Notes under the pieces: generated by a model | Seen by the model: the letters and a program-made list of their open reading frames with translations, nothing else | What the model was told of the DNA's origin: nothing | The model's database searches: none | Shown here: one piece after another, positions 1 to 64,000 of the stretch | Layout of the letters: every line of letters begins with the position of its first letter | How positions within the stretch are numbered: position 1 is the stretch's first letter | DNA from: Mogibacterium sp. | Lineage (GTDB): Bacteria > Bacillota > Clostridia > Peptostreptococcales > Anaerovoracaceae | Length of the DNA stretch: 64,000 nt | Assembly (NCBI GenBank): GCA_017404265.1 | Contig: JAFRCS010000006.1 | Location: 1-64,000, forward strand | Direction: 5' to 3' | Position numbers and translations under genes: made by a program

Positions 1-158
1 GCCCCCATTTTAGCGTCGCTCTGCACCTACCGAAGGAGCGCAGCCGACGGAGGTCAAAGTTCCCGACCTTACCGCAACGCGGTATGTTTCTGAGGGAACT
101 TTATTGAGCCACATCAGCGCATCGCGCTCTGTAAATATAACAGAGCGCTGTTGATAAT
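1..158 (-). other. Structured intergenic sequence with stem-loops
   Basis: No gene is visible here. On the minus strand, just after the stop of the small peptide gene, a hairpin has arms GCGCTCTGT and ACAGAGCGC. A second has arms AAAGTTCCC and GGGAACTTT and encloses a smaller hairpin TACCGC/GCGGTA. A third is closed by CGTCG and CGACG with a TTCG loop. None is followed by a clear T-run, so they are not simple terminators. The stretch may continue beyond the window. It could be an intergenic repeat or a structured RNA. I do not recognise the family. Confidence 0.4.
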
Positions 159-317
159 TCAATCGTTTTCTTCTGTCTTGAAAAGCTTCTCGTCCTCGGA
201 TACCGTCTTCACAAGCTGTACTATGATCAGCGCGATGTTGAAGAACGCAGCCGCTACCGCGACCCCTGTGGAAGCTCCCGCTGCCTTTTCCATTAACTTC
301 TTGGTGTTGATAGCCAT
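159..317 (-). CDS. Small single-span membrane peptide, 52 aa
   Basis: An uncharacterised 52-residue protein. It starts at an ATG that sits 8 nt after a perfect AGGAGG ribosome binding site, which makes it likely to be translated. Residues 12-36 are rich in Ala, Val, Ile, Leu and Phe and can form one membrane helix. The start (MAINTKKLMEKAAG) is basic and the tail (SEDEKLFKTEEND) is acidic. It lies 16 nt downstream of the DUF1846 gene on the same strand and is probably in one operon with DUF1934 and DUF1846. I do not recognise a family and the function is unknown. Confidence 0.7.
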   Translation of the reverse strand: MAINTKKLMEKAAGASTGVAVAAAFFNIALIIVQLVKTVSEDEKLFKTEEND

Positions 318-333
318 AACAGACCTCCTTTAC

Positions 334-1845
334 TTACTTGGAGTACAGGTTGTTATTTGAAAACTCCGCGTTGGAAGTAATGTCTATGCCAAGCGCCTTG
401 ACCGCCTGCTCATCCTTGTCGGAAAGTATGGCTGTACAGTGCGCCACGCAGCCGTTCAGCAGAGGTATCTCGCGGAGAGCCAGCTCGGCAAACGGGTTCG
501 TCAGTTTTGTCAGTGTGAGAGCCATGATGACCTCTTCGAGATTGAGGCTGGTCTTGTCATGCAGCACGTTTTTCTTGGTGTTTGACATGCTCTCAAAGAT
601 GGTAGGCGAGATGATCATCATCTCATCCTGGATGCCCGCCAGTTTCTTGATGGCGTTCAGCACCATGGCAGCCGTTGCAACCATGCGGCGTGATGATCTG
701 CCGGTTACAATGCTTCCGTCAGGAAGCTGCATCGCAGACACTACTACGTTCTCATATCTCTCAGGGTTCTGCGCCCTCTTGATCTCAGCGTATTCTTCCG
801 CTGCCGCGACAGCCGGCCTGTCGTATCTCGACGCTCCGACTTCTTCCATCAGCAGCTTGCATCTCTCGAGTGTGGCAGCGTCTATGGTGCCCTTTCTGTA
901 AGAACATTCCGCGATCAGGTATCTGCGGATTATCTCCTGTATGGCCGCCTCTCTGCAGGCCTCGTCATCCGTGATGGCAAAGCCGCATCTGTTGACTCCC
1001 ATGTCTGTAGGCGACTTATAGCCCTCATCCGAGCCTGTGATGGCGTGCAGTATCCTGCGCAGTACCGGGAACGCGTCTACGTCTCTGTTGTAGTTTACCG
1101 CCGTCTCACCGTATGCTTCGAGGTGGAACGGATCGATCATGTTGAAGTCCTTGAGGTCTGCGGTCGCTGCTTCATAGGCGATGTTGACCGGATGCTTCAG
1201 CGGCAGGTTCCAGATAGGGAAGGTCTCGAATTTGGCGTATCTGGCCTTGCGTCCGCGCTTGTACTCGTGATAGACCTGCGAGAGCGATGTTGCCAGCTTG
1301 CCCGATCCGCCGCCCGGGCCCGTGACCACGATCAGAGGCTTGGAGACTTCGATATACGGGTTGGCGCCATATCCTTCTTCGGACACGATGGTGTCCACAT
1401 CTGTTGGGTAACCCTTGGTGAACATGTGCTTGTAGGTACGGATGCCGCGCCTCTCAAGCTTAGCCATGAACTGGTTTACCGAAGGGGCGTCCTCGTACCT
1501 GGTGACGACTACCGAGTTGACCGAAAGGTCATAACTGCGGAATGCGTCTATCAGGCGCATGACTTCGAGGTCGTATGTGATGCCAAAGTCCTGGCGGGTC
1601 TTGCTCTTTACGATATCGCCTGCGTAGATGCAGATGATTATCTCCGCCTGGTCCTTCATCCTCTGCAGGAGCTTGATCTTGGCATTCTCATCGAAGCCCG
1701 GCAGCACTCTCATCGCATGCTTGTCCTGGACCAGCTTGCCTCCGAACTCCAGATAGAGTCTGCCTTCGCCGCTCTCTATTCTCTCAAGGATGTACTTTGA
1801 CTGCTCTTCGATGTACTTTTCTGCGCTGAAACCTTCCTTATACAT
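334..1845 (-). CDS. DUF1846 domain-containing protein
   Basis: A 503-residue protein of the DUF1846 family, which is common in Firmicutes and has a P-loop-like fold. Nothing definite is known about its biochemical role. The family hallmark is visible around residues 170-185: VVTGPGGGSGKLATSLSQVY, a glycine-rich nucleotide-binding-like loop. The length matches the family. The ATG is preceded by AAGGGG. It lies 12 nt after the DUF1934 gene on the same strand and is followed by the 52-aa peptide gene, so the three probably share one transcript from the promoter at 2344-2372. Confidence 0.88.
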   Translation of the reverse strand: MYKEGFSAEKYIEEQSKYILERIESGEGRLYLEFGGKLVQDKHAMRVLPGFDENAKIKLLQRMKDQAEIIICIYAGDIVKSKTRQDFGITYDLEVMRLIDAFRSYDLSVNSVVVTRYEDAPSVNQFMAKLERRGIRTYKHMFTKGYPTDVDTIVSEEGYGANPYIEVSKPLIVVTGPGGGSGKLATSLSQVYHEYKRGRKARYAKFETFPIWNLPLKHPVNIAYEAATADLKDFNMIDPFHLEAYGETAVNYNRDVDAFPVLRRILHAITGSDEGYKSPTDMGVNRCGFAITDDEACREAAIQEIIRRYLIAECSYRKGTIDAATLERCKLLMEEVGASRYDRPAVAAAEEYAEIKRAQNPERYENVVVSAMQLPDGSIVTGRSSRRMVATAAMVLNAIKKLAGIQDEMMIISPTIFESMSNTKKNVLHDKTSLNLEEVIMALTLTKLTNPFAELALREIPLLNGCVAHCTAILSDKDEQAVKALGIDITSNAEFSNNNLYSK

Positions 1846-1857
1846 GTCTCTTACCCC

Positions 1858-2334
1858 TTATGATGGCTTTACCTCGATCTCGAGTATGTTGCGTCTCGAG
1901 AAGAACTTATCGAATCTGATCCTGTAGTCCACGGAGACCGTGCCATAGCCCTCTTCATCAAGGTCATTCTCAAGCTTGTTGGTGTAGACCTCGAGATTGA
2001 CCGATGACATCATAGGTATCTGGTATCTGGTGATGTTGAGCATGCCCGGCGTCAGCGTCATGTCCATGCCCTCGTCGTCCTCGTCCTTGCCGTATTTGCG
2101 TATGCGAATCGAGCCGTCCTCGAGCTTGAACAGCGTGCGGATATCCTCCATTCCCAGGGCTTCCGCCTCTTCATAGGCGATGTATGTCGCGTTGTTGCGC
2201 GAATACATTGTGCCCTCGGTCAGGATCTCCATCGAGTCCTCAAGCTCGAGCTCGCGGCGGAATGCCTCTCCGCTCGGCTTCAGGTTCTCTATGTATTGAG
2301 TGCTTTTGATCTTGAGATTGACGTTCTTTTTCAT
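1858..2334 (-). CDS. DUF1934 (YwiB-type) beta-barrel protein
   Basis: A 158-residue protein of the DUF1934/YwiB family, small cytoplasmic proteins with a calycin-like beta-barrel and unknown function. The sequence alternates polar and hydrophobic residues as expected for strands, and carries the family-like stretch TPGMLNITRYQIPMMSSVNLEVYT. It has no signal peptide or membrane helix. It is the first gene of the minus-strand set with DUF1846 and the 52-aa peptide. A promoter lies immediately upstream, divergent from htrA. Confidence 0.75.
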   Translation of the reverse strand: MKKNVNLKIKSTQYIENLKPSGEAFRRELELEDSMEILTEGTMYSRNNATYIAYEEAEALGMEDIRTLFKLEDGSIRIRKYGKDEDDEGMDMTLTPGMLNITRYQIPMMSSVNLEVYTNKLENDLDEEGYGTVSVDYRIRFDKFFSRRNILEIEVKPS

Positions 2335-2343
2335 AACAGATTA

Positions 2344-2372
2344 ATTATATAAAAATGACAGAAATGACACAA
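2344..2372 (-). promoter_or_regulatory. Promoter of the DUF1934-DUF1846 operon
   Basis: On the minus strand, TTGTGT (2367-2372) and a perfect TATAAT (2344-2349) are separated by 17 nt. The gene starts 10 nt after the -10 box, so the 5' leader would be very short. Confidence 0.6.
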
Positions 2373-2383
2373 TAACGTCATAT

Positions 2384-2411
2384 TTGAAAATTACAATATT
2401 TCGTGTACAAT
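2384..2411 (+). promoter_or_regulatory. Promoter of htrA-like gene
   Basis: TTGAAA (2384-2389), a 16-nt spacer and TACAAT (2406-2411) form a sigma-A-like promoter 63 nt before the protease start codon. It is divergent from the DUF1934 promoter. Confidence 0.5.
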
Positions 2412-2474
2412 TAAGAATCAATTAGTATATATAGCCGCTTTGACGGTTTTATAAAGGGGAAAGGCAATAACAAA

Positions 2475-3788
2475 ATGGATGAATTTGAAAAGAATGTAGT
2501 CAGCTTTGATAACTTCGGTGAAGAGCCGGAGACAGGCAAGACTGTGGAGATAGAGACTCCTAAGCCTGCTGAACCGGCGCCGGAGGTAAGCACGGTGATA
2601 GAGCCGGATACCTCTTACAGGGAGCCTGCCCACGCGGCTCCGGCGGGACCGTCGCACAGCAAGCCGAAAGAGAAGAAGTATGTCACAAGAGGCGCTCTCG
2701 CGGCCTGCATGATAGCCACCATGATAATCAGCTCCATATTGGGTGCTGCCATAGGCGGTGCATTCGGCAGGACCGTAACGACAGACGGCAGAAAGTCCAG
2801 AAATGATTCCGAACTTTCACAGCTCGATCTCGGCGATGCGACCGGAAGCGAGCTGACCGTAGCTCAGATAGTAGATAAAAATGAAAACGCGGTAGTCGAG
2901 ATCGTGGTATCCGGCACAGCCCAGAACATGTGGGGTCAGATGCAGCTCGTACAGGGCGCGGGATCCGGTGTCATCGTAAAGGACGACGGATTCATTGCGA
3001 CAAATTATCACGTTATCCAGGGTGCCAACAAGGTCGAAGTCACTCTGCACAACGGTGAATCCTATCCGGCCCGCATAGTCGGCAGCGACCCGACAAATGA
3101 CATCGCGGTCATCAAGATCGATGCCAAGGATCTCACGACTGCCACGATCGGCGACAGCAGCACGGTTGATGTCGGCGATCTCGCTGTAGCCATCGGCAAC
3201 CCTCTGGGACAGCTGGGCGGCACAGCGACGACGGGCATCATCAGCGCTCTTGACAGGACTCTTGACGTTGAGGGCACCACTCTCACTCTGCTTCAGACCG
3301 ATGCAGCCATCAACGGCGGAAACTCCGGCGGAGGGCTCTTCAACAGCAAAGGAGAGCTCATCGGCATCGTTGAATCCAAGGCATCTGCGGTAGGAGTCGA
3401 AGGCCTCGCTTTCGCTCTCCCTATAAACAACGTATCCGGTATCATCAATGATCTTATCGAGAACGGAGGATCTACTCAGGCAGCAGCGGGTACACCTGCA
3501 GTGGGCATAGTTATCAGCGAGGTCTCTGAGGACAACGCTCAGTACTACGGGCTCGAGTCCGCAGGCGTATACATCGCACAGATCACAGGAGAGAATGCCC
3601 GGAACGCGGGCTTCCAGGAAATGGACCGCATCGTATCGTTCAACGGTACTAAGATCAGCAGCAGCAACGAGTTCATCACGCTTGTCCGCAAGTGCAAGGT
3701 AGGCGACACCGTAACTGTCGTGGTAAGCCGTAACGGCCAGGAGATCGAGATCAAGACCGTGCTTGAAGAACTGCAGACAAACAACTAA
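2475..3788 (+). CDS. HtrA/DegP-like membrane-anchored serine protease with PDZ domain
   Basis: A 437-residue envelope quality-control protease. The order is: an acidic/proline-rich cytoplasmic head (residues 1-70), one membrane helix (about 72-98), a trypsin-like domain (about 125-325) and a PDZ domain (about 340-432). The catalytic triad is visible as His179 in TNYHVIQ, Asp209 in NDIAVIKI and Ser284 in GGNSGGGLF. The type-II membrane anchor, with no cleavable signal peptide, is usual for Firmicutes HtrA/HtrB. It stands alone with its own promoter and ends at a strong terminator. Homologues degrade misfolded secreted proteins and are often under two-component or CtsR control, but no such site was recognised here. 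Confidence 0.93.
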   Translation: MDEFEKNVVSFDNFGEEPETGKTVEIETPKPAEPAPEVSTVIEPDTSYREPAHAAPAGPSHSKPKEKKYVTRGALAACMIATMIISSILGAAIGGAFGRTVTTDGRKSRNDSELSQLDLGDATGSELTVAQIVDKNENAVVEIVVSGTAQNMWGQMQLVQGAGSGVIVKDDGFIATNYHVIQGANKVEVTLHNGESYPARIVGSDPTNDIAVIKIDAKDLTTATIGDSSTVDVGDLAVAIGNPLGQLGGTATTGIISALDRTLDVEGTTLTLLQTDAAINGGNSGGGLFNSKGELIGIVESKASAVGVEGLAFALPINNVSGIINDLIENGGSTQAAAGTPAVGIVISEVSEDNAQYYGLESAGVYIAQITGENARNAGFQEMDRIVSFNGTKISSSNEFITLVRKCKVGDTVTVVVSRNGQEIEIKTVLEELQTNN

Positions 3789-3803
3789 AAGTCAAGGCAT
3801 AAT

Positions 3804-3837
3804 AAAACCCGTGCGAAACGAAACGCACGGGTTTTTT
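3804..3837. terminator. Bidirectional terminator between htrA and gntR
   Basis: A hairpin with arms AAACCCGTGCG and CGCACGGGTTT is followed by a T-run on the plus strand. The A-run before it gives a T-run on the minus strand. It serves two convergent genes. Confidence 0.85.
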
Positions 3838-3852
3838 GTTTGCTTTAGGGAT

Positions 3853-4539
3853 CTACTCGATCTCGCCCATGACCTCCATCTTCTTTCCGAGGGCAAAGAC
3901 GAATTCCTTCAGAGCTTTCACGTGAGCATCGGCCTCAAGTCTCGCCTCGCTGGCGCGGCCCGCGTTGATGGCCTCCATGATGCGGTTGTGCTGCTCCGCT
4001 GTCGACTCATAAAGCGAAAAGTCATCGTAATACAGATATCTGAATCTGAGCGAGAGCTCCTGTACATAGTTGACCAGTTCGCTCAGCGTCTCGTTGCCGC
4101 TGCACTGTACGATGAAGTTGTGGAACTTCTCATCGAGAGCGATGATGTTTTCCTTGTCATCAGCCTTCTCGATCGCCTCTTCATACTCTTTTGCGATCTC
4201 TCTGAGCGAATCCTTCTCCTCATCGGTGATCCTCTGAGCGGCCAGCTTGGCTACGAAGCCTTCCATGTCCTCTCTTACTTCGAACACGTCAAGCATGTCC
4301 TTGATCGAGATGTTGGCAACATAAGCGCCGCGTCTTGGCTCTACCTTTACAAGTCCGTCGTCCGCGAGTCTCTTGATAGCCTCTCTTATAGGTGTACGGC
4401 TAACGTTCATCTTCTCGGAAAGGTCGATCTCCATGAGTCTTGTCTGGGATACGATCTCTCCGGTAAGGATCTTGTGCTTAAGCTCCAGGTATACCAGATC
4501 CTTTAACGGTTTCTGTACTTTCAGCTGGATATCTGTCAT
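3853..4539 (-). CDS. GntR-family regulator, FCD (FadR) subfamily
   Basis: A 228-residue transcription regulator. The N-terminal winged helix (about residues 10-75) contains the GntR signature SRTPIREAIKRLADDGLVKVEPRRGAYV in shortened form (RTPIREAIKRL). The C-terminal all-helical FCD domain (about 85-215) has the metal/ligand-type pattern with Asp in EVREDMEGF, and His in FHNFIVQ and EQHNRIMEAI. FCD regulators bind small carboxylic acids and usually repress nearby catabolic genes. Here it lies 14 nt downstream of ispE on the same strand, so its target is not evident from neighbours. Confidence 0.88.
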   Translation of the reverse strand: MTDIQLKVQKPLKDLVYLELKHKILTGEIVSQTRLMEIDLSEKMNVSRTPIREAIKRLADDGLVKVEPRRGAYVANISIKDMLDVFEVREDMEGFVAKLAAQRITDEEKDSLREIAKEYEEAIEKADDKENIIALDEKFHNFIVQCSGNETLSELVNYVQELSLRFRYLYYDDFSLYESTAEQHNRIMEAINAGRASEARLEADAHVKALKEFVFALGKKMEVMGEIE

Positions 4540-4553
4540 AAATCTCCCCCTGT

Positions 4554-5498
4554 TTATCTGCCGCTGTCAGTCAGCCATGCTCTGATCGAACAGTCTTCTT
4601 CGATCAGCTCGGCCAATGCGGTCATGCCTTTTCTGGCTTTGTTTACATCTTCGTAGTATGCGACCATTGTAGGGCCGCTTCCGCTCATCAGAAGTTCCTT
4701 GGCATCAAGCCTTTCATCCATAAAGCGCTTCAGCGTCGCCGCCTTTCTGTCTGCCCTGAGTGTGTACTTCTCCATGTCATTGATGAAGAGCTTCTTCTCG
4801 GCAGCAGTATAGCCGATCTCGTCAAATGCCTTGTAGGCGGCCTTAGTTGAGATAGCGGTGCCCGGATTCGCCAGGATGACATATCTCGGGACGCTCTCTG
4901 CAGGTTCGACTATCTCGCCTATGCCGGCTGTCCAGGCCGCGTCGCTAGCTTCTTCGAGGCCTTCAAGCCCCGCCAGCACGCCGCGGTTGCGGTAAGCGTT
5001 CATGAATGTCGAAAACGGAACGTCAGCTCCGAACTCCGCGCCTATGTTCATAAGCTGTCTCAGCGTGAACGGTCTTCCGGTCATCTCGTTGAGTCCCAGA
5101 AGGACCACTGCCGCGTTGGCGCTGCCTCCGCCGATACCCGCCGATACCGGCAGGTCCTTGCGGATATCTATGAGCATGGTATCCGTCGGAATGTACTTCT
5201 CAAGGTCTCTTAGCCCGATGGCATCCGTGAAAGCCTTGACAGCTCTGAATGCCAGATTGTCCATGTCCGTCGGGATTGTTTTTGCGTCCGTACATAAATA
5301 TACAACAATGCCATTTACAGTGCAATGCGGCAAATTGTATTTTGTTGCTTTTTGAGTACATTTTTCTATGCTCAGCACATCATGCAGGCCAAGTCCCTGC
5401 ATGAAAGAAACTATGTCGTGGTAACCATCAGGTCTTTTCCCTGTGATCTCCAGTGACAGATTCGTCTTTGCGTGAGCATTAAGTGTTATCCTGTTCAT
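4554..5498 (-). CDS. ispE: 4-diphosphocytidyl-2-C-methyl-D-erythritol kinase
   Basis: IspE phosphorylates 4-diphosphocytidyl-2-C-methylerythritol with ATP, the fourth step of the MEP isoprenoid pathway. The protein is about 314 residues. It shows the GHMP-kinase phosphate loop PVSAGIGGGSANAA, the N-terminal AHAKTNLSLEITGKRPDGYH motif with catalytic Lys, and the C-terminal MSGSGPTMVAYY loop. I chose the ATG at 5498 (MNRITLNAHAK). A TTG two codons upstream is possible, and neither has a clear Shine-Dalgarno. It probably shares a transcript with the downstream gntR gene. Confidence 0.92.
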   Translation of the reverse strand: MNRITLNAHAKTNLSLEITGKRPDGYHDIVSFMQGLGLHDVLSIEKCTQKATKYNLPHCTVNGIVVYLCTDAKTIPTDMDNLAFRAVKAFTDAIGLRDLEKYIPTDTMLIDIRKDLPVSAGIGGGSANAAVVLLGLNEMTGRPFTLRQLMNIGAEFGADVPFSTFMNAYRNRGVLAGLEGLEEASDAAWTAGIGEIVEPAESVPRYVILANPGTAISTKAAYKAFDEIGYTAAEKKLFINDMEKYTLRADRKAATLKRFMDERLDAKELLMSGSGPTMVAYYEDVNKARKGMTALAELIEEDCSIRAWLTDSGR

Positions 5499-5544
5499 AG
5501 TCAATGAAAACAGGGGAGAACGCGCTCCCCTGCAACGTTTTTTC

Positions 5545-6378
5545 TTATTTCTTCTTTGATCCCGTATTCTTGCTCTTCTTGCTTTCAGCTTTTCTGAGTG
5601 CCTTCAGAGCTTCTACGGAGCGGTCTTCTTTGTTTACAGGTGCAGGAGCATGTACGTGGTACACATTGTTCAGAAGCTCGGCACAGTTGTCGATCTTCTT
5701 CTCCGGCTGCACCTCGGCCTTCTTCTTGCGGGCTTTCTTCTTTGCCGCCTTGGCCTCCTTTTTTGCCTGCTCCTCCATGACCTCTTCTACGGTCTTTCCC
5801 GTTCTCTTTGCTTCTTTATACGGATTAAAAGCAGCTTCCTTAGGAGCGTCCTTTGGCGCTTCCTCTTCCTTGTCGTTGTTCTGCTTGAGAGAGAGCACCA
5901 TGATACCACCGAACATGACCATCATCATTACCATGTTGACCATGTTGTTGACTCTCTGATTGTATGTCTTGAAAGAGACTGTCTTGTCTGCGCCGAGTAC
6001 ATCTCCATCGTTATCGACAAGATCGCCGCTGATGACCAGCTTATACTCTGAATTGTTTTTTGCGACGAATCCCTCGTCGACATCTGCAAGCACCAGCACC
6101 AGGCCCTTCTCGTCATCACTGAAAAGGATCTGCACCGGTATCGCTTTTCCGTCTTCATCGTAGATTGCGAGCTTGTCGGCATTCGCCTTCTGTGCCTCTG
6201 CGGAGCTGAGCGGCTTGCTGAATGTCAGCTTGACTCCCAGATTCTCCATGGACGTATTCGTCTGGCCGTCTTCAGGATATGACGATACCAGGTCGAATCC
6301 GCCATCGGCAAAGCAGAATGCCGATGAAGCCATTATCATGATCGACGTAAGTATGGCGATCAGACTGAGTTTCTTCAT
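5545..6378 (-). CDS. Exported Ig-like (Big_5) protein with one membrane helix and a basic tail
   Basis: A 277-residue surface protein. Residues 1-25 form a signal peptide (MKKLSLIAILTSIMIMASSAFCFA). Residues 27-140 look like a bacterial Ig-like Big_5 domain (SSYPEDGQTNTSMENLGVKL, then a calcium-binding-like SGDLVDNDGDVLG). A methionine-rich helix at about 143-163 (VNMVMMMVMFGGIMVLSL) spans the membrane. The remaining 110 residues are strongly Lys/Glu/Ala-rich and would be cytoplasmic. Such a layout puts a single Ig-like sensor or adhesive domain outside and a charged tail inside. The function is unknown. It lies between ispE and tadA on the same strand. Confidence 0.65.
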   Translation of the reverse strand: MKKLSLIAILTSIMIMASSAFCFADGGFDLVSSYPEDGQTNTSMENLGVKLTFSKPLSSAEAQKANADKLAIYDEDGKAIPVQILFSDDEKGLVLVLADVDEGFVAKNNSEYKLVISGDLVDNDGDVLGADKTVSFKTYNQRVNNMVNMVMMMVMFGGIMVLSLKQNNDKEEEAPKDAPKEAAFNPYKEAKRTGKTVEEVMEEQAKKEAKAAKKKARKKKAEVQPEKKIDNCAELLNNVYHVHAPAPVNKEDRSVEALKALRKAESKKSKNTGSKKK

Positions 6379-6391
6379 TTATATTCCTCCT

Positions 6392-6865
6392 TCAGCGTCT
6401 GCTTCTGAAAAACTCTTTCAGAAGAGCCGAGCATTCTTCGGCCAGAACGCCTCTTGTTATCTCTATGCTGTGATTGAGCCTTTCATCGCTCGCTATGTTG
6501 TAGAGCGAACCGCAGGCTCCTGTCTTTGGGTCATCCGTCCCTATGACCAGTCTGGCTATCCGTGCCAGGACCATGGCTCCGGCGCACATGCTGCATGGTT
6601 CTAGCGTCACATACATGGTCGCTCCTGTGAGCCACTTGGCACCGAGCTTTTCCTCTGCCGCCTCAAGGGCAAGCATCTCAGCGTGTGCCGACGATCTTCG
6701 CGAGGCTTCTATCCTGTTGTGCGCCCGCGCGATGATCTGCCCGTCTTTCACTATGACGGCACCGACGGGCACCTCGCCCTCTTCGGCTGCCCGCGCGGCC
6801 TCTTTCACCGCTTCGAGCATATATCTTTCATCGTCGCCCGCGCGAGTATTTCCGTCAATAACCAT
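6392..6865 (-). CDS. tadA: tRNA-specific adenosine deaminase
   Basis: TadA converts adenosine-34 to inosine in tRNA-Arg(ACG). The 157-residue protein has both zinc deaminase motifs: HAEMLALEAA, with the zinc His and catalytic Glu, and PCSMCAGAM, with two zinc Cys. The ATG at 6865 has no Shine-Dalgarno. A good promoter ends about 9 nt upstream, so the mRNA is probably nearly leaderless. It lies between a structured RNA candidate (upstream) and the Ig-like protein gene, which begins 13 nt after its stop. Confidence 0.93.
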   Translation of the reverse strand: MVIDGNTRAGDDERYMLEAVKEAARAAEEGEVPVGAVIVKDGQIIARAHNRIEASRRSSAHAEMLALEAAEEKLGAKWLTGATMYVTLEPCSMCAGAMVLARIARLVIGTDDPKTGACGSLYNIASDERLNHSIEITRGVLAEECSALLKEFFRSRR

Positions 6866-6874
6866 AGCCGTGAC

Positions 6875-6904
6875 ATTGTATCACAAAAATACATGAAATA
6901 TCAA
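6875..6904 (-). promoter_or_regulatory. tadA promoter giving a near-leaderless mRNA
   Basis: On the minus strand, TTGATA (6899-6904), an 18-nt spacer and TACAAT (6875-6880) precede the tadA ATG by only 9 nt. A start point at the usual distance from the -10 box would fall within a few nucleotides of the start codon. This fits the lack of a ribosome binding site. Confidence 0.5.
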
Positions 6905-7122
6905 CAAAAAAAGGTCCATGCGTTTGCCAATGTTCCTTCCGCTCGTGCCTCGTCGTCACGAAGCACAAGCCGTATCATCGGCCCTCCAGTGGCCCCCGGG
7001 AATGAGCCCGCTTCGCGGTCTCTAGTTCCCGCGGTTCCTTCTGTCGTCAGGCCGCTGCTCCGGTGTGCTTCAGTTCCTCCTCGGACCATCTCGCTCAGGA
7101 GCATTGGCAAGCGCACGCTACC
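6903..7122 (-). ncRNA. Structured RNA candidate, about 210 nt, with terminal T-run
   Basis: The 260-nt gap between cvpA and tadA holds a long rod-like fold on the minus strand. A terminal stem pairs GCGCTTGCCAATG (5' side) with CATTGGCAAACGC (3' side), extended by AGGT/ACCT. Inside it GAAGCACA pairs with TGTGCTTC, then CGGGAA with TTCCCG, then CCGC with GCGG around a GAA loop. The 3' end runs straight into seven T residues, as in an intrinsic terminator. The extended closing stem and size fit a 6S-like or other housekeeping RNA. I do not see the SRP motif (GGTCAGG with GGAAG/AGCAG), the RNase P core (GAGGAAAGTC) or tmRNA features. The identity is open. Confidence 0.5.
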
Positions 7123-7124
7123 TT

Positions 7125-7838
7125 TTATTTGAATACGTATTTCGCTATAAGCAGCACCGGATTTACGTCGTAGATGACTTTCGCCACCGTCGTGTGCTGC
7201 AGCGCGTCCATCATCGCCGGCACATTGAGCGGCGATACAAGAGTCGTGACAGGTATGAGAAGCGCTATTGCTATCCATGCCAGCATCAGCCCTCTGATGG
7301 ATCCCAGCACAAAACCAAGCACCCTGTCGGCAAAGCCCAGAACCAGCGATCTTTCGCGGCCCATTCTTATCAGCATGCGAAACAGGGCTGCCAGTATGCA
7401 AACGACCAGTATGATAAGCGCAAATGCTATTACACCCATCGCTATCTGGGTCAGTCTCTCGGCAGCCGCTTCAGCTGCCTTGTCAGCGGCATTGTCAAAT
7501 ATATTGCCTATCGATTTGGATATGATGCCCTCCCCGGAGCCATCTGAAGAGAGGATCGAGCCAAACGTCGAACCGCCATCCGTCGTCTCTGCAGCACCCT
7601 CCGCCGGAGCGTCACCTCTGATCAGCACAAAGAAGCGGTCATACAGTTTGGTCCTCATCCTGGTCTGCATAAGATAATCGGAAACAGGCTCCTTGCAGAA
7701 TATGGCGAGCGCCAGTCCTCCGACTATGCAGAGTATCCTTATTATCGTATCGCCTATCCCTTTTACCGCTCCTCTGAGGGCTGCGATCAGCAGGATAAGT
7801 CCTACGGCTCCGTCTATCATCCACCATTCGATATTCAT
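7125..7838 (-). CDS. CvpA family membrane protein
   Basis: A 237-residue integral membrane protein of the CvpA/colicin V production family. About four hydrophobic segments are visible: residues 6-25, 29-47, 115-140 and 160-190. The family pattern MIDGAVGLILLIAALRGAVKGIGDTIIR is at the start and GFVLGSIRGLMLAWIA near the end. A loop at residues 60-105 is rich in Gly/Ser/Asp. The family is linked to envelope homeostasis, but the precise function is unknown. Its stop codon abuts the structured RNA candidate, so that RNA could be a processed 3' part of the cvpA transcript or have its own promoter. Confidence 0.8.
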   Translation of the reverse strand: MNIEWWMIDGAVGLILLIAALRGAVKGIGDTIIRILCIVGGLALAIFCKEPVSDYLMQTRMRTKLYDRFFVLIRGDAPAEGAAETTDGGSTFGSILSSDGSGEGIISKSIGNIFDNAADKAAEAAAERLTQIAMGVIAFALIILVVCILAALFRMLIRMGRERSLVLGFADRVLGFVLGSIRGLMLAWIAIALLIPVTTLVSPLNVPAMMDALQHTTVAKVIYDVNPVLLIAKYVFK

Positions 7839-7940
7839 GGATACATTCTAACATAAGCAGCGCGAATTATGTTTCAAAAATAAACAAGATTTATTATTTG
7901 TAGTACAGTGTTTGCAAGGGTTTGACACTTTTATAATTAT

Positions 7941-7970
7941 TTGACGCTTTTATACCTCAAATGCTATTAT
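7941..7970 (+). promoter_or_regulatory. Promoter of the glycine cleavage operon
   Basis: TTGACG (7941-7946), an 18-nt spacer and TATTAT (7965-7970) lie 80 nt before gcvT. The leader contains a small imperfect hairpin at about 7988-8016. The 7839-8050 gap has no tandem glycine riboswitch that I can recognise. Confidence 0.6.
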
Positions 7971-8050
7971 TAGTGTATGTTAGATAGGCGTTCTGCGCCC
8001 TTTTTGCAGGACGTCATAACAATATAAAACACTTACGGAGGTGTATTGCG

Positions 8051-9139
8051 ATGGATAAGAAAACACCGCTCTATGATACCCATCTTAAGTACGGCGGAAA
8101 GATCGTCGAATTCGGCGGATTCCTTCTTCCTGTACAGTACGGATCAGGTGTCAAAGCAGAGCACATGGCAGTCAGAACACAGTGCGGTCTGTTCGATGTT
8201 TCCCACATGGGCGAGGTCCTCGTTCAGGGTGAGAAGGCAAAGGACTTCCTCAATCTGCTCCTGACAAACGATTACACAGACCTTCAGCCGGGATTCGCAA
8301 GATATTCCCCGATGTGCAATGAGCATGGCGGCACAGTCGACGACCTCATTGTATATATGAAGGGCGAGAACGATTACTTCGTGGTAGTCAATGCTGCCAA
8401 CACCGACAAGGACTTCGCATGGATGTGTGATCACAAGATCGACGGCGTAGAGCTCAAGAACGTCAGCGACCAGTACGGCCAGGTAGCCCTCCAGGGCCCT
8501 AATGCCGAGAAGGTTCTGAGGAAAGTAGTGGATGAGAAATACATCCCTGCAGGCTACTACACATGCATCTTTGATGCCGACTTCCAGGGCATCCCTGTAA
8601 TGATCTCCCGTACAGGCTACACAGGCGAGGACGGATTCGAGATCTATATGCCGGCTGACAAGGCTCCTGATGTTTGGGAAGCACTGATCGCTGCAGGCAA
8701 GGATGACGGACTCATTCCTTGCGCACTTGGTGCAAGAGACACACTGAGAATGGAAGCAGCCATGCCTCTCTACGGCCACGAGCTCAACGAGGATATCAGC
8801 CCTCGTACAGCAGGTCTGAACTTCGCTGTAAAGATGGACAAGCCTGACTTCATCGGAAAGGCTGCCCTAGAAGCAGATCAGCCTCTCAAGGAGAGAAGAG
8901 TCGGCCTCAAGGTTACAGGCCGCGGCATCCTCAGAGAGCATCTTGACGTATACAGAGACGGCAAGATCGTAGGCCACACAACATCCGGCACATTCCTGCC
9001 ATTCCTCGGCAACTCGTTCGCGATGGCTATCGTTGAATCCGGTGCCCGTGAGATCGGCGCTCCTTGCCAGGTAGACGTAAGAGGCCGCATGGTCGACTGC
9101 GAGATGGTCGGACTCCCGTTCTATAAGAGAGCGAAGTAG
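8051..9139 (+). CDS. gcvT: Glycine cleavage system T protein (aminomethyltransferase)
   Basis: GcvT takes the aminomethyl group from lipoylated GcvH and makes 5,10-methylene-tetrahydrofolate and ammonia. It has 362 residues, the normal length. The folate-binding N-terminal part is recognisable by FDVSHMGEVLVQGEKAKDFL and by the catalytic-region motif SRTGYTGEDGFEIY with GARDTLRMEAAMPLYGHEL. The C-terminal beta-barrel begins near residue 280. The ATG is preceded by GGAGG at 8 nt. It is the first gene of gcvT-gcvH-gcvPA-gcvPB. Confidence 0.96.
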   Translation: MDKKTPLYDTHLKYGGKIVEFGGFLLPVQYGSGVKAEHMAVRTQCGLFDVSHMGEVLVQGEKAKDFLNLLLTNDYTDLQPGFARYSPMCNEHGGTVDDLIVYMKGENDYFVVVNAANTDKDFAWMCDHKIDGVELKNVSDQYGQVALQGPNAEKVLRKVVDEKYIPAGYYTCIFDADFQGIPVMISRTGYTGEDGFEIYMPADKAPDVWEALIAAGKDDGLIPCALGARDTLRMEAAMPLYGHELNEDISPRTAGLNFAVKMDKPDFIGKAALEADQPLKERRVGLKVTGRGILREHLDVYRDGKIVGHTTSGTFLPFLGNSFAMAIVESGAREIGAPCQVDVRGRMVDCEMVGLPFYKRAK

Positions 9140-9221
9140 TTACTGTTAAAGATCCGCAGCCGCGGATGTAATAAAAGATATCATTTTATCTAACGCACAT
9201 ATAACAAAGGAGATTAGAACA

Positions 9222-9590
9222 ATGATTGATCCAAAAGAACTGAAGTACACAAAGGACGATGAATGGGTTCGTTTCGAAGGAGAAGAGGCTTTCGTAGGAA
9301 TCACTGATTATGCTCAGAGCGAGCTCGGCGACCTCGTATTCGTTAACCTCCCTGAGGCAGGCGACGAGGTAGTTGCAGGCGAGCCGTTCGGCGATGTTGA
9401 GTCCGTAAAGGCTGTAGCTGACGTATTCTCACCGGTTTCCGGAGTTGTTCTGGAGATCAACGAGGATCTTCTCGATGACGCTGCTCTGATCAACAACGAT
9501 CCTTACGGCGCATGGTTCATCAAGGTCGGAAGCATCTCCGCTTGCGAGGACTTCATGACAGCTGATGAATATGATGAGTACAGAGGATAA
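9222..9590 (+). CDS. gcvH: Glycine cleavage system H protein
   Basis: GcvH is the small lipoyl-carrying shuttle between the P, T and L proteins. The 122 residues include the lipoylation site in [16 protein letters not shown] (the Lys in ESVKA) and the end motif [15 protein letters not shown] lies 9 nt before the ATG. It sits 82 nt after gcvT and 36 nt before gcvPA. Its lipoyl group is presumably supplied by the lipoate-protein ligase encoded at 15222-16226. Confidence 0.96.
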
Positions 9591-9626
9591 TTAACGTTTT
9601 CTTACCAGCAATAAGGAGGAATCAAA

Positions 9627-10970
9627 TTGGGCACTTTTATTCCTAACACCAAGGAAGAGCAACTTAAAATGCTCAACGAGATCGGATATAAGGATTTCGA
9701 CGACCTCTTTAAAGTGATCCCTGATGCCGCAAAGGTAAAAGGCGAACTCAATCTTCCTGACGGACTGAGCGAGATCGAAGTTGCCCGCAAGGTAGAGGGA
9801 CTCGCGGCAAAGAACGTTATCTTCCGTTCGATCTTCCGCGGAGCCGGCGCGTACAACCACTATGTACCAGCTGCCGTCGACGCTATCGCCAACAAAGAGG
9901 AATTTGTTACGGCGTATACACCATATCAGGCTGAGATCAGCCAGGGCATCCTCCAGTCGATCTTTGAGTATCAGACAATGATCGCAGAGATCACAGGCAT
10001 GGACATCGCTAACGCTTCGATGTACGACGGCGCTTCGGCAGCTGCTGAAGCATGCTGGATGTGCAAGGACAGAAGACACAGCACGTTCTATGTTTCCGGA
10101 GCTATCGATGAGAGGATACTCACCGTAATCAACACTTATTCATTCGGAAGAGAGAGCAAGGTCGTAGTCATTCCGACTAAGGACGGCGAGACCGATAAGG
10201 AAGCTCTCAAGAAGGCTCTCGCTGAAGACGACGCAGCAGCCTGCTTCCTGATGCAGTACCCTAACTTCTACGGAATCGTAGAGGACGCTGAAGAGCTCTG
10301 CAAGATCACTCATGACGGCGGAGCGAAGTTCATCATGTACTGCCAGCCTCTCGCACTCGGCGCTTTGAAGAGCCCTGGCGAGCTCGGCGCTGACATCGCT
10401 GTAGGTGAAGGACAGCCTCTCGGACTCGGACTCGAGTTCGGCGGACCGTACCTCGGCTTCCTCTCAACAAAAGAGGAAAACATGCGCGCCATCCCTGGCA
10501 GACTCATCGGTGAGACTGTAGATACAAGAGGCGACAGAGGCTTCGTTCTGACCATCCAGGCCAGAGAGCAGCACATCCGCCGTGAAAAGGCCAGCTCCAA
10601 CATCTGCTCCAATGAGGCATGGTGTGCGCTGAGAGCAGGCATCTATCTTTCGACCATCGGCCCTAAGGGATTCGAGGATGTTGCGGCACTCTGCTCATCC
10701 AAGGCTCACTACATGGCTGACGAGCTCGAGAAGATCGGCATGAAGCGCTGCTTCAAGGGCGAGTTCTGGAACGAATTCGCTATGACATGCCCTGACGCCG
10801 ACAAGCTGCTCGCGGCTCTCGAAGCTAAAGGCATCCTCGGCGGACTCAAGCTCTGCTGCGGCTGCTGCGGCGAAGGCTGTGATACAGACTGCATCCTCTG
10901 GTGCTGCACAGAGCTGAACAGCAAAGAAGATATCGATGAAGTCGTAGCTATCGCAAAGGAGGTGTTCTAA
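9627..10970 (+). CDS. gcvPA: Glycine dehydrogenase (decarboxylating) subunit 1, with Cys-rich C-terminal loop
   Basis: This is the first half of the split P protein, which decarboxylates glycine with PLP and loads the aminomethyl group on GcvH. The 447-residue length is typical. The motif FRGAGAYNHYVPAAVDAI is family-typical. The start is TTG at 9627, chosen because AGGAGGA lies 6 nt upstream and no ATG fits. The odd feature is residues 410-427, where eight cysteines fall within 18 residues (CCGCCGEGC, then DTDCILWCC). Usual homologues have only the later cysteines here. This could bind metal or be redox-active. gcvPB begins 1 nt after the stop. Confidence 0.95.
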   Translation: MGTFIPNTKEEQLKMLNEIGYKDFDDLFKVIPDAAKVKGELNLPDGLSEIEVARKVEGLAAKNVIFRSIFRGAGAYNHYVPAAVDAIANKEEFVTAYTPYQAEISQGILQSIFEYQTMIAEITGMDIANASMYDGASAAAEACWMCKDRRHSTFYVSGAIDERILTVINTYSFGRESKVVVIPTKDGETDKEALKKALAEDDAAACFLMQYPNFYGIVEDAEELCKITHDGGAKFIMYCQPLALGALKSPGELGADIAVGEGQPLGLGLEFGGPYLGFLSTKEENMRAIPGRLIGETVDTRGDRGFVLTIQAREQHIRREKASSNICSNEAWCALRAGIYLSTIGPKGFEDVAALCSSKAHYMADELEKIGMKRCFKGEFWNEFAMTCPDADKLLAALEAKGILGGLKLCCGCCGEGCDTDCILWCCTELNSKEDIDEVVAIAKEVF

Positions 10971-10971
10971 G

Positions 10972-12390
10972 ATGAAATTGATATTCGAGAAGAGCATTCC
11001 TGGTAGAGGACAAGATATCTTCCCTGCATGCGACGTTCCTGTGAAGATGCCGGCGGCTCCTCTTCGTGAGAAGAAGGCGCATCTCCCTGAGATCTCAGAA
11101 AACGAGATGGGAAGACACTACACAGCTCTCGCTAAGAGAGCGCACGGAGTAAACGACGGATTCTATCCGCTCGGCTCCTGCACAATGAAGCACAATCCAA
11201 GGATCGACGAGAAGATGGCGGCGCTCCCTGGCTTCGCCAAACTCCATCCGCTGCAGCCTGCTGACACCGTCAAGGGCGCTAACGAGCTCATCGGCGAACT
11301 CGAAAAGTTCCTCTGTGAGATCACAGGCATGGCAGGAGTAACATTCCAGCCGGCAGCCGGAGCTCACGGTGAGTTCACCGGACTTCTCCTGATCAAGGCT
11401 TACCACACAGACAGAGGCGACACAGAGCGTAACGAGATCATCGTTCCTGACGCTGCCCACGGCACAAACCCGGCTTCGGCTACAATGGCAGGTTACAAGA
11501 CCATCGTCATCAAGTCGAACGAGAACGGAACAGTTGATATCGACGACCTCAAGGCTCACCTCGGTCCTAAGACAGCCGGCCTGATGCTGACCAACCCTAA
11601 CACGGTAGGTCTCTTCGACCCTAACATCATGGAGATCACAAGACTCGTCCATGAGGCAGGCGGACTCTGCTACTATGACGGAGCCAACCTGAACGCTGTA
11701 ATCGGTATCGTACGTCCTGCGGACATCGGTTTCGACGTAATCCACATGAACCTGCACAAGACGTTCTCGACACCTCACGGCGGCGGCGGTCCTGGCAGCG
11801 GCCCATGCGCGTACAAGGATTTCCTTGCTCCGTTCGCACCGGGTCTCGTATGCAAGGACGGCGAGAACTACGAGAGAGCTGAGAAGTCCATCGGTAACAT
11901 GACAGGCTTCTATGGCAACTTCCTCGTAATGGTCAAGGCTTACACATACCTGCTGACCGTTGGTAAGGAAGTATACACTCTGGCTCAGAACGCTGTACTG
12001 AACGCGAACTACATGCAGGAGAAACTGAAAGACATCTATCCGATCGCTTTCGATACCACATGCATGCACGAGTTCGTAATCGGCCTCGATCCGATCTACA
12101 GAAAGACACACGTATCGGCTCTGGACGTAGCCAAGGCACTCCTCGACTACGGTATCCATCCGCCTACAATCTACTTCCCTCTGATCGTACACGAAGCTCT
12201 GATGATAGAGCCGACCGAGACAGAGACGAAGGAGACGCTCGACGAGGCTATCACAGCATTCCGCGAAATCTACGAGCGCATCTTCAATGCGCCTGAGACA
12301 GTTCAGAATGCTCCTCAGACCACACCGGTACTGAGACTCGACGACACAAAGGCTGCAAGAGAGCCACATCTGCGTTACACATTCGAATAA
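10972..12390 (+). CDS. gcvPB: Glycine dehydrogenase (decarboxylating) subunit 2
   Basis: The second half of the split P protein, 472 residues. It carries the PLP-binding lysine in HMNLHKTFSTPHGGGGPGSGP. It also has the family motifs FYPLGSCTMKHNP near the start and AAHGTNPASATMAG in the middle. The ATG directly follows the gcvPA stop, which suggests translational coupling and equal production of both subunits. It ends the four-gene operon at a GC-rich hairpin at 12414-12442. Confidence 0.96.
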   Translation: MKLIFEKSIPGRGQDIFPACDVPVKMPAAPLREKKAHLPEISENEMGRHYTALAKRAHGVNDGFYPLGSCTMKHNPRIDEKMAALPGFAKLHPLQPADTVKGANELIGELEKFLCEITGMAGVTFQPAAGAHGEFTGLLLIKAYHTDRGDTERNEIIVPDAAHGTNPASATMAGYKTIVIKSNENGTVDIDDLKAHLGPKTAGLMLTNPNTVGLFDPNIMEITRLVHEAGGLCYYDGANLNAVIGIVRPADIGFDVIHMNLHKTFSTPHGGGGPGSGPCAYKDFLAPFAPGLVCKDGENYERAEKSIGNMTGFYGNFLVMVKAYTYLLTVGKEVYTLAQNAVLNANYMQEKLKDIYPIAFDTTCMHEFVIGLDPIYRKTHVSALDVAKALLDYGIHPPTIYFPLIVHEALMIEPTETETKETLDEAITAFREIYERIFNAPETVQNAPQTTPVLRLDDTKAAREPHLRYTFE

Positions 12391-12413
12391 CGCGCGGAAA
12401 AAGTTATACTACT

Positions 12414-12442
12414 GCAAAGGCCCTGCTCTGCAGGGCCTTTGC
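12414..12442 (+). terminator. Hairpin after gcvPB without a T-run
   Basis: Perfect 12-bp arms GCAAAGGCCCTG and CAGGGCCTTTGC enclose a 5-nt loop. The 3' side is not followed by T residues, and the next gene starts 20 nt downstream. It may be only a partial terminator or an RNA-stabilising end that lets some transcription reach the GGDEF gene. Confidence 0.6.
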
Positions 12443-12462
12443 GGCACTCCGGCACAGGTATC

Positions 12463-13623
12463 ATGTCGCATTATTTCATTTATTACGTCGAATCATCAAT
12501 AATATGCCTGATCATATTCGGGATAATGCTTGGTCATAACCTGTCGACAGTCGACAGGTCTGAAAAGGTAGTCAAGTATGATGGCGCGCTTATAGCCTTC
12601 ATGCTCTACTTCGTTTCCGACGCTATCTGGGCTTCCATGATCGCCGGCGTCATCCCGAAATCCATGCCCACCGTCGCTCTGATCACCCTTGTCAATTTCA
12701 TATTGATGGCGGGTATAACTTTCATGTGGTTAAGATATGTAGCCGCGGTGGAAACAGTTCCAGGCAGGAATACAAAAGGATTTATCATCAAATCATTCCT
12801 GCCCCTTGGTTTGTCTATACTGATAATGATCGCCATCCTGTTGGTTGATCCGAATCTGCTGATAACCCCTGAGTACACTGTTACTATGTTTTACAGTCTG
12901 TTCCAGGTCGCGATCCCTATCTTTTATATAATAGTAGTATTTATACTTGTTCTGCGCAGGGCTGCCGCAGAAGACAGTCCGGAGGATAAGAGCACCCACA
13001 TTTACGTAGGGATGTTCCCTCTGATGGTCGTCCTGGGAGGCATGATACAGGTTCTCCTGCTTCCGGAAACCCCTATCTTCTGCTACAGCTGCGCGATACT
13101 TATGCTCATCTTCTACATCCAGATGATGGAGAGCCGCATCTCAATCGACCCACTTACAGGCCTGAACAACCGCGGACAGCTCCGCAAATATACCGCTCAG
13201 GAAAACTCCATATTCAGAGAAGGAAAGCGGACTTACATAATGATGATAGATGTGAACGATTTCAAGGGCATCAACGACACATACGGCCATGCCATGGGAG
13301 ACAAGGCCCTGAAATTCATCTCCGATTCTCTCAAGCAGGCTGCGGGTTCGGTGAACGCCCCGGTATTCATCGCACGCTACGGAGGAGACGAATTCATCTT
13401 CATCGCGCATTCAGATAACGAGGAAGTTCCTGAAAAGCTCGTCCGCAACATCCACAAAAAGCTGAACGAGGTGACGGAAAAGGCAAAGCTGCCGTTCACC
13501 ATGTCCGTCGCGATAGGCTACGACGAACTGAGACGCGAGAACGACAGCTTCAGAGAATGCCTGGAGCGCGCCGACCAGAATTGCTATGTGAACAAGGATG
13601 AGATGAAAAAAGAGAAAAAGTGA
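12463..13623 (+). CDS. Membrane-bound diguanylate cyclase (GGDEF)
   Basis: A 386-residue protein predicted to make cyclic di-GMP. The N-terminal half has about six membrane helices (residues 1-220). The C-terminal GGDEF domain (about 225-380) has DPLTGLNNRG, the metal site MIDVNDFKGINDTYGH and the intact active site RYGGDEF. There is no RxxD product-inhibition site at the usual place five residues before the GGDEF motif (VFIAR). I chose ATG 12463 (MSHYFIYYV). An upstream TTG lies inside the preceding hairpin. Its position directly behind the gcv operon could link signalling to glycine use, but this is not shown. Confidence 0.88.
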   Translation: MSHYFIYYVESSIICLIIFGIMLGHNLSTVDRSEKVVKYDGALIAFMLYFVSDAIWASMIAGVIPKSMPTVALITLVNFILMAGITFMWLRYVAAVETVPGRNTKGFIIKSFLPLGLSILIMIAILLVDPNLLITPEYTVTMFYSLFQVAIPIFYIIVVFILVLRRAAAEDSPEDKSTHIYVGMFPLMVVLGGMIQVLLLPETPIFCYSCAILMLIFYIQMMESRISIDPLTGLNNRGQLRKYTAQENSIFREGKRTYIMMIDVNDFKGINDTYGHAMGDKALKFISDSLKQAAGSVNAPVFIARYGGDEFIFIAHSDNEEVPEKLVRNIHKKLNEVTEKAKLPFTMSVAIGYDELRRENDSFRECLERADQNCYVNKDEMKKEKK

Positions 13624-13627
13624 TATG

Positions 13628-13651
13628 AGCCCCCGACAAGGGGGCTTTTTT
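13628..13651 (+). terminator. Terminator of the GGDEF gene
   Basis: Arms AGCCCCC and GGGGGCT enclose a 5-nt loop and are followed by six T residues. Confidence 0.85.
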
Positions 13652-13663
13652 ATGCACAAAAAT

Positions 13664-13802
13664 GAGGGGACCTTATGTCTCTGGCAGGTAACTGGAGCAC
13701 GCCGGCACTTAGCGATTGACAAGCGCCAGCGCAGTCAGAGCTTAGTACCGCTGCGTGCGATCGTTAGCGCGAGCGTGCCTGACAGAGATATAAGGCCCCC
13801 TC
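13664..13802. repeat. Palindromic intergenic repeat, copy 1
   Basis: A 97-bp core (13685-13781, from CAGGTAACT to GCCTG) matches the core at 45364-45460 at about 90 of 97 positions. Outside the core the flanks differ between copies, but within this copy they pair with each other: GAGGGG, CCTTAT and TCTCTG on the left pair with CAGAGA, ATAAGG and CCCCTC on the right. The whole unit can therefore fold as one long hairpin. It lies between two convergent genes (GGDEF and lpd) and its right end is followed by T-rich sequence, so it could also serve as a terminator. Confidence 0.8.
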
Positions 13803-13811
13803 TTGTTTTTA

Positions 13812-15188
13812 TTACAGCCTAGCTGCCTCCATGATCGCTTCCGCAAATGATGGATGCGGATGAATGATGTTGGCAACTTCCTCAAGCATCATGCCTCTGC
13901 CGATCGCTACGGCCAGCTCGCCGATAAGGTCGGAAGCTCTGCCGCAGAGCAGGTGGGCGCCAATGATCTTGTGGTCGTCAGCCCTGGCTACCAGCTTCAC
14001 GAAGCCTCTGTCGAGTCCCGCGATGATGGTCTTGCCGTTTGCCGACATAGGATACTTCTTTGTTATGACCTCGATGCCGGCTTCCTTTGCTTCGTCTGCT
14101 GTCAGTCCGACTACCGCGATCTCAGGGTCCGTATAGATGCAGCTTGGCACTGTTCCCATGTTGATGGTCGCCTGGCAGCCGTTGATCATAGCTACAGCAT
14201 TGCGGCCCTCTGCCGATGCGGTATGTGCCAGCTGTATGCCTCCGTTGCAGTCGCCGATAGCGTATACGCTCTTGATCGGAGTCTCATATCTCTCATCTAC
14301 CTTGATGAAGCCCTTGCCGTCAACGAGGTCAGGATACTCTGCAAGCAGCTCTTCGCTGAATACGCCGGCTGTGTTCGGTCTTCTGCCTACGCACATCAGA
14401 ACCTTGTCCGCCTTTACCTGGATCTCTTCGTCCTTCTTGTTCTTGAGGGTGACTACCAGCTTGTCTCCGTCCTTTTCGATCTTCTGGACAGGGGATGCAA
14501 CGTGTACATCAACCCCCTTCTTCTCGAGGGTCATCTTGATGCTGCGGCCGATCTCCTTGTCGATGATAGGAAGCAGTCTGTCCATTCCCTCGATGACCGT
14601 AACGTGATCGCCGAGGTCTGCATAGATAGTAGCGAACTCGATACCGATGACTCCGCCTCCGATGATTACGAATTCAGGGATCTCTTCTGCGCCCATGTCG
14701 AGCAACTCTGTGCTGTCGACGACTCCCGGCAGATCGTAACCAGGAATAGGCGGCATGAATGGCTTTGAGCCTGTAGCTACCATGATATTCTCTGCGGTAT
14801 ACTCCTCACCATTGATCACAACTCGATGCGGCGCGACTACCTTGGCTTCACCTTCGAGAAGGTCGATCTTTTTCTTCTTGATCAGTCCGGAAATGCCGTT
14901 TCTCAAGGTGTCGAGGACCTCGTCCTTACGCTCGCCTATCCTTGCACGGTTAGCGCGCAGTCCATCACATTCAACACCGACTTCAGCTCCGTGAGCAGCG
15001 TCTCTGTAAACATCCGAAGAGTGCATAAGTGCCTTGGTAGGAATGCATCCTCTGTTGAGACAAGTTCCGCCGACACGGTCCTTTTCTGCGATCGCTACCT
15101 TCATGCCGAGTTCCGCTGCATAGAAAGCTGCTTCGTAGCCGCCCGGGCCCGCTCCGATAATTAAGAGATCATACTTGTAATCGCTCAT
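13812..15188 (-). CDS. lpdA: Dihydrolipoyl dehydrogenase
   Basis: The L protein of the glycine cleavage system. It reoxidises dihydrolipoyl GcvH with FAD and NAD+. The 458 residues show the N-terminal FAD motif GAGPGGYEAA, the redox disulfide GGTCLNRGCIPTKALMHS, the NAD motif GGGVIGIEFA, and the C-terminal catalytic pair in HPHPSFAEAIMEA (His and Glu from the partner subunit). It has no extra lipoyl domain. It is convergent with the gcv-GGDEF strand and lies 33 nt downstream of lplA, so it is likely co-transcribed with it. Confidence 0.95.
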   Translation of the reverse strand: MSDYKYDLLIIGAGPGGYEAAFYAAELGMKVAIAEKDRVGGTCLNRGCIPTKALMHSSDVYRDAAHGAEVGVECDGLRANRARIGERKDEVLDTLRNGISGLIKKKKIDLLEGEAKVVAPHRVVINGEEYTAENIMVATGSKPFMPPIPGYDLPGVVDSTELLDMGAEEIPEFVIIGGGVIGIEFATIYADLGDHVTVIEGMDRLLPIIDKEIGRSIKMTLEKKGVDVHVASPVQKIEKDGDKLVVTLKNKKDEEIQVKADKVLMCVGRRPNTAGVFSEELLAEYPDLVDGKGFIKVDERYETPIKSVYAIGDCNGGIQLAHTASAEGRNAVAMINGCQATINMGTVPSCIYTDPEIAVVGLTADEAKEAGIEVITKKYPMSANGKTIIAGLDRGFVKLVARADDHKIIGAHLLCGRASDLIGELAVAIGRGMMLEEVANIIHPHPSFAEAIMEAARL

Positions 15189-15221
15189 TTGGGTTTTCCT
15201 TTCTTTGTATATAGTTATTGC

Positions 15222-16226
15222 TTATATTGACTTTGCTATGAGGCCGAGTATCTCGTAGGCTGTGGCCGACGCGCCTTCAGGAAGTTCCTCTCTCAGCGAG
15301 TGGAACTCGCCTGCGTCGTATCTGCGGCCCTTAACGAGCTCTTCGACTATGTCGAAGACTTCGGTCTCGAGTGCGTCCGAGTATATGCGGCAGTCCCTGA
15401 TGTATTCACCCTTCATGGCCAGCTGTATCTCGACACCGCCCCATTCGAATCTGTGCTCTATGACCTTTTCAAAAGGTATCCTGGTGCCCAGCCTCCACTC
15501 TTCGGACGCGTACTTGTCCAGAAGCTTCTGTGGTGTTTTCGGCAGTTCTTCCTCAACAGCCTCCGCGCAGTACTCTCTGGATGCCGCCCTTACCATAGCG
15601 TCCTGCATGGCCTCGATAAGTTCTTTGGTGTCCGCGTTCACAAGTGGCTCTCTGACATGTTCCTTAAGGTTGGTCACCCTGGATCTTACGGATTCCACGC
15701 CCTTGGACTTCAGCTTAGCCTCAGGCACATTGAGGTACTTTGAGAGGTCCTCAGCCACCACGTCCATCATTATGGTGCCGTGGTGATAATTGTAGCCGCC
15801 TGATGAAAAGTACGCGTGGCCTGAGAACTTTTTGCCTCCGACTGTCAGGTCATTCCTGCCCGTCTTGGTCGCATTTATGCCAAGCAGTCTGCAAGCCAGA
15901 AGGATGACGTCAGTCTGCCTCTCTATGTCGAAGAGGTCGTCTTTGGCGATGAACGTGAAGTTCAGATTGCCCATGTCGTGATAGACCGCGCCGCCTCCGG
16001 ATATCCTGCGTGCCAGATATATGCCGTCGCGCTTTATGGCCTCCACATTGCACTCACGCCACGGATTCTGGTTCTTGCCTATGACCACGGTGTGCGCGTT
16101 CTGCCACAGGAAGAGAGTTACTTCGCCCTCCTTGGCATTCATTGTCAGATGCTCCTCAGCAGCAAGGTTGACGTACGGATCTGTACAGTCTGTCCTTATT
16201 ACTCTAAGCCGGCAAGTCGGTCTCAT
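15222..16226 (-). CDS. lplA: Lipoate-protein ligase A
   Basis: This enzyme activates lipoate with ATP and attaches it to GcvH. The protein is 334 residues. The BPL/LplA catalytic domain (about residues 10-220) contains the family motif RRISGGGAVYHDMGNLNFTF, followed by KTGRNDLTVGGKKFSGHA with the invariant Lys. A C-terminal LplA accessory domain is present (about 235-330). I chose ATG 16226 because AAGGAG lies 7 nt upstream. This start overlaps the end of the preceding membrane-protein gene by 23 bp, indicating coupling. The location beside gcv and lpd fits its target. Confidence 0.93.
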   Translation of the reverse strand: MRPTCRLRVIRTDCTDPYVNLAAEEHLTMNAKEGEVTLFLWQNAHTVVIGKNQNPWRECNVEAIKRDGIYLARRISGGGAVYHDMGNLNFTFIAKDDLFDIERQTDVILLACRLLGINATKTGRNDLTVGGKKFSGHAYFSSGGYNYHHGTIMMDVVAEDLSKYLNVPEAKLKSKGVESVRSRVTNLKEHVREPLVNADTKELIEAMQDAMVRAASREYCAEAVEEELPKTPQKLLDKYASEEWRLGTRIPFEKVIEHRFEWGGVEIQLAMKGEYIRDCRIYSDALETEVFDIVEELVKGRRYDAGEFHSLREELPEGASATAYEILGLIAKSI

Positions 16227-16857
16227 CGGTGTTCTCCTTATCTTCTGCATCTTCCAGAGCCTCTTCGTCAGTCTCCAGATTCTCTTCTCTTTCCTCGATG
16301 ATCTGCTCCTCTTCAGGGGTGAGTTCTGCGTCCATGTTTCCTTCAGGATTTGTCAGGGTCGAAGGATCGATTGGCTCAGGGCGAGGCTTGTCAGTCTTAT
16401 AGAAAGTGCCGTAGTATGAATCTCCACGCCTGACGTTGCCGTTTTTATCTACGATGAGCTCGCCCATCCATTCGGTCTTGATGACTCCATGTCTGTAGTT
16501 CCACTCGATGACTCTGTCTTCATATACAGAGTCATTGTATTCGTATTCATATCCATACCTTTCAGCATAGTCCCTGTCATAGTGGGACCTCTCCAGATAG
16601 GTCAGCGTGACCTGATCGCCTTCAATGATCAGATCTTCGTAATAGTTTGATTCCTCATATCTTCCCTGACAGGCCGCTCTCATTTCTTCTTCAGAGCCGT
16701 AAGTGCTCCTCTCGGTGTGCACGACTAAAAAGCTTATCAGATAGCCTATCAGCGCAATGGCAAGAATACCCGCGAGTACATAGAGCAATCTGCGGTTCTT
16801 GCGCTTTATCTGCCATTCCTTCGCCCATGCGGCGGCATCTCTTCTGTCCTGATCCAT
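16204..16857 (-). CDS. Acidic single-pass membrane protein of unknown function
   Basis: A 217-residue protein with one membrane helix at about residues 23-47 (LLYVLAGILAIALIGYLISFLVV). Before it is a basic, Arg/Lys-rich cytoplasmic head. After it is a Tyr/Glu/Asp-rich outer domain with alternating residues such as YEESNYYEDLIIEGDQVTLTYLE that suggest a small beta-sheet domain. The last 50 residues are almost all acidic or Pro/Thr. No family was recognised. It overlaps lplA and is probably transcribed with lplA and lpdA. Confidence 0.7.
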   Translation of the reverse strand: MDQDRRDAAAWAKEWQIKRKNRRLLYVLAGILAIALIGYLISFLVVHTERSTYGSEEEMRAACQGRYEESNYYEDLIIEGDQVTLTYLERSHYDRDYAERYGYEYEYNDSVYEDRVIEWNYRHGVIKTEWMGELIVDKNGNVRRGDSYYGTFYKTDKPRPEPIDPSTLTNPEGNMDAELTPEEEQIIEEREENLETDEEALEDAEDKENTDETDLPA

Positions 16858-16965
16858 GTTCTTTATCTTCGTTCCGTTAATTTACCGGCCTGCTCCTGCA
16901 GACCCTCAGAAACAAAGGCCGGCACCGTATGTGTCGACCTTTGTTCAAAGCCTATAGTGATTGTG

Positions 16966-17481
16966 CTACTTCATCAGTACGCCGAGGAGGTTTACTACAT
17001 CCTTGGCATCTACGCCGTCCAGAAGTCCGCCGACTACTTTCATCATGTCGCCGGAGCCTGCCTTGGCTGTCTCTGTCTTGGCTGTCTGACCCATCTTGGA
17101 CATCAGGATAGGTGCAAGGATAGCCATGATCTTGATGATGGTCTTAGTGTCAAGTCCGCTCTTCTTCTTAGCCTTTGCAGCGAGTTCTTCTTCCTCTGCT
17201 CCGAGGAGGTGCTTAACGATCTTATAGCCGTCATCTACGTCAACATTCTTTACAGCCTTCTTGAGGTCTTTTGTGTCCTGCTTGCTGTGATCGTTCAGGG
17301 CCTGGAGGAATCCGTACTTGGTGTCCTCGCTTTTCATCTGGCTCTGCATTCCCTTGAGAAGCATAGGCATAACTGTCTCAATAGCCGACTGAGCGCCCTT
17401 CTCATCAACTCCCAGCATGTTGGTGACCTGATCGAGAGCTCCGCTCTGAAGCATCATCTTCATAATGGTTTCCATGTCCAT
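16966..17481 (-). CDS. DUF937 family protein
   Basis: A 171-residue protein rich in Met, Lys and Ala, with repeated helical segments such as MQSGALDQVTNMLGVDEKGAQSAIETVMPMLLKGM. This matches the DUF937/YidB-like family of small helical proteins whose function is not established. It has no signal peptide. It stands alone, with an imperfect hairpin (AACAAAGG and CCTTTGTT) at about 16912-16946 downstream. Confidence 0.75.
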   Translation of the reverse strand: MDMETIMKMMLQSGALDQVTNMLGVDEKGAQSAIETVMPMLLKGMQSQMKSEDTKYGFLQALNDHSKQDTKDLKKAVKNVDVDDGYKIVKHLLGAEEEELAAKAKKKSGLDTKTIIKIMAILAPILMSKMGQTAKTETAKAGSGDMMKVVGGLLDGVDAKDVVNLLGVLMK

Positions 17482-17578
17482 GGTTTATATCCTCCTTGCC
17501 TTATGGCAAACACACAATATAGTCGCATTCGTGGTTAAATTTTAACCGCTTTTCGTTAGATTTACAATAGTTTGCGTA

Positions 17579-18034
17579 TTACTTAACAGCAACTCCGCAT
17601 TCACGCTCCATTATCTTCGCGAATGACCTGATGCATGTGTGGACTATGCCCGTACAATAGGTCTTGCGCTCCGGATCGGTGAACTCGTAGTCGGCTATAA
17701 GCTCAGGGCAGATGCTGCTGACATACTCCTTTGCAACATCGTCGTTGAGCTCTCTTACAAGGTCGATGCACTTTCTGAATGCCGGATCTCCCTTGACTGT
17801 TCTGCCGAAGACCTTGCCCAGGCACATCGTGGCTCCCGCTACCGCTCCGCAGACATTTCCCCCGTCGCCGAATCCGTAAGGGAACCCTGTCGAAAGGGCG
17901 ATCGCCTCCTCGCCTATGCCGAGCTCATAATGTCTGTTCAGTACTTCCAGCACCGATTCCGAACACATGAATCCGGTTGTGAAATTCTCAGTAGCATCAG
18001 CGAGCATTTTCTCCATGTTTACTTCTTTTACCAT
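17579..18034 (-). CDS. C_GCAxxG_C_C family redox-active protein
   Basis: A 151-residue protein of the C_GCAxxG_C_C family, found in anaerobes and thought to be redox active or iron-sulfur binding. The name-giving motif appears as NVCGAVAGATMCLGKVFG, preceded by a Cys in GFMCSESVL and followed by YCTGIVHTCIR. I chose ATG 18034 (MVKEVNMEK) because GGAGG lies 6 nt upstream. An ATG 12 nt earlier is an alternative. It starts 22 nt after the flavin reductase stop on the same strand, so a redox partnership is plausible but unproven. Confidence 0.8.
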   Translation of the reverse strand: MVKEVNMEKMLADATENFTTGFMCSESVLEVLNRHYELGIGEEAIALSTGFPYGFGDGGNVCGAVAGATMCLGKVFGRTVKGDPAFRKCIDLVRELNDDVAKEYVSSICPELIADYEFTDPERKTYCTGIVHTCIRSFAKIMERECGVAVK

Positions 18035-18056
18035 ATCTGCCTCCATACCTTTTGAT

Positions 18057-18671
18057 CTATTTTTTACGTTCCTTCTGCTGCCGCTTCTGAGCGGCTCTGC
18101 GCTTTGCTGTTTTTGGCTTCATTACACTGAACCCGAAGAATCCGAGTTCTTCTGCTGAGAGTCTGTAATACTTTCCGTGACTGAATGCTACGAGATCCAT
18201 CGAGCCGAAGTCATAGGCGCCTTTTTCGTCCACATATTTTTCGTCAATATGGACAGCCGTTATCTCCGCCATGAACATATCGTGCGAAGGCATCCTTATT
18301 ATATCCTTCACCCTGCACTCAATGTTCACCGGAGACTCCGCAATAAGGGGAGCCAACACTGTATCCGCCGCCTCGCGCGTGAGCCCCTGCGCCTCAAACT
18401 TGTCAACATCACGGCCCGATCGTACTCCACAGAAATCCATTGCTTTTGCAAGGTCTGCCGGTACCAGGTTGATCACAAACTCTCCGCTTTGTTCTATTAT
18501 ATCGTGAGAACAGCGTTTGGGCTGCACGGAAATGTACGTCATCGGAGGGTTTGAATTTATTATTCCCGTCCATGCTATGGTCAGGATGTTTGATTCCTCC
18601 ATGCTTCCACAGCTCACCATCACCGCAGGCAACGGAGCCAGAAGCGGTCCGGGTGTCGATCTTACTTTCAT
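18057..18671 (-). CDS. Flavin reductase-like FMN-binding split-barrel protein
   Basis: A 204-residue flavoprotein of the FMN-binding split-barrel (flavin reductase-like) family. Family features are the N-terminal SCGSMEESNILTIAWTGIINSNPPM stretch in shortened form (TIAWTGIINSNPP), the phosphate-binding region QPKRCSHDIIEQSGEFVINL and the later CRVKDI strand. The last 20 residues are Arg/Lys/Gln-rich. The ATG at 18671 overlaps the prmA stop in an ATGA arrangement, so the two are translationally coupled. Related enzymes reduce free flavin or act as electron carriers. The substrate here is unknown. Confidence 0.82.
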   Translation of the reverse strand: MKVRSTPGPLLAPLPAVMVSCGSMEESNILTIAWTGIINSNPPMTYISVQPKRCSHDIIEQSGEFVINLVPADLAKAMDFCGVRSGRDVDKFEAQGLTREAADTVLAPLIAESPVNIECRVKDIIRMPSHDMFMAEITAVHIDEKYVDEKGAYDFGSMDLVAFSHGKYYRLSAEELGFFGFSVMKPKTAKRRAAQKRQQKERKK

Positions 18672-19606
18672 TGTTTTCCCTGCCTCTTTACCGCTGTGAT
18701 CGCGCGCCATTCTCCGTCTGCAAGCACCTCTATTATATCAAAGCCGGCAGCTTCTATGGCTCCTTTTACTGCATCTTCTTTTACGTCCAGTATCCCTGAC
18801 GTTATATATATGCCGCCCGGCCCAAGCTGCTCTGCCGCGGCAGGGGAGAGCATCATTACCAGATCAGCCATCAGATTGGCGACTATGACATCCGCACTGT
18901 AGTCGACGCCGGACATGAGGTCTCCCTTCATCACTGCTATGCTGCCTTCAAGGTCATTCTTTCTGATGTTCTCTGTCGCTACGCGGACAGCCTCTTCATC
19001 GATGTCTATGCCAAGAGCGTTTTCTGCTCCGAGCAGCACCGCGGCCATGGCGAGTATGCCTGTGCCGGTGCCTACATCAAGCACCCTGGCGTCCTCCGGC
19101 ATGTACTTTTCAAGCGCCTTCACGCACATTGAAGTCGTCTCGTGCAGGCCGCTTCCGAATGCCATGCCCGGATCCATCTCTATTACCAGCTCGCCTTCTG
19201 AAGGATCATAGTCCTCCCAGCCCGGCTTCACGACTATGCGCTCGCCGACCTTGGCAGGTTTGAAATGCTCCTGCCACTTGTACAGCCACTCGCTGTCGTC
19301 TCCGGCGGGCGAGGCCTCGCAGCATACTCCATCCATTCCTGCCAGAAGAGCTTCCGTGTCGGCCAGATGCCTGAGGCCCTCTTCATCATCCGTGAAGTAC
19401 AGGGTGATGGTCGGCTTTCTTGTGAGGTCCGTGCTCAGCTCTTCATTTATATAGTCATATTTGTACAGGTCCTTATGATCCAGTATTTCCTGCACATCGG
19501 ACGGATCGTCTATCTGCATAGAGTCATAGCCATGCTCAAGAAGTACAGCCTCGGCCGTCTCAAGCATTTCCCTGTCCACAGTTATTTTGAATTCAATGTA
19601 TCTCAT
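18668..19606 (-). CDS. prmA: Ribosomal protein L11 methyltransferase
   Basis: PrmA trimethylates ribosomal protein L11 with S-adenosylmethionine. The 312 residues contain an N-terminal substrate-recognition domain. The SAM-binding domain has DPGMAFGSGLHETTSMCVKAL, VLDVGTGTGILAMAAVLLGA, GIDIDEEAV and the catalytic-type motif DVIVANLMADLVM. The product is cytoplasmic. The downstream flavin reductase gene overlaps its stop codon. Confidence 0.93.
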   Translation of the reverse strand: MRYIEFKITVDREMLETAEAVLLEHGYDSMQIDDPSDVQEILDHKDLYKYDYINEELSTDLTRKPTITLYFTDDEEGLRHLADTEALLAGMDGVCCEASPAGDDSEWLYKWQEHFKPAKVGERIVVKPGWEDYDPSEGELVIEMDPGMAFGSGLHETTSMCVKALEKYMPEDARVLDVGTGTGILAMAAVLLGAENALGIDIDEEAVRVATENIRKNDLEGSIAVMKGDLMSGVDYSADVIVANLMADLVMMLSPAAAEQLGPGGIYITSGILDVKEDAVKGAIEAAGFDIIEVLADGEWRAITAVKRQGKQ

Positions 19607-19672
19607 ACCTTACCGCCTGCAAATGTTTTTCGGTTTACGTGCTAATTTTACACCAAAATAAGGCATTATTCA

Positions 19673-19724
19673 TTTGGCAAATAATTTGGCAATTTCACCT
19701 TGCATCAATATGCCAAAAATGGCA
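19673..19724. promoter_or_regulatory. Repeated TTGGCAA-type motifs upstream of the HTH-Uma2 gene
   Basis: Two direct copies of TTTGGCAA (19673-19680 and 19685-19692) are followed by the inverted repeat TGCCAAAAATGGCA (19711-19724). All share the TTGGCA core and lie 58-110 nt before the start codon of a gene whose product begins with a helix-turn-helix. This is a likely autoregulatory operator. Confidence 0.5.
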
Positions 19725-19781
19725 ATATGTAGGCAGATAAGCAATCAGGGTTCTCAAGTAAGAAGCGAAGGAGTCTTAACG

Positions 19782-20597
19782 ATGTACAGCGTCAGCGAGT
19801 TGATAGAAATAAAAAACAAAAAGGGCTATACCAACGAAATGATAGCGAAAATGACCGGCGTGCCCCTCAGCACCGTACAGAAGATATTCTGCGGTCAGAC
19901 CAAACATCCCCGGGCAGATACTCTTCTCGAGCTTTCCAAAGGGCTTTCTGAATACAATTATGATTTTGCCACATACGCGGTACGCGAGGAGGCCGCTGAG
20001 TACTCAGTGGAATATGAAGACCGCTTTGAGGCAATAACGAACGAGCGTTGGCCGAGGCAGGGGCACTACACTCTTAAAGATTACTATGCTCTGCCCGACC
20101 AGGTACGCGTAGAGCTCATAGACGGCGTCATATATGACATGACCGCGCCAAAGCGGATACATCAGGACCTTCTGTTAGAGCTGGCAATAGCGTTTAGAAA
20201 ATGTATTTCCGATGCCGAAGCTGGCTGCAAAGTTACTATCGCCCCTAGAGATGTCAGGCTATTTGATGACGACCGAAATATGCTTGAACCGGATATAATC
20301 ATTACCTGCGACAAGTCAAAGGATCTGGATGACTATTATGACGGAGCGCCGGAGCTTACAGTGGAGATCCTTTCCCCGTCAACAAGAAGGAAGGACTTCC
20401 TTGTGAAGACATCCAGCTATCAGAGGGCGGGTGTCAGGGAATACTGGATTGTCGATCCTAAGGACAGAGTGGTAAGAGTATTCTTCTTTGAAGAAGATGA
20501 TTTCCCTACAACATACAGCTTTGATGACAAAATCCCGGTCCATATATCTGAGGGCAAATGTGTCATAGATTTCAAGGAAATTGCCGATAAGGTCTGA
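19782..20597 (+). CDS. HTH (XRE) - Uma2 endonuclease-fold fusion protein
   Basis: A 271-residue two-domain protein. Residues 1-60 are an XRE-type helix-turn-helix (MIAKMTGVPLSTVQKIFCGQTKHP). Residues 90-265 form a Uma2/DUF820 PD-(D/E)xK nuclease-fold domain, with the typical VELIDGVIYDM, the acidic motif LEPDIIITCD, LTVEILSPSTRRKD with catalytic-type Glu, Ser and Lys, and YWIVDP. The ATG at 19782 has AAGGAG upstream. An in-frame extension to 19674 would run through the operator repeats and is unlikely. The family is abundant but poorly understood. The fused DNA-binding domain suggests site-directed action or autoregulation. Confidence 0.85.
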   Translation: MYSVSELIEIKNKKGYTNEMIAKMTGVPLSTVQKIFCGQTKHPRADTLLELSKGLSEYNYDFATYAVREEAAEYSVEYEDRFEAITNERWPRQGHYTLKDYYALPDQVRVELIDGVIYDMTAPKRIHQDLLLELAIAFRKCISDAEAGCKVTIAPRDVRLFDDDRNMLEPDIIITCDKSKDLDDYYDGAPELTVEILSPSTRRKDFLVKTSSYQRAGVREYWIVDPKDRVVRVFFFEEDDFPTTYSFDDKIPVHISEGKCVIDFKEIADKV

Positions 20598-20630
20598 TGA
20601 CCGGAGGCTAAGTTCCTGGCCGGCTTATTA

Positions 20631-20659
20631 AAAGGGCAGGTCGTGATGACCTGCCCTTT
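20631..20659. terminator. Terminator between HTH-Uma2 and tyrS
   Basis: Near-perfect arms AAAGGGCAGGTC and GACCTGCCCTTT separate convergent genes. T-rich sequence follows on the plus side. Confidence 0.8.
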
Positions 20660-20696
20660 GTATTTTTGCTTTTATCCTGTCCGGATCACTTATACT

Positions 20697-22031
20697 CTAT
20701 CCGAGCGTGATCTTCATGAATTTCTTCTTGCCCTTCTGGAGGATGAGCTCGCCGTCTTTGAAGTCAGCCTCTGTGACCGAGTATCTCTTGTCAGTGATCT
20801 GCTCGCCGTTGATCCTGGCGCCACCGCCCTGGATCGTTCTGTAAGCCTCGGATGTCGATGGCTCGAGTCCTGCTTCCTTCATGAGAGCAGCAAGTCCCAT
20901 TCCGTCTCCCGCGAAGAGGGCTGCGTCGAATGACTTTGTCGGCATGTCATCGGAGACTCCGCCGCCCGCGAATACCGCACGGCTTGCTTCGAGAGCCTTC
21001 TGAGCCTTCTCTTCTCCGTGTACCAGCTTTGTGACCTCGTACGCGAGGATCTCCTTGGCCTTGTTGATCTCAGCTCCCTCGAGAGCGGAGAGTCTGTTGA
21101 CCTCCTCCATAGGCAGGAACGTCAGCATACGCAGGCATGTGTTGACGTCAGCGTCGTCCACGTTTCTCCAGTACTGGAAGAAGTCGTAAACAGGAGTCTT
21201 TCTCTCGTCGAGCCAGAGTGCTCCGCCTACGGTCTTGCCCATCTTCTGCCCGTCGCTCTTGAGGAGCAGCGAAACTGTCAGTCCGAATACTTCGTCTCCG
21301 CACAGCTTTCTTGTGAGGTCTACACCGCCGATGATGTTGGACCACTGGTCGTTTCCGCCCAGCTGAGCCATCAGACCGAAGTCTCTGTGCATGACATAGA
21401 AGTCATAGCTCTGAAGGAGCATGTATGAGAACTCGAAGAAGGTGAGCCCGGTATCTCTCTCCATACGGGTCTTGAAGCAGTCCGCGCGAAGCATGGTGTT
21501 TACGTTGAACTGCGATCCGATGAATCTGGAGAACTCCGTGAACTTGCACGGCCTGATCCACTCAGCGTTGTTTACGCTTACAGCCTTGCCCGGGATCGGC
21601 TCCCTGTTCTGGTGACCCGGATGGTATACGCCCTCGTTGCCCTCGTACTTCCACTCATCGTCAAAGTCGATGTACTTATCGAAGAGCTTCTTGAACTGTC
21701 TGCAGTTCTCATCTATGGTATCGATGGTCATTACCTGACGCATGTCGGCCTTGCCCGAAGGATCGCCGATCTCACCTGTACCGCCGCCAAGAAGGAACAC
21801 AGGAGTGTGTCCGTACTTCTGCATGTACATCATGGTGATCATCGGAATGAAGTGGCCGATGTGAAGACAGTCTGCAGTCGGGTCGAATCCGATGTAGAAT
21901 TTGATCTTCTCATTTCCGAGCAGTTCTCTGAACTTTTCAGGGTTTGTGCACTGCGCTACAAGTCCTCTTTCCACGAGTACATCGTATACGTTTGTGTGCT
22001 TGCTTACATTGTCAGGAATAAGTGAACTCAT
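20697..22031 (-). CDS. tyrS: Tyrosyl-tRNA synthetase
   Basis: The enzyme charges tRNA-Tyr. It has 444 residues: a class I catalytic core with the HIGH motif as CLHIGHFIPM, the tyrosine-binding region GGNDQWSNIIGGVDL and KMSKS as KMGKTVGGALW, then a C-terminal S4 RNA-binding domain (GGARINGEQITDKRYSV). The leader is short (about 80 nt) and lacks a T-box (no TGGNACC motif), which is unusual among Clostridial synthetase genes but not rare for tyrS. It is downstream of the TRAP operon terminator. Confidence 0.95.
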   Translation of the reverse strand: MSSLIPDNVSKHTNVYDVLVERGLVAQCTNPEKFRELLGNEKIKFYIGFDPTADCLHIGHFIPMITMMYMQKYGHTPVFLLGGGTGEIGDPSGKADMRQVMTIDTIDENCRQFKKLFDKYIDFDDEWKYEGNEGVYHPGHQNREPIPGKAVSVNNAEWIRPCKFTEFSRFIGSQFNVNTMLRADCFKTRMERDTGLTFFEFSYMLLQSYDFYVMHRDFGLMAQLGGNDQWSNIIGGVDLTRKLCGDEVFGLTVSLLLKSDGQKMGKTVGGALWLDERKTPVYDFFQYWRNVDDADVNTCLRMLTFLPMEEVNRLSALEGAEINKAKEILAYEVTKLVHGEEKAQKALEASRAVFAGGGVSDDMPTKSFDAALFAGDGMGLAALMKEAGLEPSTSEAYRTIQGGGARINGEQITDKRYSVTEADFKDGELILQKGKKKFMKITLG

Positions 22032-22113
22032 CGTTTTTCTCCTTGTCTATACAAATAAAAGCCGCGTGTCTGCGACTTTCAAAATATATCATCATTAGGA
22101 CTTGTATGTCAAT

Positions 22114-22144
22114 GAAAACCGCCAAAGCGTAAGGCTTTGGCGGT
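22114..22144 (-). terminator. Terminator of the aroE-dctP operon
   Basis: Arms ACCGCCAAAGC and GCTTTGGCGGT are followed on the minus strand by TTTT. It lies 16 nt after the dctP stop and before tyrS. Confidence 0.8.
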
Positions 22145-22159
22145 CTCCGTAACACAATG

Positions 22160-23194
22160 TTATTTCTTGTATTTCTCTATACATTCTATGAATGTATCGT
22201 AGACTTCGGAATCTACTTTTTCCTTGATGCTGTCGCGCACTCCGGCGCTTTCCTCAACGATGGCGTTATAGGTCTCCTCATCGATCTTCAGTATCTGAGT
22301 GCCGCTGTCCTCGATGGTCTTTACCCTGTCGGCTATCCTGTCATCGGATGCCTGACGGGCATACTCAGTCGCTGTAGCGGCGGCTTCCCTGAGGATCGCC
22401 TGATCTTCTTCCGGCATGTTCTTAAAGAACTCGTCGTTCATAATCAGAGTTATCAGATGCGGCAGGTGGTTGGTCTCAACGACGTAATCCTGCTGCTCAT
22501 ACAGCCTGTTGGACACGATGACCTCGTAAGGGTTCTCCTGCGCGTCTATCGTGTGCTGCTGCAGACCGATATATACCTCGGCAAAGCTCATAGGCGTCGG
22601 ATTGGCTCCAATCGACTTCCAGAAAGCCAGGTGGAACGGATTCTCCATGGTGCGGATCTTCTGTCCCTTGAAGTCTTCTATCGACTTCACCGGCTTGTTG
22701 GTGCTCATGATACGGAAGCCCTGATCGGCTATGCCGAGCAGCTGATATCCGCCGTTTTCATAGACGCTGCTGACCAGACTGCTGAATTCAGGATCATCCA
22801 GTACCTCCCTGCACTCGTCGAGATTCTCAAAGGCGCAAGGCACGTCGAAGATCGCGAGGTCAGGCATGAAGGTGACCTGAGGAGCCGTATTCTGCACTAC
22901 GAACGGGATGTCTCCGTCCTTGCAGGACTCCAGCAGCTCACGGTCGCCGCCCAGAGTTGAGTTGGCATAGACTTGTATCTTTATGCGTCCGTCGCTGAGT
23001 CTGTCTACTTCTTCTGCGAATTTTTCCGCATAGATCTGAGTGACAGTATCCTCCGGGCTCGCTGTCGCGAGCGGATAAGCGTATCTCTGCTCTCCGTCAT
23101 TTTTGCCGCACGCTGTCATAATCATTCCAATCAGCAAAACGCTGATGAACAGTACCGCAAGGCGAAGGTGTTTGTAATCATTCATTTTTCTCAT
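22160..23194 (-). CDS. TRAP transporter solute-binding protein DctP (lipoprotein)
   Basis: The extracytoplasmic receptor of a TRAP transporter, 344 residues. It has a lipoprotein signal peptide (VLLIGMIMTACG), so it would be anchored outside the membrane. The ligand region has the conserved arginine that binds the carboxylate (GQKIRTMENP) and the family stretch FAEVYIGLQQHTIDAQENP. GGAGG lies 6 nt before the ATG. It starts 10 nt after dctM. The operon context (dehydroquinate dehydratase, YdiB-like dehydrogenase) suggests a shikimate- or quinate-like acid as ligand. That is inference. Confidence 0.93.
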   Translation of the reverse strand: MRKMNDYKHLRLAVLFISVLLIGMIMTACGKNDGEQRYAYPLATASPEDTVTQIYAEKFAEEVDRLSDGRIKIQVYANSTLGGDRELLESCKDGDIPFVVQNTAPQVTFMPDLAIFDVPCAFENLDECREVLDDPEFSSLVSSVYENGGYQLLGIADQGFRIMSTNKPVKSIEDFKGQKIRTMENPFHLAFWKSIGANPTPMSFAEVYIGLQQHTIDAQENPYEVIVSNRLYEQQDYVVETNHLPHLITLIMNDEFFKNMPEEDQAILREAAATATEYARQASDDRIADRVKTIEDSGTQILKIDEETYNAIVEESAGVRDSIKEKVDSEVYDTFIECIEKYKK

Positions 23195-23204
23195 GACGCA
23201 CCTC

Positions 23205-24494
23205 CTACAGCAGCACCAGCGAGAATGCCGGTACGAAAGTGAACAGCAGCAGCGCTATCATGAAGAGCCCTATCATAGGCAAAGCCTTCCTTGCTATCTG
23301 CATGACCGGAACGTCCGTCAGCGCGCTGGCTACAAAGAGGTTGACTCCTATAGGCGGAGTTACGAATCCTATAGCCAGGTTGACTACCATTATCACACCG
23401 AACTGGATCGGATCCATGCCGATGCCCTCCGCTATAGGCAGGAGTATCGGTGTAAGGATAAGGATAGCCGGCGTCGTATCCATGACCATTCCAACAAGAA
23501 GCAGGAACAGGTTTATAACGAGCAGTATCACGACCTTGCTTGAGAAGTTGCCGAGTATGAACGAGCTGACCGTCTGAGGCACCTGCATGAGTGTGAGCAC
23601 TCTCGAGAACGCCGTCGACGCCGCCAGTATGAACAGTATCGGCGTGAAAGTCTTTATCGCCTCAACGAGTATCCCCCACAGGTCTTTTACCTTGATCTCC
23701 TTGTATATGAACAGGCTCACTATGAGCGCGTAGTATACAGAGATGACGGCAGCCTCCGTCGGAGACGTGATGCCGGAATATATGCAGCCGAGTACGATGA
23801 CAGGGCTGAGTATGGCCCAGAAGCTCTCCTTGAATACCTTGCCGAAGCCTTTCTCATGAAGCTTTCCGATCTCCGCCTGTATCCTGACTTTGTCTTCACC
23901 GTTCTTTTTGCAAAAGAACACGGCGTAGCCCATCAGGAGAGCGGCAATGACCAGTCCCGGGATGATTCCCGCGAGAAAGAGATCGCTTACCGATGCGCCT
24001 GATGCCATTCCGTACATGATGAACGGAATGCTTGGCGGTATGATGACGCCCAGTCCGCCGGCGACCGCTACGACAGAAGTCGAAAAGGTCTTGTCGTAGC
24101 CCAGCCCGATCAGGATCGGGATGGTCATGCTGCCTACGGCAGCGACGGTCGCCGGAGCCGATCCTGAGATGGCTCCGTAGAACAGGCATGTAATGATGAC
24201 CGCGCAAGGCATGCCCGCTGTGAACCTTCCGAAGAAGTAAGCAAATATGTCGAATATCTTGCGCGATATGCCGCCCTTGGCCATGATGATGCCCGAGAGT
24301 ACGAACATCGGTACAGCCAGCAGCGGAAAGCTGTCAAGTCCGCCAAACATCGCCCTGATGAGATACTTAGCTCCCACCGTGAACGACGGGTCGAAAATGT
24401 GCGGCAGCACGGCTGTTATGCCGAGCGTAATGCCTACAGGTATCGCTATGATAAGGAATACCACAAACAGTATGAACAATAATCCTACCGGCAT
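23205..24494 (-). CDS. TRAP transporter large permease DctM
   Basis: A 429-residue permease with about 12 membrane helices that carries out sodium-driven uptake of the solute delivered by DctP. Characteristic stretches are GLDSFPLLAVPMFVLSG, GSMTIPILIGLGYDK, AVAGGLGVIIPPSIPFIMYG and AIGFVTPPIGVNLFVAS. It lies 2 nt after dctQ and 10 nt before dctP, so all three parts of the transporter are made together. Confidence 0.95.
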   Translation of the reverse strand: MPVGLLFILFVVFLIIAIPVGITLGITAVLPHIFDPSFTVGAKYLIRAMFGGLDSFPLLAVPMFVLSGIIMAKGGISRKIFDIFAYFFGRFTAGMPCAVIITCLFYGAISGSAPATVAAVGSMTIPILIGLGYDKTFSTSVVAVAGGLGVIIPPSIPFIMYGMASGASVSDLFLAGIIPGLVIAALLMGYAVFFCKKNGEDKVRIQAEIGKLHEKGFGKVFKESFWAILSPVIVLGCIYSGITSPTEAAVISVYYALIVSLFIYKEIKVKDLWGILVEAIKTFTPILFILAASTAFSRVLTLMQVPQTVSSFILGNFSSKVVILLVINLFLLLVGMVMDTTPAILILTPILLPIAEGIGMDPIQFGVIMVVNLAIGFVTPPIGVNLFVASALTDVPVMQIARKALPMIGLFMIALLLFTFVPAFSLVLL

Positions 24495-24496
24495 GG

Positions 24497-25069
24497 CTAC
24501 TCCTTTCCGGCCTCGGCCGACGCGGCCTGGCCTGCTTCAATAAATGACTCAGGAGTATTGCGTTCCGGATGAGCAGGATCATAGACGTTCTGTCCGAGAG
24601 AGACTCTCAGTTCTATGATCCACCTCTGGATTATCCTGAACGCTACCAGTACGAACGATACGAAAGGCGCCGCCTGTATGTAATACATCGGTATCCCGAG
24701 GGCCGGGCTCACCTGACCGCTCGTTACGGCCGACATCATGTACGAGAAAGCGAACGGTATCATGTAGAAGAAAAACGCCAGCTCTATCGTATGATTGACG
24801 ACCTTGATTATCGCCTTCGTGCGTCTTGAAAATTGCGCCACGAACTGTTCTATCTTGATCGATATGCACCTCTTGGTGCAGTAGCTTACGCTCAGGAAAC
24901 CTGCCCATATGAACAGATATCTTGTGAGCTCCTCGGTCCACGACAGCGATGCCTTGAGAGCAAATCTCGAGAAGACCTGTACACCCATTATCACTGCCAT
25001 TGCCAGCAGCAGCAGGGTCAGCAGGAATTCCTCCAGATTGTGATCAAGCCATTTTATTGCTTTTGTCAT
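24497..25069 (-). CDS. TRAP transporter small permease DctQ
   Basis: A 190-residue protein with four membrane helices, the small membrane subunit of the TRAP transporter. Family-typical features are LDHNLEEFLLTLLLLAMAVIMGVQVFSRF at the start (shortened: LEEFLLTLLLLAMAVIM) and SWTEELTRYLFIWAGFLS. It starts 15 nt after aroD and ends 2 nt before dctM. Confidence 0.93.
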   Translation of the reverse strand: MTKAIKWLDHNLEEFLLTLLLLAMAVIMGVQVFSRFALKASLSWTEELTRYLFIWAGFLSVSYCTKRCISIKIEQFVAQFSRRTKAIIKVVNHTIELAFFFYMIPFAFSYMMSAVTSGQVSPALGIPMYYIQAAPFVSFVLVAFRIIQRWIIELRVSLGQNVYDPAHPERNTPESFIEAGQAASAEAGKE

Positions 25070-25084
25070 GGCTTTTACCTTTCT

Positions 25085-25846
25085 TTACAGAGCTCCGTGC
25101 AGCAGTGTGAGTACCTGCTTGAGATCCTCGACTCCCATCTGTCCCGGCGCGGAAGCCTTTGCGGCAGCTCCGAAAGTCAGCGCCGATCCGAAGACTTCGC
25201 CTGCAAGACGGCTGATAACGCCTGTTCCTGCCATGGACATTGTGATGATAGGACGGTCGGCGTACTCGTTTGCCATCTCTTCTGTGGCAGCGAGCAGTGT
25301 CAGAACGTCTTTCTTGTTCTGAGGCATGACCGCGATCTTAGGGATGTCAGCTCCCAGATCCTGCATCTTGCGGAGACGTCCTACGATGTCGTCCTTGTCA
25401 GGAGTCTTGAAGAAATCGTGGTTGGATGCTACTACCTTGACGCCTGCAGCGTGAGCTCCGTCGATGATCTTCTTTACGATCTCATCTCCGGTGAACACTT
25501 CTACGTCTACCAGATCTACATAGCCTGTCTGAGCAGCCTTGATGTTGATGTCAGCATAGACCTCATCCTCGATGGCCTTCTCTCCGCCTTCCTTGGAAGT
25601 ACGGAAAGTCATCAGTATAGGCATGTCGCCCAGCACCTCGCGGAGGTCCTTCAGAACGTCCACGAGCTTATCGAAGTCGAATACGTTCTCAAACCAGTCG
25701 ATCCTCCACTCCACTACGTCAGCAGGGAGCTTAGTGATGGCTCTTGCTTCATCAAGGATGGCTTCTTTTGTTACTCCTACGATAGGCACGCAGATCTTAG
25801 GCATGCCTTCGCCGATAACTGTATTTCTTACCTTAACAGTGTTCAT
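25085..25846 (-). CDS. aroD: Type I 3-dehydroquinate dehydratase
   Basis: It interconverts 3-dehydroquinate and 3-dehydroshikimate through a Schiff base. The 253 residues contain the catalytic His in VVASNHDFFKTP and the Schiff-base Lys in PKIAVMPQNKKDVLTLL, with EWRIDWFENV near the start. Type I enzymes serve either biosynthesis or catabolism. Here the gene is between an MFS transporter and a TRAP transporter, next to a YdiB-like dehydrogenase, and no other aromatic biosynthesis genes are present. That favours catabolic use. The E. coli ydiN-ydiB-aroD arrangement is similar. Confidence 0.93.
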   Translation of the reverse strand: MNTVKVRNTVIGEGMPKICVPIVGVTKEAILDEARAITKLPADVVEWRIDWFENVFDFDKLVDVLKDLREVLGDMPILMTFRTSKEGGEKAIEDEVYADINIKAAQTGYVDLVDVEVFTGDEIVKKIIDGAHAAGVKVVASNHDFFKTPDKDDIVGRLRKMQDLGADIPKIAVMPQNKKDVLTLLAATEEMANEYADRPIITMSMAGTGVISRLAGEVFGSALTFGAAAKASAPGQMGVEDLKQVLTLLHGAL

Positions 25847-25880
25847 TGTTTCCTTCCTTTCTGTTAAGCGCGTGCGCAGA

Positions 25881-27095
25881 TTACTCCTCTGCAGCCGCGA
25901 GCATCTTGCTGTAGTTCATGTTTACGAATACTCCCAGCAGAGTTCCGATAGCTGTCAGAACGATGTTCATTACCATTACTCCGGACGGAGTCATCGAAGC
26001 AGCTGCTGTAAGGAGTGTGTAGTTGCACAGCGATGATGCGATCATTACGAGAGCTGTAACTGTTCCCTTGATCTTAGGGAAGAGCATGTTGCATACGGAA
26101 GTTGCGATCTGCAGAAGTCCGCCTGCTCCGAACCAGCCGAGTACGAATGCGCCGATCTTGAGGATTCCCTGTGAAGGAGCCATAAGTACTGCTACCATCA
26201 TGAGAGCGCAGACAGCAGGGTATACCATTACGAATCTCACGTCCTTGACCTTGCTTGTCAGCAGAGCTGTGACAACGAGTCCGATCATTGTTCCGATAGC
26301 ATAGAACGACTGCATGGACTGCGGCTCAGCCCAGCCAACGACGTCCTTTGCGAAGTTCTGTGCGCAGTTGAGCCAGAGCTGGAATGTACCTGTGCATGTG
26401 AATCCGATGAGGATCATAGCAATGGAACCAGCGGAGAAGTTAGCGTGCTTGATGCTCTGAAGAAGTCCTTCCTTCTTCTCTGTTTCAGCCTTCTTGTCAG
26501 TATCAGGCAGAGGGAAGAAGAGGATGAGAGCCATCAGTACGAGGTAAGCGATTCCGACGATGTAGAACAGCTTGTTGTAAGAAACAAGTCCGCCTGCAGT
26601 CTGGCCTACTGTGATTCCGAGGAAGAACGGCAGCAGGAACTGGGAACCGGAGATAGCAAACTTGATGCCCATTGTAGCAACGCCAGGAGCCTTGTTGATG
26701 ATCTCAGCAACAGCAGGGTAGATACCTGTGTCGAGGAACGAGTTTGCGATACCGCCTACGATAGCGCATACATAAGCGATCTTATAGCCTGCGCCGCCGC
26801 CTGCGTTGAATGCCATTGCGAGTCCGATCAGATAAACGGCATAAGCGAATCCGCCGATAGCTGTCGAGATCCTGCGTCCGAGTTTGTCCGAAAGAGGTCC
26901 TGCGAACGGGAGCGCGATAAGTCTTCCGAGACCGAGAGCTGCAGCGATAGCTGTGATAGCCATAGCCTCAACGTTCCAGCTTCCGGCAAGAGCGTCCTTG
27001 ATTACAGCCTGTCCGAGAACGGAGCAGCCGATACCGTGCAGGAAGTAGTTCAGATAAAGAACTATTACACTTGGTAAATACTTTTTGTTAGTCAT
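25881..27095 (-). CDS. MFS transporter, YdiN-like
   Basis: A 404-residue major facilitator with 12 predicted helices in two halves separated by a charged loop (LPDTDKKAETEKKEGLL). The MFS signature after helix 2 reads GPLSDKLGRRIST. The opening SVIVLYLNYFLHGIGCSVL resembles the E. coli YdiN/YdiM group. It lies between the dehydrogenase (45 nt upstream) and aroD (34 nt downstream). It is a plausible carrier of shikimate, quinate or a product, possibly exporting the end product while the TRAP system imports the substrate. Substrate and direction are inference. Confidence 0.88.
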   Translation of the reverse strand: MTNKKYLPSVIVLYLNYFLHGIGCSVLGQAVIKDALAGSWNVEAMAITAIAAALGLGRLIALPFAGPLSDKLGRRISTAIGGFAYAVYLIGLAMAFNAGGGAGYKIAYVCAIVGGIANSFLDTGIYPAVAEIINKAPGVATMGIKFAISGSQFLLPFFLGITVGQTAGGLVSYNKLFYIVGIAYLVLMALILFFPLPDTDKKAETEKKEGLLQSIKHANFSAGSIAMILIGFTCTGTFQLWLNCAQNFAKDVVGWAEPQSMQSFYAIGTMIGLVVTALLTSKVKDVRFVMVYPAVCALMMVAVLMAPSQGILKIGAFVLGWFGAGGLLQIATSVCNMLFPKIKGTVTALVMIASSLCNYTLLTAAASMTPSGVMVMNIVLTAIGTLLGVFVNMNYSKMLAAAEE

Positions 27096-27140
27096 GATTA
27101 TTTCCTCTCATTTTCCATATATCTTTTGATTTGTTTTAAC

Positions 27141-28019
27141 TTAGTCATCGTAGCTGATGCCGAGGACTTCCTTCATGTGCTCGATAGGCATTGGCTTGCC
27201 TGTCCAGAGCTCGAATCCGGCAGCTCCCTGGAAGAGCATCATGCCCAGTCCGTTCATGGTCTTGCAGCCGACTTCCTTGGCCATCTTTCTCATCTTTGTC
27301 AGAAGGCATCCGTAAGGAACGTCTACAACGATGAGCTCAGGTCTGAAGAAGCTCTTGTCAGGAACAACGGAAACGTCCTCGAGCGGCTTCATGCCTGCGC
27401 CTGTAGCGTTTACGAAGAGGTAGCTGTCTGCCATCTCTCTGCGGAGAGCCTCAGTATCTGCGAGGTCAAACATCTTTGCTTTGCAGTTCGTGTTCTCGTT
27501 GATCTTCTTGACTGTGTCCTCTCCTACCTCATAGAACTTGTCCTTGATGTTGAAGATGGAGATCTCAGCAACTCCATCAAGAGCAGCCTGGATCTCGATC
27601 GCTGTAGCTGCACCGCCGGCTCCTACGATAGTCATCTTCTTGCCGATAGGATCGATGTCGTTATCCTTGATGGCTGCCATGAAGCCGATACCGTCTGTGA
27701 TGTATCCCTTCAGGTGACCGTTATCGTTGACGATCGTGTTTACTGCTCCGCAGAGTTCTGCTGCAGGGTCGAGTTCGTCAAGATACTGGCCTACCAGCGT
27801 CTTGTTAGGCATCGATACGTTGGACCCTCTCATCTTGAGTGTACGGATGGCCTTTACAGCGTCCTCGATCTCATCTGCGCCTACCTCGAATGCAAGATAT
27901 GCATAGTCAGCGCCTACTTCTGCGAATGCTTCGTTCTGCATAGCAGGCGAGCTGGAGTGACGTATAGGATAAGCCATGAGACCGATAAGTTCGGTATGTC
28001 CTGTGATTCTTTCTGCCAT
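27141..28019 (-). CDS. aroE: Shikimate/quinate dehydrogenase, YdiB-like
   Basis: A 292-residue NAD(P)-dependent dehydrogenase that interconverts shikimate and 3-dehydroshikimate (or quinate and dehydroquinate). Substrate motifs are YPIRHSSSPAMQNEAF and SNVSMPNKTL, with the catalytic Lys. The cofactor loop is GAGGAATAIEIQ, and the end motif GMMLFQGAAGFELWTG is very close to E. coli YdiB, as is INENTNC. ATG 28019 was chosen because AAAGGAG lies upstream. It is the first gene of the operon that ends at 22160, and it is divergent from the LysR gene. Confidence 0.9.
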   Translation of the reverse strand: MAERITGHTELIGLMAYPIRHSSSPAMQNEAFAEVGADYAYLAFEVGADEIEDAVKAIRTLKMRGSNVSMPNKTLVGQYLDELDPAAELCGAVNTIVNDNGHLKGYITDGIGFMAAIKDNDIDPIGKKMTIVGAGGAATAIEIQAALDGVAEISIFNIKDKFYEVGEDTVKKINENTNCKAKMFDLADTEALRREMADSYLFVNATGAGMKPLEDVSVVPDKSFFRPELIVVDVPYGCLLTKMRKMAKEVGCKTMNGLGMMLFQGAAGFELWTGKPMPIEHMKEVLGISYDD

Positions 28020-28162
28020 TTTTATTTCTCCTTTATTTTGATCCTGTGATCTTTCAGGCTTATTCAGCCTCTCCCGGTACAATGTCTCTGATTCACCACA
28101 AGCCAGAAGACAACATTGTTAAAACAATAACTATTTCTTGTTTATATTTTAACTATCTTCTT

Positions 28163-28215
28163 TGATACAGTCCAATATCATATATTGCAATTATTGATAG
28201 CTTTAACGTATCAAT
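28163..28215. promoter_or_regulatory. LysR-type operator between aroE and lysR
   Basis: The palindrome ATTGATA (28193-28199), N9, TATCAAT (28209-28215) has the T-N11-A core typical of LysR regulators. A second site TGATA-N8-TATCA lies at 28163-28180. Both are in the divergent promoter region, the usual place for such sites. The first recurs upstream of the flavoenzyme gene. Confidence 0.65.
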
Positions 28216-28284
28216 TGGATATGCTTTGTGATAATATGTTTTACAGACAGGAAAAACGTTGAAATACTGCAAAAGAGGTGCAAA

Positions 28285-29193
28285 ATGACTCTTAACCAGC
28301 TCAGATACTTCCAGGCAGTCGCCAGAGCTCTCAACTTCCGTGCCGCGGCAGAAGAACTGTACATTTCGCAGCCGTCTCTTTCCCGCTCGATTGATTCGCT
28401 CGAACAGGAACTGGGCGTGATGCTCTTTGAACGCGCCGGCAGAGGGATATCCCTCACCGGAAGCGGCAGGCTGTTTCTGGAATACACCAACCGCATTCTC
28501 GACGAATGCGATATCGCTATATATAAAATGAAGGAACTTTCGTCGACGGGCGGCCGCATCGACATCGGATACGTCTTCCCGCTGGCCAATTACTACATCC
28601 CTCACAAGGTGCGCTCCTTCCTGGACATGCCGGAGAACGAGCACGTAACTTTCGGCTTCAACCAGAACAGGACCTCATCGATCATACGGGATATAAAGAG
28701 CGGCAAGCTGGATGTCGGATTCTGCGGATATTCGGAAAATGAGGAAGAACTTGAATTCGTCCCCATCCTGAAGCAGGAGATGGTGATCATTACTTCGAAC
28801 GAACACCCTCTCGCCGGCAGGGACAAACTGTCGATAAAGGAACTCGATAACTATCCTGTTATCGGCTACGACCGCTTATCAAATCTCGGAGGATATACAA
28901 AGAGGCTCTACAGAAATCTGGGAATAAAACCGGACATAGTCTGCGAGTGTTCGGACGAGAACGCCATACAGGCGCTGGTAAGAGAACAGTTCGGGATAGC
29001 TCTTGTAGCCAGGGTCGACATCCTGAACGACAAATATCTGAAGATCCACAGCGTGTCGGATGTTGATCTGATCCACTATGTCAACGCGGTATGGCTGAAG
29101 AACCATTACCTGATGCCGGCCACAAAACGCTTCATTGATTTCATGATCGGCGGGTCTGAACTGAATCCGGAAGAGGTAAAAGCTATTATCTGA
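28285..29193 (+). CDS. LysR-family regulator of the shikimate-type locus
   Basis: A 302-residue transcription activator. Residues 1-60 are the LysR helix-turn-helix (LNQLRYFQAVARALNFRAAAEELYISQPSLSRSI in part). Residues 90-290 form the periplasmic-binding-protein-like effector domain. The ATG at 28285 is preceded by AGAGGTG. It is transcribed divergently from aroE and followed by the flavoenzyme gene. In Listeria the LysR protein QuiR controls two operons of shikimate/quinate genes and responds to shikimate, which is a good precedent for this layout. The effector here is not proven. Confidence 0.9.
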   Translation: MTLNQLRYFQAVARALNFRAAAEELYISQPSLSRSIDSLEQELGVMLFERAGRGISLTGSGRLFLEYTNRILDECDIAIYKMKELSSTGGRIDIGYVFPLANYYIPHKVRSFLDMPENEHVTFGFNQNRTSSIIRDIKSGKLDVGFCGYSENEEELEFVPILKQEMVIITSNEHPLAGRDKLSIKELDNYPVIGYDRLSNLGGYTKRLYRNLGIKPDIVCECSDENAIQALVREQFGIALVARVDILNDKYLKIHSVSDVDLIHYVNAVWLKNHYLMPATKRFIDFMIGGSELNPEEVKAII

Positions 29194-29238
29194 TACCACA
29201 GTATCAATAATCTCTATTTGATACCTTCAGGCTATCAA
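29191..29238. promoter_or_regulatory. Second LysR-type operator cluster, upstream of the flavoenzyme gene
   Basis: TGATA-N6-TATCA (29191-29206) overlaps the lysR stop codon. TTGATA-N9-TATCAA (29218-29238) repeats exactly the half-sites and spacing seen at 28193-28215. This suggests that the same regulator controls the flavoenzyme. Confidence 0.6.
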
Positions 29239-29239
29239 A

Positions 29240-29273
29240 AACGAGCAAGAAAGATATTTCTCTTTTGCTCGTT
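29240..29273 (+). terminator. Hairpin between lysR and the flavoenzyme gene
   Basis: Arms AACGAGCA and TGCTCGTT enclose an 18-nt loop and are followed by ATTTATTT. It may terminate lysR, or, if transcription starts near the operators, act as an attenuator in the flavoenzyme leader. Confidence 0.55.
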
Positions 29274-29331
29274 ATTTATTTATCATATAAGTACCACAAG
29301 ACAGCATGATGACACTTGGAGGGATCAAAAC

Positions 29332-31326
29332 ATGAAGAAAGATTACCCAAAGATTTTTGAGCCGATCACAGTAAGAAAAACTGTTTTCAAGAACAGAGTA
29401 GTCATGACCCCGATGGGCACAAACTACGCTGATCCTGACGGCGGCATCAATGACGATCATATCAATTACTACAAGCTTAGAGCCAAAGGCGGCACGGGCC
29501 TCATTATCGTAGAGAACGTCTGCGTAGACTTCCCTACAGGCTCCAACGGAACAAGCCAGCTGAGACTCGACCATGACATGTTCATGCCAAAGCTTTACAA
29601 GCTGACAGAAACAGTCCACGGCGAAGGCGGACTCATTGCCGTACAGATCAACCACGCGGGAGCATCGGCTTCATCCGCACGTACGGGCGTTCCTACAGTT
29701 TCGTCCTCGACAGTTCCATCGAAGCTCGGCGGCGAGGCACCTCGTCCGCTCGAGAAAGATGAGATCGAAGCTATAGTCAAGAAATACGGCGAAGCAGCTA
29801 AGCGCGCTGTACAGGCAGGATTTGACGCTATCGAAGTCCACTGCGGACACTCCTACCTCATCAGCCAGTTCCTCTCGCCTATCTACAACAAGAGAACTGA
29901 CGAATTCGGCGGAAGCGCAGAGAACAGAGCGCGTCTTGCCAGAATGGTCATCGATGAAGTAAGAAAGCAGGTAGGACCATTCATTCCTATCCTCGCAAGG
30001 ATAAGCGCAGACGAGTTCCTCGAGGGCGGAAACAACCTCGACGACTGCCTCGAGTATCTGCAGTACTTCGGAGACGAGGTCGACGTATACAACGTATCCG
30101 CGGCCCTCAACCCATCGCTTCAGTATCAGATCGACAGCAACTGCTATCCTGACGGCTGGAGAGCATACCTCGCAAAGGCTGTTAAGGAAAGATTCGGCAA
30201 GCCGGTAGTCACGATGGGCAACATCAGAGACCCTAAGGTAGCCAACGACATCCTCGAGAGAGGCGACGCTGACTTCATCGGCATCGGCAGAGGCCTGATC
30301 GCTGACCCTGACTGGGTAAACAAGGTGGAATTCGGTGATGTGTGCGACATCAGAAAGTGCATCAGCTGCAACATCGGATGCGCCGGAAACCGTATCCAGA
30401 ACAACAGACCTATCAGATGCACAGTCAACCCGGCTGTCATAGAGGGTGAAGAGTATAAGAAGCTCAAGGTCAACAAGCCATGCAACGTTGTCGTTATCGG
30501 CGGCGGTACCGCTGGCATGGAAGCCGCATGCACAGCTGCGGAAGTAGGCTGCACGGCATTCCTGATCGAGAAGGCAGACCACCTCGGCGGACTCGCTTAC
30601 GAAATCTCGAAGTTCCCTGACAAGAGCAGACTCAGAGACTTCCCTGATTACCTCGAGAGAAGGATCAAGAAGCTCCACAACCTGCACGTGTTCCTGAACA
30701 CAGAGGCTACTCCTGAGTTCATCAGGACTCTGAATCCGGACATCATCGTGAACTCAACAGGTTCGCTGCCACTGATCCTCCCTATCCCTGGACTCAAGGA
30801 AAACGTAGGCAAGGGCAAAGTGCAGACAGTTCTCGGCGTTATCGACAATCTGGACAACTATCCTGAGGACTGCACAGGCAAGAAGGTCGTTGTTATCGGC
30901 GCCGGCGCCGTAGGACTCGATGTAGTGGAATTCTTCGCGCCTAGAGGAGCGGACACCACGGTAATCGAGATGCTGCCGTATATCGTCGGACCGGCACTCG
31001 ATCCTATCACAAAGGTCAGCATCGCTGATCTGATGAATAAGTACAACGTACACCAGAGACCGTCCACAGCTCTTCAGGAAGTAAAGCCTGACTGCTTCGT
31101 GGTCAAGAATCCGGACGGAAGCATGGAAGAAGTTGAGTTCGATTACGGATGCATCTGCATGGGACTCAAGTCCAACAATCCGGTACTCGACATGCTGAAG
31201 GAAGAGTTTGCTGATGTCGAACTGATGAACATCGGCGACTCCAAGAGACAGAGAAGGATCATCGAAGGTACGGAAGAAGGACGCGCCATCGTGAAGGTTC
31301 TTGAGAAGAAGGGATTCTTTGCATAA
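29332..31326 (+). CDS. OYE-type iron-sulfur flavoenzyme, 2-enoate / 2,4-dienoyl-CoA reductase-like
   Basis: A 664-residue oxidoreductase with three parts. Residues 1-330 form an FMN TIM barrel of the old yellow enzyme family (FKNRVVMTPMGTNYADPDGG, HCGHSYLISQFLSPIYNKRTDEFGGS in part, GIGRGLIADPDW). A 4Fe-4S site follows, with CISCNIGC and a later Cys in IRCTVNP. The C-terminal FAD/NAD(P) part has GGGTAGMEAA and GAGAVGLDVVEFF. This is the layout of 2,4-dienoyl-CoA reductase, 2-enoate reductase and BaiCD-type enzymes. GGAGG precedes ATG 29332. Shikimate and dehydroshikimate are 2-enoates, so reduction of such a ring acid is an attractive but untested role. Confidence 0.92.
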   Translation: MKKDYPKIFEPITVRKTVFKNRVVMTPMGTNYADPDGGINDDHINYYKLRAKGGTGLIIVENVCVDFPTGSNGTSQLRLDHDMFMPKLYKLTETVHGEGGLIAVQINHAGASASSARTGVPTVSSSTVPSKLGGEAPRPLEKDEIEAIVKKYGEAAKRAVQAGFDAIEVHCGHSYLISQFLSPIYNKRTDEFGGSAENRARLARMVIDEVRKQVGPFIPILARISADEFLEGGNNLDDCLEYLQYFGDEVDVYNVSAALNPSLQYQIDSNCYPDGWRAYLAKAVKERFGKPVVTMGNIRDPKVANDILERGDADFIGIGRGLIADPDWVNKVEFGDVCDIRKCISCNIGCAGNRIQNNRPIRCTVNPAVIEGEEYKKLKVNKPCNVVVIGGGTAGMEAACTAAEVGCTAFLIEKADHLGGLAYEISKFPDKSRLRDFPDYLERRIKKLHNLHVFLNTEATPEFIRTLNPDIIVNSTGSLPLILPIPGLKENVGKGKVQTVLGVIDNLDNYPEDCTGKKVVVIGAGAVGLDVVEFFAPRGADTTVIEMLPYIVGPALDPITKVSIADLMNKYNVHQRPSTALQEVKPDCFVVKNPDGSMEEVEFDYGCICMGLKSNNPVLDMLKEEFADVELMNIGDSKRQRRIIEGTEEGRAIVKVLEKKGFFA

Positions 31327-31385
31327 GCCGGTAATCCCGGAAAAGTCCGCAGTCTCATTTAAGAATTTGACTTGTAAGATAAAAG

Positions 31386-31417
31386 CAGACACGCACTACC
31401 GCGTGTCTGTTTTTTTT
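31386..31417. terminator. Terminator between the flavoenzyme gene and the pdxA-like gene
   Basis: Arms CAGACACGC and GCGTGTCTG are followed by eight T residues on the plus strand. The A-run before it (AAAAG) can serve the convergent minus-strand operon. Confidence 0.88.
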
Positions 31418-31430
31418 ATAACTGTGGTCT

Positions 31431-32432
31431 CTACCGACCTGTGAAGTGCGGAGCATACTTTGCAGCGATCCTGACCGCTTCTGCCATTCCGACTGCTTCT
31501 GCAATGCCCTTGCCCGCGATATCGAACGCCGTTCCATGAGCGGCAGACGTGCGCAATATAGGCATGCTGTTTGTGATCTCTACAGTGCGATCGAAATCCA
31601 GCGTCTTAGCGGCTATATGCCCCTGATCATGATAAAGAGAAAGGACAGCGCTGAACCTTCCGATTGCCGCATGGTGGAAGACCGTATCTGCAGATTCCGG
31701 ACCTGTTACATCGTAGCCTCTGCTCCTGAGATCCTCTACCGCAGGGACGATCTCACTGACCTCTTCCCATCCGAAAAGACCGTGTTCACCTGAATGCGGG
31801 TTGAGTCCCGCCACTGCCATCGTTCCTTCAGTCACTCCCAGTCTGGCAAGAGCCTCTGTGCACCTTTCAACATAATCTATGACCCTTTCCTTTGTGATCA
31901 TATCGACCATCGCGCGCATCGACACATGCCTTGTAAGGAAAAATATCCTCATTCCGCACGTTTCAAACATCGCCAAAGGATCATTCGTATTTGTCAGTTT
32001 TCCGAAGATCTCGGTATGCCCTATGAAATCTACGCCCGCTGCGCGGAGCGCCTCCTTGTTTATTGGAGCTGTAGATATTGCGTCAGCTTTCCCTTCCATG
32101 GTGATTTGCGTGGCCTTTTCGATATACTCGAATGCCGCCCTGCCGCACATCGCGCTGATCTCTCCATACCTGAATCTGCCCATGTCTACATTATCAAGAT
32201 CGATCAGGTTCAGAACGCCTGCGCTGTAATCTCCACTTTCAGGAGCCTCCACGATGTTGATCCTCAGATCAGCACCTGTTACCGCTATCGCCTCCTCAAG
32301 GATCTGCGCGTCACCGATCACGATGCAGTTTGTCTCCGCAAAGAGGTCTTTGTCTGCAACAGTCCGTGCAACTATCTCAGGGCCGATCCCTGCAGGATCT
32401 CCCATAGTTACTGCAATCAGTGGTTTATCCAT
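31431..32432 (-). CDS. PdxA-family 4-phospho-sugar-acid (hydroxythreonine-4-phosphate) dehydrogenase
   Basis: A 333-residue NAD-dependent, metal-requiring dehydrogenase of the PdxA family. Recognisable motifs are TMGDPAGIGPEI, the metal His in FIGHTEIFGKL, the central GLNPHSGEHGLFGWEE and the second metal His in YHDQGHIAAKTLDFD. PdxA serves vitamin B6 synthesis, while PdxA2 relatives oxidise 4-phospho-D-threonate or -erythronate to give dihydroxyacetone phosphate. No pyridoxine genes are near and it is the last gene of a sugar-phosphate operon, so the catabolic role is favoured. The usual partner kinase (DUF1537) is not in the window. It begins 4 nt after rpiB. Confidence 0.88.
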   Translation of the reverse strand: MDKPLIAVTMGDPAGIGPEIVARTVADKDLFAETNCIVIGDAQILEEAIAVTGADLRINIVEAPESGDYSAGVLNLIDLDNVDMGRFRYGEISAMCGRAAFEYIEKATQITMEGKADAISTAPINKEALRAAGVDFIGHTEIFGKLTNTNDPLAMFETCGMRIFFLTRHVSMRAMVDMITKERVIDYVERCTEALARLGVTEGTMAVAGLNPHSGEHGLFGWEEVSEIVPAVEDLRSRGYDVTGPESADTVFHHAAIGRFSAVLSLYHDQGHIAAKTLDFDRTVEITNSMPILRTSAAHGTAFDIAGKGIAEAVGMAEAVRIAAKYAPHFTGR

Positions 32433-32436
32433 GATA

Positions 32437-32874
32437 TCAGAACCAGATGTCTTCTATTTCGTTTATGCGGCGAAGATGCTTGCCTGCCTCGAAATCCGTA
32501 GTCATCCATGTATCAATGATCTGGAATGCAAGCTCCTGACTTATCATCCGGGCTCCCATGCAGACAACGTTTGCGTTATTGTGGCGTCTGCACATCTCCG
32601 CCATCTCTACAGATGTGCAAAGTGCGGCTCTGATGCCCGGCACCTTATTGCACGCTATGCTGATACCGATTCCGGATCCGCAGACGGCGATGCCTCGCTC
32701 AGCCTCGCCGGACGCCACAGCGCGTCCTACAGCGTGTCCGTACTTCGGATAGTCTACCGACTCAGTCGAGTCACATCCTACATCGATTACCTCATGGCCT
32801 TCGCTGATCAGCTTTGCCTTGATCGCTTCCTTGAGTTCATATGCTGCGTGATCGCTTCCAACAACCAATTTCAT
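32437..32874 (-). CDS. rpiB: RpiB/LacAB-type sugar-phosphate isomerase
   Basis: A 145-residue isomerase of the RpiB family. It interconverts ribose-5-phosphate and ribulose-5-phosphate, or related tetrose/hexose phosphates in catabolic paralogues. The start MKLVVGSDHAAYELKEAI, the active-site Cys in GIAVCGSGIGISIACNK and MCRRHNNANVVCMGAR are typical. Within an operon holding transketolase and ribulose-phosphate epimerase, the pentose phosphate role is the simplest reading. It lies 25 nt after pfkA. Confidence 0.92.
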   Translation of the reverse strand: MKLVVGSDHAAYELKEAIKAKLISEGHEVIDVGCDSTESVDYPKYGHAVGRAVASGEAERGIAVCGSGIGISIACNKVPGIRAALCTSVEMAEMCRRHNNANVVCMGARMISQELAFQIIDTWMTTDFEAGKHLRRINEIEDIWF

Positions 32875-32899
32875 TGTATTTGTCCTCCAATCAGTTTAC

Positions 32900-33883
32900 T
32901 CAGCGTGTTAGTGATTCAAGCATATCAATGATATACTCTTCCGTATCCTTCATCGTTGACTCCATTGTCAGTGCTTCATCGATGTCGTAATCGGTGAAGA
33001 TACCGTTCCTGTATACAACCACACGGTTTTTTGCGCCTTCAGCCAAAAGATCAATAGCCTTGGCGCCCATTATTGAAGCATATACCCTGTCGCGGCAGGT
33101 CGGATTGCCTCCGCGCTGTATATAGCTCAGGGTCGTAGTACGTACCCGGATCCCCCCGGCTTTCTCCAGCTTTCCGGCTATCTCCTCTGCACGGCCGACA
33201 CCTTCTGCATTGATGAGGATGTTGTTGTTCTTGCCTGTTGCCCGGTGCGCGGCGACTTTCTCCATTACTTTCTTTTCATCACCATCGTATGTCTCGGGTA
33301 TAAGCACCTGTTCTGCTCCTGCGGCTATACCGCTCCATAATGCAATATAACCGGCATCGCGCCCCATCACCTCTATAAGACAACACCTCTCGTGCGATGA
33401 AGCTGTATCCCTTATGTTGTCTATCGCCCTCATCGCCGTATTGACTGCAGTATCGAAGCCTATGGTGTACTCCGAACACCCGATATCTCCATCTATAGTC
33501 CCCGGGATACCGATCACGTTTACTCCCTTGCGGGCAAGGCTCTGCGCTCCTCTGAACGATCCGTCTCCGCCGATCACGACGAGCGCGTCGATCCCGTGTT
33601 TCCGGCAGATATCTGCCGCCTTCTGCTGGTATTCATCAAGCTTCATCTCAAGGCACCGCTCCGTTTCGAGTATAGTGCCTCCCCGTTCAAGGATATTGCT
33701 GACAGAGTCCATTCCCATATCGACGAATTCCTCGTTCAGCAGTCCGAGATATCCTCTGCGTATCCCTTTTACCTTGAAGCCCTTGAATATTCCTCTTCTG
33801 ACTACAGCTCTGATAGCCGCATTCATCCCCGGCGCGTCGCCGCCGCTGGTCAGAACCCCTACAGTCTTTATATCAGTATTCAT
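32900..33883 (-). CDS. pfkA: 6-phosphofructokinase, ATP type (PfkA family)
   Basis: A 327-residue kinase of the PfkA family that phosphorylates fructose-6-phosphate. It has LTSGGDAPGMNAAIRAVV, VIGGDGSFRGAQ (Gly after GGD, typical of ATP users) and the catalytic loop GIPGTIDGDI. The last is unusual: the common sequence is TIDND, with Asn between the two Asp. Here it is Gly, while both Asp are kept. VMGRDAGYIALWSGIA and QRGGNPTCRDR complete the substrate site. It starts 8 nt after the gntR stop. A second PFK of the PPi type lies in the same operon. Confidence 0.9.
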   Translation of the reverse strand: MNTDIKTVGVLTSGGDAPGMNAAIRAVVRRGIFKGFKVKGIRRGYLGLLNEEFVDMGMDSVSNILERGGTILETERCLEMKLDEYQQKAADICRKHGIDALVVIGGDGSFRGAQSLARKGVNVIGIPGTIDGDIGCSEYTIGFDTAVNTAMRAIDNIRDTASSHERCCLIEVMGRDAGYIALWSGIAAGAEQVLIPETYDGDEKKVMEKVAAHRATGKNNNILINAEGVGRAEEIAGKLEKAGGIRVRTTTLSYIQRGGNPTCRDRVYASIMGAKAIDLLAEGAKNRVVVYRNGIFTDYDIDEALTMESTMKDTEEYIIDMLESLTR

Positions 33884-33891
33884 TTATGCCC

Positions 33892-34608
33892 TCACTTGCC
33901 GGAGAGCTCCTCCTCAAAGTAACTGCCTCTGACCTTTCTGCTCAGGTTGTGTTTATCTCCCTCCCTGATCGCGTCCAGCAGCAGTCTGTGAGCGTTTATG
34001 AGTTCTTCCGTCTTTCCTCCGTTTATCATTTCGGATACAGTGCGGAATCTGATTGCATATGTCAGCGTCCTCACGACTCTGTTGACCTTGTCCGCCATCG
34101 GGTTCTTTCCCATTTCTGCGATCTTGTCATGGAAACGGTTGTCAACATCGAAGAACCTGTTGACAGGATCCTCCGAGCTTATAGCCTCCTTCATTTCTTC
34201 CAGGAGTTCCTCAAGCTCATTGAGTTCCTCTTCATCGTGATGATCTATAGCAAGCTTCATCATTCCTGCTTCTGTCATCTCGCGCAGTTCCATCAGGTTT
34301 TCGAACGACTCCTGATTGAGAATGATACCGTAGATCATAGGATCGATCATGCTCTCCTTGTAACCGCTGCAAACGAAGGTTCCTTCCGAGCGCTTGCTCT
34401 CGAGTACTCCGAGATATGCAAGTATCTTGATGGCCTCGCGAACGCTGCTCCTGGCAACGCCGAGCGAGTCGGCGAGATCCGGTTCAGGAGGAATCTTGTC
34501 TCCCGGCTTCAGATCTCCGTTTCTGATGGCGTCGGTCAGCTGATTGATGACGCTCTGTACTACCGATTCCTTTTTTAAACTTTTAAGATATGTAGGTGCT
34601 GGTGTCAT
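33892..34608 (-). CDS. GntR-family regulator, FCD subfamily, of the sugar-phosphate operon
   Basis: A 238-residue repressor-type protein. The winged helix is at about residues 15-80 (GDKIPPEPDLADSLGVARSSVREAIKIL in part). The FCD ligand domain is at about 95-225, with DVDNRFHDKIAEM and an acidic LDAIREGDKHN end. It lies inside the operon between the two phosphofructokinase genes. An operator-like TTGTATGACAT sits upstream of it, and two TTGTCTGACAT-type sites flank the operon promoter, so it is the natural candidate to regulate all eleven genes. The effector is probably an organic acid or sugar phosphate. Confidence 0.9.
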   Translation of the reverse strand: MTPAPTYLKSLKKESVVQSVINQLTDAIRNGDLKPGDKIPPEPDLADSLGVARSSVREAIKILAYLGVLESKRSEGTFVCSGYKESMIDPMIYGIILNQESFENLMELREMTEAGMMKLAIDHHDEEELNELEELLEEMKEAISSEDPVNRFFDVDNRFHDKIAEMGKNPMADKVNRVVRTLTYAIRFRTVSEMINGGKTEELINAHRLLLDAIREGDKHNLSRKVRGSYFEEELSGK

Positions 34609-34650
34609 AAAGACGTTCTCCTTTATATATTATCTCTGTCCCTTTTTCTT

Positions 34651-34668
34651 TTGTATGACATAATACAA
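34651..34668. promoter_or_regulatory. GntR operator upstream of gntR
   Basis: The palindrome TTGTAT (34651-34656), N6, ATACAA (34663-34668) lies 42 nt before the gntR start. Its left part TTGTATGACAT differs at one base from the TTGTCTGACAT sites at 41959 and (inverted) 41992. Confidence 0.6.
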
Positions 34669-34712
34669 AGCTAGGATAACAATTCTCACACCTAATGTCA
34701 AATCATCGTTTT

Positions 34713-35939
34713 CTATTCCTGCAGCGTAAGGTGCTGAGGCACGCCTTCCGAGTAATACGGCTCAATCTCTCCCATAATCAGCGGACGCGCATACTCAATA
34801 AACTCATTACTGACGTATGTTCCGTCATTTATGATCCATTCAAGAGGCACTTTGCGCTCAACATTTGCTACCTCATGTATGTCGAAGCTGTCATAAGAGG
34901 TGAGATATGGCCTTCTCGAGTCGACCTTGATGGTTATCATCTCACCGGTATTTCCTTCAAATGCTTTCTGAGCTGCAAGGTATCCCGCATTATACGCCTC
35001 ATCTGCGTCTGTACGCGACACCACGTGCGAAGCGCACCTCTGAAGTGTCGAGAATTCGATCGATCTTGCCTTTACTCCGGTTTTCTCTGTTATGAGTGAA
35101 GCGAGATATGCGCCGACTCCGGAGAGCTGTTTGTGTCCGAAAGCATCAAGCTTGTCCGAAGTATTGCTGAGTTCACATACGAAGCGTCCGTCAGCAAGTT
35201 TGACCCCTTCAGATACAGCGATGACTATCGAGTTTTTTTCTTTAGCGAGATTACCTACGCGTTTTACGAAATCATCCGGATTAAAGTCCACCTCAGGGAG
35301 ATAGATAAGGTCAGGAGCATTGTTTCCCAGAGCTGCAGCTGCCGTGAGCCATCCCGCATGACGTCCCATGATCTCTACGATCACTGCGGAAGTCCTGTAA
35401 GGTCCATAGCAATCGTTATCTACAACGATTTCTTTAAGCGATGTAGCAATATACTTCGCGGCAGAGCCGTAGCCTGGGCAGTGGTCTGTCACAGGCAGGT
35501 CGTTATCGATGGTCTTTGGGATGCCCATGAACCTTTGAGGTTTCCCATGCGCTGCAGCATAATCGGAAAGCATCTTTACTGTATCCATCGAGTCGTTTCC
35601 GCCGTTGTAGAGGAAGTACTGGATGTCGTATTTCTCCATGACAGAGAAGATCTTTTCATATACATCTTCATTCCCCTCTATTTTTGGCAGCTTATAGCGG
35701 CATGAACCGAGGAATGCTGATGGTGTTCTCTTCAAGAGTGAAACATCCTGCGCATTTTTCACCTGTTTTCTGAGATCGATTATGTTCTCGTTGAGGAAGC
35801 CCTCGATGCCGTAGTGCATTCCGTATATCTTCTTTACGCCGGCATCCTTCGAAGCTTCGATGGCGCCTGCGAGACTTGAGTTGATCACGGCCGTCGGACC
35901 GCCCGACTGACCTATGATTATATTGCCCTTTATACTCAT
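34713..35939 (-). CDS. pfp: 6-phosphofructokinase, pyrophosphate-dependent type
   Basis: A 408-residue phosphofructokinase whose active site looks pyrophosphate dependent. The phosphoryl-donor loop reads NGGNDSMDT instead of GGDGS, and the catalytic loop reads IPKTIDNDLP, where Lys marks PPi users. Other PFK features are GQSGGPTAVINSSL and VEIMGRHAGWLTAAAAL. Such enzymes can also phosphorylate sedoheptulose-7-phosphate, allowing a pentose phosphate route without transaldolase. ATG 35939 was chosen because GGGAGG lies upstream, within the rpe end. The gene begins 1 nt after the rpe stop. Confidence 0.88.
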   Translation of the reverse strand: MSIKGNIIIGQSGGPTAVINSSLAGAIEASKDAGVKKIYGMHYGIEGFLNENIIDLRKQVKNAQDVSLLKRTPSAFLGSCRYKLPKIEGNEDVYEKIFSVMEKYDIQYFLYNGGNDSMDTVKMLSDYAAAHGKPQRFMGIPKTIDNDLPVTDHCPGYGSAAKYIATSLKEIVVDNDCYGPYRTSAVIVEIMGRHAGWLTAAAALGNNAPDLIYLPEVDFNPDDFVKRVGNLAKEKNSIVIAVSEGVKLADGRFVCELSNTSDKLDAFGHKQLSGVGAYLASLITEKTGVKARSIEFSTLQRCASHVVSRTDADEAYNAGYLAAQKAFEGNTGEMITIKVDSRRPYLTSYDSFDIHEVANVERKVPLEWIINDGTYVSNEFIEYARPLIMGEIEPYYSEGVPQHLTLQE

Positions 35940-35940
35940 T

Positions 35941-36612
35941 TTAAAATCCTCCCTTGATCGCTCTGATAGCAGCAGCTCTGTACTTTGCTCCGAAAACCGC
36001 GGAGCCTGCAACTATTAGCTCTGTTCCTGCTTCTCTTACTATATCTGCATTGCCTTCGCCGACTCCGCCGTCTATCTCTATAACGTAGCTGTATCCCTTT
36101 TCATCTTTAAGAGCGCTGTAGTAGCGGATCTTGTCCAGCGAATCAGGCATGAACTTCTGTCCTCCGAATCCCGGCTCTACCGACATGACGAGTATGAGAT
36201 CAATGTCATCGAGATACTCATCAAGGACTTCCGGCGCCGTCTTTGGCTTGACTGAGACTCCGGCCTTAACGCCGCAGGAATGAATATGGTCAAGCGTATG
36301 CTTCAGATCACTGCAAGCCTCGTAATGCACTGTAATGAACTCAGTATTGTCAGTGACGAAATTCTCAATGTATCTGTCCGGATCCTTTATCATCAGATGA
36401 ACATCGTAAGGAACAGTCGTGTAGGAGTTGAGGCTCTTCATTACACTGGCTCCGAAGCTGATATTCGGAACGAACATCCCATCCATTACATCGATATGCA
36501 GATAGTCGATACCGTATCCGCATACATCTGCAACATCCTCACCGAGCCTTGCAAAATCCGCAGCAAGTATTGACGGAGATATCATTGCTTTATCTACTTT
36601 TGCCATTTCCAT
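35941..36612 (-). CDS. rpe: Ribulose-phosphate 3-epimerase
   Basis: A 223-residue TIM-barrel enzyme that interconverts ribulose-5-phosphate and xylulose-5-phosphate. It shows PSILAADFARLGEDV, the metal/catalytic YLHIDVMDGMFVPNISFG, DVHLMI, VEPGFGGQKF and EIDGGV. The position between the GltS-like permease and the PPi-type PFK, in an operon with transketolase and RpiB, completes the non-oxidative pentose phosphate set except for transaldolase. Confidence 0.93.
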   Translation of the reverse strand: MEMAKVDKAMISPSILAADFARLGEDVADVCGYGIDYLHIDVMDGMFVPNISFGASVMKSLNSYTTVPYDVHLMIKDPDRYIENFVTDNTEFITVHYEACSDLKHTLDHIHSCGVKAGVSVKPKTAPEVLDEYLDDIDLILVMSVEPGFGGQKFMPDSLDKIRYYSALKDEKGYSYVIEIDGGVGEGNADIVREAGTELIVAGSAVFGAKYRAAAIRAIKGGF

Positions 36613-36702
36613 GACCCTTTCTTTATCTGCTATGCGGGCTCCCTCCGTCAGGTTTTCTGCGGCAGGGAGCCCAAATGTGATAAGGAGATTAATATGATTC
36701 AG

Positions 36703-38019
36703 TTATTTGCGACCAATCACAAATCCCAGTATCAACGCGACTGCCAGCATTCCTACTGTTCCGAGCATCAGGTTGTGCGCTCCTGCAGCCGTTACCATGA
36801 ACATAGGTGCGATCGTCAGGAAGAAGTTCTGAGTACTGATCTGCCAGAGCGGTGTCGCTGCGATCAGGTTAGGACCTGCGTCAGTTTCGAGCTCAGGGTC
36901 AGCGATCCTCAGCAGCATCATTCCTGTTGCAGTTGATCCTGTCCATGCTCCGAACATTACCATCGCGTTCTCGAGCCAGTTCTGCTTGAGCCAGAGCTTT
37001 GGCAGAACCATCAGAATGATCGTTGTCAGGATCAGTCCTGCGAACGAGATCGTCAGGATAGCCGCCGCGTTGTTCATGATTACATCAAGCTTCATCGTAG
37101 CGATAGCCGTAATGATCAGGTATTCGAGTGCGAGTGTGCCGATATGTGCCAGCGACTCGTTGTCTATGAACTCCTTTGCAGGTGTCTTCTTTACGATCAC
37201 GCCGAATGCCAGTGAAACGAGTATAGCAGGAACGTAGATCGCGAATCCGGAGAACAGCGGAACCATATGCAGGATCTGCAGGAGGCCATATGCCACCAGC
37301 ATGATCGCCAGTACGATACCGAAGTGCAGTGTCAGCGGGTCGAAAGCGATGTCCGATGTGTATGCTGTCATGAACTTGAATCTGTTTTCCTTGTTCAGGA
37401 TACCGGTGTAATCCTCTTTGCTGAGGTTGCCGGACTTCTCTGCTGTGACCCATCCCTTGCGGATACCGTAGTTGAGGATCACGATACCTACGATGATGCC
37501 GTAAAGCATACCGATGGTTGCGTAAGTGGTTCCGAATGCGGATGCCTCGTCGTAGTTCCAGTAGCCGAGTGTATCGTAGATACCTGCGATGACCTGCGGG
37601 ATACCGTGCGCGCCATAGAATGCTCCGAACGGCAGAAGTGCAGCTCCGTCAGGCAGTCCGAAGACCTTGCCGAGACCCATTGCTGAAAGTACCTGTGCAG
37701 CAATTACCGTTGCCGAGATCAGGAATATCAGCGAGCACTTCTTGATCATCCTTCTGTCGAACGACAGCGCGATGAACTGTGTTACGAAGAGTATCGCGAG
37801 CAGCGGGTTGGCAAATCCGCTTACGTTGTCAGACCAGTGGATGTAGTACGGGCAGAACTTGCCGAGTACTTCCGATCCGAGCAGGAGTCCTACAAGGCCT
37901 CCGACTACGGCTACCGGTATGAACATCTTCTGGAGGAATCCTACCTTTGATCTCAGGAAGAGACCGACTATGAGCAGGCCGCTCGCCCAGGCAAAATCCA
38001 TCAATATTGTTTCAAACAT
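36703..38019 (-). CDS. GltS-family (sodium:carboxylate) permease paired with a TRAP-type binding protein
   Basis: A 438-residue membrane protein with about 11-12 helices, of the GltS sodium/glutamate symporter family. Two pseudo-repeats are visible, with re-entrant-loop-like stretches LPFGAFYGAHGIPQVIAG and MFGAWTGSTATGMMLLRI. The family imports glutamate in enteric bacteria. Here it stands in a sugar-phosphate operon, 12 nt after a gene for a TRAP solute-binding lipoprotein that has no DctQ/DctM partner in the window. A binding-protein-dependent GltS transporter would be new. A second GltS-like gene lies at 54712-56097 without a binding protein. Confidence 0.85.
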   Translation of the reverse strand: MFETILMDFAWASGLLIVGLFLRSKVGFLQKMFIPVAVVGGLVGLLLGSEVLGKFCPYYIHWSDNVSGFANPLLAILFVTQFIALSFDRRMIKKCSLIFLISATVIAAQVLSAMGLGKVFGLPDGAALLPFGAFYGAHGIPQVIAGIYDTLGYWNYDEASAFGTTYATIGMLYGIIVGIVILNYGIRKGWVTAEKSGNLSKEDYTGILNKENRFKFMTAYTSDIAFDPLTLHFGIVLAIMLVAYGLLQILHMVPLFSGFAIYVPAILVSLAFGVIVKKTPAKEFIDNESLAHIGTLALEYLIITAIATMKLDVIMNNAAAILTISFAGLILTTIILMVLPKLWLKQNWLENAMVMFGAWTGSTATGMMLLRIADPELETDAGPNLIAATPLWQISTQNFFLTIAPMFMVTAAGAHNLMLGTVGMLAVALILGFVIGRK

Positions 38020-38031
38020 GTTGTCCTCCTT

Positions 38032-39078
38032 CTATTCCACCTGAGCTGCCGCCTCGCGGATCTTCGCCACGAGTTCGGCTGTCCACTCATTCTGTATTTC
38101 GAAGTTTGTATAGACATCACGTGTTGCTTCCTTGAAAGCCTCGATATCCGGCGTTTCATTTACGGTCATTCCGGCTTCCTTAAGCTTTGCCAGCTGATCA
38201 TCTTCGTCGGCAGCTACCGCTTCGCGGTGCTCTTTACCGAATTTCTTTGCGCCTTCAAGCAGCACGTCCTTGATATCCTGCGGCAGCTTCTTCCATGTGC
38301 TGCCCGAGAACACCAGATTCTTGGACTCATACTTGTGATTTGTGATGGTCATGTACTGATTGACTTCGTTTATCTTATTTGCGTATATGTTTGCGATAGG
38401 GTTTTCCTGTCCGTCGAAGGTTCCCTGTGCAAGTGCGTCGTAGGTCTTGCTCCATGCGAACTTCGTTGTGCTCGCTCCGAGCTCCTTGAAGATCGCTGCC
38501 GTCATGTCGTCTTCCGGTATCCTCATTTTGAGTCCTTCGACATCTGCCGGTCCATTGATCTCGCGCACACTGTTTGTTATCTGTCTCATGCCGTTCTCCC
38601 AGAAGGCGAGCTGCACGAGGTTATAATTGCTGAGTTCAGCTGTGAGTCCTTCCGCGATCTCTTCGTTGTCCACTACTGCCCATGCCTGCTCATAACTGGT
38701 AAACAGGAACGGCAGTCCCAGAGTTGCGATCTTAGGCGCATACATGGCTTCAACTCCCTGCGGCATCATCATCGCGTCGAGTTCTCCGGTGACCAGCTGC
38801 TGAGCCATGTCGCTATTGTCTCCCAACTCTTCATTAGGATATATACGGACGATCACTCTGCCCCCGGTCTGCTCATTTACCCATTCAGCGTAGTGCTGAA
38901 GCGAGATGTTGATCAGGTTGTCTTCAGTGTCGCTGTGTCCGAGTCTTATGATGTACTCCGCAGCACCTTCCGGACTGTCTCCGGACCCGCTGCCCTGCGA
39001 GCCGCAGGCGGTCAGCGACAATGACAGAGCCATGAGGAATGCCAGCATTACCGCCAGAGCCTTGAATCTTTTCTTCAT
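38032..39078 (-). CDS. Orphan TRAP-type solute-binding lipoprotein (DctP family)
   Basis: A 348-residue receptor with a lipoprotein signal (residues 1-24, LSLSLTACG). It has the ligand-binding core of DctP proteins: GLKMRIPEDD with the carboxylate-binding Arg, then WSKTYDALAQGTFDGQENPIANIYANKINEV in part. GGAGA lies upstream of ATG 39078, which I prefer to the longer 39114 form because it begins the signal peptide. No DctQ or DctM gene accompanies it. The next gene encodes a GltS-like permease. It begins 42 nt after the transketolase C gene. Confidence 0.9.
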   Translation of the reverse strand: MKKRFKALAVMLAFLMALSLSLTACGSQGSGSGDSPEGAAEYIIRLGHSDTEDNLINISLQHYAEWVNEQTGGRVIVRIYPNEELGDNSDMAQQLVTGELDAMMMPQGVEAMYAPKIATLGLPFLFTSYEQAWAVVDNEEIAEGLTAELSNYNLVQLAFWENGMRQITNSVREINGPADVEGLKMRIPEDDMTAAIFKELGASTTKFAWSKTYDALAQGTFDGQENPIANIYANKINEVNQYMTITNHKYESKNLVFSGSTWKKLPQDIKDVLLEGAKKFGKEHREAVAADEDDQLAKLKEAGMTVNETPDIEAFKEATRDVYTNFEIQNEWTAELVAKIREAAAQVE

Positions 39079-39120
39079 AACTTTGTCTCCTGTCTTCTGT
39101 AGCTGTATCGTCACCGATCG

Positions 39121-40053
39121 TTAAAGAGCCAGCGCTGTCTCAACAATATTGTCAACCGTGATGCCGTTCTTTGCAAGCAGTCTTTCGTAAGGAGCGGACT
39201 CACCGAACTGATCCTGGATACCGATCCTCTTTACTTTGCCCTTGCCCATCTCAGCTGCGACCTCGCATACAGCGCTTCCGAGTCCGTTGATGATGTTGTG
39301 GTCCTCTACCGTGACGATCTTGCCGATCTCCTCAACGCAGGCCTTTACTGCTTCAACGTCGAGAGGCTTGATAGTGTGCATGTCGAGAACTCTAGCCGAA
39401 ACACCCTTTTCCTCCAGAGCCTTTGCCGCCTTGATCGCGAGACTTACTGTATCGCCGTTTGCGATGATGGCTACATCTTTACCATCCTGGATCTGATAGG
39501 CCTTTCCGATCTCGAACTCTACGTCCGGTCCGTAAACCTGCTCCATGGCGTCTCTTGTGAATCTCAGGTACATTGGTCCGTATGTCTCTGCTGCTGCTCT
39601 GACGAGCTTGCGTGCCTGATTGTAGTCAGCAGGCATCATGATCGAGATGTTAGGAATGGTTCTGAGGATTCCCATGTCCTCGATAGCCTGGTGCGATGCT
39701 CCGTCATTAGCCGGTGTGAATCCGCCGTGCGAGCATGCGATCTTGACATTGAGGTTTGTATAGCAGATCTCCTGACGGATCATCTCGCAGATCCTCATCG
39801 ATCCGAATGCCGCGTATGTTACAACGAACGGGATCTTTCCGCATGTAGCGAGTCCTGCCGCTACGCCCGCGCCGTTCTGCTCCGCGATACCTACATTGAG
39901 GTACTGGTCAGGAAGCTGCTTCTTGAATTCACCGGTCTTGCAGCTCTTGCCGATGTCTATGTCCAGAACTACGATTTCCGGATTGTCTTTTCCTACTTCT
40001 ACTATTTCATCGCCGAAGCCGTTTCTTGTAGGGATCTTTTTCAGTTCACTCAT
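39121..40053 (-). CDS. tktB: Transketolase, C-terminal subunit
   Basis: The C-terminal half of a split transketolase, 310 residues, containing the pyrimidine-binding and C-terminal domains. Key motifs are YLNVGIAEQNGAGVAAGLA with the catalytic Glu, FGSMRICEMIRQEICY, and SHGGFTPANDGASHQAIEDMG in part. It partners the N-terminal subunit encoded 15 nt upstream. Split transketolases are usual in many Clostridia. In catabolic loci such pairs can also act on unusual phosphates such as apulose-4-phosphate. Confidence 0.93.
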   Translation of the reverse strand: MSELKKIPTRNGFGDEIVEVGKDNPEIVVLDIDIGKSCKTGEFKKQLPDQYLNVGIAEQNGAGVAAGLATCGKIPFVVTYAAFGSMRICEMIRQEICYTNLNVKIACSHGGFTPANDGASHQAIEDMGILRTIPNISIMMPADYNQARKLVRAAAETYGPMYLRFTRDAMEQVYGPDVEFEIGKAYQIQDGKDVAIIANGDTVSLAIKAAKALEEKGVSARVLDMHTIKPLDVEAVKACVEEIGKIVTVEDHNIINGLGSAVCEVAAEMGKGKVKRIGIQDQFGESAPYERLLAKNGITVDNIVETALAL

Positions 40054-40068
40054 TGTTCTGTCCTCCTG

Positions 40069-40908
40069 TTATATCAGCTGAGCCTTGAGTTCTTCCATTG
40101 CCTGTGCGTACTGTTCATCATTAGGAGCTACGCCGTGCCAGCCGACCTGGTCCTCCATGAAGCTGACGCCCTTGCCCTTGACTGTTGCTCCGATAAGAGC
40201 TTTTGGATTTCCGTTCTGTGCCTCAGGCGCGTAGCACTTATCGAGCACTTCTACGGTCTCTTCCATGCTGTTGCCGTCGTAGTAGTAGACGTCCCAGCCG
40301 AATGCCTTGAACTTGGCGCCGAGGTCTCCGTTAGGCATTACATCATCGCATGTTCCGTCGAGCTGGAGTCTGTTTACGTCGACGAATACGATGAGATTAT
40401 CGAGTTTATACTTATTTGCCGTGTTGGCAGCTTCCCAGATCTCGCCTTCCTGAGTTTCGCCGTCTCCGACTACACAGAAGACCTTATAATCCTTCTTGTC
40501 CATCTTTCCGGCAAGAGCCATTCCTGCTGCGCAGGCAAGTCCCTGTCCGAGTGATCCTGTCGAGATGTCGATGCCCGGGCACTTGATCATCGAAGGGTGT
40601 CCCTGAAGAGGGGAGCCTTCTTTTCTAAGGGTGTCGAGAACTTCGAGAGGGAAGTATCCGAGCGCTCCGAGAGCTGCGTACTGGATAGGGCATACATGGC
40701 CTTTTGAAAGGACCATTCTGTCTCTGTCTTCCCATCTTGGGTTCTTAGGGTCAACGTTCATGTACTTGAAATAACATGCTGTTACGAACTCTGCAGCTGA
40801 CAGCGATCCACCCGGATGGCCTGACTGCGCTTTGTAGATCATATCTACGACTTTCATGCGCAGGTCTGTTGCGGCGTTCTTGAGTTCTTTGATTGAAACA
40901 TCTTTCAT
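40069..40908 (-). CDS. tktA: Transketolase, N-terminal subunit
   Basis: The thiamine-diphosphate-binding half of a split transketolase, 279 residues. It has SGHPGGSLSAAEF, LSKGHVCPIQYAALG, the TPP motif VVGDGETQEGEIWEAANTANKYKLDN in part (GDGETQEG ... N) and GWHGVAPND at the end. It is the second gene of the operon, after the PanE-like reductase. Together with TktB it transfers two-carbon units between pentose, heptose, tetrose and triose phosphates. Confidence 0.93.
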   Translation of the reverse strand: MKDVSIKELKNAATDLRMKVVDMIYKAQSGHPGGSLSAAEFVTACYFKYMNVDPKNPRWEDRDRMVLSKGHVCPIQYAALGALGYFPLEVLDTLRKEGSPLQGHPSMIKCPGIDISTGSLGQGLACAAGMALAGKMDKKDYKVFCVVGDGETQEGEIWEAANTANKYKLDNLIVFVDVNRLQLDGTCDDVMPNGDLGAKFKAFGWDVYYYDGNSMEETVEVLDKCYAPEAQNGNPKALIGATVKGKGVSFMEDQVGWHGVAPNDEQYAQAMEELKAQLI

Positions 40909-40960
40909 AATATCTCTCCTTTGTCTCTTTCAATTAAGAATCAACAAGTAATAGCTTTTA

Positions 40961-41899
40961 CTAGCATCCGAGGTAAAGCGACTGCTTTGCCAGAACGAGA
41001 TTGAGTATCATCTCGTTGCATGGAGTAGGGATCCCGTACTGCTCTCCGAGCTTTACGACTGCTCCGTTGATGATGCGGATCTCTGTCTCGCGCTGATGTG
41101 TAACTGCCTGTACCATCGAGCTGATCGTTTCGTCTGTAGCGCGGGATACTTCGTAGCAGTGCTCGAGCTCTTCTTCGTAATCGAGCGTGCATCCTGCCGC
41201 GTTAGCAACTGCGATCGCTTCCTTGATAAGTCTCTTTGCGAGCTCATTTGCATACGGGTTCTTGCTGATGAATCCGTTCGGAGTCTCAAGCAGCGCGCTT
41301 ACGCCGTTGATGGCTACGTTAGCCGAAAGCTTGTGCCAGATGGCGTTCAGAACGTTCTCGTGAACATCGACTTCGAGTCCTGCCTCGCGGAATGCCTCGG
41401 CAACTTCCTCTACCTTTGCCATAGGCGCCTTAGGCGATCCCATGTTTGTTGCTCCGTAACCTGTGTGTCTTACGTGACCCGGCTCGATCGGTGTAGCTCC
41501 GAAAGCTGTGTTTCCGATGATGATCTGCTCTTCAGGAACTACCTTGGCGATCTCGTCATAGTTGCCGTAGCCGTTCTGCAGGCACATGATCATGGTGTGG
41601 TCGTCGATCATCGGCAGCGCGTTGCGTACTGCTGCTTCCAGGAACTTGTAGTGAACGAATACTACGAGCAGGTCTACAACTCCGATGTCCTTAGGATCTG
41701 TTGTTGCAATAGTAGGGTGGTAAGCGACTGTCTCACCGTTGCCGTATCCAGGTGCGCATTTATCAAGAAGGATCCCGTTCTTCTTGATCGCTTCAATCAC
41801 TGGTTCATATGTGTCCAGTACACAAACTTCGTGCTTCTGCAGAAGGTAGCTCGCATAGCAGCTTCCGATTGCTCCGCATCCTACAAATCCGATTCTCAT
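40961..41899 (-). CDS. PanE/ApbA-like 2-ketoacid reductase
   Basis: A 312-residue NAD(P)-dependent reductase of the ketopantoate reductase family. It has the N-terminal Rossmann motif GFVGCGAIGSCYASYL and the C-terminal helical domain with the conserved Lys and Asn in AIWHKLSANVAINGVSALL. The pantothenate role is possible. As first gene of a carbohydrate-acid operon, directly behind the regulated promoter, it more likely reduces or oxidises a sugar-derived keto/hydroxy acid. The ATG follows AAGGAGGAGCACTGAT, a strong ribosome binding site. Confidence 0.85.
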   Translation of the reverse strand: MRIGFVGCGAIGSCYASYLLQKHEVCVLDTYEPVIEAIKKNGILLDKCAPGYGNGETVAYHPTIATTDPKDIGVVDLLVVFVHYKFLEAAVRNALPMIDDHTMIMCLQNGYGNYDEIAKVVPEEQIIIGNTAFGATPIEPGHVRHTGYGATNMGSPKAPMAKVEEVAEAFREAGLEVDVHENVLNAIWHKLSANVAINGVSALLETPNGFISKNPYANELAKRLIKEAIAVANAAGCTLDYEEELEHCYEVSRATDETISSMVQAVTHQRETEIRIINGAVVKLGEQYGIPTPCNEMILNLVLAKQSLYLGC

Positions 41900-41956
41900 A
41901 TCAGTGCTCCTCCTTGATTATTACGTTTCTTTGTCTTTGTCTGTTTGCCGTATGTC

Positions 41957-42009
41957 CTTTGTCTGACATATGACACTTGTATAGTACCCTTATGTCTGAC
42001 AAAGCGCAA
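41957..42009 (-). promoter_or_regulatory. Regulated promoter of the sugar-phosphate operon with two operators
   Basis: On the minus strand, TTGCGC (42004-42009), a 17-nt spacer and TACTAT (41981-41986) form a promoter 80 nt before the PanE-like gene. Two 14-bp inverted copies, CTTTGTCTGACATA (41957-41970) and TATGTCTGACAAAG (41991-42004), contain the core TGTCTGACA. One lies in the spacer and the other just downstream of the -10, with centres 33 bp (about three helix turns) apart. This suits co-operative repression by a GntR-FCD dimer pair. Confidence 0.65.
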
Positions 42010-42061
42010 GCCTTTTTTGCGTTTTTGTTCAAAAAATAATTATTTAACGAAGATTCGCATG

Positions 42062-42097
42062 AAAAAAGAGCCCTGAAGTTCTGCTTCCGGCTCTTTT
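42062..42097 (-). terminator. Terminator after the monooxygenase-like gene
   Basis: A hairpin with arms AAAGAGCC and GGCTCTTT and an inner GAAG/CTTC pairing is followed on the minus strand by TTTTTT. It separates the upp group from the sugar-phosphate operon. Confidence 0.82.
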
Positions 42098-42132
42098 CTA
42101 CAATATATGGTATATATTCTCTTAACTATCCA

Positions 42133-42429
42133 CTATGCGTTTTCGTCGGTGAAATACTTCCTTATTTCAGCGCTCAGCACACGGCCCTTCTTTATTTCAT
42201 CTAATTTTTTATAATGAGGCAACGTTCTGTGCGCCATCCAGGCATCCACATCCTTCCACCATTCTATAAGAAGAATGTCATTTGGCTCTTCAGTTGACAT
42301 GAAGAACTCATACTTAAAGTTTCCTTCTTCATTACGCGAGTCAACATCTATACCTTCTTTTCTTACCAGATCTCGGAGCTCTTCCCTTGTACCCGGTGCA
42401 CATTTAAAGATTACGTTTAAAACCAGCAT
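42133..42429 (-). CDS. Antibiotic-biosynthesis-monooxygenase-fold (YgiN-like) protein
   Basis: A 98-residue protein of the ABM/dimeric alpha-beta barrel superfamily, with MLVLNVIFKCAPGTREELRDLV at the start and the family stretch EWWKDVDAWMAHRTLPHYKKL. Relatives are quinol or small-molecule monooxygenases that need no cofactor, or stress-related proteins. The substrate is unknown. It lies 28 nt after upp on the same strand. Confidence 0.78.
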   Translation of the reverse strand: MLVLNVIFKCAPGTREELRDLVRKEGIDVDSRNEEGNFKYEFFMSTEEPNDILLIEWWKDVDAWMAHRTLPHYKKLDEIKKGRVLSAEIRKYFTDENA

Positions 42430-42457
42430 TTTCTTTTCCTTTCTGTAAAGGACATTA

Positions 42458-43087
42458 TTACTTTGTTCCGAAGATGCGGTCGCCTGCGTCGCCCAGTCCC
42501 GGTACGATGTAAGCGTTCTCGTTGAGATGATCGTCCTTTGCTGCGATATAGATATCTACATCAGGGTGCTTCGAGGTGAGAGCCTCGATGCCTTCAGGAG
42601 CAGCGATGAGGAACATCAGAGCGATGTCCTTTGCGCCTTTCGCCTTGACAAAGTCGACAGCGGCAATCGCGCTTCCGCCTGTCGCGAGCATCGGGTCAAC
42701 GATGATGATCTTCCTCTGGTCGATATCTTCAGGCAGCTTGCAGTAGTATTCCACAGGCTCGTGTGTCTCAGGGTCTCTGTAAAGGCCGACGTGTCCGACT
42801 CTCGCGCTCGGGATTATCTCCAGCATTCCGTCAACGAAGCCGAGTCCCGCTCTGAGGATAGGAACTATGGCAAGCTTCTTGCCTGCCAGGATAGGAACCT
42901 TTGCAGGGCAGATCGGTGTCTCGATCTCCACTTCCTTTGTCGGAAGATCTCTTGTGATCTCGTAGGTCATCAGCATCGCGACCTCGCGCGCCAGATCTCT
43001 GAATTCCTTACTAGCTGTGTTCTTGTCTCTCATCAGTGATACCTTGTGCTGAATAAGAGGATGATCGAAAATCATTACTTTGCCCAT
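42458..43087 (-). CDS. upp: Uracil phosphoribosyltransferase
   Basis: It makes UMP from uracil and PRPP (pyrimidine salvage). The 209 residues include [27 protein letters not shown], the PRPP loop [18 protein letters not shown] and the uracil-binding end [20 protein letters not shown] 43087 was chosen because GGGAGG lies 7 nt upstream; the longer 43111 form lacks a ribosome binding site. Confidence 0.95.
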
Positions 43088-43170
43088 TGCGTACCTCCCT
43101 ATAATGTGCAACTTCGTTGTGATTATTATCAGTTTGTTATGAAAAACGTCCCGTTTTCCCTTGTTTGACT

Positions 43171-44202
43171 TTACTTTACTACGTCGTAGCCCGCGCTCTT
43201 CAGCATGCGGTTCATGACGCTGAATCCGAAGCCGTCCTCGTCGATGGTCCTGATGAGGATCAGATCGTAGCCCTGCCTGTCCAGCTCTCTGAGCTCGGCA
43301 AAGAGCTTGTGTGCCGCCTTGCCCGGATCGTTGTCGTAGTCGATTATCGCTACGCTCCGGCCGCTCTCTCTCGCCTCAAGTCCCAGCTGCTTGGCCTTGT
43401 CGCGGAATTCCTGCTTGCCGCCCTCTATGAGCCGCACCTCCGCCTTCGGAGAATAGTGTTTATATTTCATTCCCGGCGACTTAGGCTTGAACCCCTCTTC
43501 GGAAACCCCGTCTTTCGGGTCTGCTATGGTCTCAGGCTTTTCGAGAAGGCTGTTATCGTACAGCACCGCTCTCTTCAGGAGCATCATGAGTTTCTCCTTG
43601 GTGACAGCGCCCGGCCTCAGTATACGCGGGATGATGTCCGTTAAATCGAGCACCGTGGACTCAATGCCGACGTCACACTGCTCGCCCATGATGACCGCGT
43701 CGATGCGTCCGTCCATATCTTCAAGCACATCGTCAGCCGTAGTAGGGCTGGGTCTGCCTGAAAGGTTTGCGCTTGGCGCCGCGATTGGTCTGCCCGCGAG
43801 TTTGATGAGCCTTCTGGCAGTCGGGTTTGACGGCATACGGACCGCCACCGTATCCAGGCCGCCTGTCGTGACATCCGGCACCTTGGCGGATTTCTTGAAG
43901 ACCATTGTGAGCGGTCCCGGCCAGACATTTGTTATGAGTATCGACGCCTCGCGGCTGAGTGACCCGGCGCCTCCGTCGATCAGTTCGTACAGGTCTGTCG
44001 CGTCAGCGATGTGAACTATCATCGGATTGTCCGACGGGCGTCCTTTTGCCGCATATACAGAAGCGACGGCCTCCGCGTTGAGAGCGTCAGCTCCCAGCCC
44101 ATAGACCGTCTCTGTCGGAAAAGCAACAAGCCCGCCGGCTCTTATGATCTCGCCGGCACGCCTGATGTCGCTTTCATTTGTCGATAATCTCAAAGTTTCC
44201 AC
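43171..44202 (-). CDS. ywlC: L-threonylcarbamoyladenylate synthase (Sua5 type)
   Basis: The enzyme makes threonylcarbamoyl-AMP for the t6A-37 modification of ANN-decoding tRNAs. The 343 residues hold a YrdC domain (about 10-200) with [30 protein letters not shown] and [11 protein letters not shown], and a C-terminal Sua5 domain (about 225-340) with the linker [15 protein letters not shown], which closes the active site. The ATG immediately follows the prfA stop, so the pair is coupled. This is a common arrangement in Firmicutes. Confidence 0.94.
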
Positions 44203-45270
44203 TTAGCCAAAGTCCTTCATTTTAGCAGCCTGATCTGCAGTGATAAGCCCATCTACCGCCTCGTCGATGTCTCCGTCGAGGAACTGGTCGAGCTTATATA
44301 AAGTCAGATTGATGCGGTGATCTGTCATACGTCCCTGAGGGAAGTTGTATGTACGGATACGCTCGGAGCGGTCACCTGAACCAACCTGGCTTCTTCTGTC
44401 GGCCGAGATCTTGTCGTTCTGCTCCTGCAGCATCTTGTCATAGAGTCTGGCCTTGAGTACTCTCATGGCCTTCTCTCTGTTCTGTATCTGCGATTTCTCG
44501 TCCTGGCATGTTACCACGATTCCCGTAGGCAGGTGGGTCATACGAACGGCCGAGTCAGTTGTGTTTACGCACTGACCGCCGTTGCCGGACGCTCTGTATA
44601 CGTCGACCTTGACGTCGTTAGGATTGATCTCCACCTCTACGTCATCGACTTCCGGAAGCACTGCAACAGTTGCAGCCGAAGTGTGGATGCGGCCGGACGA
44701 TTCAGTCTCAGGCACCCTCTGCACACGGTGCACGCCGGATTCGAACTTGAGTCTCGAATAAGCTCCGCGGCCCTTTATCATGACTACGGCTTCCTTGACT
44801 CCGCCGATTCCCGTATCGCTTATCTCGATAACCTCAGCCTTCCAGTGACGGCGCTCAGCGTATCTCAGATACATCCTCAGCAGGTCGCCGCCAAAGAGAG
44901 CAGCTTCCTCACCGCCCGTGCCGGCCCTGATCTCAAGGATGACGTTCTTGTCATCGTTAGGGTCCTTAGGCAGCAGCAGTATTTTGAGGTCTTCCTGAGC
45001 CTTCTCCATGCGCTCTTCAAGATCCTTGGCCTCTTCCTTGGCCATCTCGCGCATTTCTTCGTCATCTTCGAGCTCGATAAGTTCCCTGGCATCAGCCAGC
45101 TCGCTCTGCATCTTGCGGTAGTCCTCGTAAGCTTTGACGACAGGCTCCAGCTCGGCCATCTCCTTCATGTGCTTCTGCCAAGTCTTCTGGTCAGCAATGA
45201 CAGCCGGATCCGCGACCTTCTCGCTCAATTCCTTGTATTTTTCAGTTATGAAGTCTAATTTATCAAACAT
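44203..45270 (-). CDS. prfA: Peptide chain release factor 1
   Basis: RF1 releases the peptide at UAA and UAG codons. The 355 residues contain the GGQ loop in [20 protein letters not shown] and the domain-3 end [15 protein letters not shown]. The codon-recognition region [20 protein letters not shown] shows a PxxE-like motif consistent with RF1. In Firmicutes it usually follows rpmE and prmC/prmA-type genes. Here rpmE was originally immediately upstream and has been pushed 8.9 kb away by the inserted element. Confidence 0.95.
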
Positions 45271-45343
45271 ATTGGCTCCTGTTTTTTCTTAACCAATTTA
45301 TTATATCAAAAACTCCGTTCTATTAAAATCGGATTATATGAAA

Positions 45344-45479
45344 GCGTCTGTCTATATGGCAGGCAGGTAACTCGAGCACGCCGGCACTTAGCGACTGGCA
45401 AGCGCCAGCGCAGACAGAGCTTAGTACCGCTGCGTGCGAGCGTTAGCGAGAGCGGGCCTGCCGCCATATAGACAGGCGC
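45344..45479. repeat. Palindromic intergenic repeat, copy 2
   Basis: The 97-bp core at 45364-45460 is about 93% identical to the core at 13685-13781. The flanks differ from copy 1 but again pair with each other: AGCGTCTGTCTATATGGC on the left against GCCATATAGACAGGCGCT on the right. It lies between the old rpmE terminator and prfA. The long pairing would give a hairpin of about 135 nt in RNA from either strand. Confidence 0.8.
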
Positions 45480-45494
45480 TCCTTTACGCACATT

Positions 45495-45522
45495 AAAACC
45501 GGAGCTGTAGATGCTCCGGTTT
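45495..45522 (-). terminator. Original rpmE terminator, now separated from rpmE
   Basis: Arms AAACCGGAGC and GCTCCGGTTT are followed on the minus strand by a T-run. It directly follows the displaced 3' copy of rpmE, so it was the terminator of that gene before the element inserted. Confidence 0.8.
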
Positions 45523-45540
45523 GATGTCCTGTCTTTCGAT

Positions 45541-45638
45541 CTACAGGCCGTACTTGTTCTTGAACTTCTCTACACGGCCGCCTCTGTTAGCAAACTTCTG
45601 CTGGCCTGTAAAGAACGGGTGGCATTCCGAGCAGATGT
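45541..45638 (-). pseudogene. Displaced 3' end of rpmE (left attachment site)
   Basis: These 98 bp encode the end of ribosomal protein L31 from ICSECHPFF to KNKYGL and a TAG stop, in the rpmE direction, but lack the first half with the start and first CxxC. The bases 45548-45638 are the same as 54413-54503 apart from one. This is the original gene end, cut off by insertion of the integrative element. Confidence 0.92.
45548..45638. repeat. Attachment-site direct repeat, left
   Basis: A 91-bp direct repeat, identical to 54413-54503 except at 45616 (C here, T in the other). The two copies bound the element. The crossover must lie in the identical part. Confidence 0.92.
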
Positions 45639-46012
45639 GGCTAACGCCACTGTTCGCTCAATCTCAGTAAATTCAAGCCCTTTGCAATCGAGCATAGTGT
45701 TATTAATGAAATAAAGTGATACGTCTAGCAACTAGCATCTAGTGAATTATAACACGCCTCATCTATCTTTCAAAACGCTTTTATCCTCTACAAGCCTTAA
45801 ATCCTTCTTATTTAGATTATGCCAACATCTTTCAACAACTTTTGATTTCTCTCATCAGCTTTTGGTTCTCTTTTGACAACTTTCTCTTTCTTTTCATTAC
45901 TTTTGCAACATTAGCCTCAAATCCGCTGAAACCCTTGGAATTTCAATCCAAAAGAAAACCGAATAATTAATAGAAAAGTTTTTAAAATAATATCACATGT
46001 CCCGTTTGGGTC

Positions 46013-46041
46013 ACAAGTTTTCGCTAGGTGCTTGCTATAAT
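46013..46041 (+). promoter_or_regulatory. Extended -10 promoter at the left end of the element
   Basis: TGCTATAAT (TATAAT at 46036-46041, with the TG extension) lies 83 nt before the first gene of the rightward set. No good -35 box is present (CACAAG at the right distance). The 370 nt between the attachment site and this promoter (45639-46012) are T-rich on the plus strand and contain a small GTGGC/GCCAC hairpin at 45638-45651 but no gene that I can support. Confidence 0.5.
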
Positions 46042-46124
46042 GTAGGTACAGAAAGGGAAAACAAAATCCCAAATCAAATCTCACTAAATAGTAAAGTCTC
46101 CAAAAGGAGCAGAAAGGAAACACA

Positions 46125-46556
46125 ATGAACACTAAGAAGAATCTCACAATCGTTATCATCGAGGAAACAGAAAACGCAGTTATCGCACAAGTTACAAAGG
46201 CTTTCGAGAAGAACGCTAGAATCTTCGGAACAGAAGAGTACAAGCTTTGGAGAGAATTCAAGAAGGATTACCCTCTCGCAAAAATGATTACCAAGAGTAT
46301 AAAGAAAAATCCAGAAAAGAAAACAAACAAGAACCTTACTTACAAGAATATGAGAACTTTCATCAATGAACAGCCTAACGCTTGCGAACTGATGGAGCAG
46401 TTTGAGAGAGAGATAAAGCTCTCGAAGGTTCAGTCAAATCCATACAGAGCTGTCCTCGCTTGGTTTAAGCAGACATTTGAAGGTTATGACAACTACAAAG
46501 AATACTTCAAGAGAATAGCTGAAGAGGCTGAAGAGGCCGAAGCAATGGCTGCATAA
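46125..46556 (+). CDS. Element protein A1 (paralogue of the next gene)
   Basis: A 143-residue protein of unknown function. From about residue 30 it aligns with the product at 46602-47027: FGTEEYKLWREFKKDYP against FGTEEFNIVSSIKRDFP, NKNLTYKNMRTFI against NKGLTYDHMKSHI, and NPYRAVLAWFKQTF against SPYKYVCDWFKAQF. It has no signal peptide or membrane helix and is basic and helical, with an acidic Glu/Ala tail. AAAGGA-type ribosome binding sequence lies upstream. The pair heads the rightward transcript of the element. Confidence 0.75.
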   Translation: MNTKKNLTIVIIEETENAVIAQVTKAFEKNARIFGTEEYKLWREFKKDYPLAKMITKSIKKNPEKKTNKNLTYKNMRTFINEQPNACELMEQFEREIKLSKVQSNPYRAVLAWFKQTFEGYDNYKEYFKRIAEEAEEAEAMAA

Positions 46557-46601
46557 AAATTATCGCTGAAAAATGAATGAATAAAGAAAGGAATTATAGA
46601 A

Positions 46602-47027
46602 ATGAAAAAGAATAATGGTTACAAGATCGACTTCGCAAACAACACTTTTACGATGAACTACACATTTGCGGCCGCAGCTTCGCAGTTCGGCACAGAAGAA
46701 TTCAATATTGTTTCGTCAATCAAAAGAGACTTCCCTCAGATGACTATCATTGAAAAGAGTGGAAGAACGCAGAAGTCCTCAAGGCCAAATAAAGGACTGA
46801 CTTATGATCATATGAAGTCTCACATCAAGGCTTATGATAATGCAGAGGAACTGCTCGAGATGTTTGATAAGGTAGTTGAGATGTCGAAATCATCAAAGAG
46901 CCCATACAAATATGTCTGCGATTGGTTCAAGGCTCAGTTCCCAAAATATGCGGAAATCCCTAATCTTGATAGAAAAGAGCTGATCGTAAAGCCTCTTAAT
47001 CTTGAAGATAACGAAAATATAGCGTAA
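46602..47027 (+). CDS. Element protein A2 (paralogue of the preceding gene)
   Basis: A 141-residue protein related to A1 over most of its length, with conserved FGTEE, NKxLTY, AEELLEMFDKVVEMSKSSKSPYK in part and a W-F-K-x-x-F motif. The tandem paralogues most likely arose by duplication and diverged. The function is unknown. A nucleic-acid-binding role is possible given the many Lys and the early position in the operon, but nothing proves it. Confidence 0.75.
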   Translation: MKKNNGYKIDFANNTFTMNYTFAAAASQFGTEEFNIVSSIKRDFPQMTIIEKSGRTQKSSRPNKGLTYDHMKSHIKAYDNAEELLEMFDKVVEMSKSSKSPYKYVCDWFKAQFPKYAEIPNLDRKELIVKPLNLEDNENIA

Positions 47028-47047
47028 TCCAAAAGGAGGAAAGAAAA

Positions 47048-47248
47048 ATGCGGTTAAGGAAAAAGTATCCGTTTGAAAGGCAGAAAGCTTTAGAAGTGTG
47101 TCGAGACTACTATCAAGCAAAAGGTTACTCAGAAAAACACTGTCACAGTTACATCGACTATTTGGAAGATTGGGATTTAGAGAGAGTATATAACATCATT
47201 TGTGAGGAACTTGAAAATGGAGAACGAGAAGAAGGTAATATTTTATAG
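47048..47248 (+). CDS. Small element protein, 66 aa
   Basis: A 66-residue charged, helical protein (FERQKALEVCRDYYQAKGY, then HSYIDYLEDWDLERVYNIICEEL). AGGAGG lies just upstream. The end overlaps the start of the next gene by 32 bp, so the two are probably coupled. I do not recognise the family. Confidence 0.65.
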   Translation: MRLRKKYPFERQKALEVCRDYYQAKGYSEKHCHSYIDYLEDWDLERVYNIICEELENGEREEGNIL

Positions 47249-47780
47249 AGAATGGTTGCCACTGCCAAAGGAACAATTCAGAATTCTAATACATTTGGCA
47301 ATGAATGGCTCCTTCAGTGGCAACCTCTCTGACCTCTGCAGATACTTTTCATTAAACCCTCAAAACAAAACAAGAGCGCGGATCAGAGACGCAATTAATG
47401 AGCTCACCGAAAAAGGAATAATTGAATGTAAAAGAGAAGGCCGTAGTTACCTCCTAACGATTGTTCCAAGAGAGAAAGAGATTTGTTTGCGGGCGCGGTG
47501 GCTTGATAGCATCCTTAAAGCTGACTTCTCAGAATCAGTATCTTCAGAAGTAGTTATAAAGCTTCTTCTGTGGTTCGTAGACAGAGGAGCGAAGATGTTT
47601 ACTAATGAAGAGGTTGCTAATGACTTAAACATCTCTGTAACAACGATAAATAATGCAAGAAAGGTTTTGTTAAATGACTTCGAGGTTATAATACAGAAAT
47701 ACGTTTCAGCAGAGACAGAAGAAGGTGAGATCCATCGCGTAGGACAAATAATAGAAGTTTCAGCTTGGATGAAAGAATAA
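47217..47780 (+). CDS. Winged-helix protein, possible replication or regulatory protein
   Basis: A 187-residue protein. An N-terminal winged-helix-like domain (about 10-80) reads LPKEQFRILIHLAMNG, then ARIRDAINELTEKGIIECKREG with the beta-wing SYLLTIVPRE. A second helix-turn-helix at about 125-160 reads FTNEEVANDLNISVTTINNARKVL. Two DNA-binding modules in one small protein fit a plasmid-type initiator or a regulator. The palindromic region 130 nt downstream (47913-48003) might be its target. ATG 47217 was chosen; it overlaps the previous gene. Confidence 0.6.
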   Translation: MENEKKVIFYREWLPLPKEQFRILIHLAMNGSFSGNLSDLCRYFSLNPQNKTRARIRDAINELTEKGIIECKREGRSYLLTIVPREKEICLRARWLDSILKADFSESVSSEVVIKLLLWFVDRGAKMFTNEEVANDLNISVTTINNARKVLLNDFEVIIQKYVSAETEEGEIHRVGQIIEVSAWMKE

Positions 47781-47842
47781 AAGAGATACTTTTTCCTTAG
47801 AATTATAATTATCTATAAGTTTAAGGAGAAAGTATCTCTTTT
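47780..47842 (+). terminator. Terminator after the winged-helix gene
   Basis: Long imperfect arms AAGAGATACTTTTTCCTTA and TAAGGAGAAAGTATCTCTT enclose an AT-rich loop and are followed by TTTC. It closes the first transcript of the element. Confidence 0.7.
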
Positions 47843-47912
47843 CATTTGGCCAAATTACAACAATCCCTCTTCATCAAATTTTATATAAATAGAGGGATTT
47901 GAGGGGAATTCC

Positions 47913-48003
47913 GTAAATAAATAATCTTTTCGAATATCGCGCTCCGCGCTCAATTCTCAAGATTATTTATTTACTATAGGAGGAATTGCAAGCAATTCCT
48001 CCT
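47913..48003. other. Two adjacent large palindromes, possible replication origin or control site
   Basis: A perfect 16-bp inverted repeat (GTAAATAAATAATCTT at 47913-47928 and its complement at 47959-47974) encloses a 30-nt loop with GCGCTCCGCGCTC. It is followed after 3 nt by a second perfect palindrome with 12-bp arms AGGAGGAATTGC (47978-47989) and GCAATTCCTCCT (47992-48003). No gene occupies 47843-48033. Such paired cruciform structures are known from single-strand or double-strand origins of small plasmids. As RNA, the second would hide AGGAGG. Confidence 0.5.
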
Positions 48004-48033
48004 AAGAGATCCAAGAGAAAAGGAGAATACAAG

Positions 48034-48243
48034 ATGAGCGAAAAAACAAATCTCAGCCTTTCGATGGTTGAGCTCTATCACAATAAAGGATGGATGCCTA
48101 ATTGGGCTTATTACCAACAGAACGGAAAAAGTGCGATGGAGAATTATGCAGAACAGACTAATAAAAACACCCTCTTTTCTTACGAGGAAGATGATGATTA
48201 TTCAAGTGTTCACATTACAAGTGAGGTGAACATTAAAAAATGA
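48034..48243 (+). CDS. Small acidic element protein, 69 aa
   Basis: A 69-residue protein beginning MSEKTNLSLSMVELYHNKGWMPNWAYY in part. It is acidic, rich in Tyr/Asn/Glu, and not membrane bound. GGAG lies 9 nt before ATG 48034, so I prefer this to the longer frame from 47986, which begins inside the palindrome. No family recognised. The next gene overlaps its stop. Confidence 0.6.
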   Translation: MSEKTNLSLSMVELYHNKGWMPNWAYYQQNGKSAMENYAEQTNKNTLFSYEEDDDYSSVHITSEVNIKK

Positions 48244-48398
48244 GAATCGACAACACCTCAGATAGAGAGAAAAAGAAGAAAAAGAAAGAGCGTCAGAGGA
48301 AGTCTGACTTTGAAGGAATAATCTTTGAAATAATGCGGAAGAGTTTGAAGTCCGCGATTGATGTGGCTCTTGATGACATCTTCAAAGAGTGGAAATAA
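48240..48398 (+). CDS. Small very basic element protein, 52 aa
   Basis: A 52-residue protein starting in the ATGA overlap with the previous gene, so it is translationally coupled. It begins with a Lys/Arg block (DREKKKKKKERQRKS) and continues with an amphipathic helix (GIIFEIMRKSLKSAIDVALDDIFKEW). This resembles nucleic-acid-binding accessory proteins of mobile elements, but there is no recognised family. A strong terminator follows at once. Confidence 0.6.
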   Translation: MRIDNTSDREKKKKKKERQRKSDFEGIIFEIMRKSLKSAIDVALDDIFKEWK

Positions 48399-48400
48399 TA

Positions 48401-48447
48401 ACGGCAGTTCCAACAGTCGAAATGATTGAAGGAACTGCCGTTTTTTT
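48401..48447 (+). terminator. Terminator after the small-protein pair
   Basis: Perfect 11-bp arms ACGGCAGTTCC and GGAACTGCCGT are followed by seven T residues. Confidence 0.9.
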
Positions 48448-48585
48448 CGTTTTCTGCCGTTTGACGGAAGCAATTAACACTTTGGTTACTGAGTGCTATA
48501 AAATGCTCTCAGAGATGAAAATTATTCTCTTAAAAAGTAATTGCGGGCTTGCCTTGCCGAACGGCTCTGCCCGCAAACAACCTCT

Positions 48586-48810
48586 TCATGTTATCTGATT
48601 AAGCTTCCTTTGCAACTCATCCAAATCTTTCTGTGTAAAAGAGTGCGGATCTACACCGCAAGAACCGCAAGCTTCGATAAATTCATCATTGCCTATAATA
48701 TCACTTTTGCTTTTGGATAAATGGTGTGCAACTCTGTTTATCAAAGCTGTGTTTGTGTCTCCATAACCATAATCCTCTAACACAGCTAAATGCCAATCTT
48801 TAAATTCCAT
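48586..48810 (-). CDS. Small element protein, 74 aa
   Basis: A 74-residue cytoplasmic protein, acidic and helical (NTALINRVAHHLSKSKSDIIGNDEFIEACGSCGVDPHSF in part). GGAG lies 9 nt before its ATG. It is on the same strand as the repressor gene, 211 nt downstream of it. I see no gene in that gap (48811-49021). A GC-rich hairpin at about 48542-48577 (TGCGGGC and GCCCGCA) follows its end. Function unknown. Confidence 0.6.
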   Translation of the reverse strand: MEFKDWHLAVLEDYGYGDTNTALINRVAHHLSKSKSDIIGNDEFIEACGSCGVDPHSFTQKDLDELQRKLNQIT

Positions 48811-49021
48811 TGGTAAACTCCATCTTCAATGTGGCGAAGGCGAACGTGAACATCGTCTCTCAAATCATAATTGCTCTTCGTAAGAGCGAGAGCCAACACA
48901 ATGCAAAATTTTCCAAAAGCAGAAAAGAAATCCTAAAATATACCCCCAATGCAGTAATTGCGGACAGAGCCGAGCTATCAAGATCTTTTAGTCGGCCTTC
49001 GCGCAAACACCTATTGTGGCG

Positions 49022-49234
49022 TTATTCTTCCTCTGCTGGAATGTACTCAAGCAGATCCCCCACATTACAGTGAAGGACTGAGCAGATTTTATCAAGCACA
49101 TCTGAAGGATAATGCTTTGCTGAGTTGTTTGCCATTGCAGAGATTGTCGGCGGTCTAATGCCAGTTCTCTCCGCAAGTTCCTTTTGTGTCATCTCATTCA
49201 TTGCGAGAACGACTTTCAATCTACACTTGATCAT
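49022..49234 (-). CDS. XRE-family repressor of the element switch
   Basis: A 70-residue single-domain helix-turn-helix protein of the Cro/C1 type, with MTQKELAERTGIRPPTISAMAN as recognition region and LDKICSVLHCNVGDLLEYIP at the end. The start at 49234 is favoured because AAAGGAG lies 9 nt upstream. It is divergent from the gene at 49417. Four copies of a 13-bp palindrome lie between the two promoters, the classic layout of a phage or element repressor that controls itself and the opposite transcript. Confidence 0.88.
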   Translation of the reverse strand: MIKCRLKVVLAMNEMTQKELAERTGIRPPTISAMANNSAKHYPSDVLDKICSVLHCNVGDLLEYIPAEEE

Positions 49235-49256
49235 TTTACTCATCTCCTTTTGGAAC

Positions 49257-49369
49257 AGTATAACACGATATTCGTAGTACTGCAATACGCTAATCGTGTA
49301 AAAAATTACGAAAAAAGTAAAAGAAATTACGATAAACGTATTGACACATTACGAAATTCGTAGTATACT
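49257..49369. promoter_or_regulatory. Divergent promoter switch with four 13-bp operators
   Basis: Rightward promoter: TTGACA (49341-49346), 17 nt, TATACT (49364-49369). Leftward promoter: TTGCAG (minus strand, 49280-49285), 17 nt, TATACT (49257-49262). Four related palindromes, CACGATATTCGTA (49264-49276), TACGCTAATCGTG (49286-49298), TACGATAAACGTA (49328-49340) and TACGAAATTCGTA (49350-49362), are placed symmetrically. Each promoter has one in its spacer and one directly outside its -35 box. Centres within each pair are 22 bp apart and the pairs are 42 bp apart. Confidence 0.85.
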
Positions 49370-49416
49370 CTAATCAAGCTAAAGATAACAACAACACAAC
49401 GAAGGGAGATATAAAA

Positions 49417-49695
49417 ATGGGTAACAACGAAATGCTGAGAAAAGTCGAACTGCTGACAGAGTATGAAGCAGCCATCGAGGAGATGAAGGCAGAGGCTGAA
49501 GAGATCCGCAACTCTATCAAGGCCGAGATGGATGAGAGAGGAACTGAGGAACTGCAGATTGGGCAGTTCATCGTAAGATTCACCAATGTAGTCTCATCAA
49601 GGTTCGATACCAAGAGATTCAAAGAAAAGTTCGGAGCTGATGTCTACAAGGCATTCACGAAGGAAGTACAGAGCAGAAGGTTCTCCATCGCATAA
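49417..49695 (+). CDS. Coiled-coil phage-type protein (Gp157-like)
   Basis: A 92-residue protein. Its first half is a long charged helix (LLTEYEAAIEEMKAEAEEIRNSIKAEM in part). The second half reads LQIGQFIVRFTNVVSSRFDTKRFKEKF and ends with a basic TKEVQSRRFSI. This pattern is common in small phage/element proteins of the Gp157-like kind, a weak assignment. It is the first gene under the rightward promoter of the switch and has AAGGGAG before its ATG, so it should be expressed on induction. Confidence 0.6.
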   Translation: MGNNEMLRKVELLTEYEAAIEEMKAEAEEIRNSIKAEMDERGTEELQIGQFIVRFTNVVSSRFDTKRFKEKFGADVYKAFTKEVQSRRFSIA

Positions 49696-49717
49696 GATGG
49701 AGAACCTCACTCTGAAA

Positions 49718-49792
49718 GTGTCAAAACTTACAAGTTATGACACCCTCTTCATCGGTGCGAAAAACCAACAAGTTGAGCGGTGTCAAAACTTA
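49718..49792. other. Putative crossover site of the serine recombinase
   Basis: A 26-bp near-perfect inverted repeat with 12-bp arms, GTGTCAAAACTT and AAGTTATGACAC, separated by the dinucleotide AC, lies at 49718-49743. A further half-site GTGTCAAAACTTA is at 49780-49792. Arms of this length around a 2-bp centre are the geometry of serine resolvase/invertase crossover sites. It ends 25 nt before the recombinase gene. Confidence 0.65.
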
Positions 49793-49817
49793 GGGGCATA
49801 AGTAAGGAGAAAAAAGT

Positions 49818-50390
49818 ATGGTTTATGGGTATGCACGTGTTTCTACTCTTGGACAAAGCCGAGATGGTAACAGCCTTGAAGACCAAGTGAACGCCTTAAA
49901 AGAATACGGATGCCAAGAGATTATTACAGAAGCGTTCAGTGGTAAGACGATGGACAGACCGAGGTTCCGTGAGTTACTTGAACGACTGACCGCAAATGAT
50001 ACTCTCGTTGTTTGCAAGCTTGATAGATTCGCTCGTACAACGATTGAAGGTGTTCAGACTGTCCAAGACCTCTTTAATAAAGGTATCAAGGTTCACATCT
50101 TAAATATGGGGCTTGTAGAGGACACAAATGTTGGAAGACTGATCCTCACGATAATGTTGGCTTTTGCTGAATATGAGAGAGGGATGATTGTAGAGAGAAC
50201 GCAAATGGGGAAAGCAATAGCGAAACAGAATTCTAGCTTTAGAGAAGGTAGGCCAAAGAAGTATACAAAGGTTCAGATTAATCACGCTCTTTCGCTCTTG
50301 GAAGAAGGTTTATCCTACAAAGAGGTTAGTGCTATCACAGGAATCAGCAAAAGTACTATAATCAGAGCAAGGCGGTCTTCGAAATGCTGA
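49818..50390 (+). CDS. Serine recombinase, resolvase/invertase type
   Basis: A 190-residue site-specific recombinase. It has the catalytic Ser in [17 protein letters not shown], the Arg-containing [30 protein letters not shown] in the long dimer helix and a C-terminal helix-turn-helix ([23 protein letters not shown]). The length is typical of small resolvases/invertases rather than large transposon integrases. AAGGAG lies 11 nt upstream. It may resolve multimers of the circular form. A tyrosine integrase for chromosomal entry is encoded separately at the right end. Confidence 0.92.
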
Positions 50391-50581
50391 CGTTAGAAGA
50401 GCTTGGCTATTTCATCTATTTGGATGACTAAGAGAAGAAGCAACGCGAGAAATCCCAAGAATCTTTAGATTATGAGGATCTTATTGATTTGGATTATGAA
50501 GGCGCAAATAATAGCAAATTTAAATCTCCTGTGATGCGTCATTTTGATGTATCACAGGAGATTATACTGTTAGGGGTATAA
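50384..50581 (+). pseudogene. Degenerate small gene after the recombinase
   Basis: An ATG overlapping the recombinase end opens [15 protein letters not shown], then a TAA stop at 50429-50431. The same frame continues with EKKQREKSQESLDYEDLIDLDYEG to a stop at 50579-50581. The continuous coding-like frame across one stop suggests a small gene broken by a point mutation. A hairpin (CTCCTGTGAT and ATCACAGGAG, 50526-50560) lies in the last part, so the true end was probably before it. Low certainty. Confidence 0.4.
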
Positions 50582-50603
50582 TCTTTTTAAACGCTCTCTA
50601 TCA

Positions 50604-50939
50604 TTACTCTTGCTTGCTTATTTTATGACCTTCGTTTTCTAACGATCCATTTTTGATTTTATACTCAGTTGTATAGTTCTCACCACTTGGTTCTAATACA
50701 AGCTTGTGTCCGTTAATTGTATACGTACCTATATAAGTCTTTTGGACTCCGTTATTGGAGATTACCTCAATGTAATCCTTATCACCATAGAATTCAATAT
50801 AAGCTTCAATTTGTTTACCTTCATACTCCCAAGAGCCATACCAAGTGCCCTCCATATCTTCCGCAGTATACGACTTACAAGATGAGAATGTGCCAATCAT
50901 AATGAAAGTAATTAACAGTATGCTCACAGCCTTTTTCAT
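50604..50939 (-). CDS. Small lipoprotein of the element
   Basis: A 111-residue lipoprotein. The signal peptide MKKAVSILLITFIMIGTFSSC ends in a lipobox (GTFSSC). The mature part (about 90 residues) looks like a small beta-sandwich or barrel: GTWYGSWEYEGKQIEAYIEF, then YIGTYTINGHKLVLEPSG. This is reminiscent of lipocalin-like/DUF4595-type domains, without certain assignment. GGAG lies 11 nt before ATG 50939. It is the last gene of a three-gene envelope operon in the element. Confidence 0.7.
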   Translation of the reverse strand: MKKAVSILLITFIMIGTFSSCKSYTAEDMEGTWYGSWEYEGKQIEAYIEFYGDKDYIEVISNNGVQKTYIGTYTINGHKLVLEPSGENYTTEYKIKNGSLENEGHKISKQE

Positions 50940-50998
50940 TATATCAACTCTCCTTTTATGCATTATCACTTATATCTCGTTACTATGGGCTTGTACTA

Positions 50999-51148
50999 CT
51001 ATGTAAACATAGACGTACAGCTAACCACAATGAGAAGGATAAAAAATCCTATAAATGCAAGGGTTAGCAGAGAACCAAGAGCAGCTTTCGTCTTCGTTGC
51101 TCCAAACAGCAGACAAGCAGCTATTATAATAAGAAGAATTACTATCAT
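50999..51148 (-). CDS. Small two-helix membrane protein, 49 aa
   Basis: A 49-residue protein whose ATG follows the TAA stop of the preceding gene with no gap, so it is likely translated by coupling. Two hydrophobic helices (MIVILLIIIAACLLFGA and SLLTLAFIGFFILLIVVS) are joined by a short basic turn (TKTKAALG). It belongs to the operon of membrane-anchored protein, this protein and the lipoprotein. Function unknown. Confidence 0.65.
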   Translation of the reverse strand: MIVILLIIIAACLLFGATKTKAALGSLLTLAFIGFFILLIVVSCTSMFT

Positions 51149-51835
51149 TTATTCATCCTCAAGTTCTAATCCAAGATAATTTACTATTATATCCTCGATT
51201 GTAGCTTTTACATCATTTACAGCTTTTTCATATTGCTTGTCAGTAATACCTTGGTTGCGCAATATCATTATTGCATCCAATCCCTCAACGCTTCCATTGT
51301 CATCAAGACGATATGAAATATAAACATCATCACACACTTTTCTTAGCTGAAAATTGCGAATTTCATTATCTCCAAGAAGTTCCCCCTCCTTTGGAGGTGC
51401 CAACCATTCCTTAACAACGCACCCATCTTTTATTTCATATTCGTCGACATAGTTTTTTTCTGAAGTGTTTTCGTACCATCTGCCGCCAATCACTTTCTCT
51501 TCAAGGAATGCGACTTGCTGAATTCCCTCCTCTGTGTAGTATTCCACAGTCCAATACTGATTCTTGCAGTCCATTTGTAAGAAGAAATTCCCAAGAAGTA
51601 CATCTGATAATTCATCAGCAGATACAACCTCTAGAGTATCAGTGTAAGTTAGGAAAACTTCATTTGCATCATTAATATTTTCATCAAGCAAATAGTTTTT
51701 CACTGCCTCTTTAACAGTTGTGTCTTCTTCAGATCCTTTTGGAATTAATAAGAAAATAATTGCAATAACAACGACAGCTACTATGATGCCAATTATAAGA
51801 GGTTTTTTATTTTTCGTATTATTATTAGTTTCCAT
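51149..51835 (-). CDS. Membrane-anchored extracellular protein, 228 aa
   Basis: A protein with a short cytoplasmic head (ETNNNTKNKKP), one helix (about residues 10-32, LIIGIIVAVVVIAIIFLLIP) and about 195 residues outside. The outer part is acidic with strand-like stretches (VEYYTEEGIQQVAFLEEKVIGGRWY in part), without a recognised domain. ATG 51835 is chosen because GGAGG lies 5 nt upstream. It is the first gene of the leftward envelope operon. Such cargo may alter phage adsorption, exclude other elements or modify the surface; this is speculation. Confidence 0.65.
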   Translation of the reverse strand: METNNNTKNKKPLIIGIIVAVVVIAIIFLLIPKGSEEDTTVKEAVKNYLLDENINDANEVFLTYTDTLEVVSADELSDVLLGNFFLQMDCKNQYWTVEYYTEEGIQQVAFLEEKVIGGRWYENTSEKNYVDEYEIKDGCVVKEWLAPPKEGELLGDNEIRNFQLRKVCDDVYISYRLDDNGSVEGLDAIMILRNQGITDKQYEKAVNDVKATIEDIIVNYLGLELEDE

Positions 51836-51966
51836 ATTGACCTCCAAATTTTTAGATATGCGCAGATTTTCAAGGCTTCTAGCATTTTGATTGTAGCCCG
51901 TTTATGGGCAATTGTCAATTTACGAACAAGAAAATACGATTGTGGCATAGAGGGAGGATCTAGGTC

Positions 51967-52167
51967 ATGATTGTGTTTGATAAACTGTGGAGTACGATGA
52001 AGGAACGAGGCATTTCACAGTACAAGTTGATCAAGGAATATAAGATTAGTAATGGTCAGCTCGATCGCTTAAGGAAAAACGGTAATGTCAATACCTACAC
52101 ACTTAATCAACTATGTCAAATATTAGAATGTAGACTTGAGGATATAGCTGAGTATAAAGAAGATTGA
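51967..52167 (+). CDS. Cro/XRE-type small DNA-binding protein
   Basis: A 66-residue helix-turn-helix protein (MKERGISQYKLIKEYKISNGQLDRLRKNGNVNTYTL in part) of the Cro/C1 family with the common ending LNQLCQILECRLEDIAEYKED. It is divergent from the envelope operon and 61 nt upstream of the WYL regulator on the same strand, so it may regulate one or both. Confidence 0.82.
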   Translation: MIVFDKLWSTMKERGISQYKLIKEYKISNGQLDRLRKNGNVNTYTLNQLCQILECRLEDIAEYKED

Positions 52168-52228
52168 GAGTAGCTTTCATTGATTGAACTGCTACTCTTT
52201 TATGTTAAACTTCTTTTGGAGGTAAAAA

Positions 52229-53251
52229 ATGGCGAGATCCGAAAGAAAAAAGCTGAGAATACTGTTTGTAGCAGAAATTTTAAAGAAAAGGACTGACGAG
52301 AATCATCCTATTTCTGTTCAAGAAATAATCGACATACTTGAAGACGATTATGAAATAGAAGCTGAGCGTAAGGCTGTTGGAAGAGACATAAGGATCCTTC
52401 GCGACGTCTTCAATATGGACATTGAAGGAGGTCAAGGGAGCAAGTACCGCTTAATGTCTCGTGAGTTTGATTTTGAGGAGCTGAAGATTATTATTGAGTG
52501 CTTGCACGCTAGCCGCTTTCTGTCAGATGGTAAGACTTCTCAGTTGGTAAATATTCTCCGCAAGGAGTTTATGAGTGAACACCAAGCGGAGCAGATAACA
52601 AACGATGTATTTCTCAGCTCTGGTGCGGCCTCACTTACAAAATCCTTGATGTTCAACATCTCACAGATTTATACCGCGATGTCGAAACGCTTGGACGGCA
52701 AACCGCACACACCGCAGAAGATTAGCTTTAAATATGCCTCTCTGAGATTATCGAAGAATGGAAAGGCTGTCCAAAAGGAACGCAATAAAGGCGCGGTTTA
52801 TGTTGTTAGTCCTTATCAGTTAGTAATTGACAATGATTATTATTATCTAATTGCCTTTGATGATAAGTCGCAAGAAATCCGTAATTATAGAGTTGATAGA
52901 ATGAAAAACATTCAGCTTCTGGAAGAGCCAAGAGATGGAAAGGATGCTTTCAAAGAGCTGAACATAAAAGATTATGTAGAAAAGACATTCTCTATGTATA
53001 GCGGTGAACCTCAAACTGTGCGGATCCGCTTCATCGGTTCTCTTTACGAAACTGTTGCAGAGCGTTTTGGCAACAATGCAAGTTATTTCTATGAGGATGA
53101 ACATCATTTTACTGTACAGACAAAAGTAAATATTAGTGACCAATTCTTCTCTTGGATTTGCGGTTTTCGAAAAAGCGCAGAGATACTTTTTCCTCCAGCA
53201 GTAGTCGAAGACTTCAATAAGTTTCTAAAAGACATTCAATCAAAATACTGA
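52229..53251 (+). CDS. WYL-domain transcription regulator
   Basis: A 340-residue regulator. An N-terminal winged helix is at about 1-65 (ISVQEIIDILEDDYEIEAERKAVGRDIRIL in part). The WYL ligand domain is at about 155-235, with ISFKYASLRLSKNGK, YVVSPYQLVIDNDYYYLIAFD and IRNYRVDRMKNI. A C-terminal WCX domain follows (250-335). WYL proteins sense nucleic-acid or nucleotide signals and frequently control defence genes of phages and mobile elements. GGAGG precedes the ATG. Its target may be the envelope operon or the integrase. No further defence gene was recognised here. Confidence 0.88.
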   Translation: MARSERKKLRILFVAEILKKRTDENHPISVQEIIDILEDDYEIEAERKAVGRDIRILRDVFNMDIEGGQGSKYRLMSREFDFEELKIIIECLHASRFLSDGKTSQLVNILRKEFMSEHQAEQITNDVFLSSGAASLTKSLMFNISQIYTAMSKRLDGKPHTPQKISFKYASLRLSKNGKAVQKERNKGAVYVVSPYQLVIDNDYYYLIAFDDKSQEIRNYRVDRMKNIQLLEEPRDGKDAFKELNIKDYVEKTFSMYSGEPQTVRIRFIGSLYETVAERFGNNASYFYEDEHHFTVQTKVNISDQFFSWICGFRKSAEILFPPAVVEDFNKFLKDIQSKY

Positions 53252-53268
53252 AGTAGCCAAAAGATATT

Positions 53269-53305
53269 AAAAAGAGCCAGAAAGTAATAGAATCTGGCTC
53301 TTTTC
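53269..53305. terminator. Bidirectional terminator between WYL regulator and integrase
   Basis: Arms AAAGAGCCAGA and TCTGGCTCTTT have T-rich ends on both strands and separate two convergent genes. Confidence 0.85.
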
Positions 53306-53349
53306 TTCTGGAAAGTTATTAAAAGTTGATGCCTATAGATAGTTTATCC

Positions 53350-54303
53350 TTATCTTCTTTTGGAAGACCACGCTCTTGCTACGGATTTTTCTTGAAGGTT
53401 TTCTAGTGGATTATACTTCTCATAATCCTTTTGCAGTTCAGCAAAGCCGAACTGTCGCAAATACTTTTGAGTTGTATCTAGCCGCGCGTGGCACAGAAGT
53501 CTCTGTATTCTTAAAACATCCATTTTATTGTTTGTTGACATATATGCGAAAGTGTGTCTAAACAGATGAATAGAAGACTTTTGAACGCCTCTTCTATGAT
53601 TGTATTTGCGGATTGCGTTTGTAAGACTGTTATTGCCTAACTTTCCTCCATCTTGAGCACAGAATAAATAATCGTCTTCTTCACCGCCTCTATAGCTTAA
53701 GTATTCATCAAGAATGGATACAAGCGAGGCTGTAAGTGGAAGAATCGTTTCCCTTCTGTTTTTCATTACCCTTAACCTCACGAGCTTGTTCTCTAAATCC
53801 ACATCCCCTATCTTCAGATTTGTAACTGTGTTTCTTCTTTGGCCAGTTCCAAGAAGATAATTTACAATAACCCAATTTCTATACTCTGAAAACCGACATT
53901 TTTTAAGGTTTGGCTTTTTTAGTAGCTTCTTCAATTCTGCCTCTGTATATATTTCTCTTATGGGAATTTCTACTTTAGGGAGTTCTATATTAAAGGGTTC
54001 TATCAGATTGTTATCCATAAAGTAGTTGAAGACTCTTTTTAGCCCTCGTGCGTAAGTATATACAGTCACAGAGGTAATATCCGTTTTCTGAAGAAAAAGA
54101 ATATAATCCTCCAATAGTTCTCTGTTTATATCAGTAATTGGGTCTTCAAGGTTCTTGAATCTCGCAAAGTTCATCCTTGACTCATCATAGAATTCTAACG
54201 TGTAATCTGAAAATCCTTTCAGCTTGCACCATCTGAAAAACTTATTAAATCCCTCTTCAATACTAATCTCACAATTGTTCTTCATTTTGATAATTTCACT
54301 CAT
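53350..54303 (-). CDS. int: Tyrosine recombinase (integrase) of the element
   Basis: A 317-residue integrase. An N-terminal SAM-like core-binding domain is at about 15-100. The catalytic domain (125-310) has the first Arg in GTGQRRNTVTNLKI, HLFRHTFA (His-x-x-Arg) and the nucleophile Tyr in LDTTQKYLRQFG. I take ATG 54303 (MSEIIKMKNN) rather than GTG 54312. The start lies directly after the T-run of a hairpin and has no Shine-Dalgarno. The gene follows rpmE in the same direction, so read-through from the rpmE promoter could express it only in the integrated state. Confidence 0.92.
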   Translation of the reverse strand: MSEIIKMKNNCEISIEEGFNKFFRWCKLKGFSDYTLEFYDESRMNFARFKNLEDPITDINRELLEDYILFLQKTDITSVTVYTYARGLKRVFNYFMDNNLIEPFNIELPKVEIPIREIYTEAELKKLLKKPNLKKCRFSEYRNWVIVNYLLGTGQRRNTVTNLKIGDVDLENKLVRLRVMKNRRETILPLTASLVSILDEYLSYRGGEEDDYLFCAQDGGKLGNNSLTNAIRKYNHRRGVQKSSIHLFRHTFAYMSTNNKMDVLRIQRLLCHARLDTTQKYLRQFGFAELQKDYEKYNPLENLQEKSVARAWSSKRR

Positions 54304-54380
54304 AAAAAACACCGCCTTTCGAGTGACACGTCACGTCAATTTTCATTGAATTAACACGTCGCTCAAAATGCGGTATTTTT
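54304..54380 (-). terminator. Hairpin between rpmE and integrase
   Basis: On the minus strand, ACCGCATTTTGAGCGAC pairs imperfectly with GTCACTCGAAAGGCGGT, with an inner TCAAT/ATTGA hairpin, and is followed by TTTTTT that ends at the integrase start codon. It probably replaces the original rpmE terminator carried away by insertion, and restricts integrase expression. Confidence 0.7.
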
Positions 54381-54405
54381 CTTGCGAGATTTCTCTTGGA
54401 ATGCC

Positions 54406-54603
54406 TTAAAGTCCGTACTTGTTCTTGAACTTCTCTACACGGCCGCCTCTGTTAGCAAACTTCTGCTGGCCTGTAAAGAATGGGTGGCATTCCGAGCAGA
54501 TGTCTACTCTCATCTCTGCCTTGTCGGAGAGAGTCATGAATGTGTTCCCGCATGCGCAAGTTACTTTACATTCCTGATAGTTAGGATGGATTCCTTCCTT
54601 CAT
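54406..54603 (-). CDS. rpmE: 50S ribosomal protein L31, zinc-binding type, with element-supplied 3' end
   Basis: A 65-residue ribosomal protein L31 of the zinc-containing type, with Cys in CKVTCACG and in ICSECHPF. The last 91 bp of its coding region (54413-54503) are the attachment repeat. The final codons and TAA stop (54406-54412) come from the element, whereas the original end with a TAG stop is at 45541. The protein sequence is unchanged (both end KNKYGL), so the insertion is silent. It has its own promoter and a structured leader. Confidence 0.95.
54413..54503. repeat. Attachment-site direct repeat, right
   Basis: The partner of 45548-45638, inside intact rpmE, with one mismatch at 54481. 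Confidence 0.92.
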
Positions 54604-54699
54604 GCTGGTACCTCTTTCTATAATATTACTTGAAACGTTTCAAGCTGCCGCCAAAGACGACAGCTTGTGTAGTATATCACTCGAATATAGCTATTGCAA
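54604..54699 (-). promoter_or_regulatory. rpmE promoter and structured leader
   Basis: On the minus strand, TTGCAA (54694-54699), 17 nt and TATACT (54671-54676) form a strong promoter. The leader of about 60 nt has a hairpin AGCTGTCG/CGGCAGCT and then a perfect 16-bp palindrome CTTGAAACGTTTCAAG (54629-54644). L31 leaders that bind the protein itself are known in Firmicutes, so this may be one. Alternatively the palindrome, with its central CG, resembles a LacI-family operator. Confidence 0.5.
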
Positions 54700-54711
54700 G
54701 GATTTTCGCAA

Positions 54712-56097
54712 TTATTTTTTGCCTTTGGCGTTGCGGCCGACCTTAAAGATGATCACGTCCAGGATCACCAGATAAGCAGCGGCCAGACCGAGTGTCACGA
54801 AGCATAGCTCTGGGCTCTTTGCCGCAAGTCCGACCAGGATGAGCACAGGCGCTCCAAGCAGGATTCCGAAGCTGGATCCGACTACCAGATTGTTGGCGGC
54901 AGGTGTCTCAAGCTGAGGGTCGATCTCACGCAGCAGCAGTACGCCGGAGCTGATGGTTCCGGTCAGCATGCCGTACATCGAGATGAGTCCCTGATAATAA
55001 TAATCGCCATAGACTGCCTTGCAGACCCAACGCAGGTGGAACCATGTGACGATGGTTCCTGCGACGACCAGCAGCACGAACGGCAGCACAAGTCCGCGGA
55101 TATCCTCGATGTTGATGCATCCGATTCCCGCAACGATCATGATATCGAAGAATGCGCCGGACAGACGGTTGAGCAGATAGTTGTCCTGATAGCGTCTCTT
55201 TATGGTGCCTTTCTTTCTGAGCTTCTCAAGGATGACACGCAGCAGTATTGCAAGCGCGGAGCCGATGATGAAGTTGAAGCCCCAGAGCAGAGTGTTGACC
55301 GTGCCTGCAAGTCCTTCACTTATCTTTGCAATGCCACCTGTCAGTCCTGCTGTCGCAGCGTAAGTGACCAGATAAACGATGATGATCATTGCCAGCTGTA
55401 CGCTGAGCTTATCTATCGATTCGGAAACATCGCTGCTTTCCCCCCCTTCGTCAAGGTGATCGTCTCTGAGGAATACATGTCCTCTTTCTTCGCTGACAGC
55501 GATATCGCCTCTGCTGCGCAGGATGTTCAGGATGATTACTCCCACGATGCAGGCCACTATGTAGCCGGCAGCCGCTATGGCAAGCCCGAAGCTGTGTCCT
55601 CCCTCAAAACCGAGCGACTGATAGCTGGCACCGATATTGTTTGCCTGTCCCGGGCCCTGTCCGAAGCCCATCGGCAGCAGAAGTCCAGCTGCTCTGAACA
55701 TGTTTGGCATCACAGTAAGCGCGAGGCCGATGGTGATTATGAGGCCCGTAACGCCCTGTATCATGTATGTGCTGACTATGACCGCTCCCGAACGGAAACC
55801 GACTTTGCTTTCATCGCCGGCTTCTCTCTTCACAGGGTTGCGCAGGCTCATTGCAATGAAGCCCAGCGCTATGCCGTGATAAGTCAGAGCGGAAAGCAGG
55901 TTTTCATCAAGATTCACGATCCCTATCTCCTTTGCGATAAGCAGGATGAACCCGCCCAGCACCGCTACCGGAAGCATGGTCTTGCGAATAGGTTTTATAA
56001 CTTGTCTAAGAAAAATCGCGATAAGCAGTACTGCTGCAATGTAGCCGAACTGAATTATCGTGTTCCATAGCTGCGTGTTGGCTGCTGAATAATCCAA
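54712..56097 (-). CDS. GltS-family sodium:carboxylate (glutamate-type) permease
   Basis: A 461-residue permease with about 12 helices and GltS-like features. LLLPMGFGQGPGQANNIGASY in part lies in the first re-entrant region and ISMYGMLTGTISSGVLLLREIDP in part in the second. An acidic loop of about 30 residues (RDDHLDEGGESSDVSESIDK) lies between the halves. It is a distant relative of the permease at 36703-38019. It has no binding protein beside it and lies 3 nt after the acyltransferase gene, sharing its transcript. Confidence 0.83.
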   Translation of the reverse strand: MDYSAANTQLWNTIIQFGYIAAVLLIAIFLRQVIKPIRKTMLPVAVLGGFILLIAKEIGIVNLDENLLSALTYHGIALGFIAMSLRNPVKREAGDESKVGFRSGAVIVSTYMIQGVTGLIITIGLALTVMPNMFRAAGLLLPMGFGQGPGQANNIGASYQSLGFEGGHSFGLAIAAAGYIVACIVGVIILNILRSRGDIAVSEERGHVFLRDDHLDEGGESSDVSESIDKLSVQLAMIIIVYLVTYAATAGLTGGIAKISEGLAGTVNTLLWGFNFIIGSALAILLRVILEKLRKKGTIKRRYQDNYLLNRLSGAFFDIMIVAGIGCINIEDIRGLVLPFVLLVVAGTIVTWFHLRWVCKAVYGDYYYQGLISMYGMLTGTISSGVLLLREIDPQLETPAANNLVVGSSFGILLGAPVLILVGLAAKSPELCFVTLGLAAAYLVILDVIIFKVGRNAKGKK

Positions 56098-56100
56098 AGC

Positions 56101-57339
56101 TTACTCCTTAACAATATCCTTTAATAAATCTCTGGCAATAACGTACTTTCTCAGATTTGTCTTTGAAGACTTTTCTGACCTCAGTTCATAATAACCGCTT
56201 TGGTCACTGAAAACAACCCTTGCGGCCAGCGCCATGGTCATATTGCTTATGTCCGGGACACTGAATTGATGCCCGCTTATGGTCAGCACAAAGTTTCCTT
56301 CCTTATATATAAGGGCCAGTTTGCCGTGCGCGGCCTCCTCTTCGGCATGATCCTCACCTATCCTGACCAGTGTGACATTGTCGTCCGCGAAGATCTCCAC
56401 CTCTTCCGGAGACCTGCTTCCGCGAAGCTCGTTGAAGCGGTCCTTAAGTGCTTCGCGGTCCAGCTTTTCCCAGTCGACTATAGTCTCAACAGGTTCAGCC
56501 GGTTCAAAGAATCCCGTATCGGTCATCCTGACCTTGAAACCGCATCCACAGCTGATATGGTCTCCGGACGACTTCAGTGTTCCGAAAGCCCCGCATACAG
56601 GGCAGGTGAAAACGTCTCTTTCGAGTCCTTCGGCAAAGCCGTTCCTGCATCTGAATCTGACCGGTCCCCCGGGCTGTGTTTTCTGCCACTCCCAGGTGTC
56701 AAACCACAGATCCTTTGTGATCGCCGCCTCTACCTCTTCATCTGTCATTTTCTCAAGGATCTCCGGACTGTAAACATTCACCATATGTCCGTATACCTTG
56801 CCCTTGCGCGTTTCCATGGACCATCTCGGCGCAGAAAGGTATCCGCCCTCTAGCATGTATGTGACAAGCGTTGCCCCGCTTCCTTTCACCAGCTTGCCTG
56901 TGTAAGGCATGACCGGCATGGACCTTCCGTCCCAGGTCTGTTCTCCCTCAGCCGCCAGGAATATGGACTCGCCTCGCTTGATGCGCTTCATCGCGACCAG
57001 TGCGGTGCGGCTGCTCTTGGCGCCTTTCTGATGAGGGATCAGTGAGAAATGCCTGTCCAGTACCGGTCCCCAGGTCTTCATCCTTAAGATGTGTTCACTC
57101 GCAATAAAAGTGAGCGGCTTGTTCCTGAACGCCACTCCAAGAAGAATAGGGTCATAAGCGCAGGCATGATTGATCGCGACCAGAACAGGCCCTTCTATTT
57201 CAGCAGGCTCAAATCCGTCATGTGTGAAGTTGAACTTGCGGCTCATCCACGGTCCTATCACAAGTTGTGAAAGATCCCAGGATCTCTTTCTCCGCCTGTC
57301 CGCCTTTTCTCTTTCCTTTTTATCGGTTTTCTTTATCAT
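56101..57339 (-). CDS. PlsC-type acyltransferase with C-terminal zinc ribbon
   Basis: A 412-residue protein. Residues 45-210 form a PlsC/LPLAT acyltransferase domain with the catalytic NHACAYDP (His and Asp) and a substrate motif EGEQTWDGRS in place of the usual FPEGTRS. Residues 235-280 hold a zinc ribbon (FTCPVCGAFGTL and ISCGCGF, four Cys). The rest is a beta-rich domain ending in a basic tail. PlsC enzymes acylate lysophospholipids at the membrane. The zinc ribbon and the altered motif suggest a different acceptor. It starts 8 nt after the ABC gene stop on the same strand. Confidence 0.8.
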   Translation of the reverse strand: MIKKTDKKEREKADRRRKRSWDLSQLVIGPWMSRKFNFTHDGFEPAEIEGPVLVAINHACAYDPILLGVAFRNKPLTFIASEHILRMKTWGPVLDRHFSLIPHQKGAKSSRTALVAMKRIKRGESIFLAAEGEQTWDGRSMPVMPYTGKLVKGSGATLVTYMLEGGYLSAPRWSMETRKGKVYGHMVNVYSPEILEKMTDEEVEAAITKDLWFDTWEWQKTQPGGPVRFRCRNGFAEGLERDVFTCPVCGAFGTLKSSGDHISCGCGFKVRMTDTGFFEPAEPVETIVDWEKLDREALKDRFNELRGSRSPEEVEIFADDNVTLVRIGEDHAEEEAAHGKLALIYKEGNFVLTISGHQFSVPDISNMTMALAARVVFSDQSGYYELRSEKSSKTNLRKYVIARDLLKDIVKE

Positions 57340-57347
57340 TTATGCCT

Positions 57348-58553
57348 TTACCAGACCAGATCCGTAGCTTTCAGTGGATGCAGGTTGACTCTTATGCTGG
57401 AGATCTTGCCGTCCCTGAGTTTGATGACCCTGTTTGCCATCTTTGCTATCTCAGGATTATGTGTGACCATCAGTACCGTGGTCTTGTTTTCTTTGGATAT
57501 CTTCTCTATCACGCTCAGCACCTTGATGGAGGTGTCGTAGTCTAGCGCGGCTGTAGGCTCGTCAGCGAGGATGATCTTAGGGCTCTTTACCAGCGCCCTG
57601 GCGATCGATATCCTCTGCATCTGTCCTCCGGAGAGGGCTGCCGGCAGGTTGTTGGCCTTGTCATCAAGCCCGACCAGCCGCAGGGCTTCCATTGAATCCA
57701 TAGGCTTATCGCTTATCTCCGCGATGAACTCAATATTCTCATATGCAGAGAGGTTCGGCATCAGATTGTATGCCTGGAATATGAACCCGACGTACTCCCT
57801 GCGGTACTCGGTGAGCTCCGCCTCTGTCGGATCCGACATGTCGCGGCCTTCCACCTTCAGTTCGCCTTCGGTCATCCTGTCCATGCCGCCTATTATATTC
57901 AGGAGAGTACTCTTGCCGCATCCGGATTCGCCCAGCACCACGACGAGCTCGCCCGGATAGATGTCAAGATCCACACCCTTAAGGATCCTGTGTATTTCTT
58001 CACCGCTTGGGAACTCCTTGATCACGTTCCTGGCTGTAAGTATCGGCTCGCGGTTCTCGAACGGTCTGAAAGTGAATCCCTTGTCTTCTATGTCGAGAGC
58101 CAGTATGGAGCAACAGTTTTCACAAGTCCTTTTGTCATCTTCCGTGTACGCGACTTCCTTGCCCGTGAGGAGCAGACAGCCGATGGTATGCTTAGGTGTC
58201 TTGATTGGGACACACATAAGGTTCTTGCCGCTGATAGCCGGGCCGTCGACTCCGGCAAGCTTCATGTTCTGCACTTCAGCAGCCTTGTGTATCTCCGTCT
58301 CGCCCGAGGCGGTCACGCTTCCCACGAGCCCCTCGCCCTGTCCGGCACTTTCGCCTGTGGCATCCGATGTTCCATGGACGATCAGAGCGATGGTGCTGCC
58401 GCTTTGCTCATCATACATCCAGATGGTGCCCTTAGGGCTGCCGGTCGCCTTGCAGAGTATGTCAAGGCATCCCGAAAGCGCACTTTCGAGCTGATTCGCG
58501 TCACGGAGCTCCTCCATGACCTGCCACATTGTCTGAACGTATACGGTATCCAT
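57348..58553 (-). CDS. GAF-domain / ABC ATPase fusion (LolD/MacB type)
   Basis: A 401-residue fusion. Residues 1-155 are a GAF-type sensor domain ending in a cysteine cluster (RTCENCCSI). Residues 170-395 are an ABC ATPase of the LolD/MacB/FtsE type with Walker A GESGCGKST, signature LSGGQMQRISIARAL, Walker B IILADEP and the switch His in VTHNPEIA. ATG 58553 is taken because the longer open frame to 59231 is only the complement of the glycosyltransferase gene; GGAG lies upstream. The likely permease partner is the FtsX protein encoded divergently at 59878-63213. Confidence 0.85.
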   Translation of the reverse strand: MDTVYVQTMWQVMEELRDANQLESALSGCLDILCKATGSPKGTIWMYDEQSGSTIALIVHGTSDATGESAGQGEGLVGSVTASGETEIHKAAEVQNMKLAGVDGPAISGKNLMCVPIKTPKHTIGCLLLTGKEVAYTEDDKRTCENCCSILALDIEDKGFTFRPFENREPILTARNVIKEFPSGEEIHRILKGVDLDIYPGELVVVLGESGCGKSTLLNIIGGMDRMTEGELKVEGRDMSDPTEAELTEYRREYVGFIFQAYNLMPNLSAYENIEFIAEISDKPMDSMEALRLVGLDDKANNLPAALSGGQMQRISIARALVKSPKIILADEPTAALDYDTSIKVLSVIEKISKENKTTVLMVTHNPEIAKMANRVIKLRDGKISSIRVNLHPLKATDLVW

Positions 58554-58664
58554 CCCCAGTCTCCGCAATGTTTTGAGCTGTGTATTTATGCTATTATTAT
58601 AACATACCTTAACAGCATCTATTACTTTAGTAAATAAAGGCAGATTTCTGTCTGCAGGCCTTTG

Positions 58665-59900
58665 ATGAACATTCTGCAGCTCATATTTTACATCTTCAAT
58701 TTCCTGCTGTTCTTTCACGCGGCATACTTCACCGTATTCGGCATATACGGGCTCTTTCGCAAGAGGCGTGTGTACGAAGAAGCTTCCCGGCTGCGTCATT
58801 TTGCCGTGCTGATACCGGCCAGGAACGAAGAGGCCGTGATAGGAAATCTGATCGACAGCATAGAGGCCGCAGATTATCCCGCCGGTTTGATCGATACATA
58901 TGTAGTCGTGAACCACTGCACAGACGGCACAGGTCTTATCGCGGAAGAACGCGGAGTGCGTGTCATCGACTGTACCGTGGACACAAGAAGCAAGGCCGAC
59001 GTCCTGAGATTCGCTTTCGGTCTTCTCAGGAATGAAAAAGGCATCGACGCTTACATCATATTCGATGCAGATAATATTGTGGACCCGGCGTTTTTCACCG
59101 AGGTGAACAAGTCTCTCGACACAGGCGCTCCGGCAGTGCAGGGCAGAAGAGTCGGCAAGAGCCTTAAATTCAACTGGATCGCGTCCTGTTACGAGATGTA
59201 CTATGCCATGCAGAACGCGTACTTCAACCACCCAAGGAACGCGGCCGGTCTTTCAGCTTCGGTAAACGGTACCGGCTGGGCTGTGATAAAGGAGGTCATA
59301 GACCGTAACGGTTTCGATTTCGACACTATCACGGAAGACTTCGAAATGACCATACAATACGCCATCGACGGTAACCGCGTAGCCTACTGCAGCAGGGCCA
59401 TAGTATACGATGAGTTCACTCATGATTTTCGCGTGTCCATCGTGCAGCGGCTGCGCTGGACCTTCGGCATGGTGCAGTGCATGAAGAAATACGAACTGAA
59501 GCTCCTCGGAAAGGCTCTGCGCGGATCGTTCCAGTGTTTCGATGCCGCCATGCTCGATATCCTTCCTCTCGTAATGCTGCTGTCAATGATCACGTCGGTC
59601 GCGGCATATATCGTGACCGGCATACCTGTCAGCTTCGCGGTCTACCTTTTGATGATCATCGCCTGTTTCTGGACAGCCCTGAGCCTCTCGGCTCTGGTCG
59701 CCATGATCAAGTCAGGCAGCAGCATAAGGAGGAACATCAAAGGGATCCTTATGTTCCCTTATTTCATACTCACATGGGCTCCGATACTGATAGCCTGTTT
59801 CTTCAGGCGCAATGTTGAGTGGACCCCTATAAAGCACGATCAGGCGGTCTCCATCGAAGACGAAAAGAAAGCTGAAAATGAAGAAGACTCAACTGACTGA
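58665..59900 (+). CDS. Membrane glycosyltransferase, family 2
   Basis: A 411-residue processive-type glycosyltransferase. One N-terminal helix (about 4-27) is followed by a GT-A domain (45-270) with FAVLIPARNEEAVIGNLIDSI in part, the DxD-like IIFDADNIVDP, the TEDFEMTIQYA acceptor motif and the QRLRWTFGM (Q/RxxRW) motif, then 3-4 C-terminal helices. These are features of cellulose/hyaluronan-synthase-like enzymes that make or modify surface polysaccharide. It diverges from the GAF-ABC gene, and its end overlaps the FtsX gene by 23 bp. I take ATG 58665 rather than the TTG just before it. Confidence 0.88.
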   Translation: MNILQLIFYIFNFLLFFHAAYFTVFGIYGLFRKRRVYEEASRLRHFAVLIPARNEEAVIGNLIDSIEAADYPAGLIDTYVVVNHCTDGTGLIAEERGVRVIDCTVDTRSKADVLRFAFGLLRNEKGIDAYIIFDADNIVDPAFFTEVNKSLDTGAPAVQGRRVGKSLKFNWIASCYEMYYAMQNAYFNHPRNAAGLSASVNGTGWAVIKEVIDRNGFDFDTITEDFEMTIQYAIDGNRVAYCSRAIVYDEFTHDFRVSIVQRLRWTFGMVQCMKKYELKLLGKALRGSFQCFDAAMLDILPLVMLLSMITSVAAYIVTGIPVSFAVYLLMIIACFWTALSLSALVAMIKSGSSIRRNIKGILMFPYFILTWAPILIACFFRRNVEWTPIKHDQAVSIEDEKKAENEEDSTD

Positions 59901-62900
59901 CGCACTAAGGAATATACGCAAGCGCATCGTATCATATCTTTCGATATGCCTTGTTGTCATGCTCGGAGTCGGCGCTTTTCTTTGCACCAGATATATGGAG
60001 ACGGGCATCATACGCGAGGCCGCAGGCTATTATCAAGACAGAAGTTTCAAGGACTTCGAACTTATCTCCTCCCTCGGCGCCTCAGACAGCAATATCGAAT
60101 CGATCAAAGCAGCCGACGGCGTGGTCGACGCAGAAGGAGTAATGGAATATGAAGGCTCGCTCCAGAAGGGCGATTTCAAAAAGAACGTTACGGTGCTGTC
60201 CTGTACGGAACGAGTAAGCGTACCGCTTCTTGTTGACGGCCGGCTTCCTTCCGCAAGCGATGAATGCGCGATAGGCGAGGATTTCTCCGAAGAGTCCGGG
60301 ATAAAGACCGGCGACACCGTCACAATTTACCTGACAAGTTCCGGCGATGATGATCCTCTTCACGGGCATCAGTATATGGTCACAGGTCTGATGAAACACC
60401 CTGACTACGTGCACCGCAAACTGACCAGCACGGTGGTGCTTCCGCTTTCAGCCTTTGACATGTCTGTTACAGAAAATGCGTACATGAGGGTCTTTGTACG
60501 GGCAAATGATGTTGCTCCGGACGATACTTTCACACAGGCATACTTCGATCAGACTGCGGATACAAAGAAAGCGCTTGAAGATCTAACGGGAAAACTGAGC
60601 GCAGACAGGGCTAAAGAGATACAGGACGAGGCATATGCCAAGATCGATGAAGAGTGGGCAAAAGCGCTTGCGGAGCTTGAGGACGCGGAAAAAGAAATCT
60701 CTGATGGCGAGGCAGAACTTGCTTCGAAGCTTAAGAGCGGCCGCAAGGAGCTGAAAGACGCGGAGAAGACACTTGCGAACAAACTGGCCGAGGCCAACAG
60801 AAAGATCCGCAATGGCGAACTCTCCATCAGGGAAGGCGAAAAGAAGCTTGCGGAAGCGAAGGCTGAGCTGGAAAAAAACAAAGATGCCTATGCTACGATA
60901 AAAGGTTTGTTTGAAGATGAAACGGGCTGGGTAGAAGCGGCTCTCGAAGATGTCAATGTTCTTCTTACTTATCTGGACGATCCTGCCTCTTTGACTGAAG
61001 AAGAGCGGCGCAATAAGGAACTTGACCTGGCACAAAAGCTTCTTGACCAGAGGGACAATATTCAGGCGGTAATAGACTACTCCAAGACTGATGAAGCGAT
61101 GGAAGACGCTAAAGAGCTTGAGGCTCTTACCGGCCAGCCGGTAGTGCTGTATGTCACATTACTGAGATTCACCGATGCGGACACGATCCTCAGCAGCGCA
61201 ACAAATGTCATGGAAAGCGATGAAGCGCATTTCAGCAAAGATGAGCTGGAGATCATGAAAGACGTCTTTAACGCCATACTGCAGGTAAGGTCTCAGTTTG
61301 AAGACGCAGAGAAATCTTTGAAAGATGCCGAAAAGCAGATCAATGACGGTATGGCGACCCTCAGGCAAAAGAAGGGTGAACTGAATGCCGCAAAGAAGCA
61401 GCTGAAGTCAGAAAAGAAAGCCGCTGAAAAGAAGATCAAAGACGGATGGTCTAAGTATTACTCCATGAAGGCTTCTTACGAATCCAAGCTGGAGGAAGCA
61501 AAAGCCCTGCTTGCGGAGAACCGTGAGGAGGCCGAAGCAAAACTGGCCGAGGCGAAGGCAGACGTAGGCGAGATCGATTGCGACTGGATCGTGCTGGACC
61601 GCAATGCGAACGCCGGATACGTGGACGTAAAGGTCCAGCTCGATTCGCTCAGGAGTACGGGCATGGTATTCGGTGTGCTCTTCATTCTCATAACCGCTCT
61701 GGTCTGCTTCTCGACACTTACGATAATAATCGAAGAACAAAAGAAGCTGATAGGTACGGTAAAAGCCTTCGGTTTCCACAAGTCCGAAGTGCTCAAAAAG
61801 TACTTGCTATTCGGACTGAGCGCCGGTATCCTCGGCGACATACTTGCGGTATTCACCGGCTATGGTCTATCGGAGATAGTGCAGACCGTCTACAGTGCGT
61901 CCAATCTGTACCAGTACGGCCGTCCCGCCTCCATTATGAGGCCTGTTCCAACCATATTGATATCCCTTGCCATGCTCCTGGTGTGCGCCGTTGCGAGCAT
62001 CCTGGCCTGCACTGAAGTTCTCAGAAAGCCGGCATCCGCTCTCATGAGCGGTCAGTCGCTCCGGAAGAGCACCCGCAAGACCGTTTCATCCGGCCGCAAG
62101 GGTACTCTGTACTCAAGGCTGATACTTCGTAATATCCGTGACGACAAGGCACGTGTCATCGTTTCGACAGCGATCGTCGCCTTCTGCTGCATGCTGATAG
62201 GTGTCGGCCTTTCGTTCAAGCTGGCCACCACAGGCATGCTTGCCAGGCAGGAAGGTGATATCAACCGCTTCGATATCCGAATGGACATGGGAAGCAGCGT
62301 CACCGATGAGCAGCGAGCTGAGATGATCGCCCTGCTGGATGCAAAGGGCGTGGATCACACCGAAGCAGTCTATCAGTCATGCCTGTTCAACACCGGAAGT
62401 ACCATTACGGGAATGACCATGCTTGCCGGCGATCCGGATGTGCTTAACAAATACTTCGGCATGGACAGCACGGATATCCGGTCTGAGCTGACTTCGGACG
62501 GAGTCATCATCCCTGTCAGGATGAGCGAAAACTACGGCTATACCGACGGAGACACTGTCTCGTTGCTCGACTCTGCCATGCAGAAGCACGAGGCTCCTGT
62601 GACAGGCACATATACCTGCTACTTTGGCAGGACAGTCGTTACCACACCTGAAGGGTACAGCAAGATATTCGAGGACGAATTCGATCCTAACAGCAGCTTC
62701 ATGCATCTCAACGGGGCAGACGCGCAAGCTCTGAAAAATGAGCTGCTTGCAATAAACGATGATATTTCATTCGAAGGCAAGTCGGACTTCAGGACCAGCT
62801 TCGAATCCGTCGGCGCTCTCTATAACATCATCGTGTATGTCACCATGGGCGTTGCGCTCTTTATGTCATTCATGATACTGACCAACCTTGCCAATATCTT

Positions 62901-63213
62901 CCTGACCCGCAAGAAGAACGAACTCATAGTCATGAGAGTCAACGGCTTCAGCATAAAGCAGACCAAAGGCTATCTCACCAGAGAGGCGGTGCTGACTACA
63001 GTTGTGGGGCTTGCCCTGGGCGTGCTGGTCGGTTCGCTTCTCACACCGTACGCAGTACGCATACTTGAGCCTGCCGACCTTCAGTTCGACAGGTCATATC
63101 ACGCGATCTCCTGGATAATCGCCGGAGGCATCGAAGGACTCTTTGCCCTGATCATCTACAGCACCGTCTTCAGACGCGTAAAACATTTCAACTTAAAAGA
63201 CATAGCATCTTAA
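59878..63213 (+). CDS. Giant FtsX/MacB-type ABC permease with extracellular coiled coil
   Basis: A 1111-residue permease with two FtsX-type membrane modules. A first helix (about 17-38) is followed by a large outer region (40-620). This includes long Lys/Glu/Ala coiled coils at about 240-340 and 475-565 with repeated KDAEK-like heptads. The first FtsX module is at about 620-750 (LIGTVKAFGFHKSEVLKKYLL). A second MacB-like region starts with RVIVSTAIVAFCCMLIGVG (760-790) and ends in an FtsX module at 980-1100 (ELIVMRVNGFSIKQTKGYL). The ATG overlaps the glycosyltransferase end. Such permeases work with LolD-type ATPases in mechanical transmission or lipid/peptide export. Confidence 0.88.
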   Translation: MKKTQLTDALRNIRKRIVSYLSICLVVMLGVGAFLCTRYMETGIIREAAGYYQDRSFKDFELISSLGASDSNIESIKAADGVVDAEGVMEYEGSLQKGDFKKNVTVLSCTERVSVPLLVDGRLPSASDECAIGEDFSEESGIKTGDTVTIYLTSSGDDDPLHGHQYMVTGLMKHPDYVHRKLTSTVVLPLSAFDMSVTENAYMRVFVRANDVAPDDTFTQAYFDQTADTKKALEDLTGKLSADRAKEIQDEAYAKIDEEWAKALAELEDAEKEISDGEAELASKLKSGRKELKDAEKTLANKLAEANRKIRNGELSIREGEKKLAEAKAELEKNKDAYATIKGLFEDETGWVEAALEDVNVLLTYLDDPASLTEEERRNKELDLAQKLLDQRDNIQAVIDYSKTDEAMEDAKELEALTGQPVVLYVTLLRFTDADTILSSATNVMESDEAHFSKDELEIMKDVFNAILQVRSQFEDAEKSLKDAEKQINDGMATLRQKKGELNAAKKQLKSEKKAAEKKIKDGWSKYYSMKASYESKLEEAKALLAENREEAEAKLAEAKADVGEIDCDWIVLDRNANAGYVDVKVQLDSLRSTGMVFGVLFILITALVCFSTLTIIIEEQKKLIGTVKAFGFHKSEVLKKYLLFGLSAGILGDILAVFTGYGLSEIVQTVYSASNLYQYGRPASIMRPVPTILISLAMLLVCAVASILACTEVLRKPASALMSGQSLRKSTRKTVSSGRKGTLYSRLILRNIRDDKARVIVSTAIVAFCCMLIGVGLSFKLATTGMLARQEGDINRFDIRMDMGSSVTDEQRAEMIALLDAKGVDHTEAVYQSCLFNTGSTITGMTMLAGDPDVLNKYFGMDSTDIRSELTSDGVIIPVRMSENYGYTDGDTVSLLDSAMQKHEAPVTGTYTCYFGRTVVTTPEGYSKIFEDEFDPNSSFMHLNGADAQALKNELLAINDDISFEGKSDFRTSFESVGALYNIIVYVTMGVALFMSFMILTNLANIFLTRKKNELIVMRVNGFSIKQTKGYLTREAVLTTVVGLALGVLVGSLLTPYAVRILEPADLQFDRSYHAISWIIAGGIEGLFALIIYSTVFRRVKHFNLKDIAS

Positions 63214-63221
63214 AACAATAA

Positions 63222-63250
63222 AAAACAGCTTATATAAAAGCTGTTTTTTT
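63222..63250. terminator. Terminator between the FtsX and AcsB-like genes
   Basis: Arms AAAACAGCTT and AAGCTGTTTT are followed by T residues on the plus strand, with an A-run on the other side. It serves the two convergent genes. Confidence 0.85.
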
Positions 63251-63269
63251 GTGCTTACAGTTTTATGTG

Positions 63270-64000
63270 TTAGCCTTTGAACTCTTTCTTCTCTTTTCCG
63301 AAGTGCAGTTCCTTGAGGCCTTCTACCTCATCGCAGATCTCCTTGAGACTGCAGGTATGGCAGTCTGTGGACATGCCCTCGAGTATCTTCGAAAGAGTCT
63401 TTGTGATGTCGCGGACCTTCTTTGCGTCCTTCTTCATCTCGGCGTAGTCCGGATCATCGGCCGTGACAAAGATCATCTTGACCGCCTTTACATCCGGGTT
63501 CTTCTTGAACTGCTTGATGTAGGAGTTGCCTACCTGCTCGAATGTGATGCCCTTTCTGGCGGCTTCCTTCGACACTCTGACCTGCTCTCTGAAGCTGTCA
63601 GAGGAGGATCTGATCATGTATCCCTTAGGATATACATGATACTTTACGAAGTCGATATCCTGGATGGCTCTGAACAGAGGCTCCGTGTCCTCATCATTCT
63701 CGCCGGTAAGATCGCCGACCTTGACTATCACTATTCTTGCAAAAGGCACGCTGCCGTTGATCTGGTTGAGGTCCCTGCCATATACGAGGATCTCGTCCTT
63801 ATCGGCAAAGCCTTCAGTCGAAGTAACGCAGGCGTAGTTGACAGCCGGCTTGTTGTCTCCGCCAAGCTCATACGCCGCTTCCTTCATCATTACCAGCTGG
63901 TTTCCGCCAACGTCTTCCCAGCATCTGTTCGGATTATATTCATAACGCTTCGGCTCGGAGGATCCAAGCAGCCCGTCGATTTTCTCAATTATAGAATTAT
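63270..64000 (-). CDS. AcsB-like protein (acetyl-CoA synthase middle region), partial at the window edge
   Basis: The C-terminal 243 residues of a protein whose start lies beyond the window (the frame stays open to base 64000). It aligns by eye with the middle part of acetyl-CoA synthase AcsB/CdhC: VYGRDLNQINGSVPFARIVIVKVG matches the GPDIDSVEPG region, REQVRVSKEAARKGITFEQVG matches VRISKEAFAKGARLKHLG, and a Cys cluster CHTCSLKEIC stands where AcsB has its first A-cluster cysteines. It then stops (KKEFKG), so the CGC motif that holds the two nickel atoms is absent. It cannot be a normal acetyl-CoA synthase. Function unknown; perhaps electron transfer or scaffold. Confidence 0.65.
   Translation of the reverse strand, partial: NSIIEKIDGLLGSSEPKRYEYNPNRCWEDVGGNQLVMMKEAAYELGGDNKPAVNYACVTSTEGFADKDEILVYGRDLNQINGSVPFARIVIVKVGDLTGENDEDTEPLFRAIQDIDFVKYHVYPKGYMIRSSSDSFREQVRVSKEAARKGITFEQVGNSYIKQFKKNPDVKAVKMIFVTADDPDYAEMKKDAKKVRDITKTLSKILEGMSTDCHTCSLKEICDEVEGLKELHFGKEKKEFKG

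Follow-up and report, generated by a model that had tools for sequence, protein, structure and literature searches.

What does an iron-sulfur flavoenzyme do next to genes for the handling of quinate and shikimate? The question is raised by a locus of the gut bacterium Mogibacterium sp. (assembly GCA_017404265.1, contig JAFRCS010000006.1, positions 1 to 64,000; this whole stretch of 64,000 nt is referred to below as the window). We consider it likely that the locus is a LysR-controlled catabolic cluster, through which quinate or shikimate is imported and converted to 3-dehydroshikimate; the flavoenzyme would then use NAD(P)H to reduce the double bond in the ring of this product.

Gene content of the locus

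All eight genes named in the original prediction, i.e., those of a YdiB-like enzyme, an MFS protein, AroD, a TRAP system and, divergently, a LysR regulator and an OYE, are present as it described them, and each of the eight proteins has a Pfam match above the cut-off. The minus strand carries the genes of the TRAP solute-binding protein DctP (22160..23194; PF03480, 1.2e-74, with a lipobox recognized by eye), the large permease DctM (23205..24494; PF06808, 1.2e-110, and TIGR00786 above its cut-off), the small permease DctQ (24497..25069; PF04290, 1.4e-31), the type I 3-dehydroquinate dehydratase AroD (25085..25846), an MFS transporter related to YdiN/YdiM (25881..27095; PF07690) and the YdiB-like quinate/shikimate dehydrogenase AroE (27141..28019). 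The plus strand carries the genes of the LysR-type regulator (28285..29193 with the chosen ATG start; PF00126 and PF03466) and of the 664-aa OYE-4Fe4S-FAD flavoenzyme (29332..31326; PF00724 and PF07992), the proposed 3-dehydroshikimate (or shikimate) ring reductase. The original prediction also held that dehydroshikimate dehydratase is absent. The PF01261 TIM barrel of this enzyme type is indeed found in none of the eight cluster proteins, and, judged on these eight, the 3-dehydroshikimate dehydratase that marks oxidative qui/qa-type degradation is missing from the cluster.

AroD, the only type I dehydroquinase copy found in the window genome, scores 259.5 bits against TIGR01093 (cut-off 139.3) and shares 56% identity with its E. 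coli counterpart; the His of its SNHDF motif and the Lys of PKIAVMP, which we take to be the catalytic His and the Schiff-base Lys, are invariant in 14 aligned AroDs. AroE, the sole Shikimate_dh_N match in the genome, is assigned to the shikimate dehydrogenase family by NF001313 (485 bits, cut-off 431) and is 49% identical to E. coli YdiB. Its closest solved relative, 3tnl, is titled shikimate dehydrogenase and presumably comes from Listeria. The substrate of the cluster might instead be some other ring acid of similar shape, AroE and AroD being paralogues with shifted specificity. In line with this, AroE narrowly misses the YdiB equivalog NF009390 (338.7 bits against 349, scanned with a 313-aa frame), the MFS protein shares just 27% and 29% identity with YdiN and YdiM of E. 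coli, respectively, and no LysR equivalog model reaches its cut-off among the best 25 of 54. The close identity of AroD to the E. coli enzyme, the AroE score above the shikimate dehydrogenase equivalog cut-off and the presence of a type II dehydroquinase in place of AroD in Clostridium (see below) nevertheless make such a shift of specificity very unlikely. The transporter is uninformative in this respect: the closest PDB structures to DctP are SiaP and other DctP-type proteins, and these binding proteins for sialate and other compounds do not point to a TRAP substrate.

The palindrome TGATA-N9-TATCA has only two exact matches in the window, where 0.08 are expected, one in the aroE-lysR gap before the aroE operon (28195..28213) and the other upstream of the OYE gene (29219..29237). 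It is conserved in both gaps in relatives (24 loci compared, of which L042 and L067 are the same record) and is operator-like; we regard it as a putative LysR operator.

The flavoenzyme and its family

The flavoenzyme combines Oxidored_FMN and Pyr_redox_2 domains in one chain with an intervening four-Cys motif, CX2CX3CX12C, and an active-site Tyr, and is thus a member of the OYE-4Fe4S-FAD group. The residues H170/H173/Y175 and C343/C346/C350/C363 are conserved, and the structure model (pLDDT 91.9) matches 2-naphthoyl-CoA and 2,4-dienoyl-CoA reductases over the full length. The His-His-Tyr site is common to the flavoenzyme and a thermophilic, free-standing OYE; of the three residues, only the Tyr is retained in the aligned dienoyl-CoA reductase. 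This distribution would fit a substrate with a free carbonyl or carboxylate. The residues R78, R117, N107, Q266, D268 and K290 appear to be family-specific, being present in at least 95% of 80 family rows and in at most 25% of 30 others. In a quick tree the family forms one clade (SH-aLRT 100) apart from other OYEs. A point against the proposed function is that the distance of the family is the one usual among iron-sulfur flavoenzymes with different substrates. Three known functions were considered for the flavoenzyme and rejected on their cut-offs: BaiCD bile acid metabolism (NF041087, 456 bits against 825), bilirubin reduction by BilR (NF045599, 358.5 against 750) and that of the mycofactocin OYE (TIGR03997, 412.8 against 793).

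Linkage in other genomes

The neighbourhood search for the same set in other gut anaerobes, which the original prediction had proposed, recovered from 99 genomes 20 orthologue loci, the window locus included, and all 20 keep the AroE-LysR-OYE arrangement. Since, in addition, AroE or AroD was found in none of 20 control stretches of 6-20 kb around unrelated OYEs of relatives, the linkage is more than chance. More widely, of the 51 OYE copies of the family that are flanked by 5 kb or more on either side, 50 have AroE or a dehydroquinase gene in the locus, and among 398 genomes drawn evenly across the phylum all three matches besides the window are linked to aroD/aroE. This is the opposite of what would have spoken against the prediction, namely homologous loci never linked to these genes, and it bears out the view of the flavoenzyme as part of the aroD/aroE set.

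Gene order around the family OYEs is reshuffled and gene content is kept. The most constant partner is AroE, which accompanies 64 of 76 family copies (a set drawn from 75 of the 80 loci and restricted to frames whose match covers about 560 residues or more). The AroD genes of L063 and L094 were missed by the gene caller and revealed by tblastn. Seven Clostridium loci have AroE, the type II dehydroquinase AroQ and the OYE side by side; type II thus stands in for type I, and the dehydroquinase reaction is kept though the gene differs. This step is not universal, since six loci (L090, L102, L120, L123, L126 and L138) among those of the 51 copies with full flanks have no dehydroquinase. Nor is AroE linkage unique to the family, because a second OYE clade (32-36%) likewise adjoins AroE paralogues. 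The downstream PdxA-RpiB-PFK genes were rejected as cluster members: of the 19 relative loci that cover a wide stretch, several of them ending within the OYE gene or shortly behind it, a single one (L034) has any of these genes, namely that of RpiB. The gene set is also found in cultured Coprococcus comes, Roseburia inulinivorans, Anaerobutyricum hallii, Fusicatenibacter saccharivorans and Blautia sp., all of which are gut species.

Catabolism or biosynthesis

AroD and AroE could alternatively serve salvage or biosynthesis, in which case imported quinate or shikimate would end up in chorismate and the aromatic amino acids, and the presence of the OYE would be incidental. A shikimate kinase gene does lie near 23 of the 80 loci, mostly of chorismate mutase-shikimate kinase length (the one member scanned is such a fusion), so that shikimate may also feed biosynthesis in those species. 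In the window genome, which is 97.7% complete, no match was found to aroB (PF01761), aroK (PF01202) or aroC (PF01264), i.e., to the genes of DHQ synthase, shikimate kinase and chorismate synthase. The genome thus lacks the set expected for shikimate-pathway biosynthesis and offers no visible way for the intermediates into aromatic biosynthesis; a biosynthetic role of AroD and AroE in this organism was therefore rejected, and the cluster is taken to be catabolic. Within the genus, 19 genomes have the cluster, and aroC is absent from 16 of them and present in three; of the 28 genomes that do not have the cluster, 9 lack aroC (Fisher p 8e-4, the genomes being related and partly incomplete). Every one of the 17 genomes that have AroD and lack aroC contains the cluster, one with the OYE lost at a contig end. 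Together with the palindrome shared by the OYE gene and the aroE operon, these observations make salvage the least probable of the alternatives considered, with hardly any weight left to it.

Proposed route and ring substrate

In the catabolic route that we favor, the TRAP system would import quinate and/or shikimate. The YdiB-like AroE, to judge from its family, would oxidize quinate to 3-dehydroquinate and interconvert shikimate and 3-dehydroshikimate, and AroD, in a step well supported by its family, would dehydrate 3-dehydroquinate to 3-dehydroshikimate. In the flavoenzyme, NAD(P)H would supply the electrons, FAD and the 4Fe-4S cluster would relay them to FMN, and a hydride and a proton would be added across a ring C=C, most likely that of 3-dehydroshikimate, which is both an enone and an enoate. 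AroE could reduce the resulting saturated keto acid for export, perhaps via the MFS protein, and reduction followed by export of the compound would dispose of reducing equivalents. Both the ring substrate and this role as an electron sink are what we infer from the gene set. The original prediction is supported in part, and the cyclohexane carboxylates that it envisaged would be one possible end product.

The same pathway could operate with shikimate as the substrate of the OYE, reduced as an enoate in the manner of clostridial 2-enoate reductase. Shikimate is an alpha,beta-unsaturated acid, and AroE, being the most constant partner, could deliver it, but its double bond would be activated by the carboxylate alone. 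Moreover, of six related loci that carry an additional IolN-type ring hydrolase (above the cut-off in the one member scanned), five keep the OYE and AroD without AroE within 10 kb, which argues for dehydroshikimate rather than shikimate. We regard shikimate as an unlikely substrate, if the strongest competitor of 3-dehydroshikimate.

Chlorogenate and like plant acids contain both a quinate and a hydroxycinnamate half, and the OYE might reduce the latter while AroE and AroD take the former. Related iron-sulfur flavoenzymes reduce bile acids and bilirubin in the gut, according to PMC11574389. A phenolic-ester esterase is found neither among the eight window genes nor among the neighbour families present in at least four of the 80 loci (one member of each scanned apart from cluster 27, two without a match), and the short AroE-AroQ-OYE set of Clostridium shows no phenolic-acid gene. 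Utilization of this type is thus distinctly improbable, and 3-dehydroshikimate remains our preferred substrate.

Reduction need not be the end point, as the IolN-type loci indicate. As far as gene content can tell, reduction in these six loci may be followed by ring cleavage and not by excretion of a cyclohexane acid. Their companion dehydrogenases and TIM barrel, as scanned, fall below the IolM and IolO cut-offs. In L173, TRAP and dehydroquinase genes accompany a close relative of IolN, and no OYE of the flavoenzyme family is present.

Significance for gut metabolism

Plant food brings quinate and shikimate into the gut. The gut flora converts shikimate to cyclohexanecarboxylate, from which mammalian tissue makes hippurate, as older work is summarized in PMC7558350. 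According to a 2024 study (PMC11602726), the enzymes that degrade quinate in the gut are for the most part not known, and one of the two routes proposed is its reduction to hexahydrobenzoic acid. It is because these enzymes are mostly unknown that the gene set is of interest: a compact set conserved in many gut anaerobes provides candidate genes, with a named enzyme, for quinate and shikimate reduction in the gut. No published description of it was found among the open-access papers listed, judged from titles and the beginnings of abstracts; the main text of a survey of iron-sulfur flavoenzyme clusters (PMC7371122) contains no words beginning with shikimate, dehydroquin or TRAP, and the available part of PMC8262752 mentions neither shikimate nor quinate.

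More tentatively, and with somewhat less than even confidence, we propose that the flavoenzyme clade is what reduces the ring in the quinate/shikimate metabolism of gut and rumen and opens an oxygen-independent, non-aromatic route. Its saturated ring acids would be excreted, as a source of cyclohexanecarboxylate and hence of hippurate, or, in Hespellia, Faecalicatena and Robinsoniella, the reduced ring would be oxidized to a 1,3-diketone and cut by the IolN-type hydrolase for carbon.

Comparison with known systems

The three functions of E. coli ydiN-ydiB-aroD are adjacent in the window as well, but neither a TRAP system nor an OYE-type enzyme is annotated among the 12 features of the E. coli stretch compared, whereas the window has both. 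E. coli employs AroD in biosynthesis, unlike the window genome, where the later biosynthesis genes were not found. In the shikimate/quinate (qui) operons of Listeria, control is by the LysR-type regulator QuiR, so that both systems have a LysR-controlled hydroaromatic operon; the Listeria route leads through dehydroshikimate dehydratase to protocatechuate, whereas the window cluster has no such dehydratase and a reductase instead. The flavoenzyme shares domains, Cys motif and full-length fold with BaiCD/BaiH, BilR and the 2,4-dienoyl-CoA and 2-naphthoyl-CoA reductases; it differs from BaiCD, BilR and the mycofactocin OYE in lying far under their cut-offs and in its linkage to aro genes. Inositol ring cleavage of the IolM-IolN-IolO type is a known pathway, whose IolN-type hydrolase occurs in the six related loci and is not found, by NF041098, elsewhere in the window genome. 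Finally, lactobacilli were reportedly described by Whiting and Coggins in the 1970s to reduce quinate and shikimate to dihydroshikimate and dihydroxycyclohexane carboxylate, which would be the same chemistry as that proposed here.

Gene content and linkage of the cluster

The cluster in the window consists of eight genes, all intact, and its content and arrangement are those of the original prediction. Counting from the regulator, the first gene on the minus strand codes for the YdiB-like dehydrogenase (AroE, 27141-28019) and is followed, down to position 22160, by genes for an MFS protein, the type I dehydroquinase (AroD), DctQ, DctM and DctP, in that order and on the same strand. The plus strand carries the LysR gene (28285-29193) and the gene of the 664-aa OYE/4Fe-4S/FAD enzyme (OYE, 29332-31326). 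The nearest named relatives of this genome are MAGs: some, from the gut of sheep and goat, are assigned to Mogibacterium sp., and others to uncultured Clostridiales of the RUG series, which comes from the rumen. The operon downstream (31431-36612), with a PdxA-like dehydrogenase and a GntR regulator (both scanned) and, judged by eye, RpiB, two phosphofructokinases and a ribulose-phosphate epimerase, is an unusual sugar or sugar-acid set outside the aro/OYE cluster.

Across 99 genomes, the window's included, the OYE orthologues form a tight group (82-99% identity within the genus, 63% in G079, one genome of the order), clearly separate from the other OYEs of these genomes (at most 39%). AroE, LysR and OYE have the window's arrangement in all 20 orthologue loci among the matches listed, the window's included. 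Seventeen of the 19 wider loci contain all eight genes, although the OYE gene is cut by a contig end in several of these and lies in two frames in L044; the remaining two are truncated at contig ends. In the best 80 of 132 named loci (55-99% OYE identity; many close relatives of one another), tblastn found AroE in 69, MFS in 65, LysR in 64, AroD in 58 and DctM in 53. Among OYE copies flanked on both sides by 5 kb or more, AroE, AroD or type II dehydroquinase (AroQ) is present in the locus for 50 of 51, and in the sole exception, L102 of Anaerobutyricum hallii, the AroE match is cut by the locus end. The linkage of the flavoenzyme to aroD/aroE, which the original prediction had set as its test, thus holds. 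The same 51 copies are accompanied by MFS in 44 cases, LysR in 39 and DctM in 34, and a dehydroquinase is absent from the locus in six.

No AroE or AroD match was found in 20 stretches (6-20 kb) around unrelated OYEs of the relatives (27-37% identity), and no OYE match in eight AroD loci outside the cluster (L052, L054, L056-L061; 3-20 kb). An exception to these controls is a separate second OYE clade (32-36%) near AroE paralogues in several OYE-family loci. In L099, L120, L123, L126, L138 and L141 the AroE paralogue, an MFS protein and a xylose-isomerase-like TIM barrel lie nearby, and these genes may belong to a second pathway that runs in parallel and acts on a different ring acid.

Of 398 genomes drawn evenly across the phylum, four carry the OYE family, the window's included. 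The other three carriers have an OYE 55-63% identical, with AroD at a distance of 2.3-3.6 kb and AroE and MFS also there. The set thus reaches many genera but was met in roughly 1% of the sampled species.

Gene order and phylogeny

The gene functions are constant across OYE-family loci but their order varies. The layout is divergent in the window, whereas in Blautia, Fusicatenibacter and Mogibacterium timidum AroE comes after OYE; the order is OYE-AroE-MFS-AroD-DctQMP in L082 and L084, and AroD-AroE-MFS-OYE in Sarcina. Seven Clostridium loci (among them L133, where AroE is in two frames) have the order AroE-AroQ-OYE, with type II dehydroquinase in place of type I, and this substitution strongly indicates that the dehydroquinase step is part of the OYE-linked pathway. 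In a quick tree of 77 rows, the OYE family is monophyletic with respect to 19 other OYEs (SH-aLRT 100). The window OYE groups there with sequences from MAGs that bear the names Oscillibacter, Eubacterium and Lachnospiraceae, apart from M. timidum, which suggests horizontal transfer of the gene, with the proviso that MAG names and contents may be wrong.

Catabolic versus biosynthetic role

The window's genome (1.83 Mb, 97.7% complete) has one type I AroD and one AroE, both inside the cluster, and searches of this genome for chorismate synthase, DHQ synthase and shikimate kinase gave no match; the role of the cluster's AroD and AroE is catabolic, not biosynthetic. In a comparison of 47 genomes of the genus, where G006 and G035 were scored as being without OYE, chorismate synthase is missing in 16 of 19 cluster genomes versus 9 of 28 others and, by a hand count of genomes at least 90% complete, in 8 of 9 versus 2 of 10. 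The cluster is found in all 17 genomes that have AroD without chorismate synthase; 16 of them have OYE, and in G006 the locus is cut at a contig end past AroE. A second AroD shares a contig with chorismate synthase in G009 and G035. The G035 cluster (L053, G035:C10:62000-81999) has lost middle parts of its OYE and MFS genes and kept AroE, AroD and the TRAP genes, as if it were decaying as a set; an assembly error is possible.

A shikimate kinase gene lies near the cluster in 23 of the best 80 of 132 loci (e.g., L081:12746-13534); 22 of the 23 products are 257-281 aa long, and the one scanned is a chorismate mutase-shikimate kinase fusion. Imported shikimate may therefore also be diverted to aromatic biosynthesis in those 23 loci.

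The flavoenzyme and the proposed pathway

The window OYE keeps the OYE His-His-Tyr site (H170, H173, Y175) and the four cluster cysteines. In the alignment, one thermophilic OYE has the same His pair, whereas 2,4-dienoyl-CoA reductase retains the Tyr alone; judging by the His pair, the site would fit a free, non-CoA substrate. The structural model (pLDDT 91.9) gives full-length matches to 2-naphthoyl-CoA reductase (27% identity) and dienoyl-CoA reductase (25%), and the protein is under the cut-off for all 25 NCBIfam models among the matches listed (25 of 78). In 3-dehydroshikimate the ring C=C is in conjugation with a ketone as well as with the carboxylate, and general OYE chemistry points to this compound as the better OYE substrate.

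Quinate would be oxidized to dehydroquinate by AroE, dehydroquinate would be dehydrated to dehydroshikimate by AroD, and the C=C of the latter would be reduced by OYE with NAD(P)H. Shikimate would join the route via AroE, which could possibly also reduce the saturated ketone once more. If it does, the stoichiometry would make the net sink one NAD(P)H from quinate, and the same from shikimate. The presence of two transporters in a single operon would suit substrate import and product export. The original idea that quinate- or shikimate-like acids are imported and their ring C=C is reduced, the compound serving as an electron sink, is the best-supported reading of the cluster, while both the compound that the flavoenzyme reduces and the role as electron sink remain proposals.

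A possible ring cleavage branch

Six related loci (L104, L111, L113, L116, L118 and L093; e.g., L118:4175-16796), from Hespellia stercorisuis, two Hespellia MAGs, two Faecalicatena and Robinsoniella, combine OYE, AroD, MFS and TRAP genes with an IolN-type hydrolase, and also hold two zinc-type (MDR) dehydrogenases, an IolO-like TIM barrel and an HMG-CoA-lyase-like protein. In five of these loci no AroE is seen within 10 kb. The hydrolase scanned, from L118, reaches 532.8 (cut-off 245) with a model named 3-dehydro-scyllo-inosose hydrolase. IolN cuts a ring 1,3-diketone, and reduced dehydroshikimate, once oxidized at the C5 hydroxyl, would yield a 1,3-diketone of this kind, so anaerobic cleavage of the quinate ring without an aromatic intermediate is possible in these loci.

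The Robinsoniella OYE stands apart from the other IolN-locus OYEs in the quick tree, and thus it is probable that the association originated or was transferred on more than one occasion. A further locus, L173 (G078:C93:20000-35941), has a 74% identical IolN, TRAP genes and type II dehydroquinase but no OYE in its 16 kb, which counts against a strict IolN-OYE tie. An aldehyde ferredoxin oxidoreductase-like enzyme, an Ldh_2 dehydrogenase and a 4-carboxy-4-hydroxy-2-oxoadipate aldolase-like protein are also encoded there.

Putative operators

When both LysR-flanking gaps were compared among relatives, each contained the same palindrome, TGATA-N9-TATCA, a pattern picked after viewing the alignment. 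It has exactly two exact matches in the 64 kb window (28195-28213 and 29219-29237; 0.08 expected), and allowing one mismatch adds no further site (2.3 expected). Of 24 loci, 14 have an exact copy in each gap, and with at most one mismatch the number is 20 of 24 (one record counted twice) versus 0.04% of shuffled gap pairs; the exact form is absent from the gaps of L074, L076 and L077, the three loci tested outside the genus and Proteocatella. Genome-wide the pattern is unspecific (5 sites versus 4 for the reversed control), and the evidence draws its strength from the occurrence of two copies 1 kb apart and from the conservation of both. These putative operators suggest that the OYE gene and the aro operon are probably under the same regulator. 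Both gaps also contain CCACAAG (28096 and 29294), which has three plus-strand copies and one minus-strand copy in the window and looks conserved among relatives.

Comparison with known systems

Work on dihydroshikimate in Lactobacillus reportedly exists. We found no description of the gene set in the open-access literature; a published one may exist, as subscription papers and preprints were mostly outside the scope of the search. That gut flora turn shikimate into cyclohexanecarboxylate has long been known, as reported in PMC7558350, and PMC11602726 states that little is known about the enzymes of gut quinate degradation. A word search of the main text of a survey of Fe-S flavoenzyme clusters (PMC7371122) gave no mention of shikimate or dehydroquinate.

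The ydiN-ydiB-aroD genes of E. coli supply the same three functions as the cluster, with 49% identity for AroE, 56% for AroD and 27-29% for MFS. Downstream of them in E. coli K-12 (L172, 1768000-1780000), the annotation places a CoA transferase (ydiF), an acyl-CoA dehydrogenase (ydiO) and an ETF subunit (ydiQ); as a speculation, these could be the counterpart of the cluster and reduce the same ring acids in a CoA-dependent manner. The E. coli stretch examined is without an OYE-type enzyme and without a TRAP transporter, whereas the cluster in the window has both.

Follow-up and report, generated by a model that had tools for sequence, protein, structure and literature searches.

An operon of Mogibacterium sp. 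carries the gene of a DctP-type solute-binding lipoprotein directly upstream of a GltS-like permease gene, which raises the question of whether the two products work as one transporter. The window, by which we mean the whole stretch of 64,000 nucleotides that was analyzed (contig JAFRCS010000006.1), also holds TRAP genes and a second GltS-like gene, both of which bear on the answer. Before 2025, soluble receptors were known for only two families of secondary transporters, TRAP and TTT. TAXI-GltS, in which a TAXI receptor is encoded beside GltS or fused to it without TRAP membrane genes, is the third (Jaques et al., August 2025; PMC12344293). Its receptor binds glutamate, the coupling to transport being still unverified there, and TAXI and DctP receptors are contrasted as unrelated in sequence (PMC12344293). 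The premise of the original prediction, namely that GltS proteins are not known to use a binding protein, is out of date with this publication.

Receptor, permease and operon

The proposed receptor is encoded on the minus strand (38032..39078) and consists of 348 amino acids. As originally predicted, it is a lipoprotein of the DctP family (PF03480, 266 bits; TIGR00787, above cutoff), with a lipobox LTAC and a Cys25 that is invariant across the aligned relatives; the profile of the TAXI receptor subfamily, PF16868, does not match, only PF03480 does. An intergenic gap of 12 nt with the ribosome-binding site AAGGAGG (38020..38031, minus strand) separates it from the gene of the proposed membrane partner (36703..38019, minus strand). 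Both this distance and the assignment to the GltS family had been correctly read, since the 438-aa product matches Glt_symporter (PF03616) with 42.7 bits, above the curated cutoff of 26.

Canonical GltS proteins of our sample reach roughly 350-430 bits with the same profile. In the alignment with canonical and GltS-like permeases, the first re-entrant loop reads GAHGIPQ where canonical GltS has GGHGT, its GAHG motif (37603..37614, minus strand) being GGHG in the relatives, and the second loop reads GSTATGMMLLRIADPELET against the canonical GLGATPNAMANM, with GSTATGMMLL in the place of GLGATPNA. A GGXG-type motif in both loops, which we take to be a mark of the GltS/ESS family and compared with the canonical rows, is not present in the permease (GAHG in loop 1, GSTAT for GLGAT in loop 2). 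Profile and subfamily alignment place the permease in the GltS/ESS family as a divergent member. No solved structure matches it by sequence, and the AlphaFold2 model built from 15 sequences is of low confidence (mean pLDDT 46); no claim or fold search rests on this model. Given the divergent loop motifs and the low PF03616 score, glutamate is not a safe guess for its substrate.

For the second GltS-like gene of the window (54712-56097), no match to Pfam Glt_symporter exceeds the threshold, and its product shares about 26% identity with the first permease. Among its flanking genes no binding protein was identified, in agreement with the original prediction. This second permease is 53% identical to one in another locus (L029) and adjoins acyltransferase and ABC protein genes.

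The pair lies within a minus-strand run of genes from 41899 to 31431, between the ends of which no terminator-like site was found on that strand; a terminator-like stem follows the last gene at 31386-31409. The run starts with a PanE/ApbA-type ketopantoate-reductase-like oxidoreductase (40961..41899; PF02558/PF08546) and the N-terminal (40069..40908) and C-terminal (39121..40053) subunits of a transketolase, which match the respective halves of the NCBIfam transketolase models. Downstream of DctP and the permease lie a ribulose-phosphate 3-epimerase (35941..36612; TIGR01163 above cutoff), a PPi-dependent phosphofructokinase-like kinase (34713..36011; NF010675 above cutoff), a GntR/FCD-type transcriptional regulator (33892..34608; PF00392, PF07729), a second phosphofructokinase-like gene (32900..33883; an ORF whose family was read by eye, with the equivalent position kept in L005-L009 and L020), an RpiB-type sugar-phosphate isomerase (32437..32874; PF02502, TIGR01120) and, finally, a PdxA-family dehydrogenase (31431..32432; PF04166, NF002992 above cutoff). 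DUF1537 and PdxA-type enzymes are linked to four-carbon acid sugars. The sugar-phosphate context of the genes favors sugar acids over glutamate as the substrate of the pair, which is probably a sugar acid; with low confidence, the operon content suggests a short one that would feed pentose phosphate or triose phosphate metabolism.

Conservation of the pair

A scan of genome contigs yielded 16 loci from 15 other genomes in which the permease is 82-97% identical to that of the window. These genomes comprise Mogibacterium-type, Lachnospiraceae, Eubacterium and unclassified Clostridia MAGs, mostly from the ruminant gut, and the isolate FE2018. In 15 of 15, DctP (67-97% identical) is encoded directly upstream of the permease, at a gap of 1-65 nt, and no DctQ or DctM lies within any of the 16 loci; the survey of gene neighborhoods for DctP next to GltS without DctQM, proposed along with the original prediction, hence found the pair conserved. 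A DctP-GltS fusion gene was not seen. At four of the loci (L012, L014, L017 and L019) the pair alone persists amid unrelated genes of housekeeping or other function, which marks it as a unit by itself.

Neither DctP nor any other binding protein is encoded next to the permease at 15 loci of its nearer relatives (22-33% identity), and no DctP was found beside Pfam GltS matches at 30 loci sampled across the phylum among the matches listed, a sample in which rare cases may be missed. With DctP upstream at every locus of the clade, versus 0 of these 45 other GltS or GltS-like loci, chance does not account for the pairing. The clade itself is rare, with two close copies among 149 genomes from the family of the window, one among 391 in the class sample (that of the window) and one among 200 from the family of FE2018. 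The distances of DctP and permease correlate (r=0.85, p=0.0002), in support of a joint function, although vertical or joint transfer of neighboring genes would be expected to have the same effect.

Other GltS-like loci show associations of their own. At L068-L071, permeases of another subfamily directly follow an opine/octopine dehydrogenase-like gene, which suggests opine transport. Short GltS-like proteins of about 375 aa (L129-L131, L133-L135) are each preceded by a gene whose small product resembles the C_GCAxxG_C_C redox family as judged by reading, a conserved pairing. At L065-L067, creatininase-like, amidohydrolase and carbon-nitrogen hydrolase genes adjoin the permease, which suggests that different substrates, amide or amino-acid-derived, are transported there.

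The permease relatives of 22-33% identity have no such partner beside them, so GltS-like permeases are evidently able to function by themselves, and DctP may not be needed. The two proteins could then be independent neighbors that merely belong to one catabolic theme, with a permease that transports alone and a DctP that scavenges or buffers at the cell surface or is left over from a lost TRAP system, and characterized GltS proteins indeed need no binding protein (PMC12344293). A leftover would be expected to decay, however, yet the clade retains the lipobox Cys, the ligand-binding Arg and Asn residues and the invariant motifs, and the pair persists while all other surrounding genes change. 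We consider this independence unlikely.

TRAP genes, docking surface and origin of the receptor

The original prediction also stated that DctQ and DctM genes are missing nearby. This holds for the operon of the pair but not for the window, where a complete TRAP set, separate from the pair, is encoded on the minus strand (22160..25069), with DctP (22160-23194), DctM (23205-24494) and DctQ (24497-25069), at a distance of 13-17 kb. It contains the only DctQM of the genome, which is 97.7% complete. A DctQM matching the GltS-linked receptor elsewhere in the genome, which would speak against the proposed pairing, was looked for; the sole DctQM is accompanied by a DctP of its own, which shares 24% identity with the GltS-linked receptor. 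The set is part of a cluster that the original prediction overlooked (22160-28082, minus strand), together with a type I dehydroquinase, an MFS gene and a shikimate dehydrogenase, a content that suggests TRAP uptake of shikimate or quinate.

The GltS-linked DctP might nevertheless serve this DctQM, or its equivalent in the relatives, with the GltS-like gene encoding an independent transporter. DctQM is present in the genome and in 13 of the 15 relatives with the pair, and orphan binding proteins without adjacent membrane genes are known (PMC12344293, PMC5812351). Against such a borrowed partner stands FE2018 (G154; Lachnospiraceae), an isolate assembly of 3.2 Mb whose single DctP is the GltS-linked one and in which no DctM or DctQ match was found anywhere. 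The partial genome of the MAG G158 shows no DctQ, and one weak 26-bit profile match as its only DctM. In the other genomes, strong DctM matches come with a separate DctP wherever the contig extends far enough to tell. A borrowed DctQM would, furthermore, leave the constant position of DctP directly before the permease unexplained.

The docking surface of the receptor speaks to the same point. In HiSiaP, E172 contacts the conserved DctQ Arg30 and DctM Asn354, and the exchange E172R abolishes docking to QM and transport while ligand binding is normal (PMC9352664). By alignment to HiSiaP, the equivalent residue of the window's DctP is Lys211 (codon 38446..38448, minus strand), the meaning of the change being transferred in this way from another system. 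At this position, K or R is found in 17 of 17 GltS-linked DctPs, a charge reversal in every member, while all sister TRAP receptors and 30 of 31 diverse Bacillota DctPs from the phylum have E. The replacement is probably one ancestral event and not 17 independent ones. HiSiaP D58 and S60 were considered as further markers and dropped, because both vary among TRAP receptors. The ligand-binding Arg127, Arg147 and Asn187 are preserved in the GltS-linked DctP; with these residues kept and the docking Glu replaced, ligand binding by the receptor should be retained, whereas its docking to a TRAP QM is not to be expected. FE2018 and the docking residue led us to reject the borrowed DctQM, the main rival, which we regard as distinctly improbable.

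Binding proteins feed sensors in other systems, and DctP could likewise report an extracellular substrate while the permease transports separately, but the operon is without a sensor kinase or chemoreceptor gene, its regulator is a cytosolic GntR/FCD protein and the stand-alone pairs (L012, L014, L017, L019) show no conserved sensor partner, so that a sensory role appears very improbable.

The origin of the receptor can be traced in its relatives. In a tree of 62 DctP rows, for which the tool warns of long branches outside the group of GltS-linked and sister receptors, the GltS-linked DctPs form one clade (support 100/100) that groups (100/99) with DctPQM-linked DctPs of 51-54% identity, values from which the placement within the group is also plain. 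The sister loci (L072-L075, with L075 only in part) encode PanE, a split transketolase, PPi-PFK, GntR, DctP-DctQ-DctM, GntR and RpiB, and thus hold DctPQM at the position equivalent to that of DctP-GltS in the window; L074 additionally carries a DUF1537-type acid-sugar kinase (PF07005/PF17042). Across 12 positions taken as the SiaP pocket, most GltS-linked DctPs read SDNMMPVRR(D/E)WN and the sister TRAP receptors, nearly the same, SDNMMPQRREFN; the other DctP of the window (22160-23194) differs from both groups with ASDVQNPRREFN. One cluster (L010:475-9479) contains a GltS-linked DctP and, at the contig end, a second DctP of 53% identity, and is a possible intermediate of a permease swap. From the single receptor clade, its DctPQM-linked sisters, the similar operons and the near-identical pocket, the simplest explanation appears to be that the GltS-like permease has replaced DctQM for the same or a similar ligand.

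Taken together, we put the probability that DctP and the GltS-like permease constitute a two-component, receptor-dependent GltS-type secondary transporter at about 0.75, the coupling being deduced from gene order and sequence. In the proposed mechanism, the lipid-anchored DctP at the cell surface would capture an organic acid and pass it to the permease, to which it would couple physically and which would depend on it. For import of the ligand, the permease would probably use an elevator motion, as in models of GltS (PMC12344293), with an ion gradient as its driving force. The receptor would descend from the DctP of a TRAP system that served the same kind of sugar or sugar-acid operon, and the GltS-like permease would have taken over the place of DctQM. 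The fuller account is a natural partner swap, in which DctP parted from its two TRAP membrane proteins and was taken on by a GltS-like permease unrelated to them, with operon and pocket kept, independently of TAXI-GltS, its docking surface re-tuned from Glu to Lys/Arg and its ligand a sugar acid and not glutamate; as a whole, we see the odds of this account as even.

Relation to known systems

With DctP-type TRAP transporters (SiaPQM, DctPQM; TC 2.A.56), the pair shares the receptor fold and the ligand-binding Arg/Arg/Asn, and sister receptors are found in closely similar operons; it differs in the missing DctQ/DctM partner and in the exchange of the docking Glu for Lys/Arg. With the GltS sodium/glutamate symporters (ESS family, TC 2.A.27), it shares the PF03616 match above the curated cutoff, whereas the window permease, with its 438 aa and 42.7 bits, is altered in both loops and always accompanied by DctP.

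The closest precedent is TAXI-GltS (BP0402/BP0403 of Bordetella pertussis), in which a TRAP-family receptor gene is likewise coupled to a GltS-family permease without TRAP membrane genes and receptor-dependent elevator transport has been proposed (PMC12344293). That class is defined by such gene pairs in disparate organisms; the DctP-GltS arrangement occurs in 16 genomes of several Clostridia families, yet in one clade. The TAXI receptor (PF16868) has no sequence similarity to DctP (PF03480), pairs with canonical GltS, binds glutamate and is in some cases fused to GltS (PMC12344293), whereas the pair of the window combines a DctP-type receptor with a divergent GltS-like permease in a context of sugar-phosphate metabolism. 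The family of the window organism also contains a TAXI receptor (PF16868, 239 bits) next to a canonical GltS (L117:462-2682), which sets DctP-GltS and TAXI-GltS apart as distinct. A TAXI receptor (PF16868) beside a canonical GltS at L116 is a further example of the published class, L117 and L116 being from the same family/phylum.

As a GltS permease with a TRAP-family receptor has been published for TAXI, the receptor-assisted class itself is not new, contrary to the original prediction, whose receptor-assisted reading is well supported by the conserved pair, by FE2018 without DctQM and by the lost docking residue. For the DctP-GltS pairing, no description was found in the open-licence PMC literature or in the searched sections of PMC12344293, and a report that escaped this search is possible. 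The novelty lies in a receptor of the DctP type, in a GltS-like permease that is divergent and in their evident exchange with DctQM as membrane part.

Jaques et al. pointed out that further classes are needed to test the general ability of elevator transporters to accept receptors (PMC12344293). DctP-GltS is such a case with a built-in control, as the sister operons combine the same kind of receptor with a normal DctQM. With one named residue as a starting point, it opens the question of which residues on the receptor surface determine the choice of membrane partner, and of whether a receptor can bring a new class of substrate to the GltS fold.
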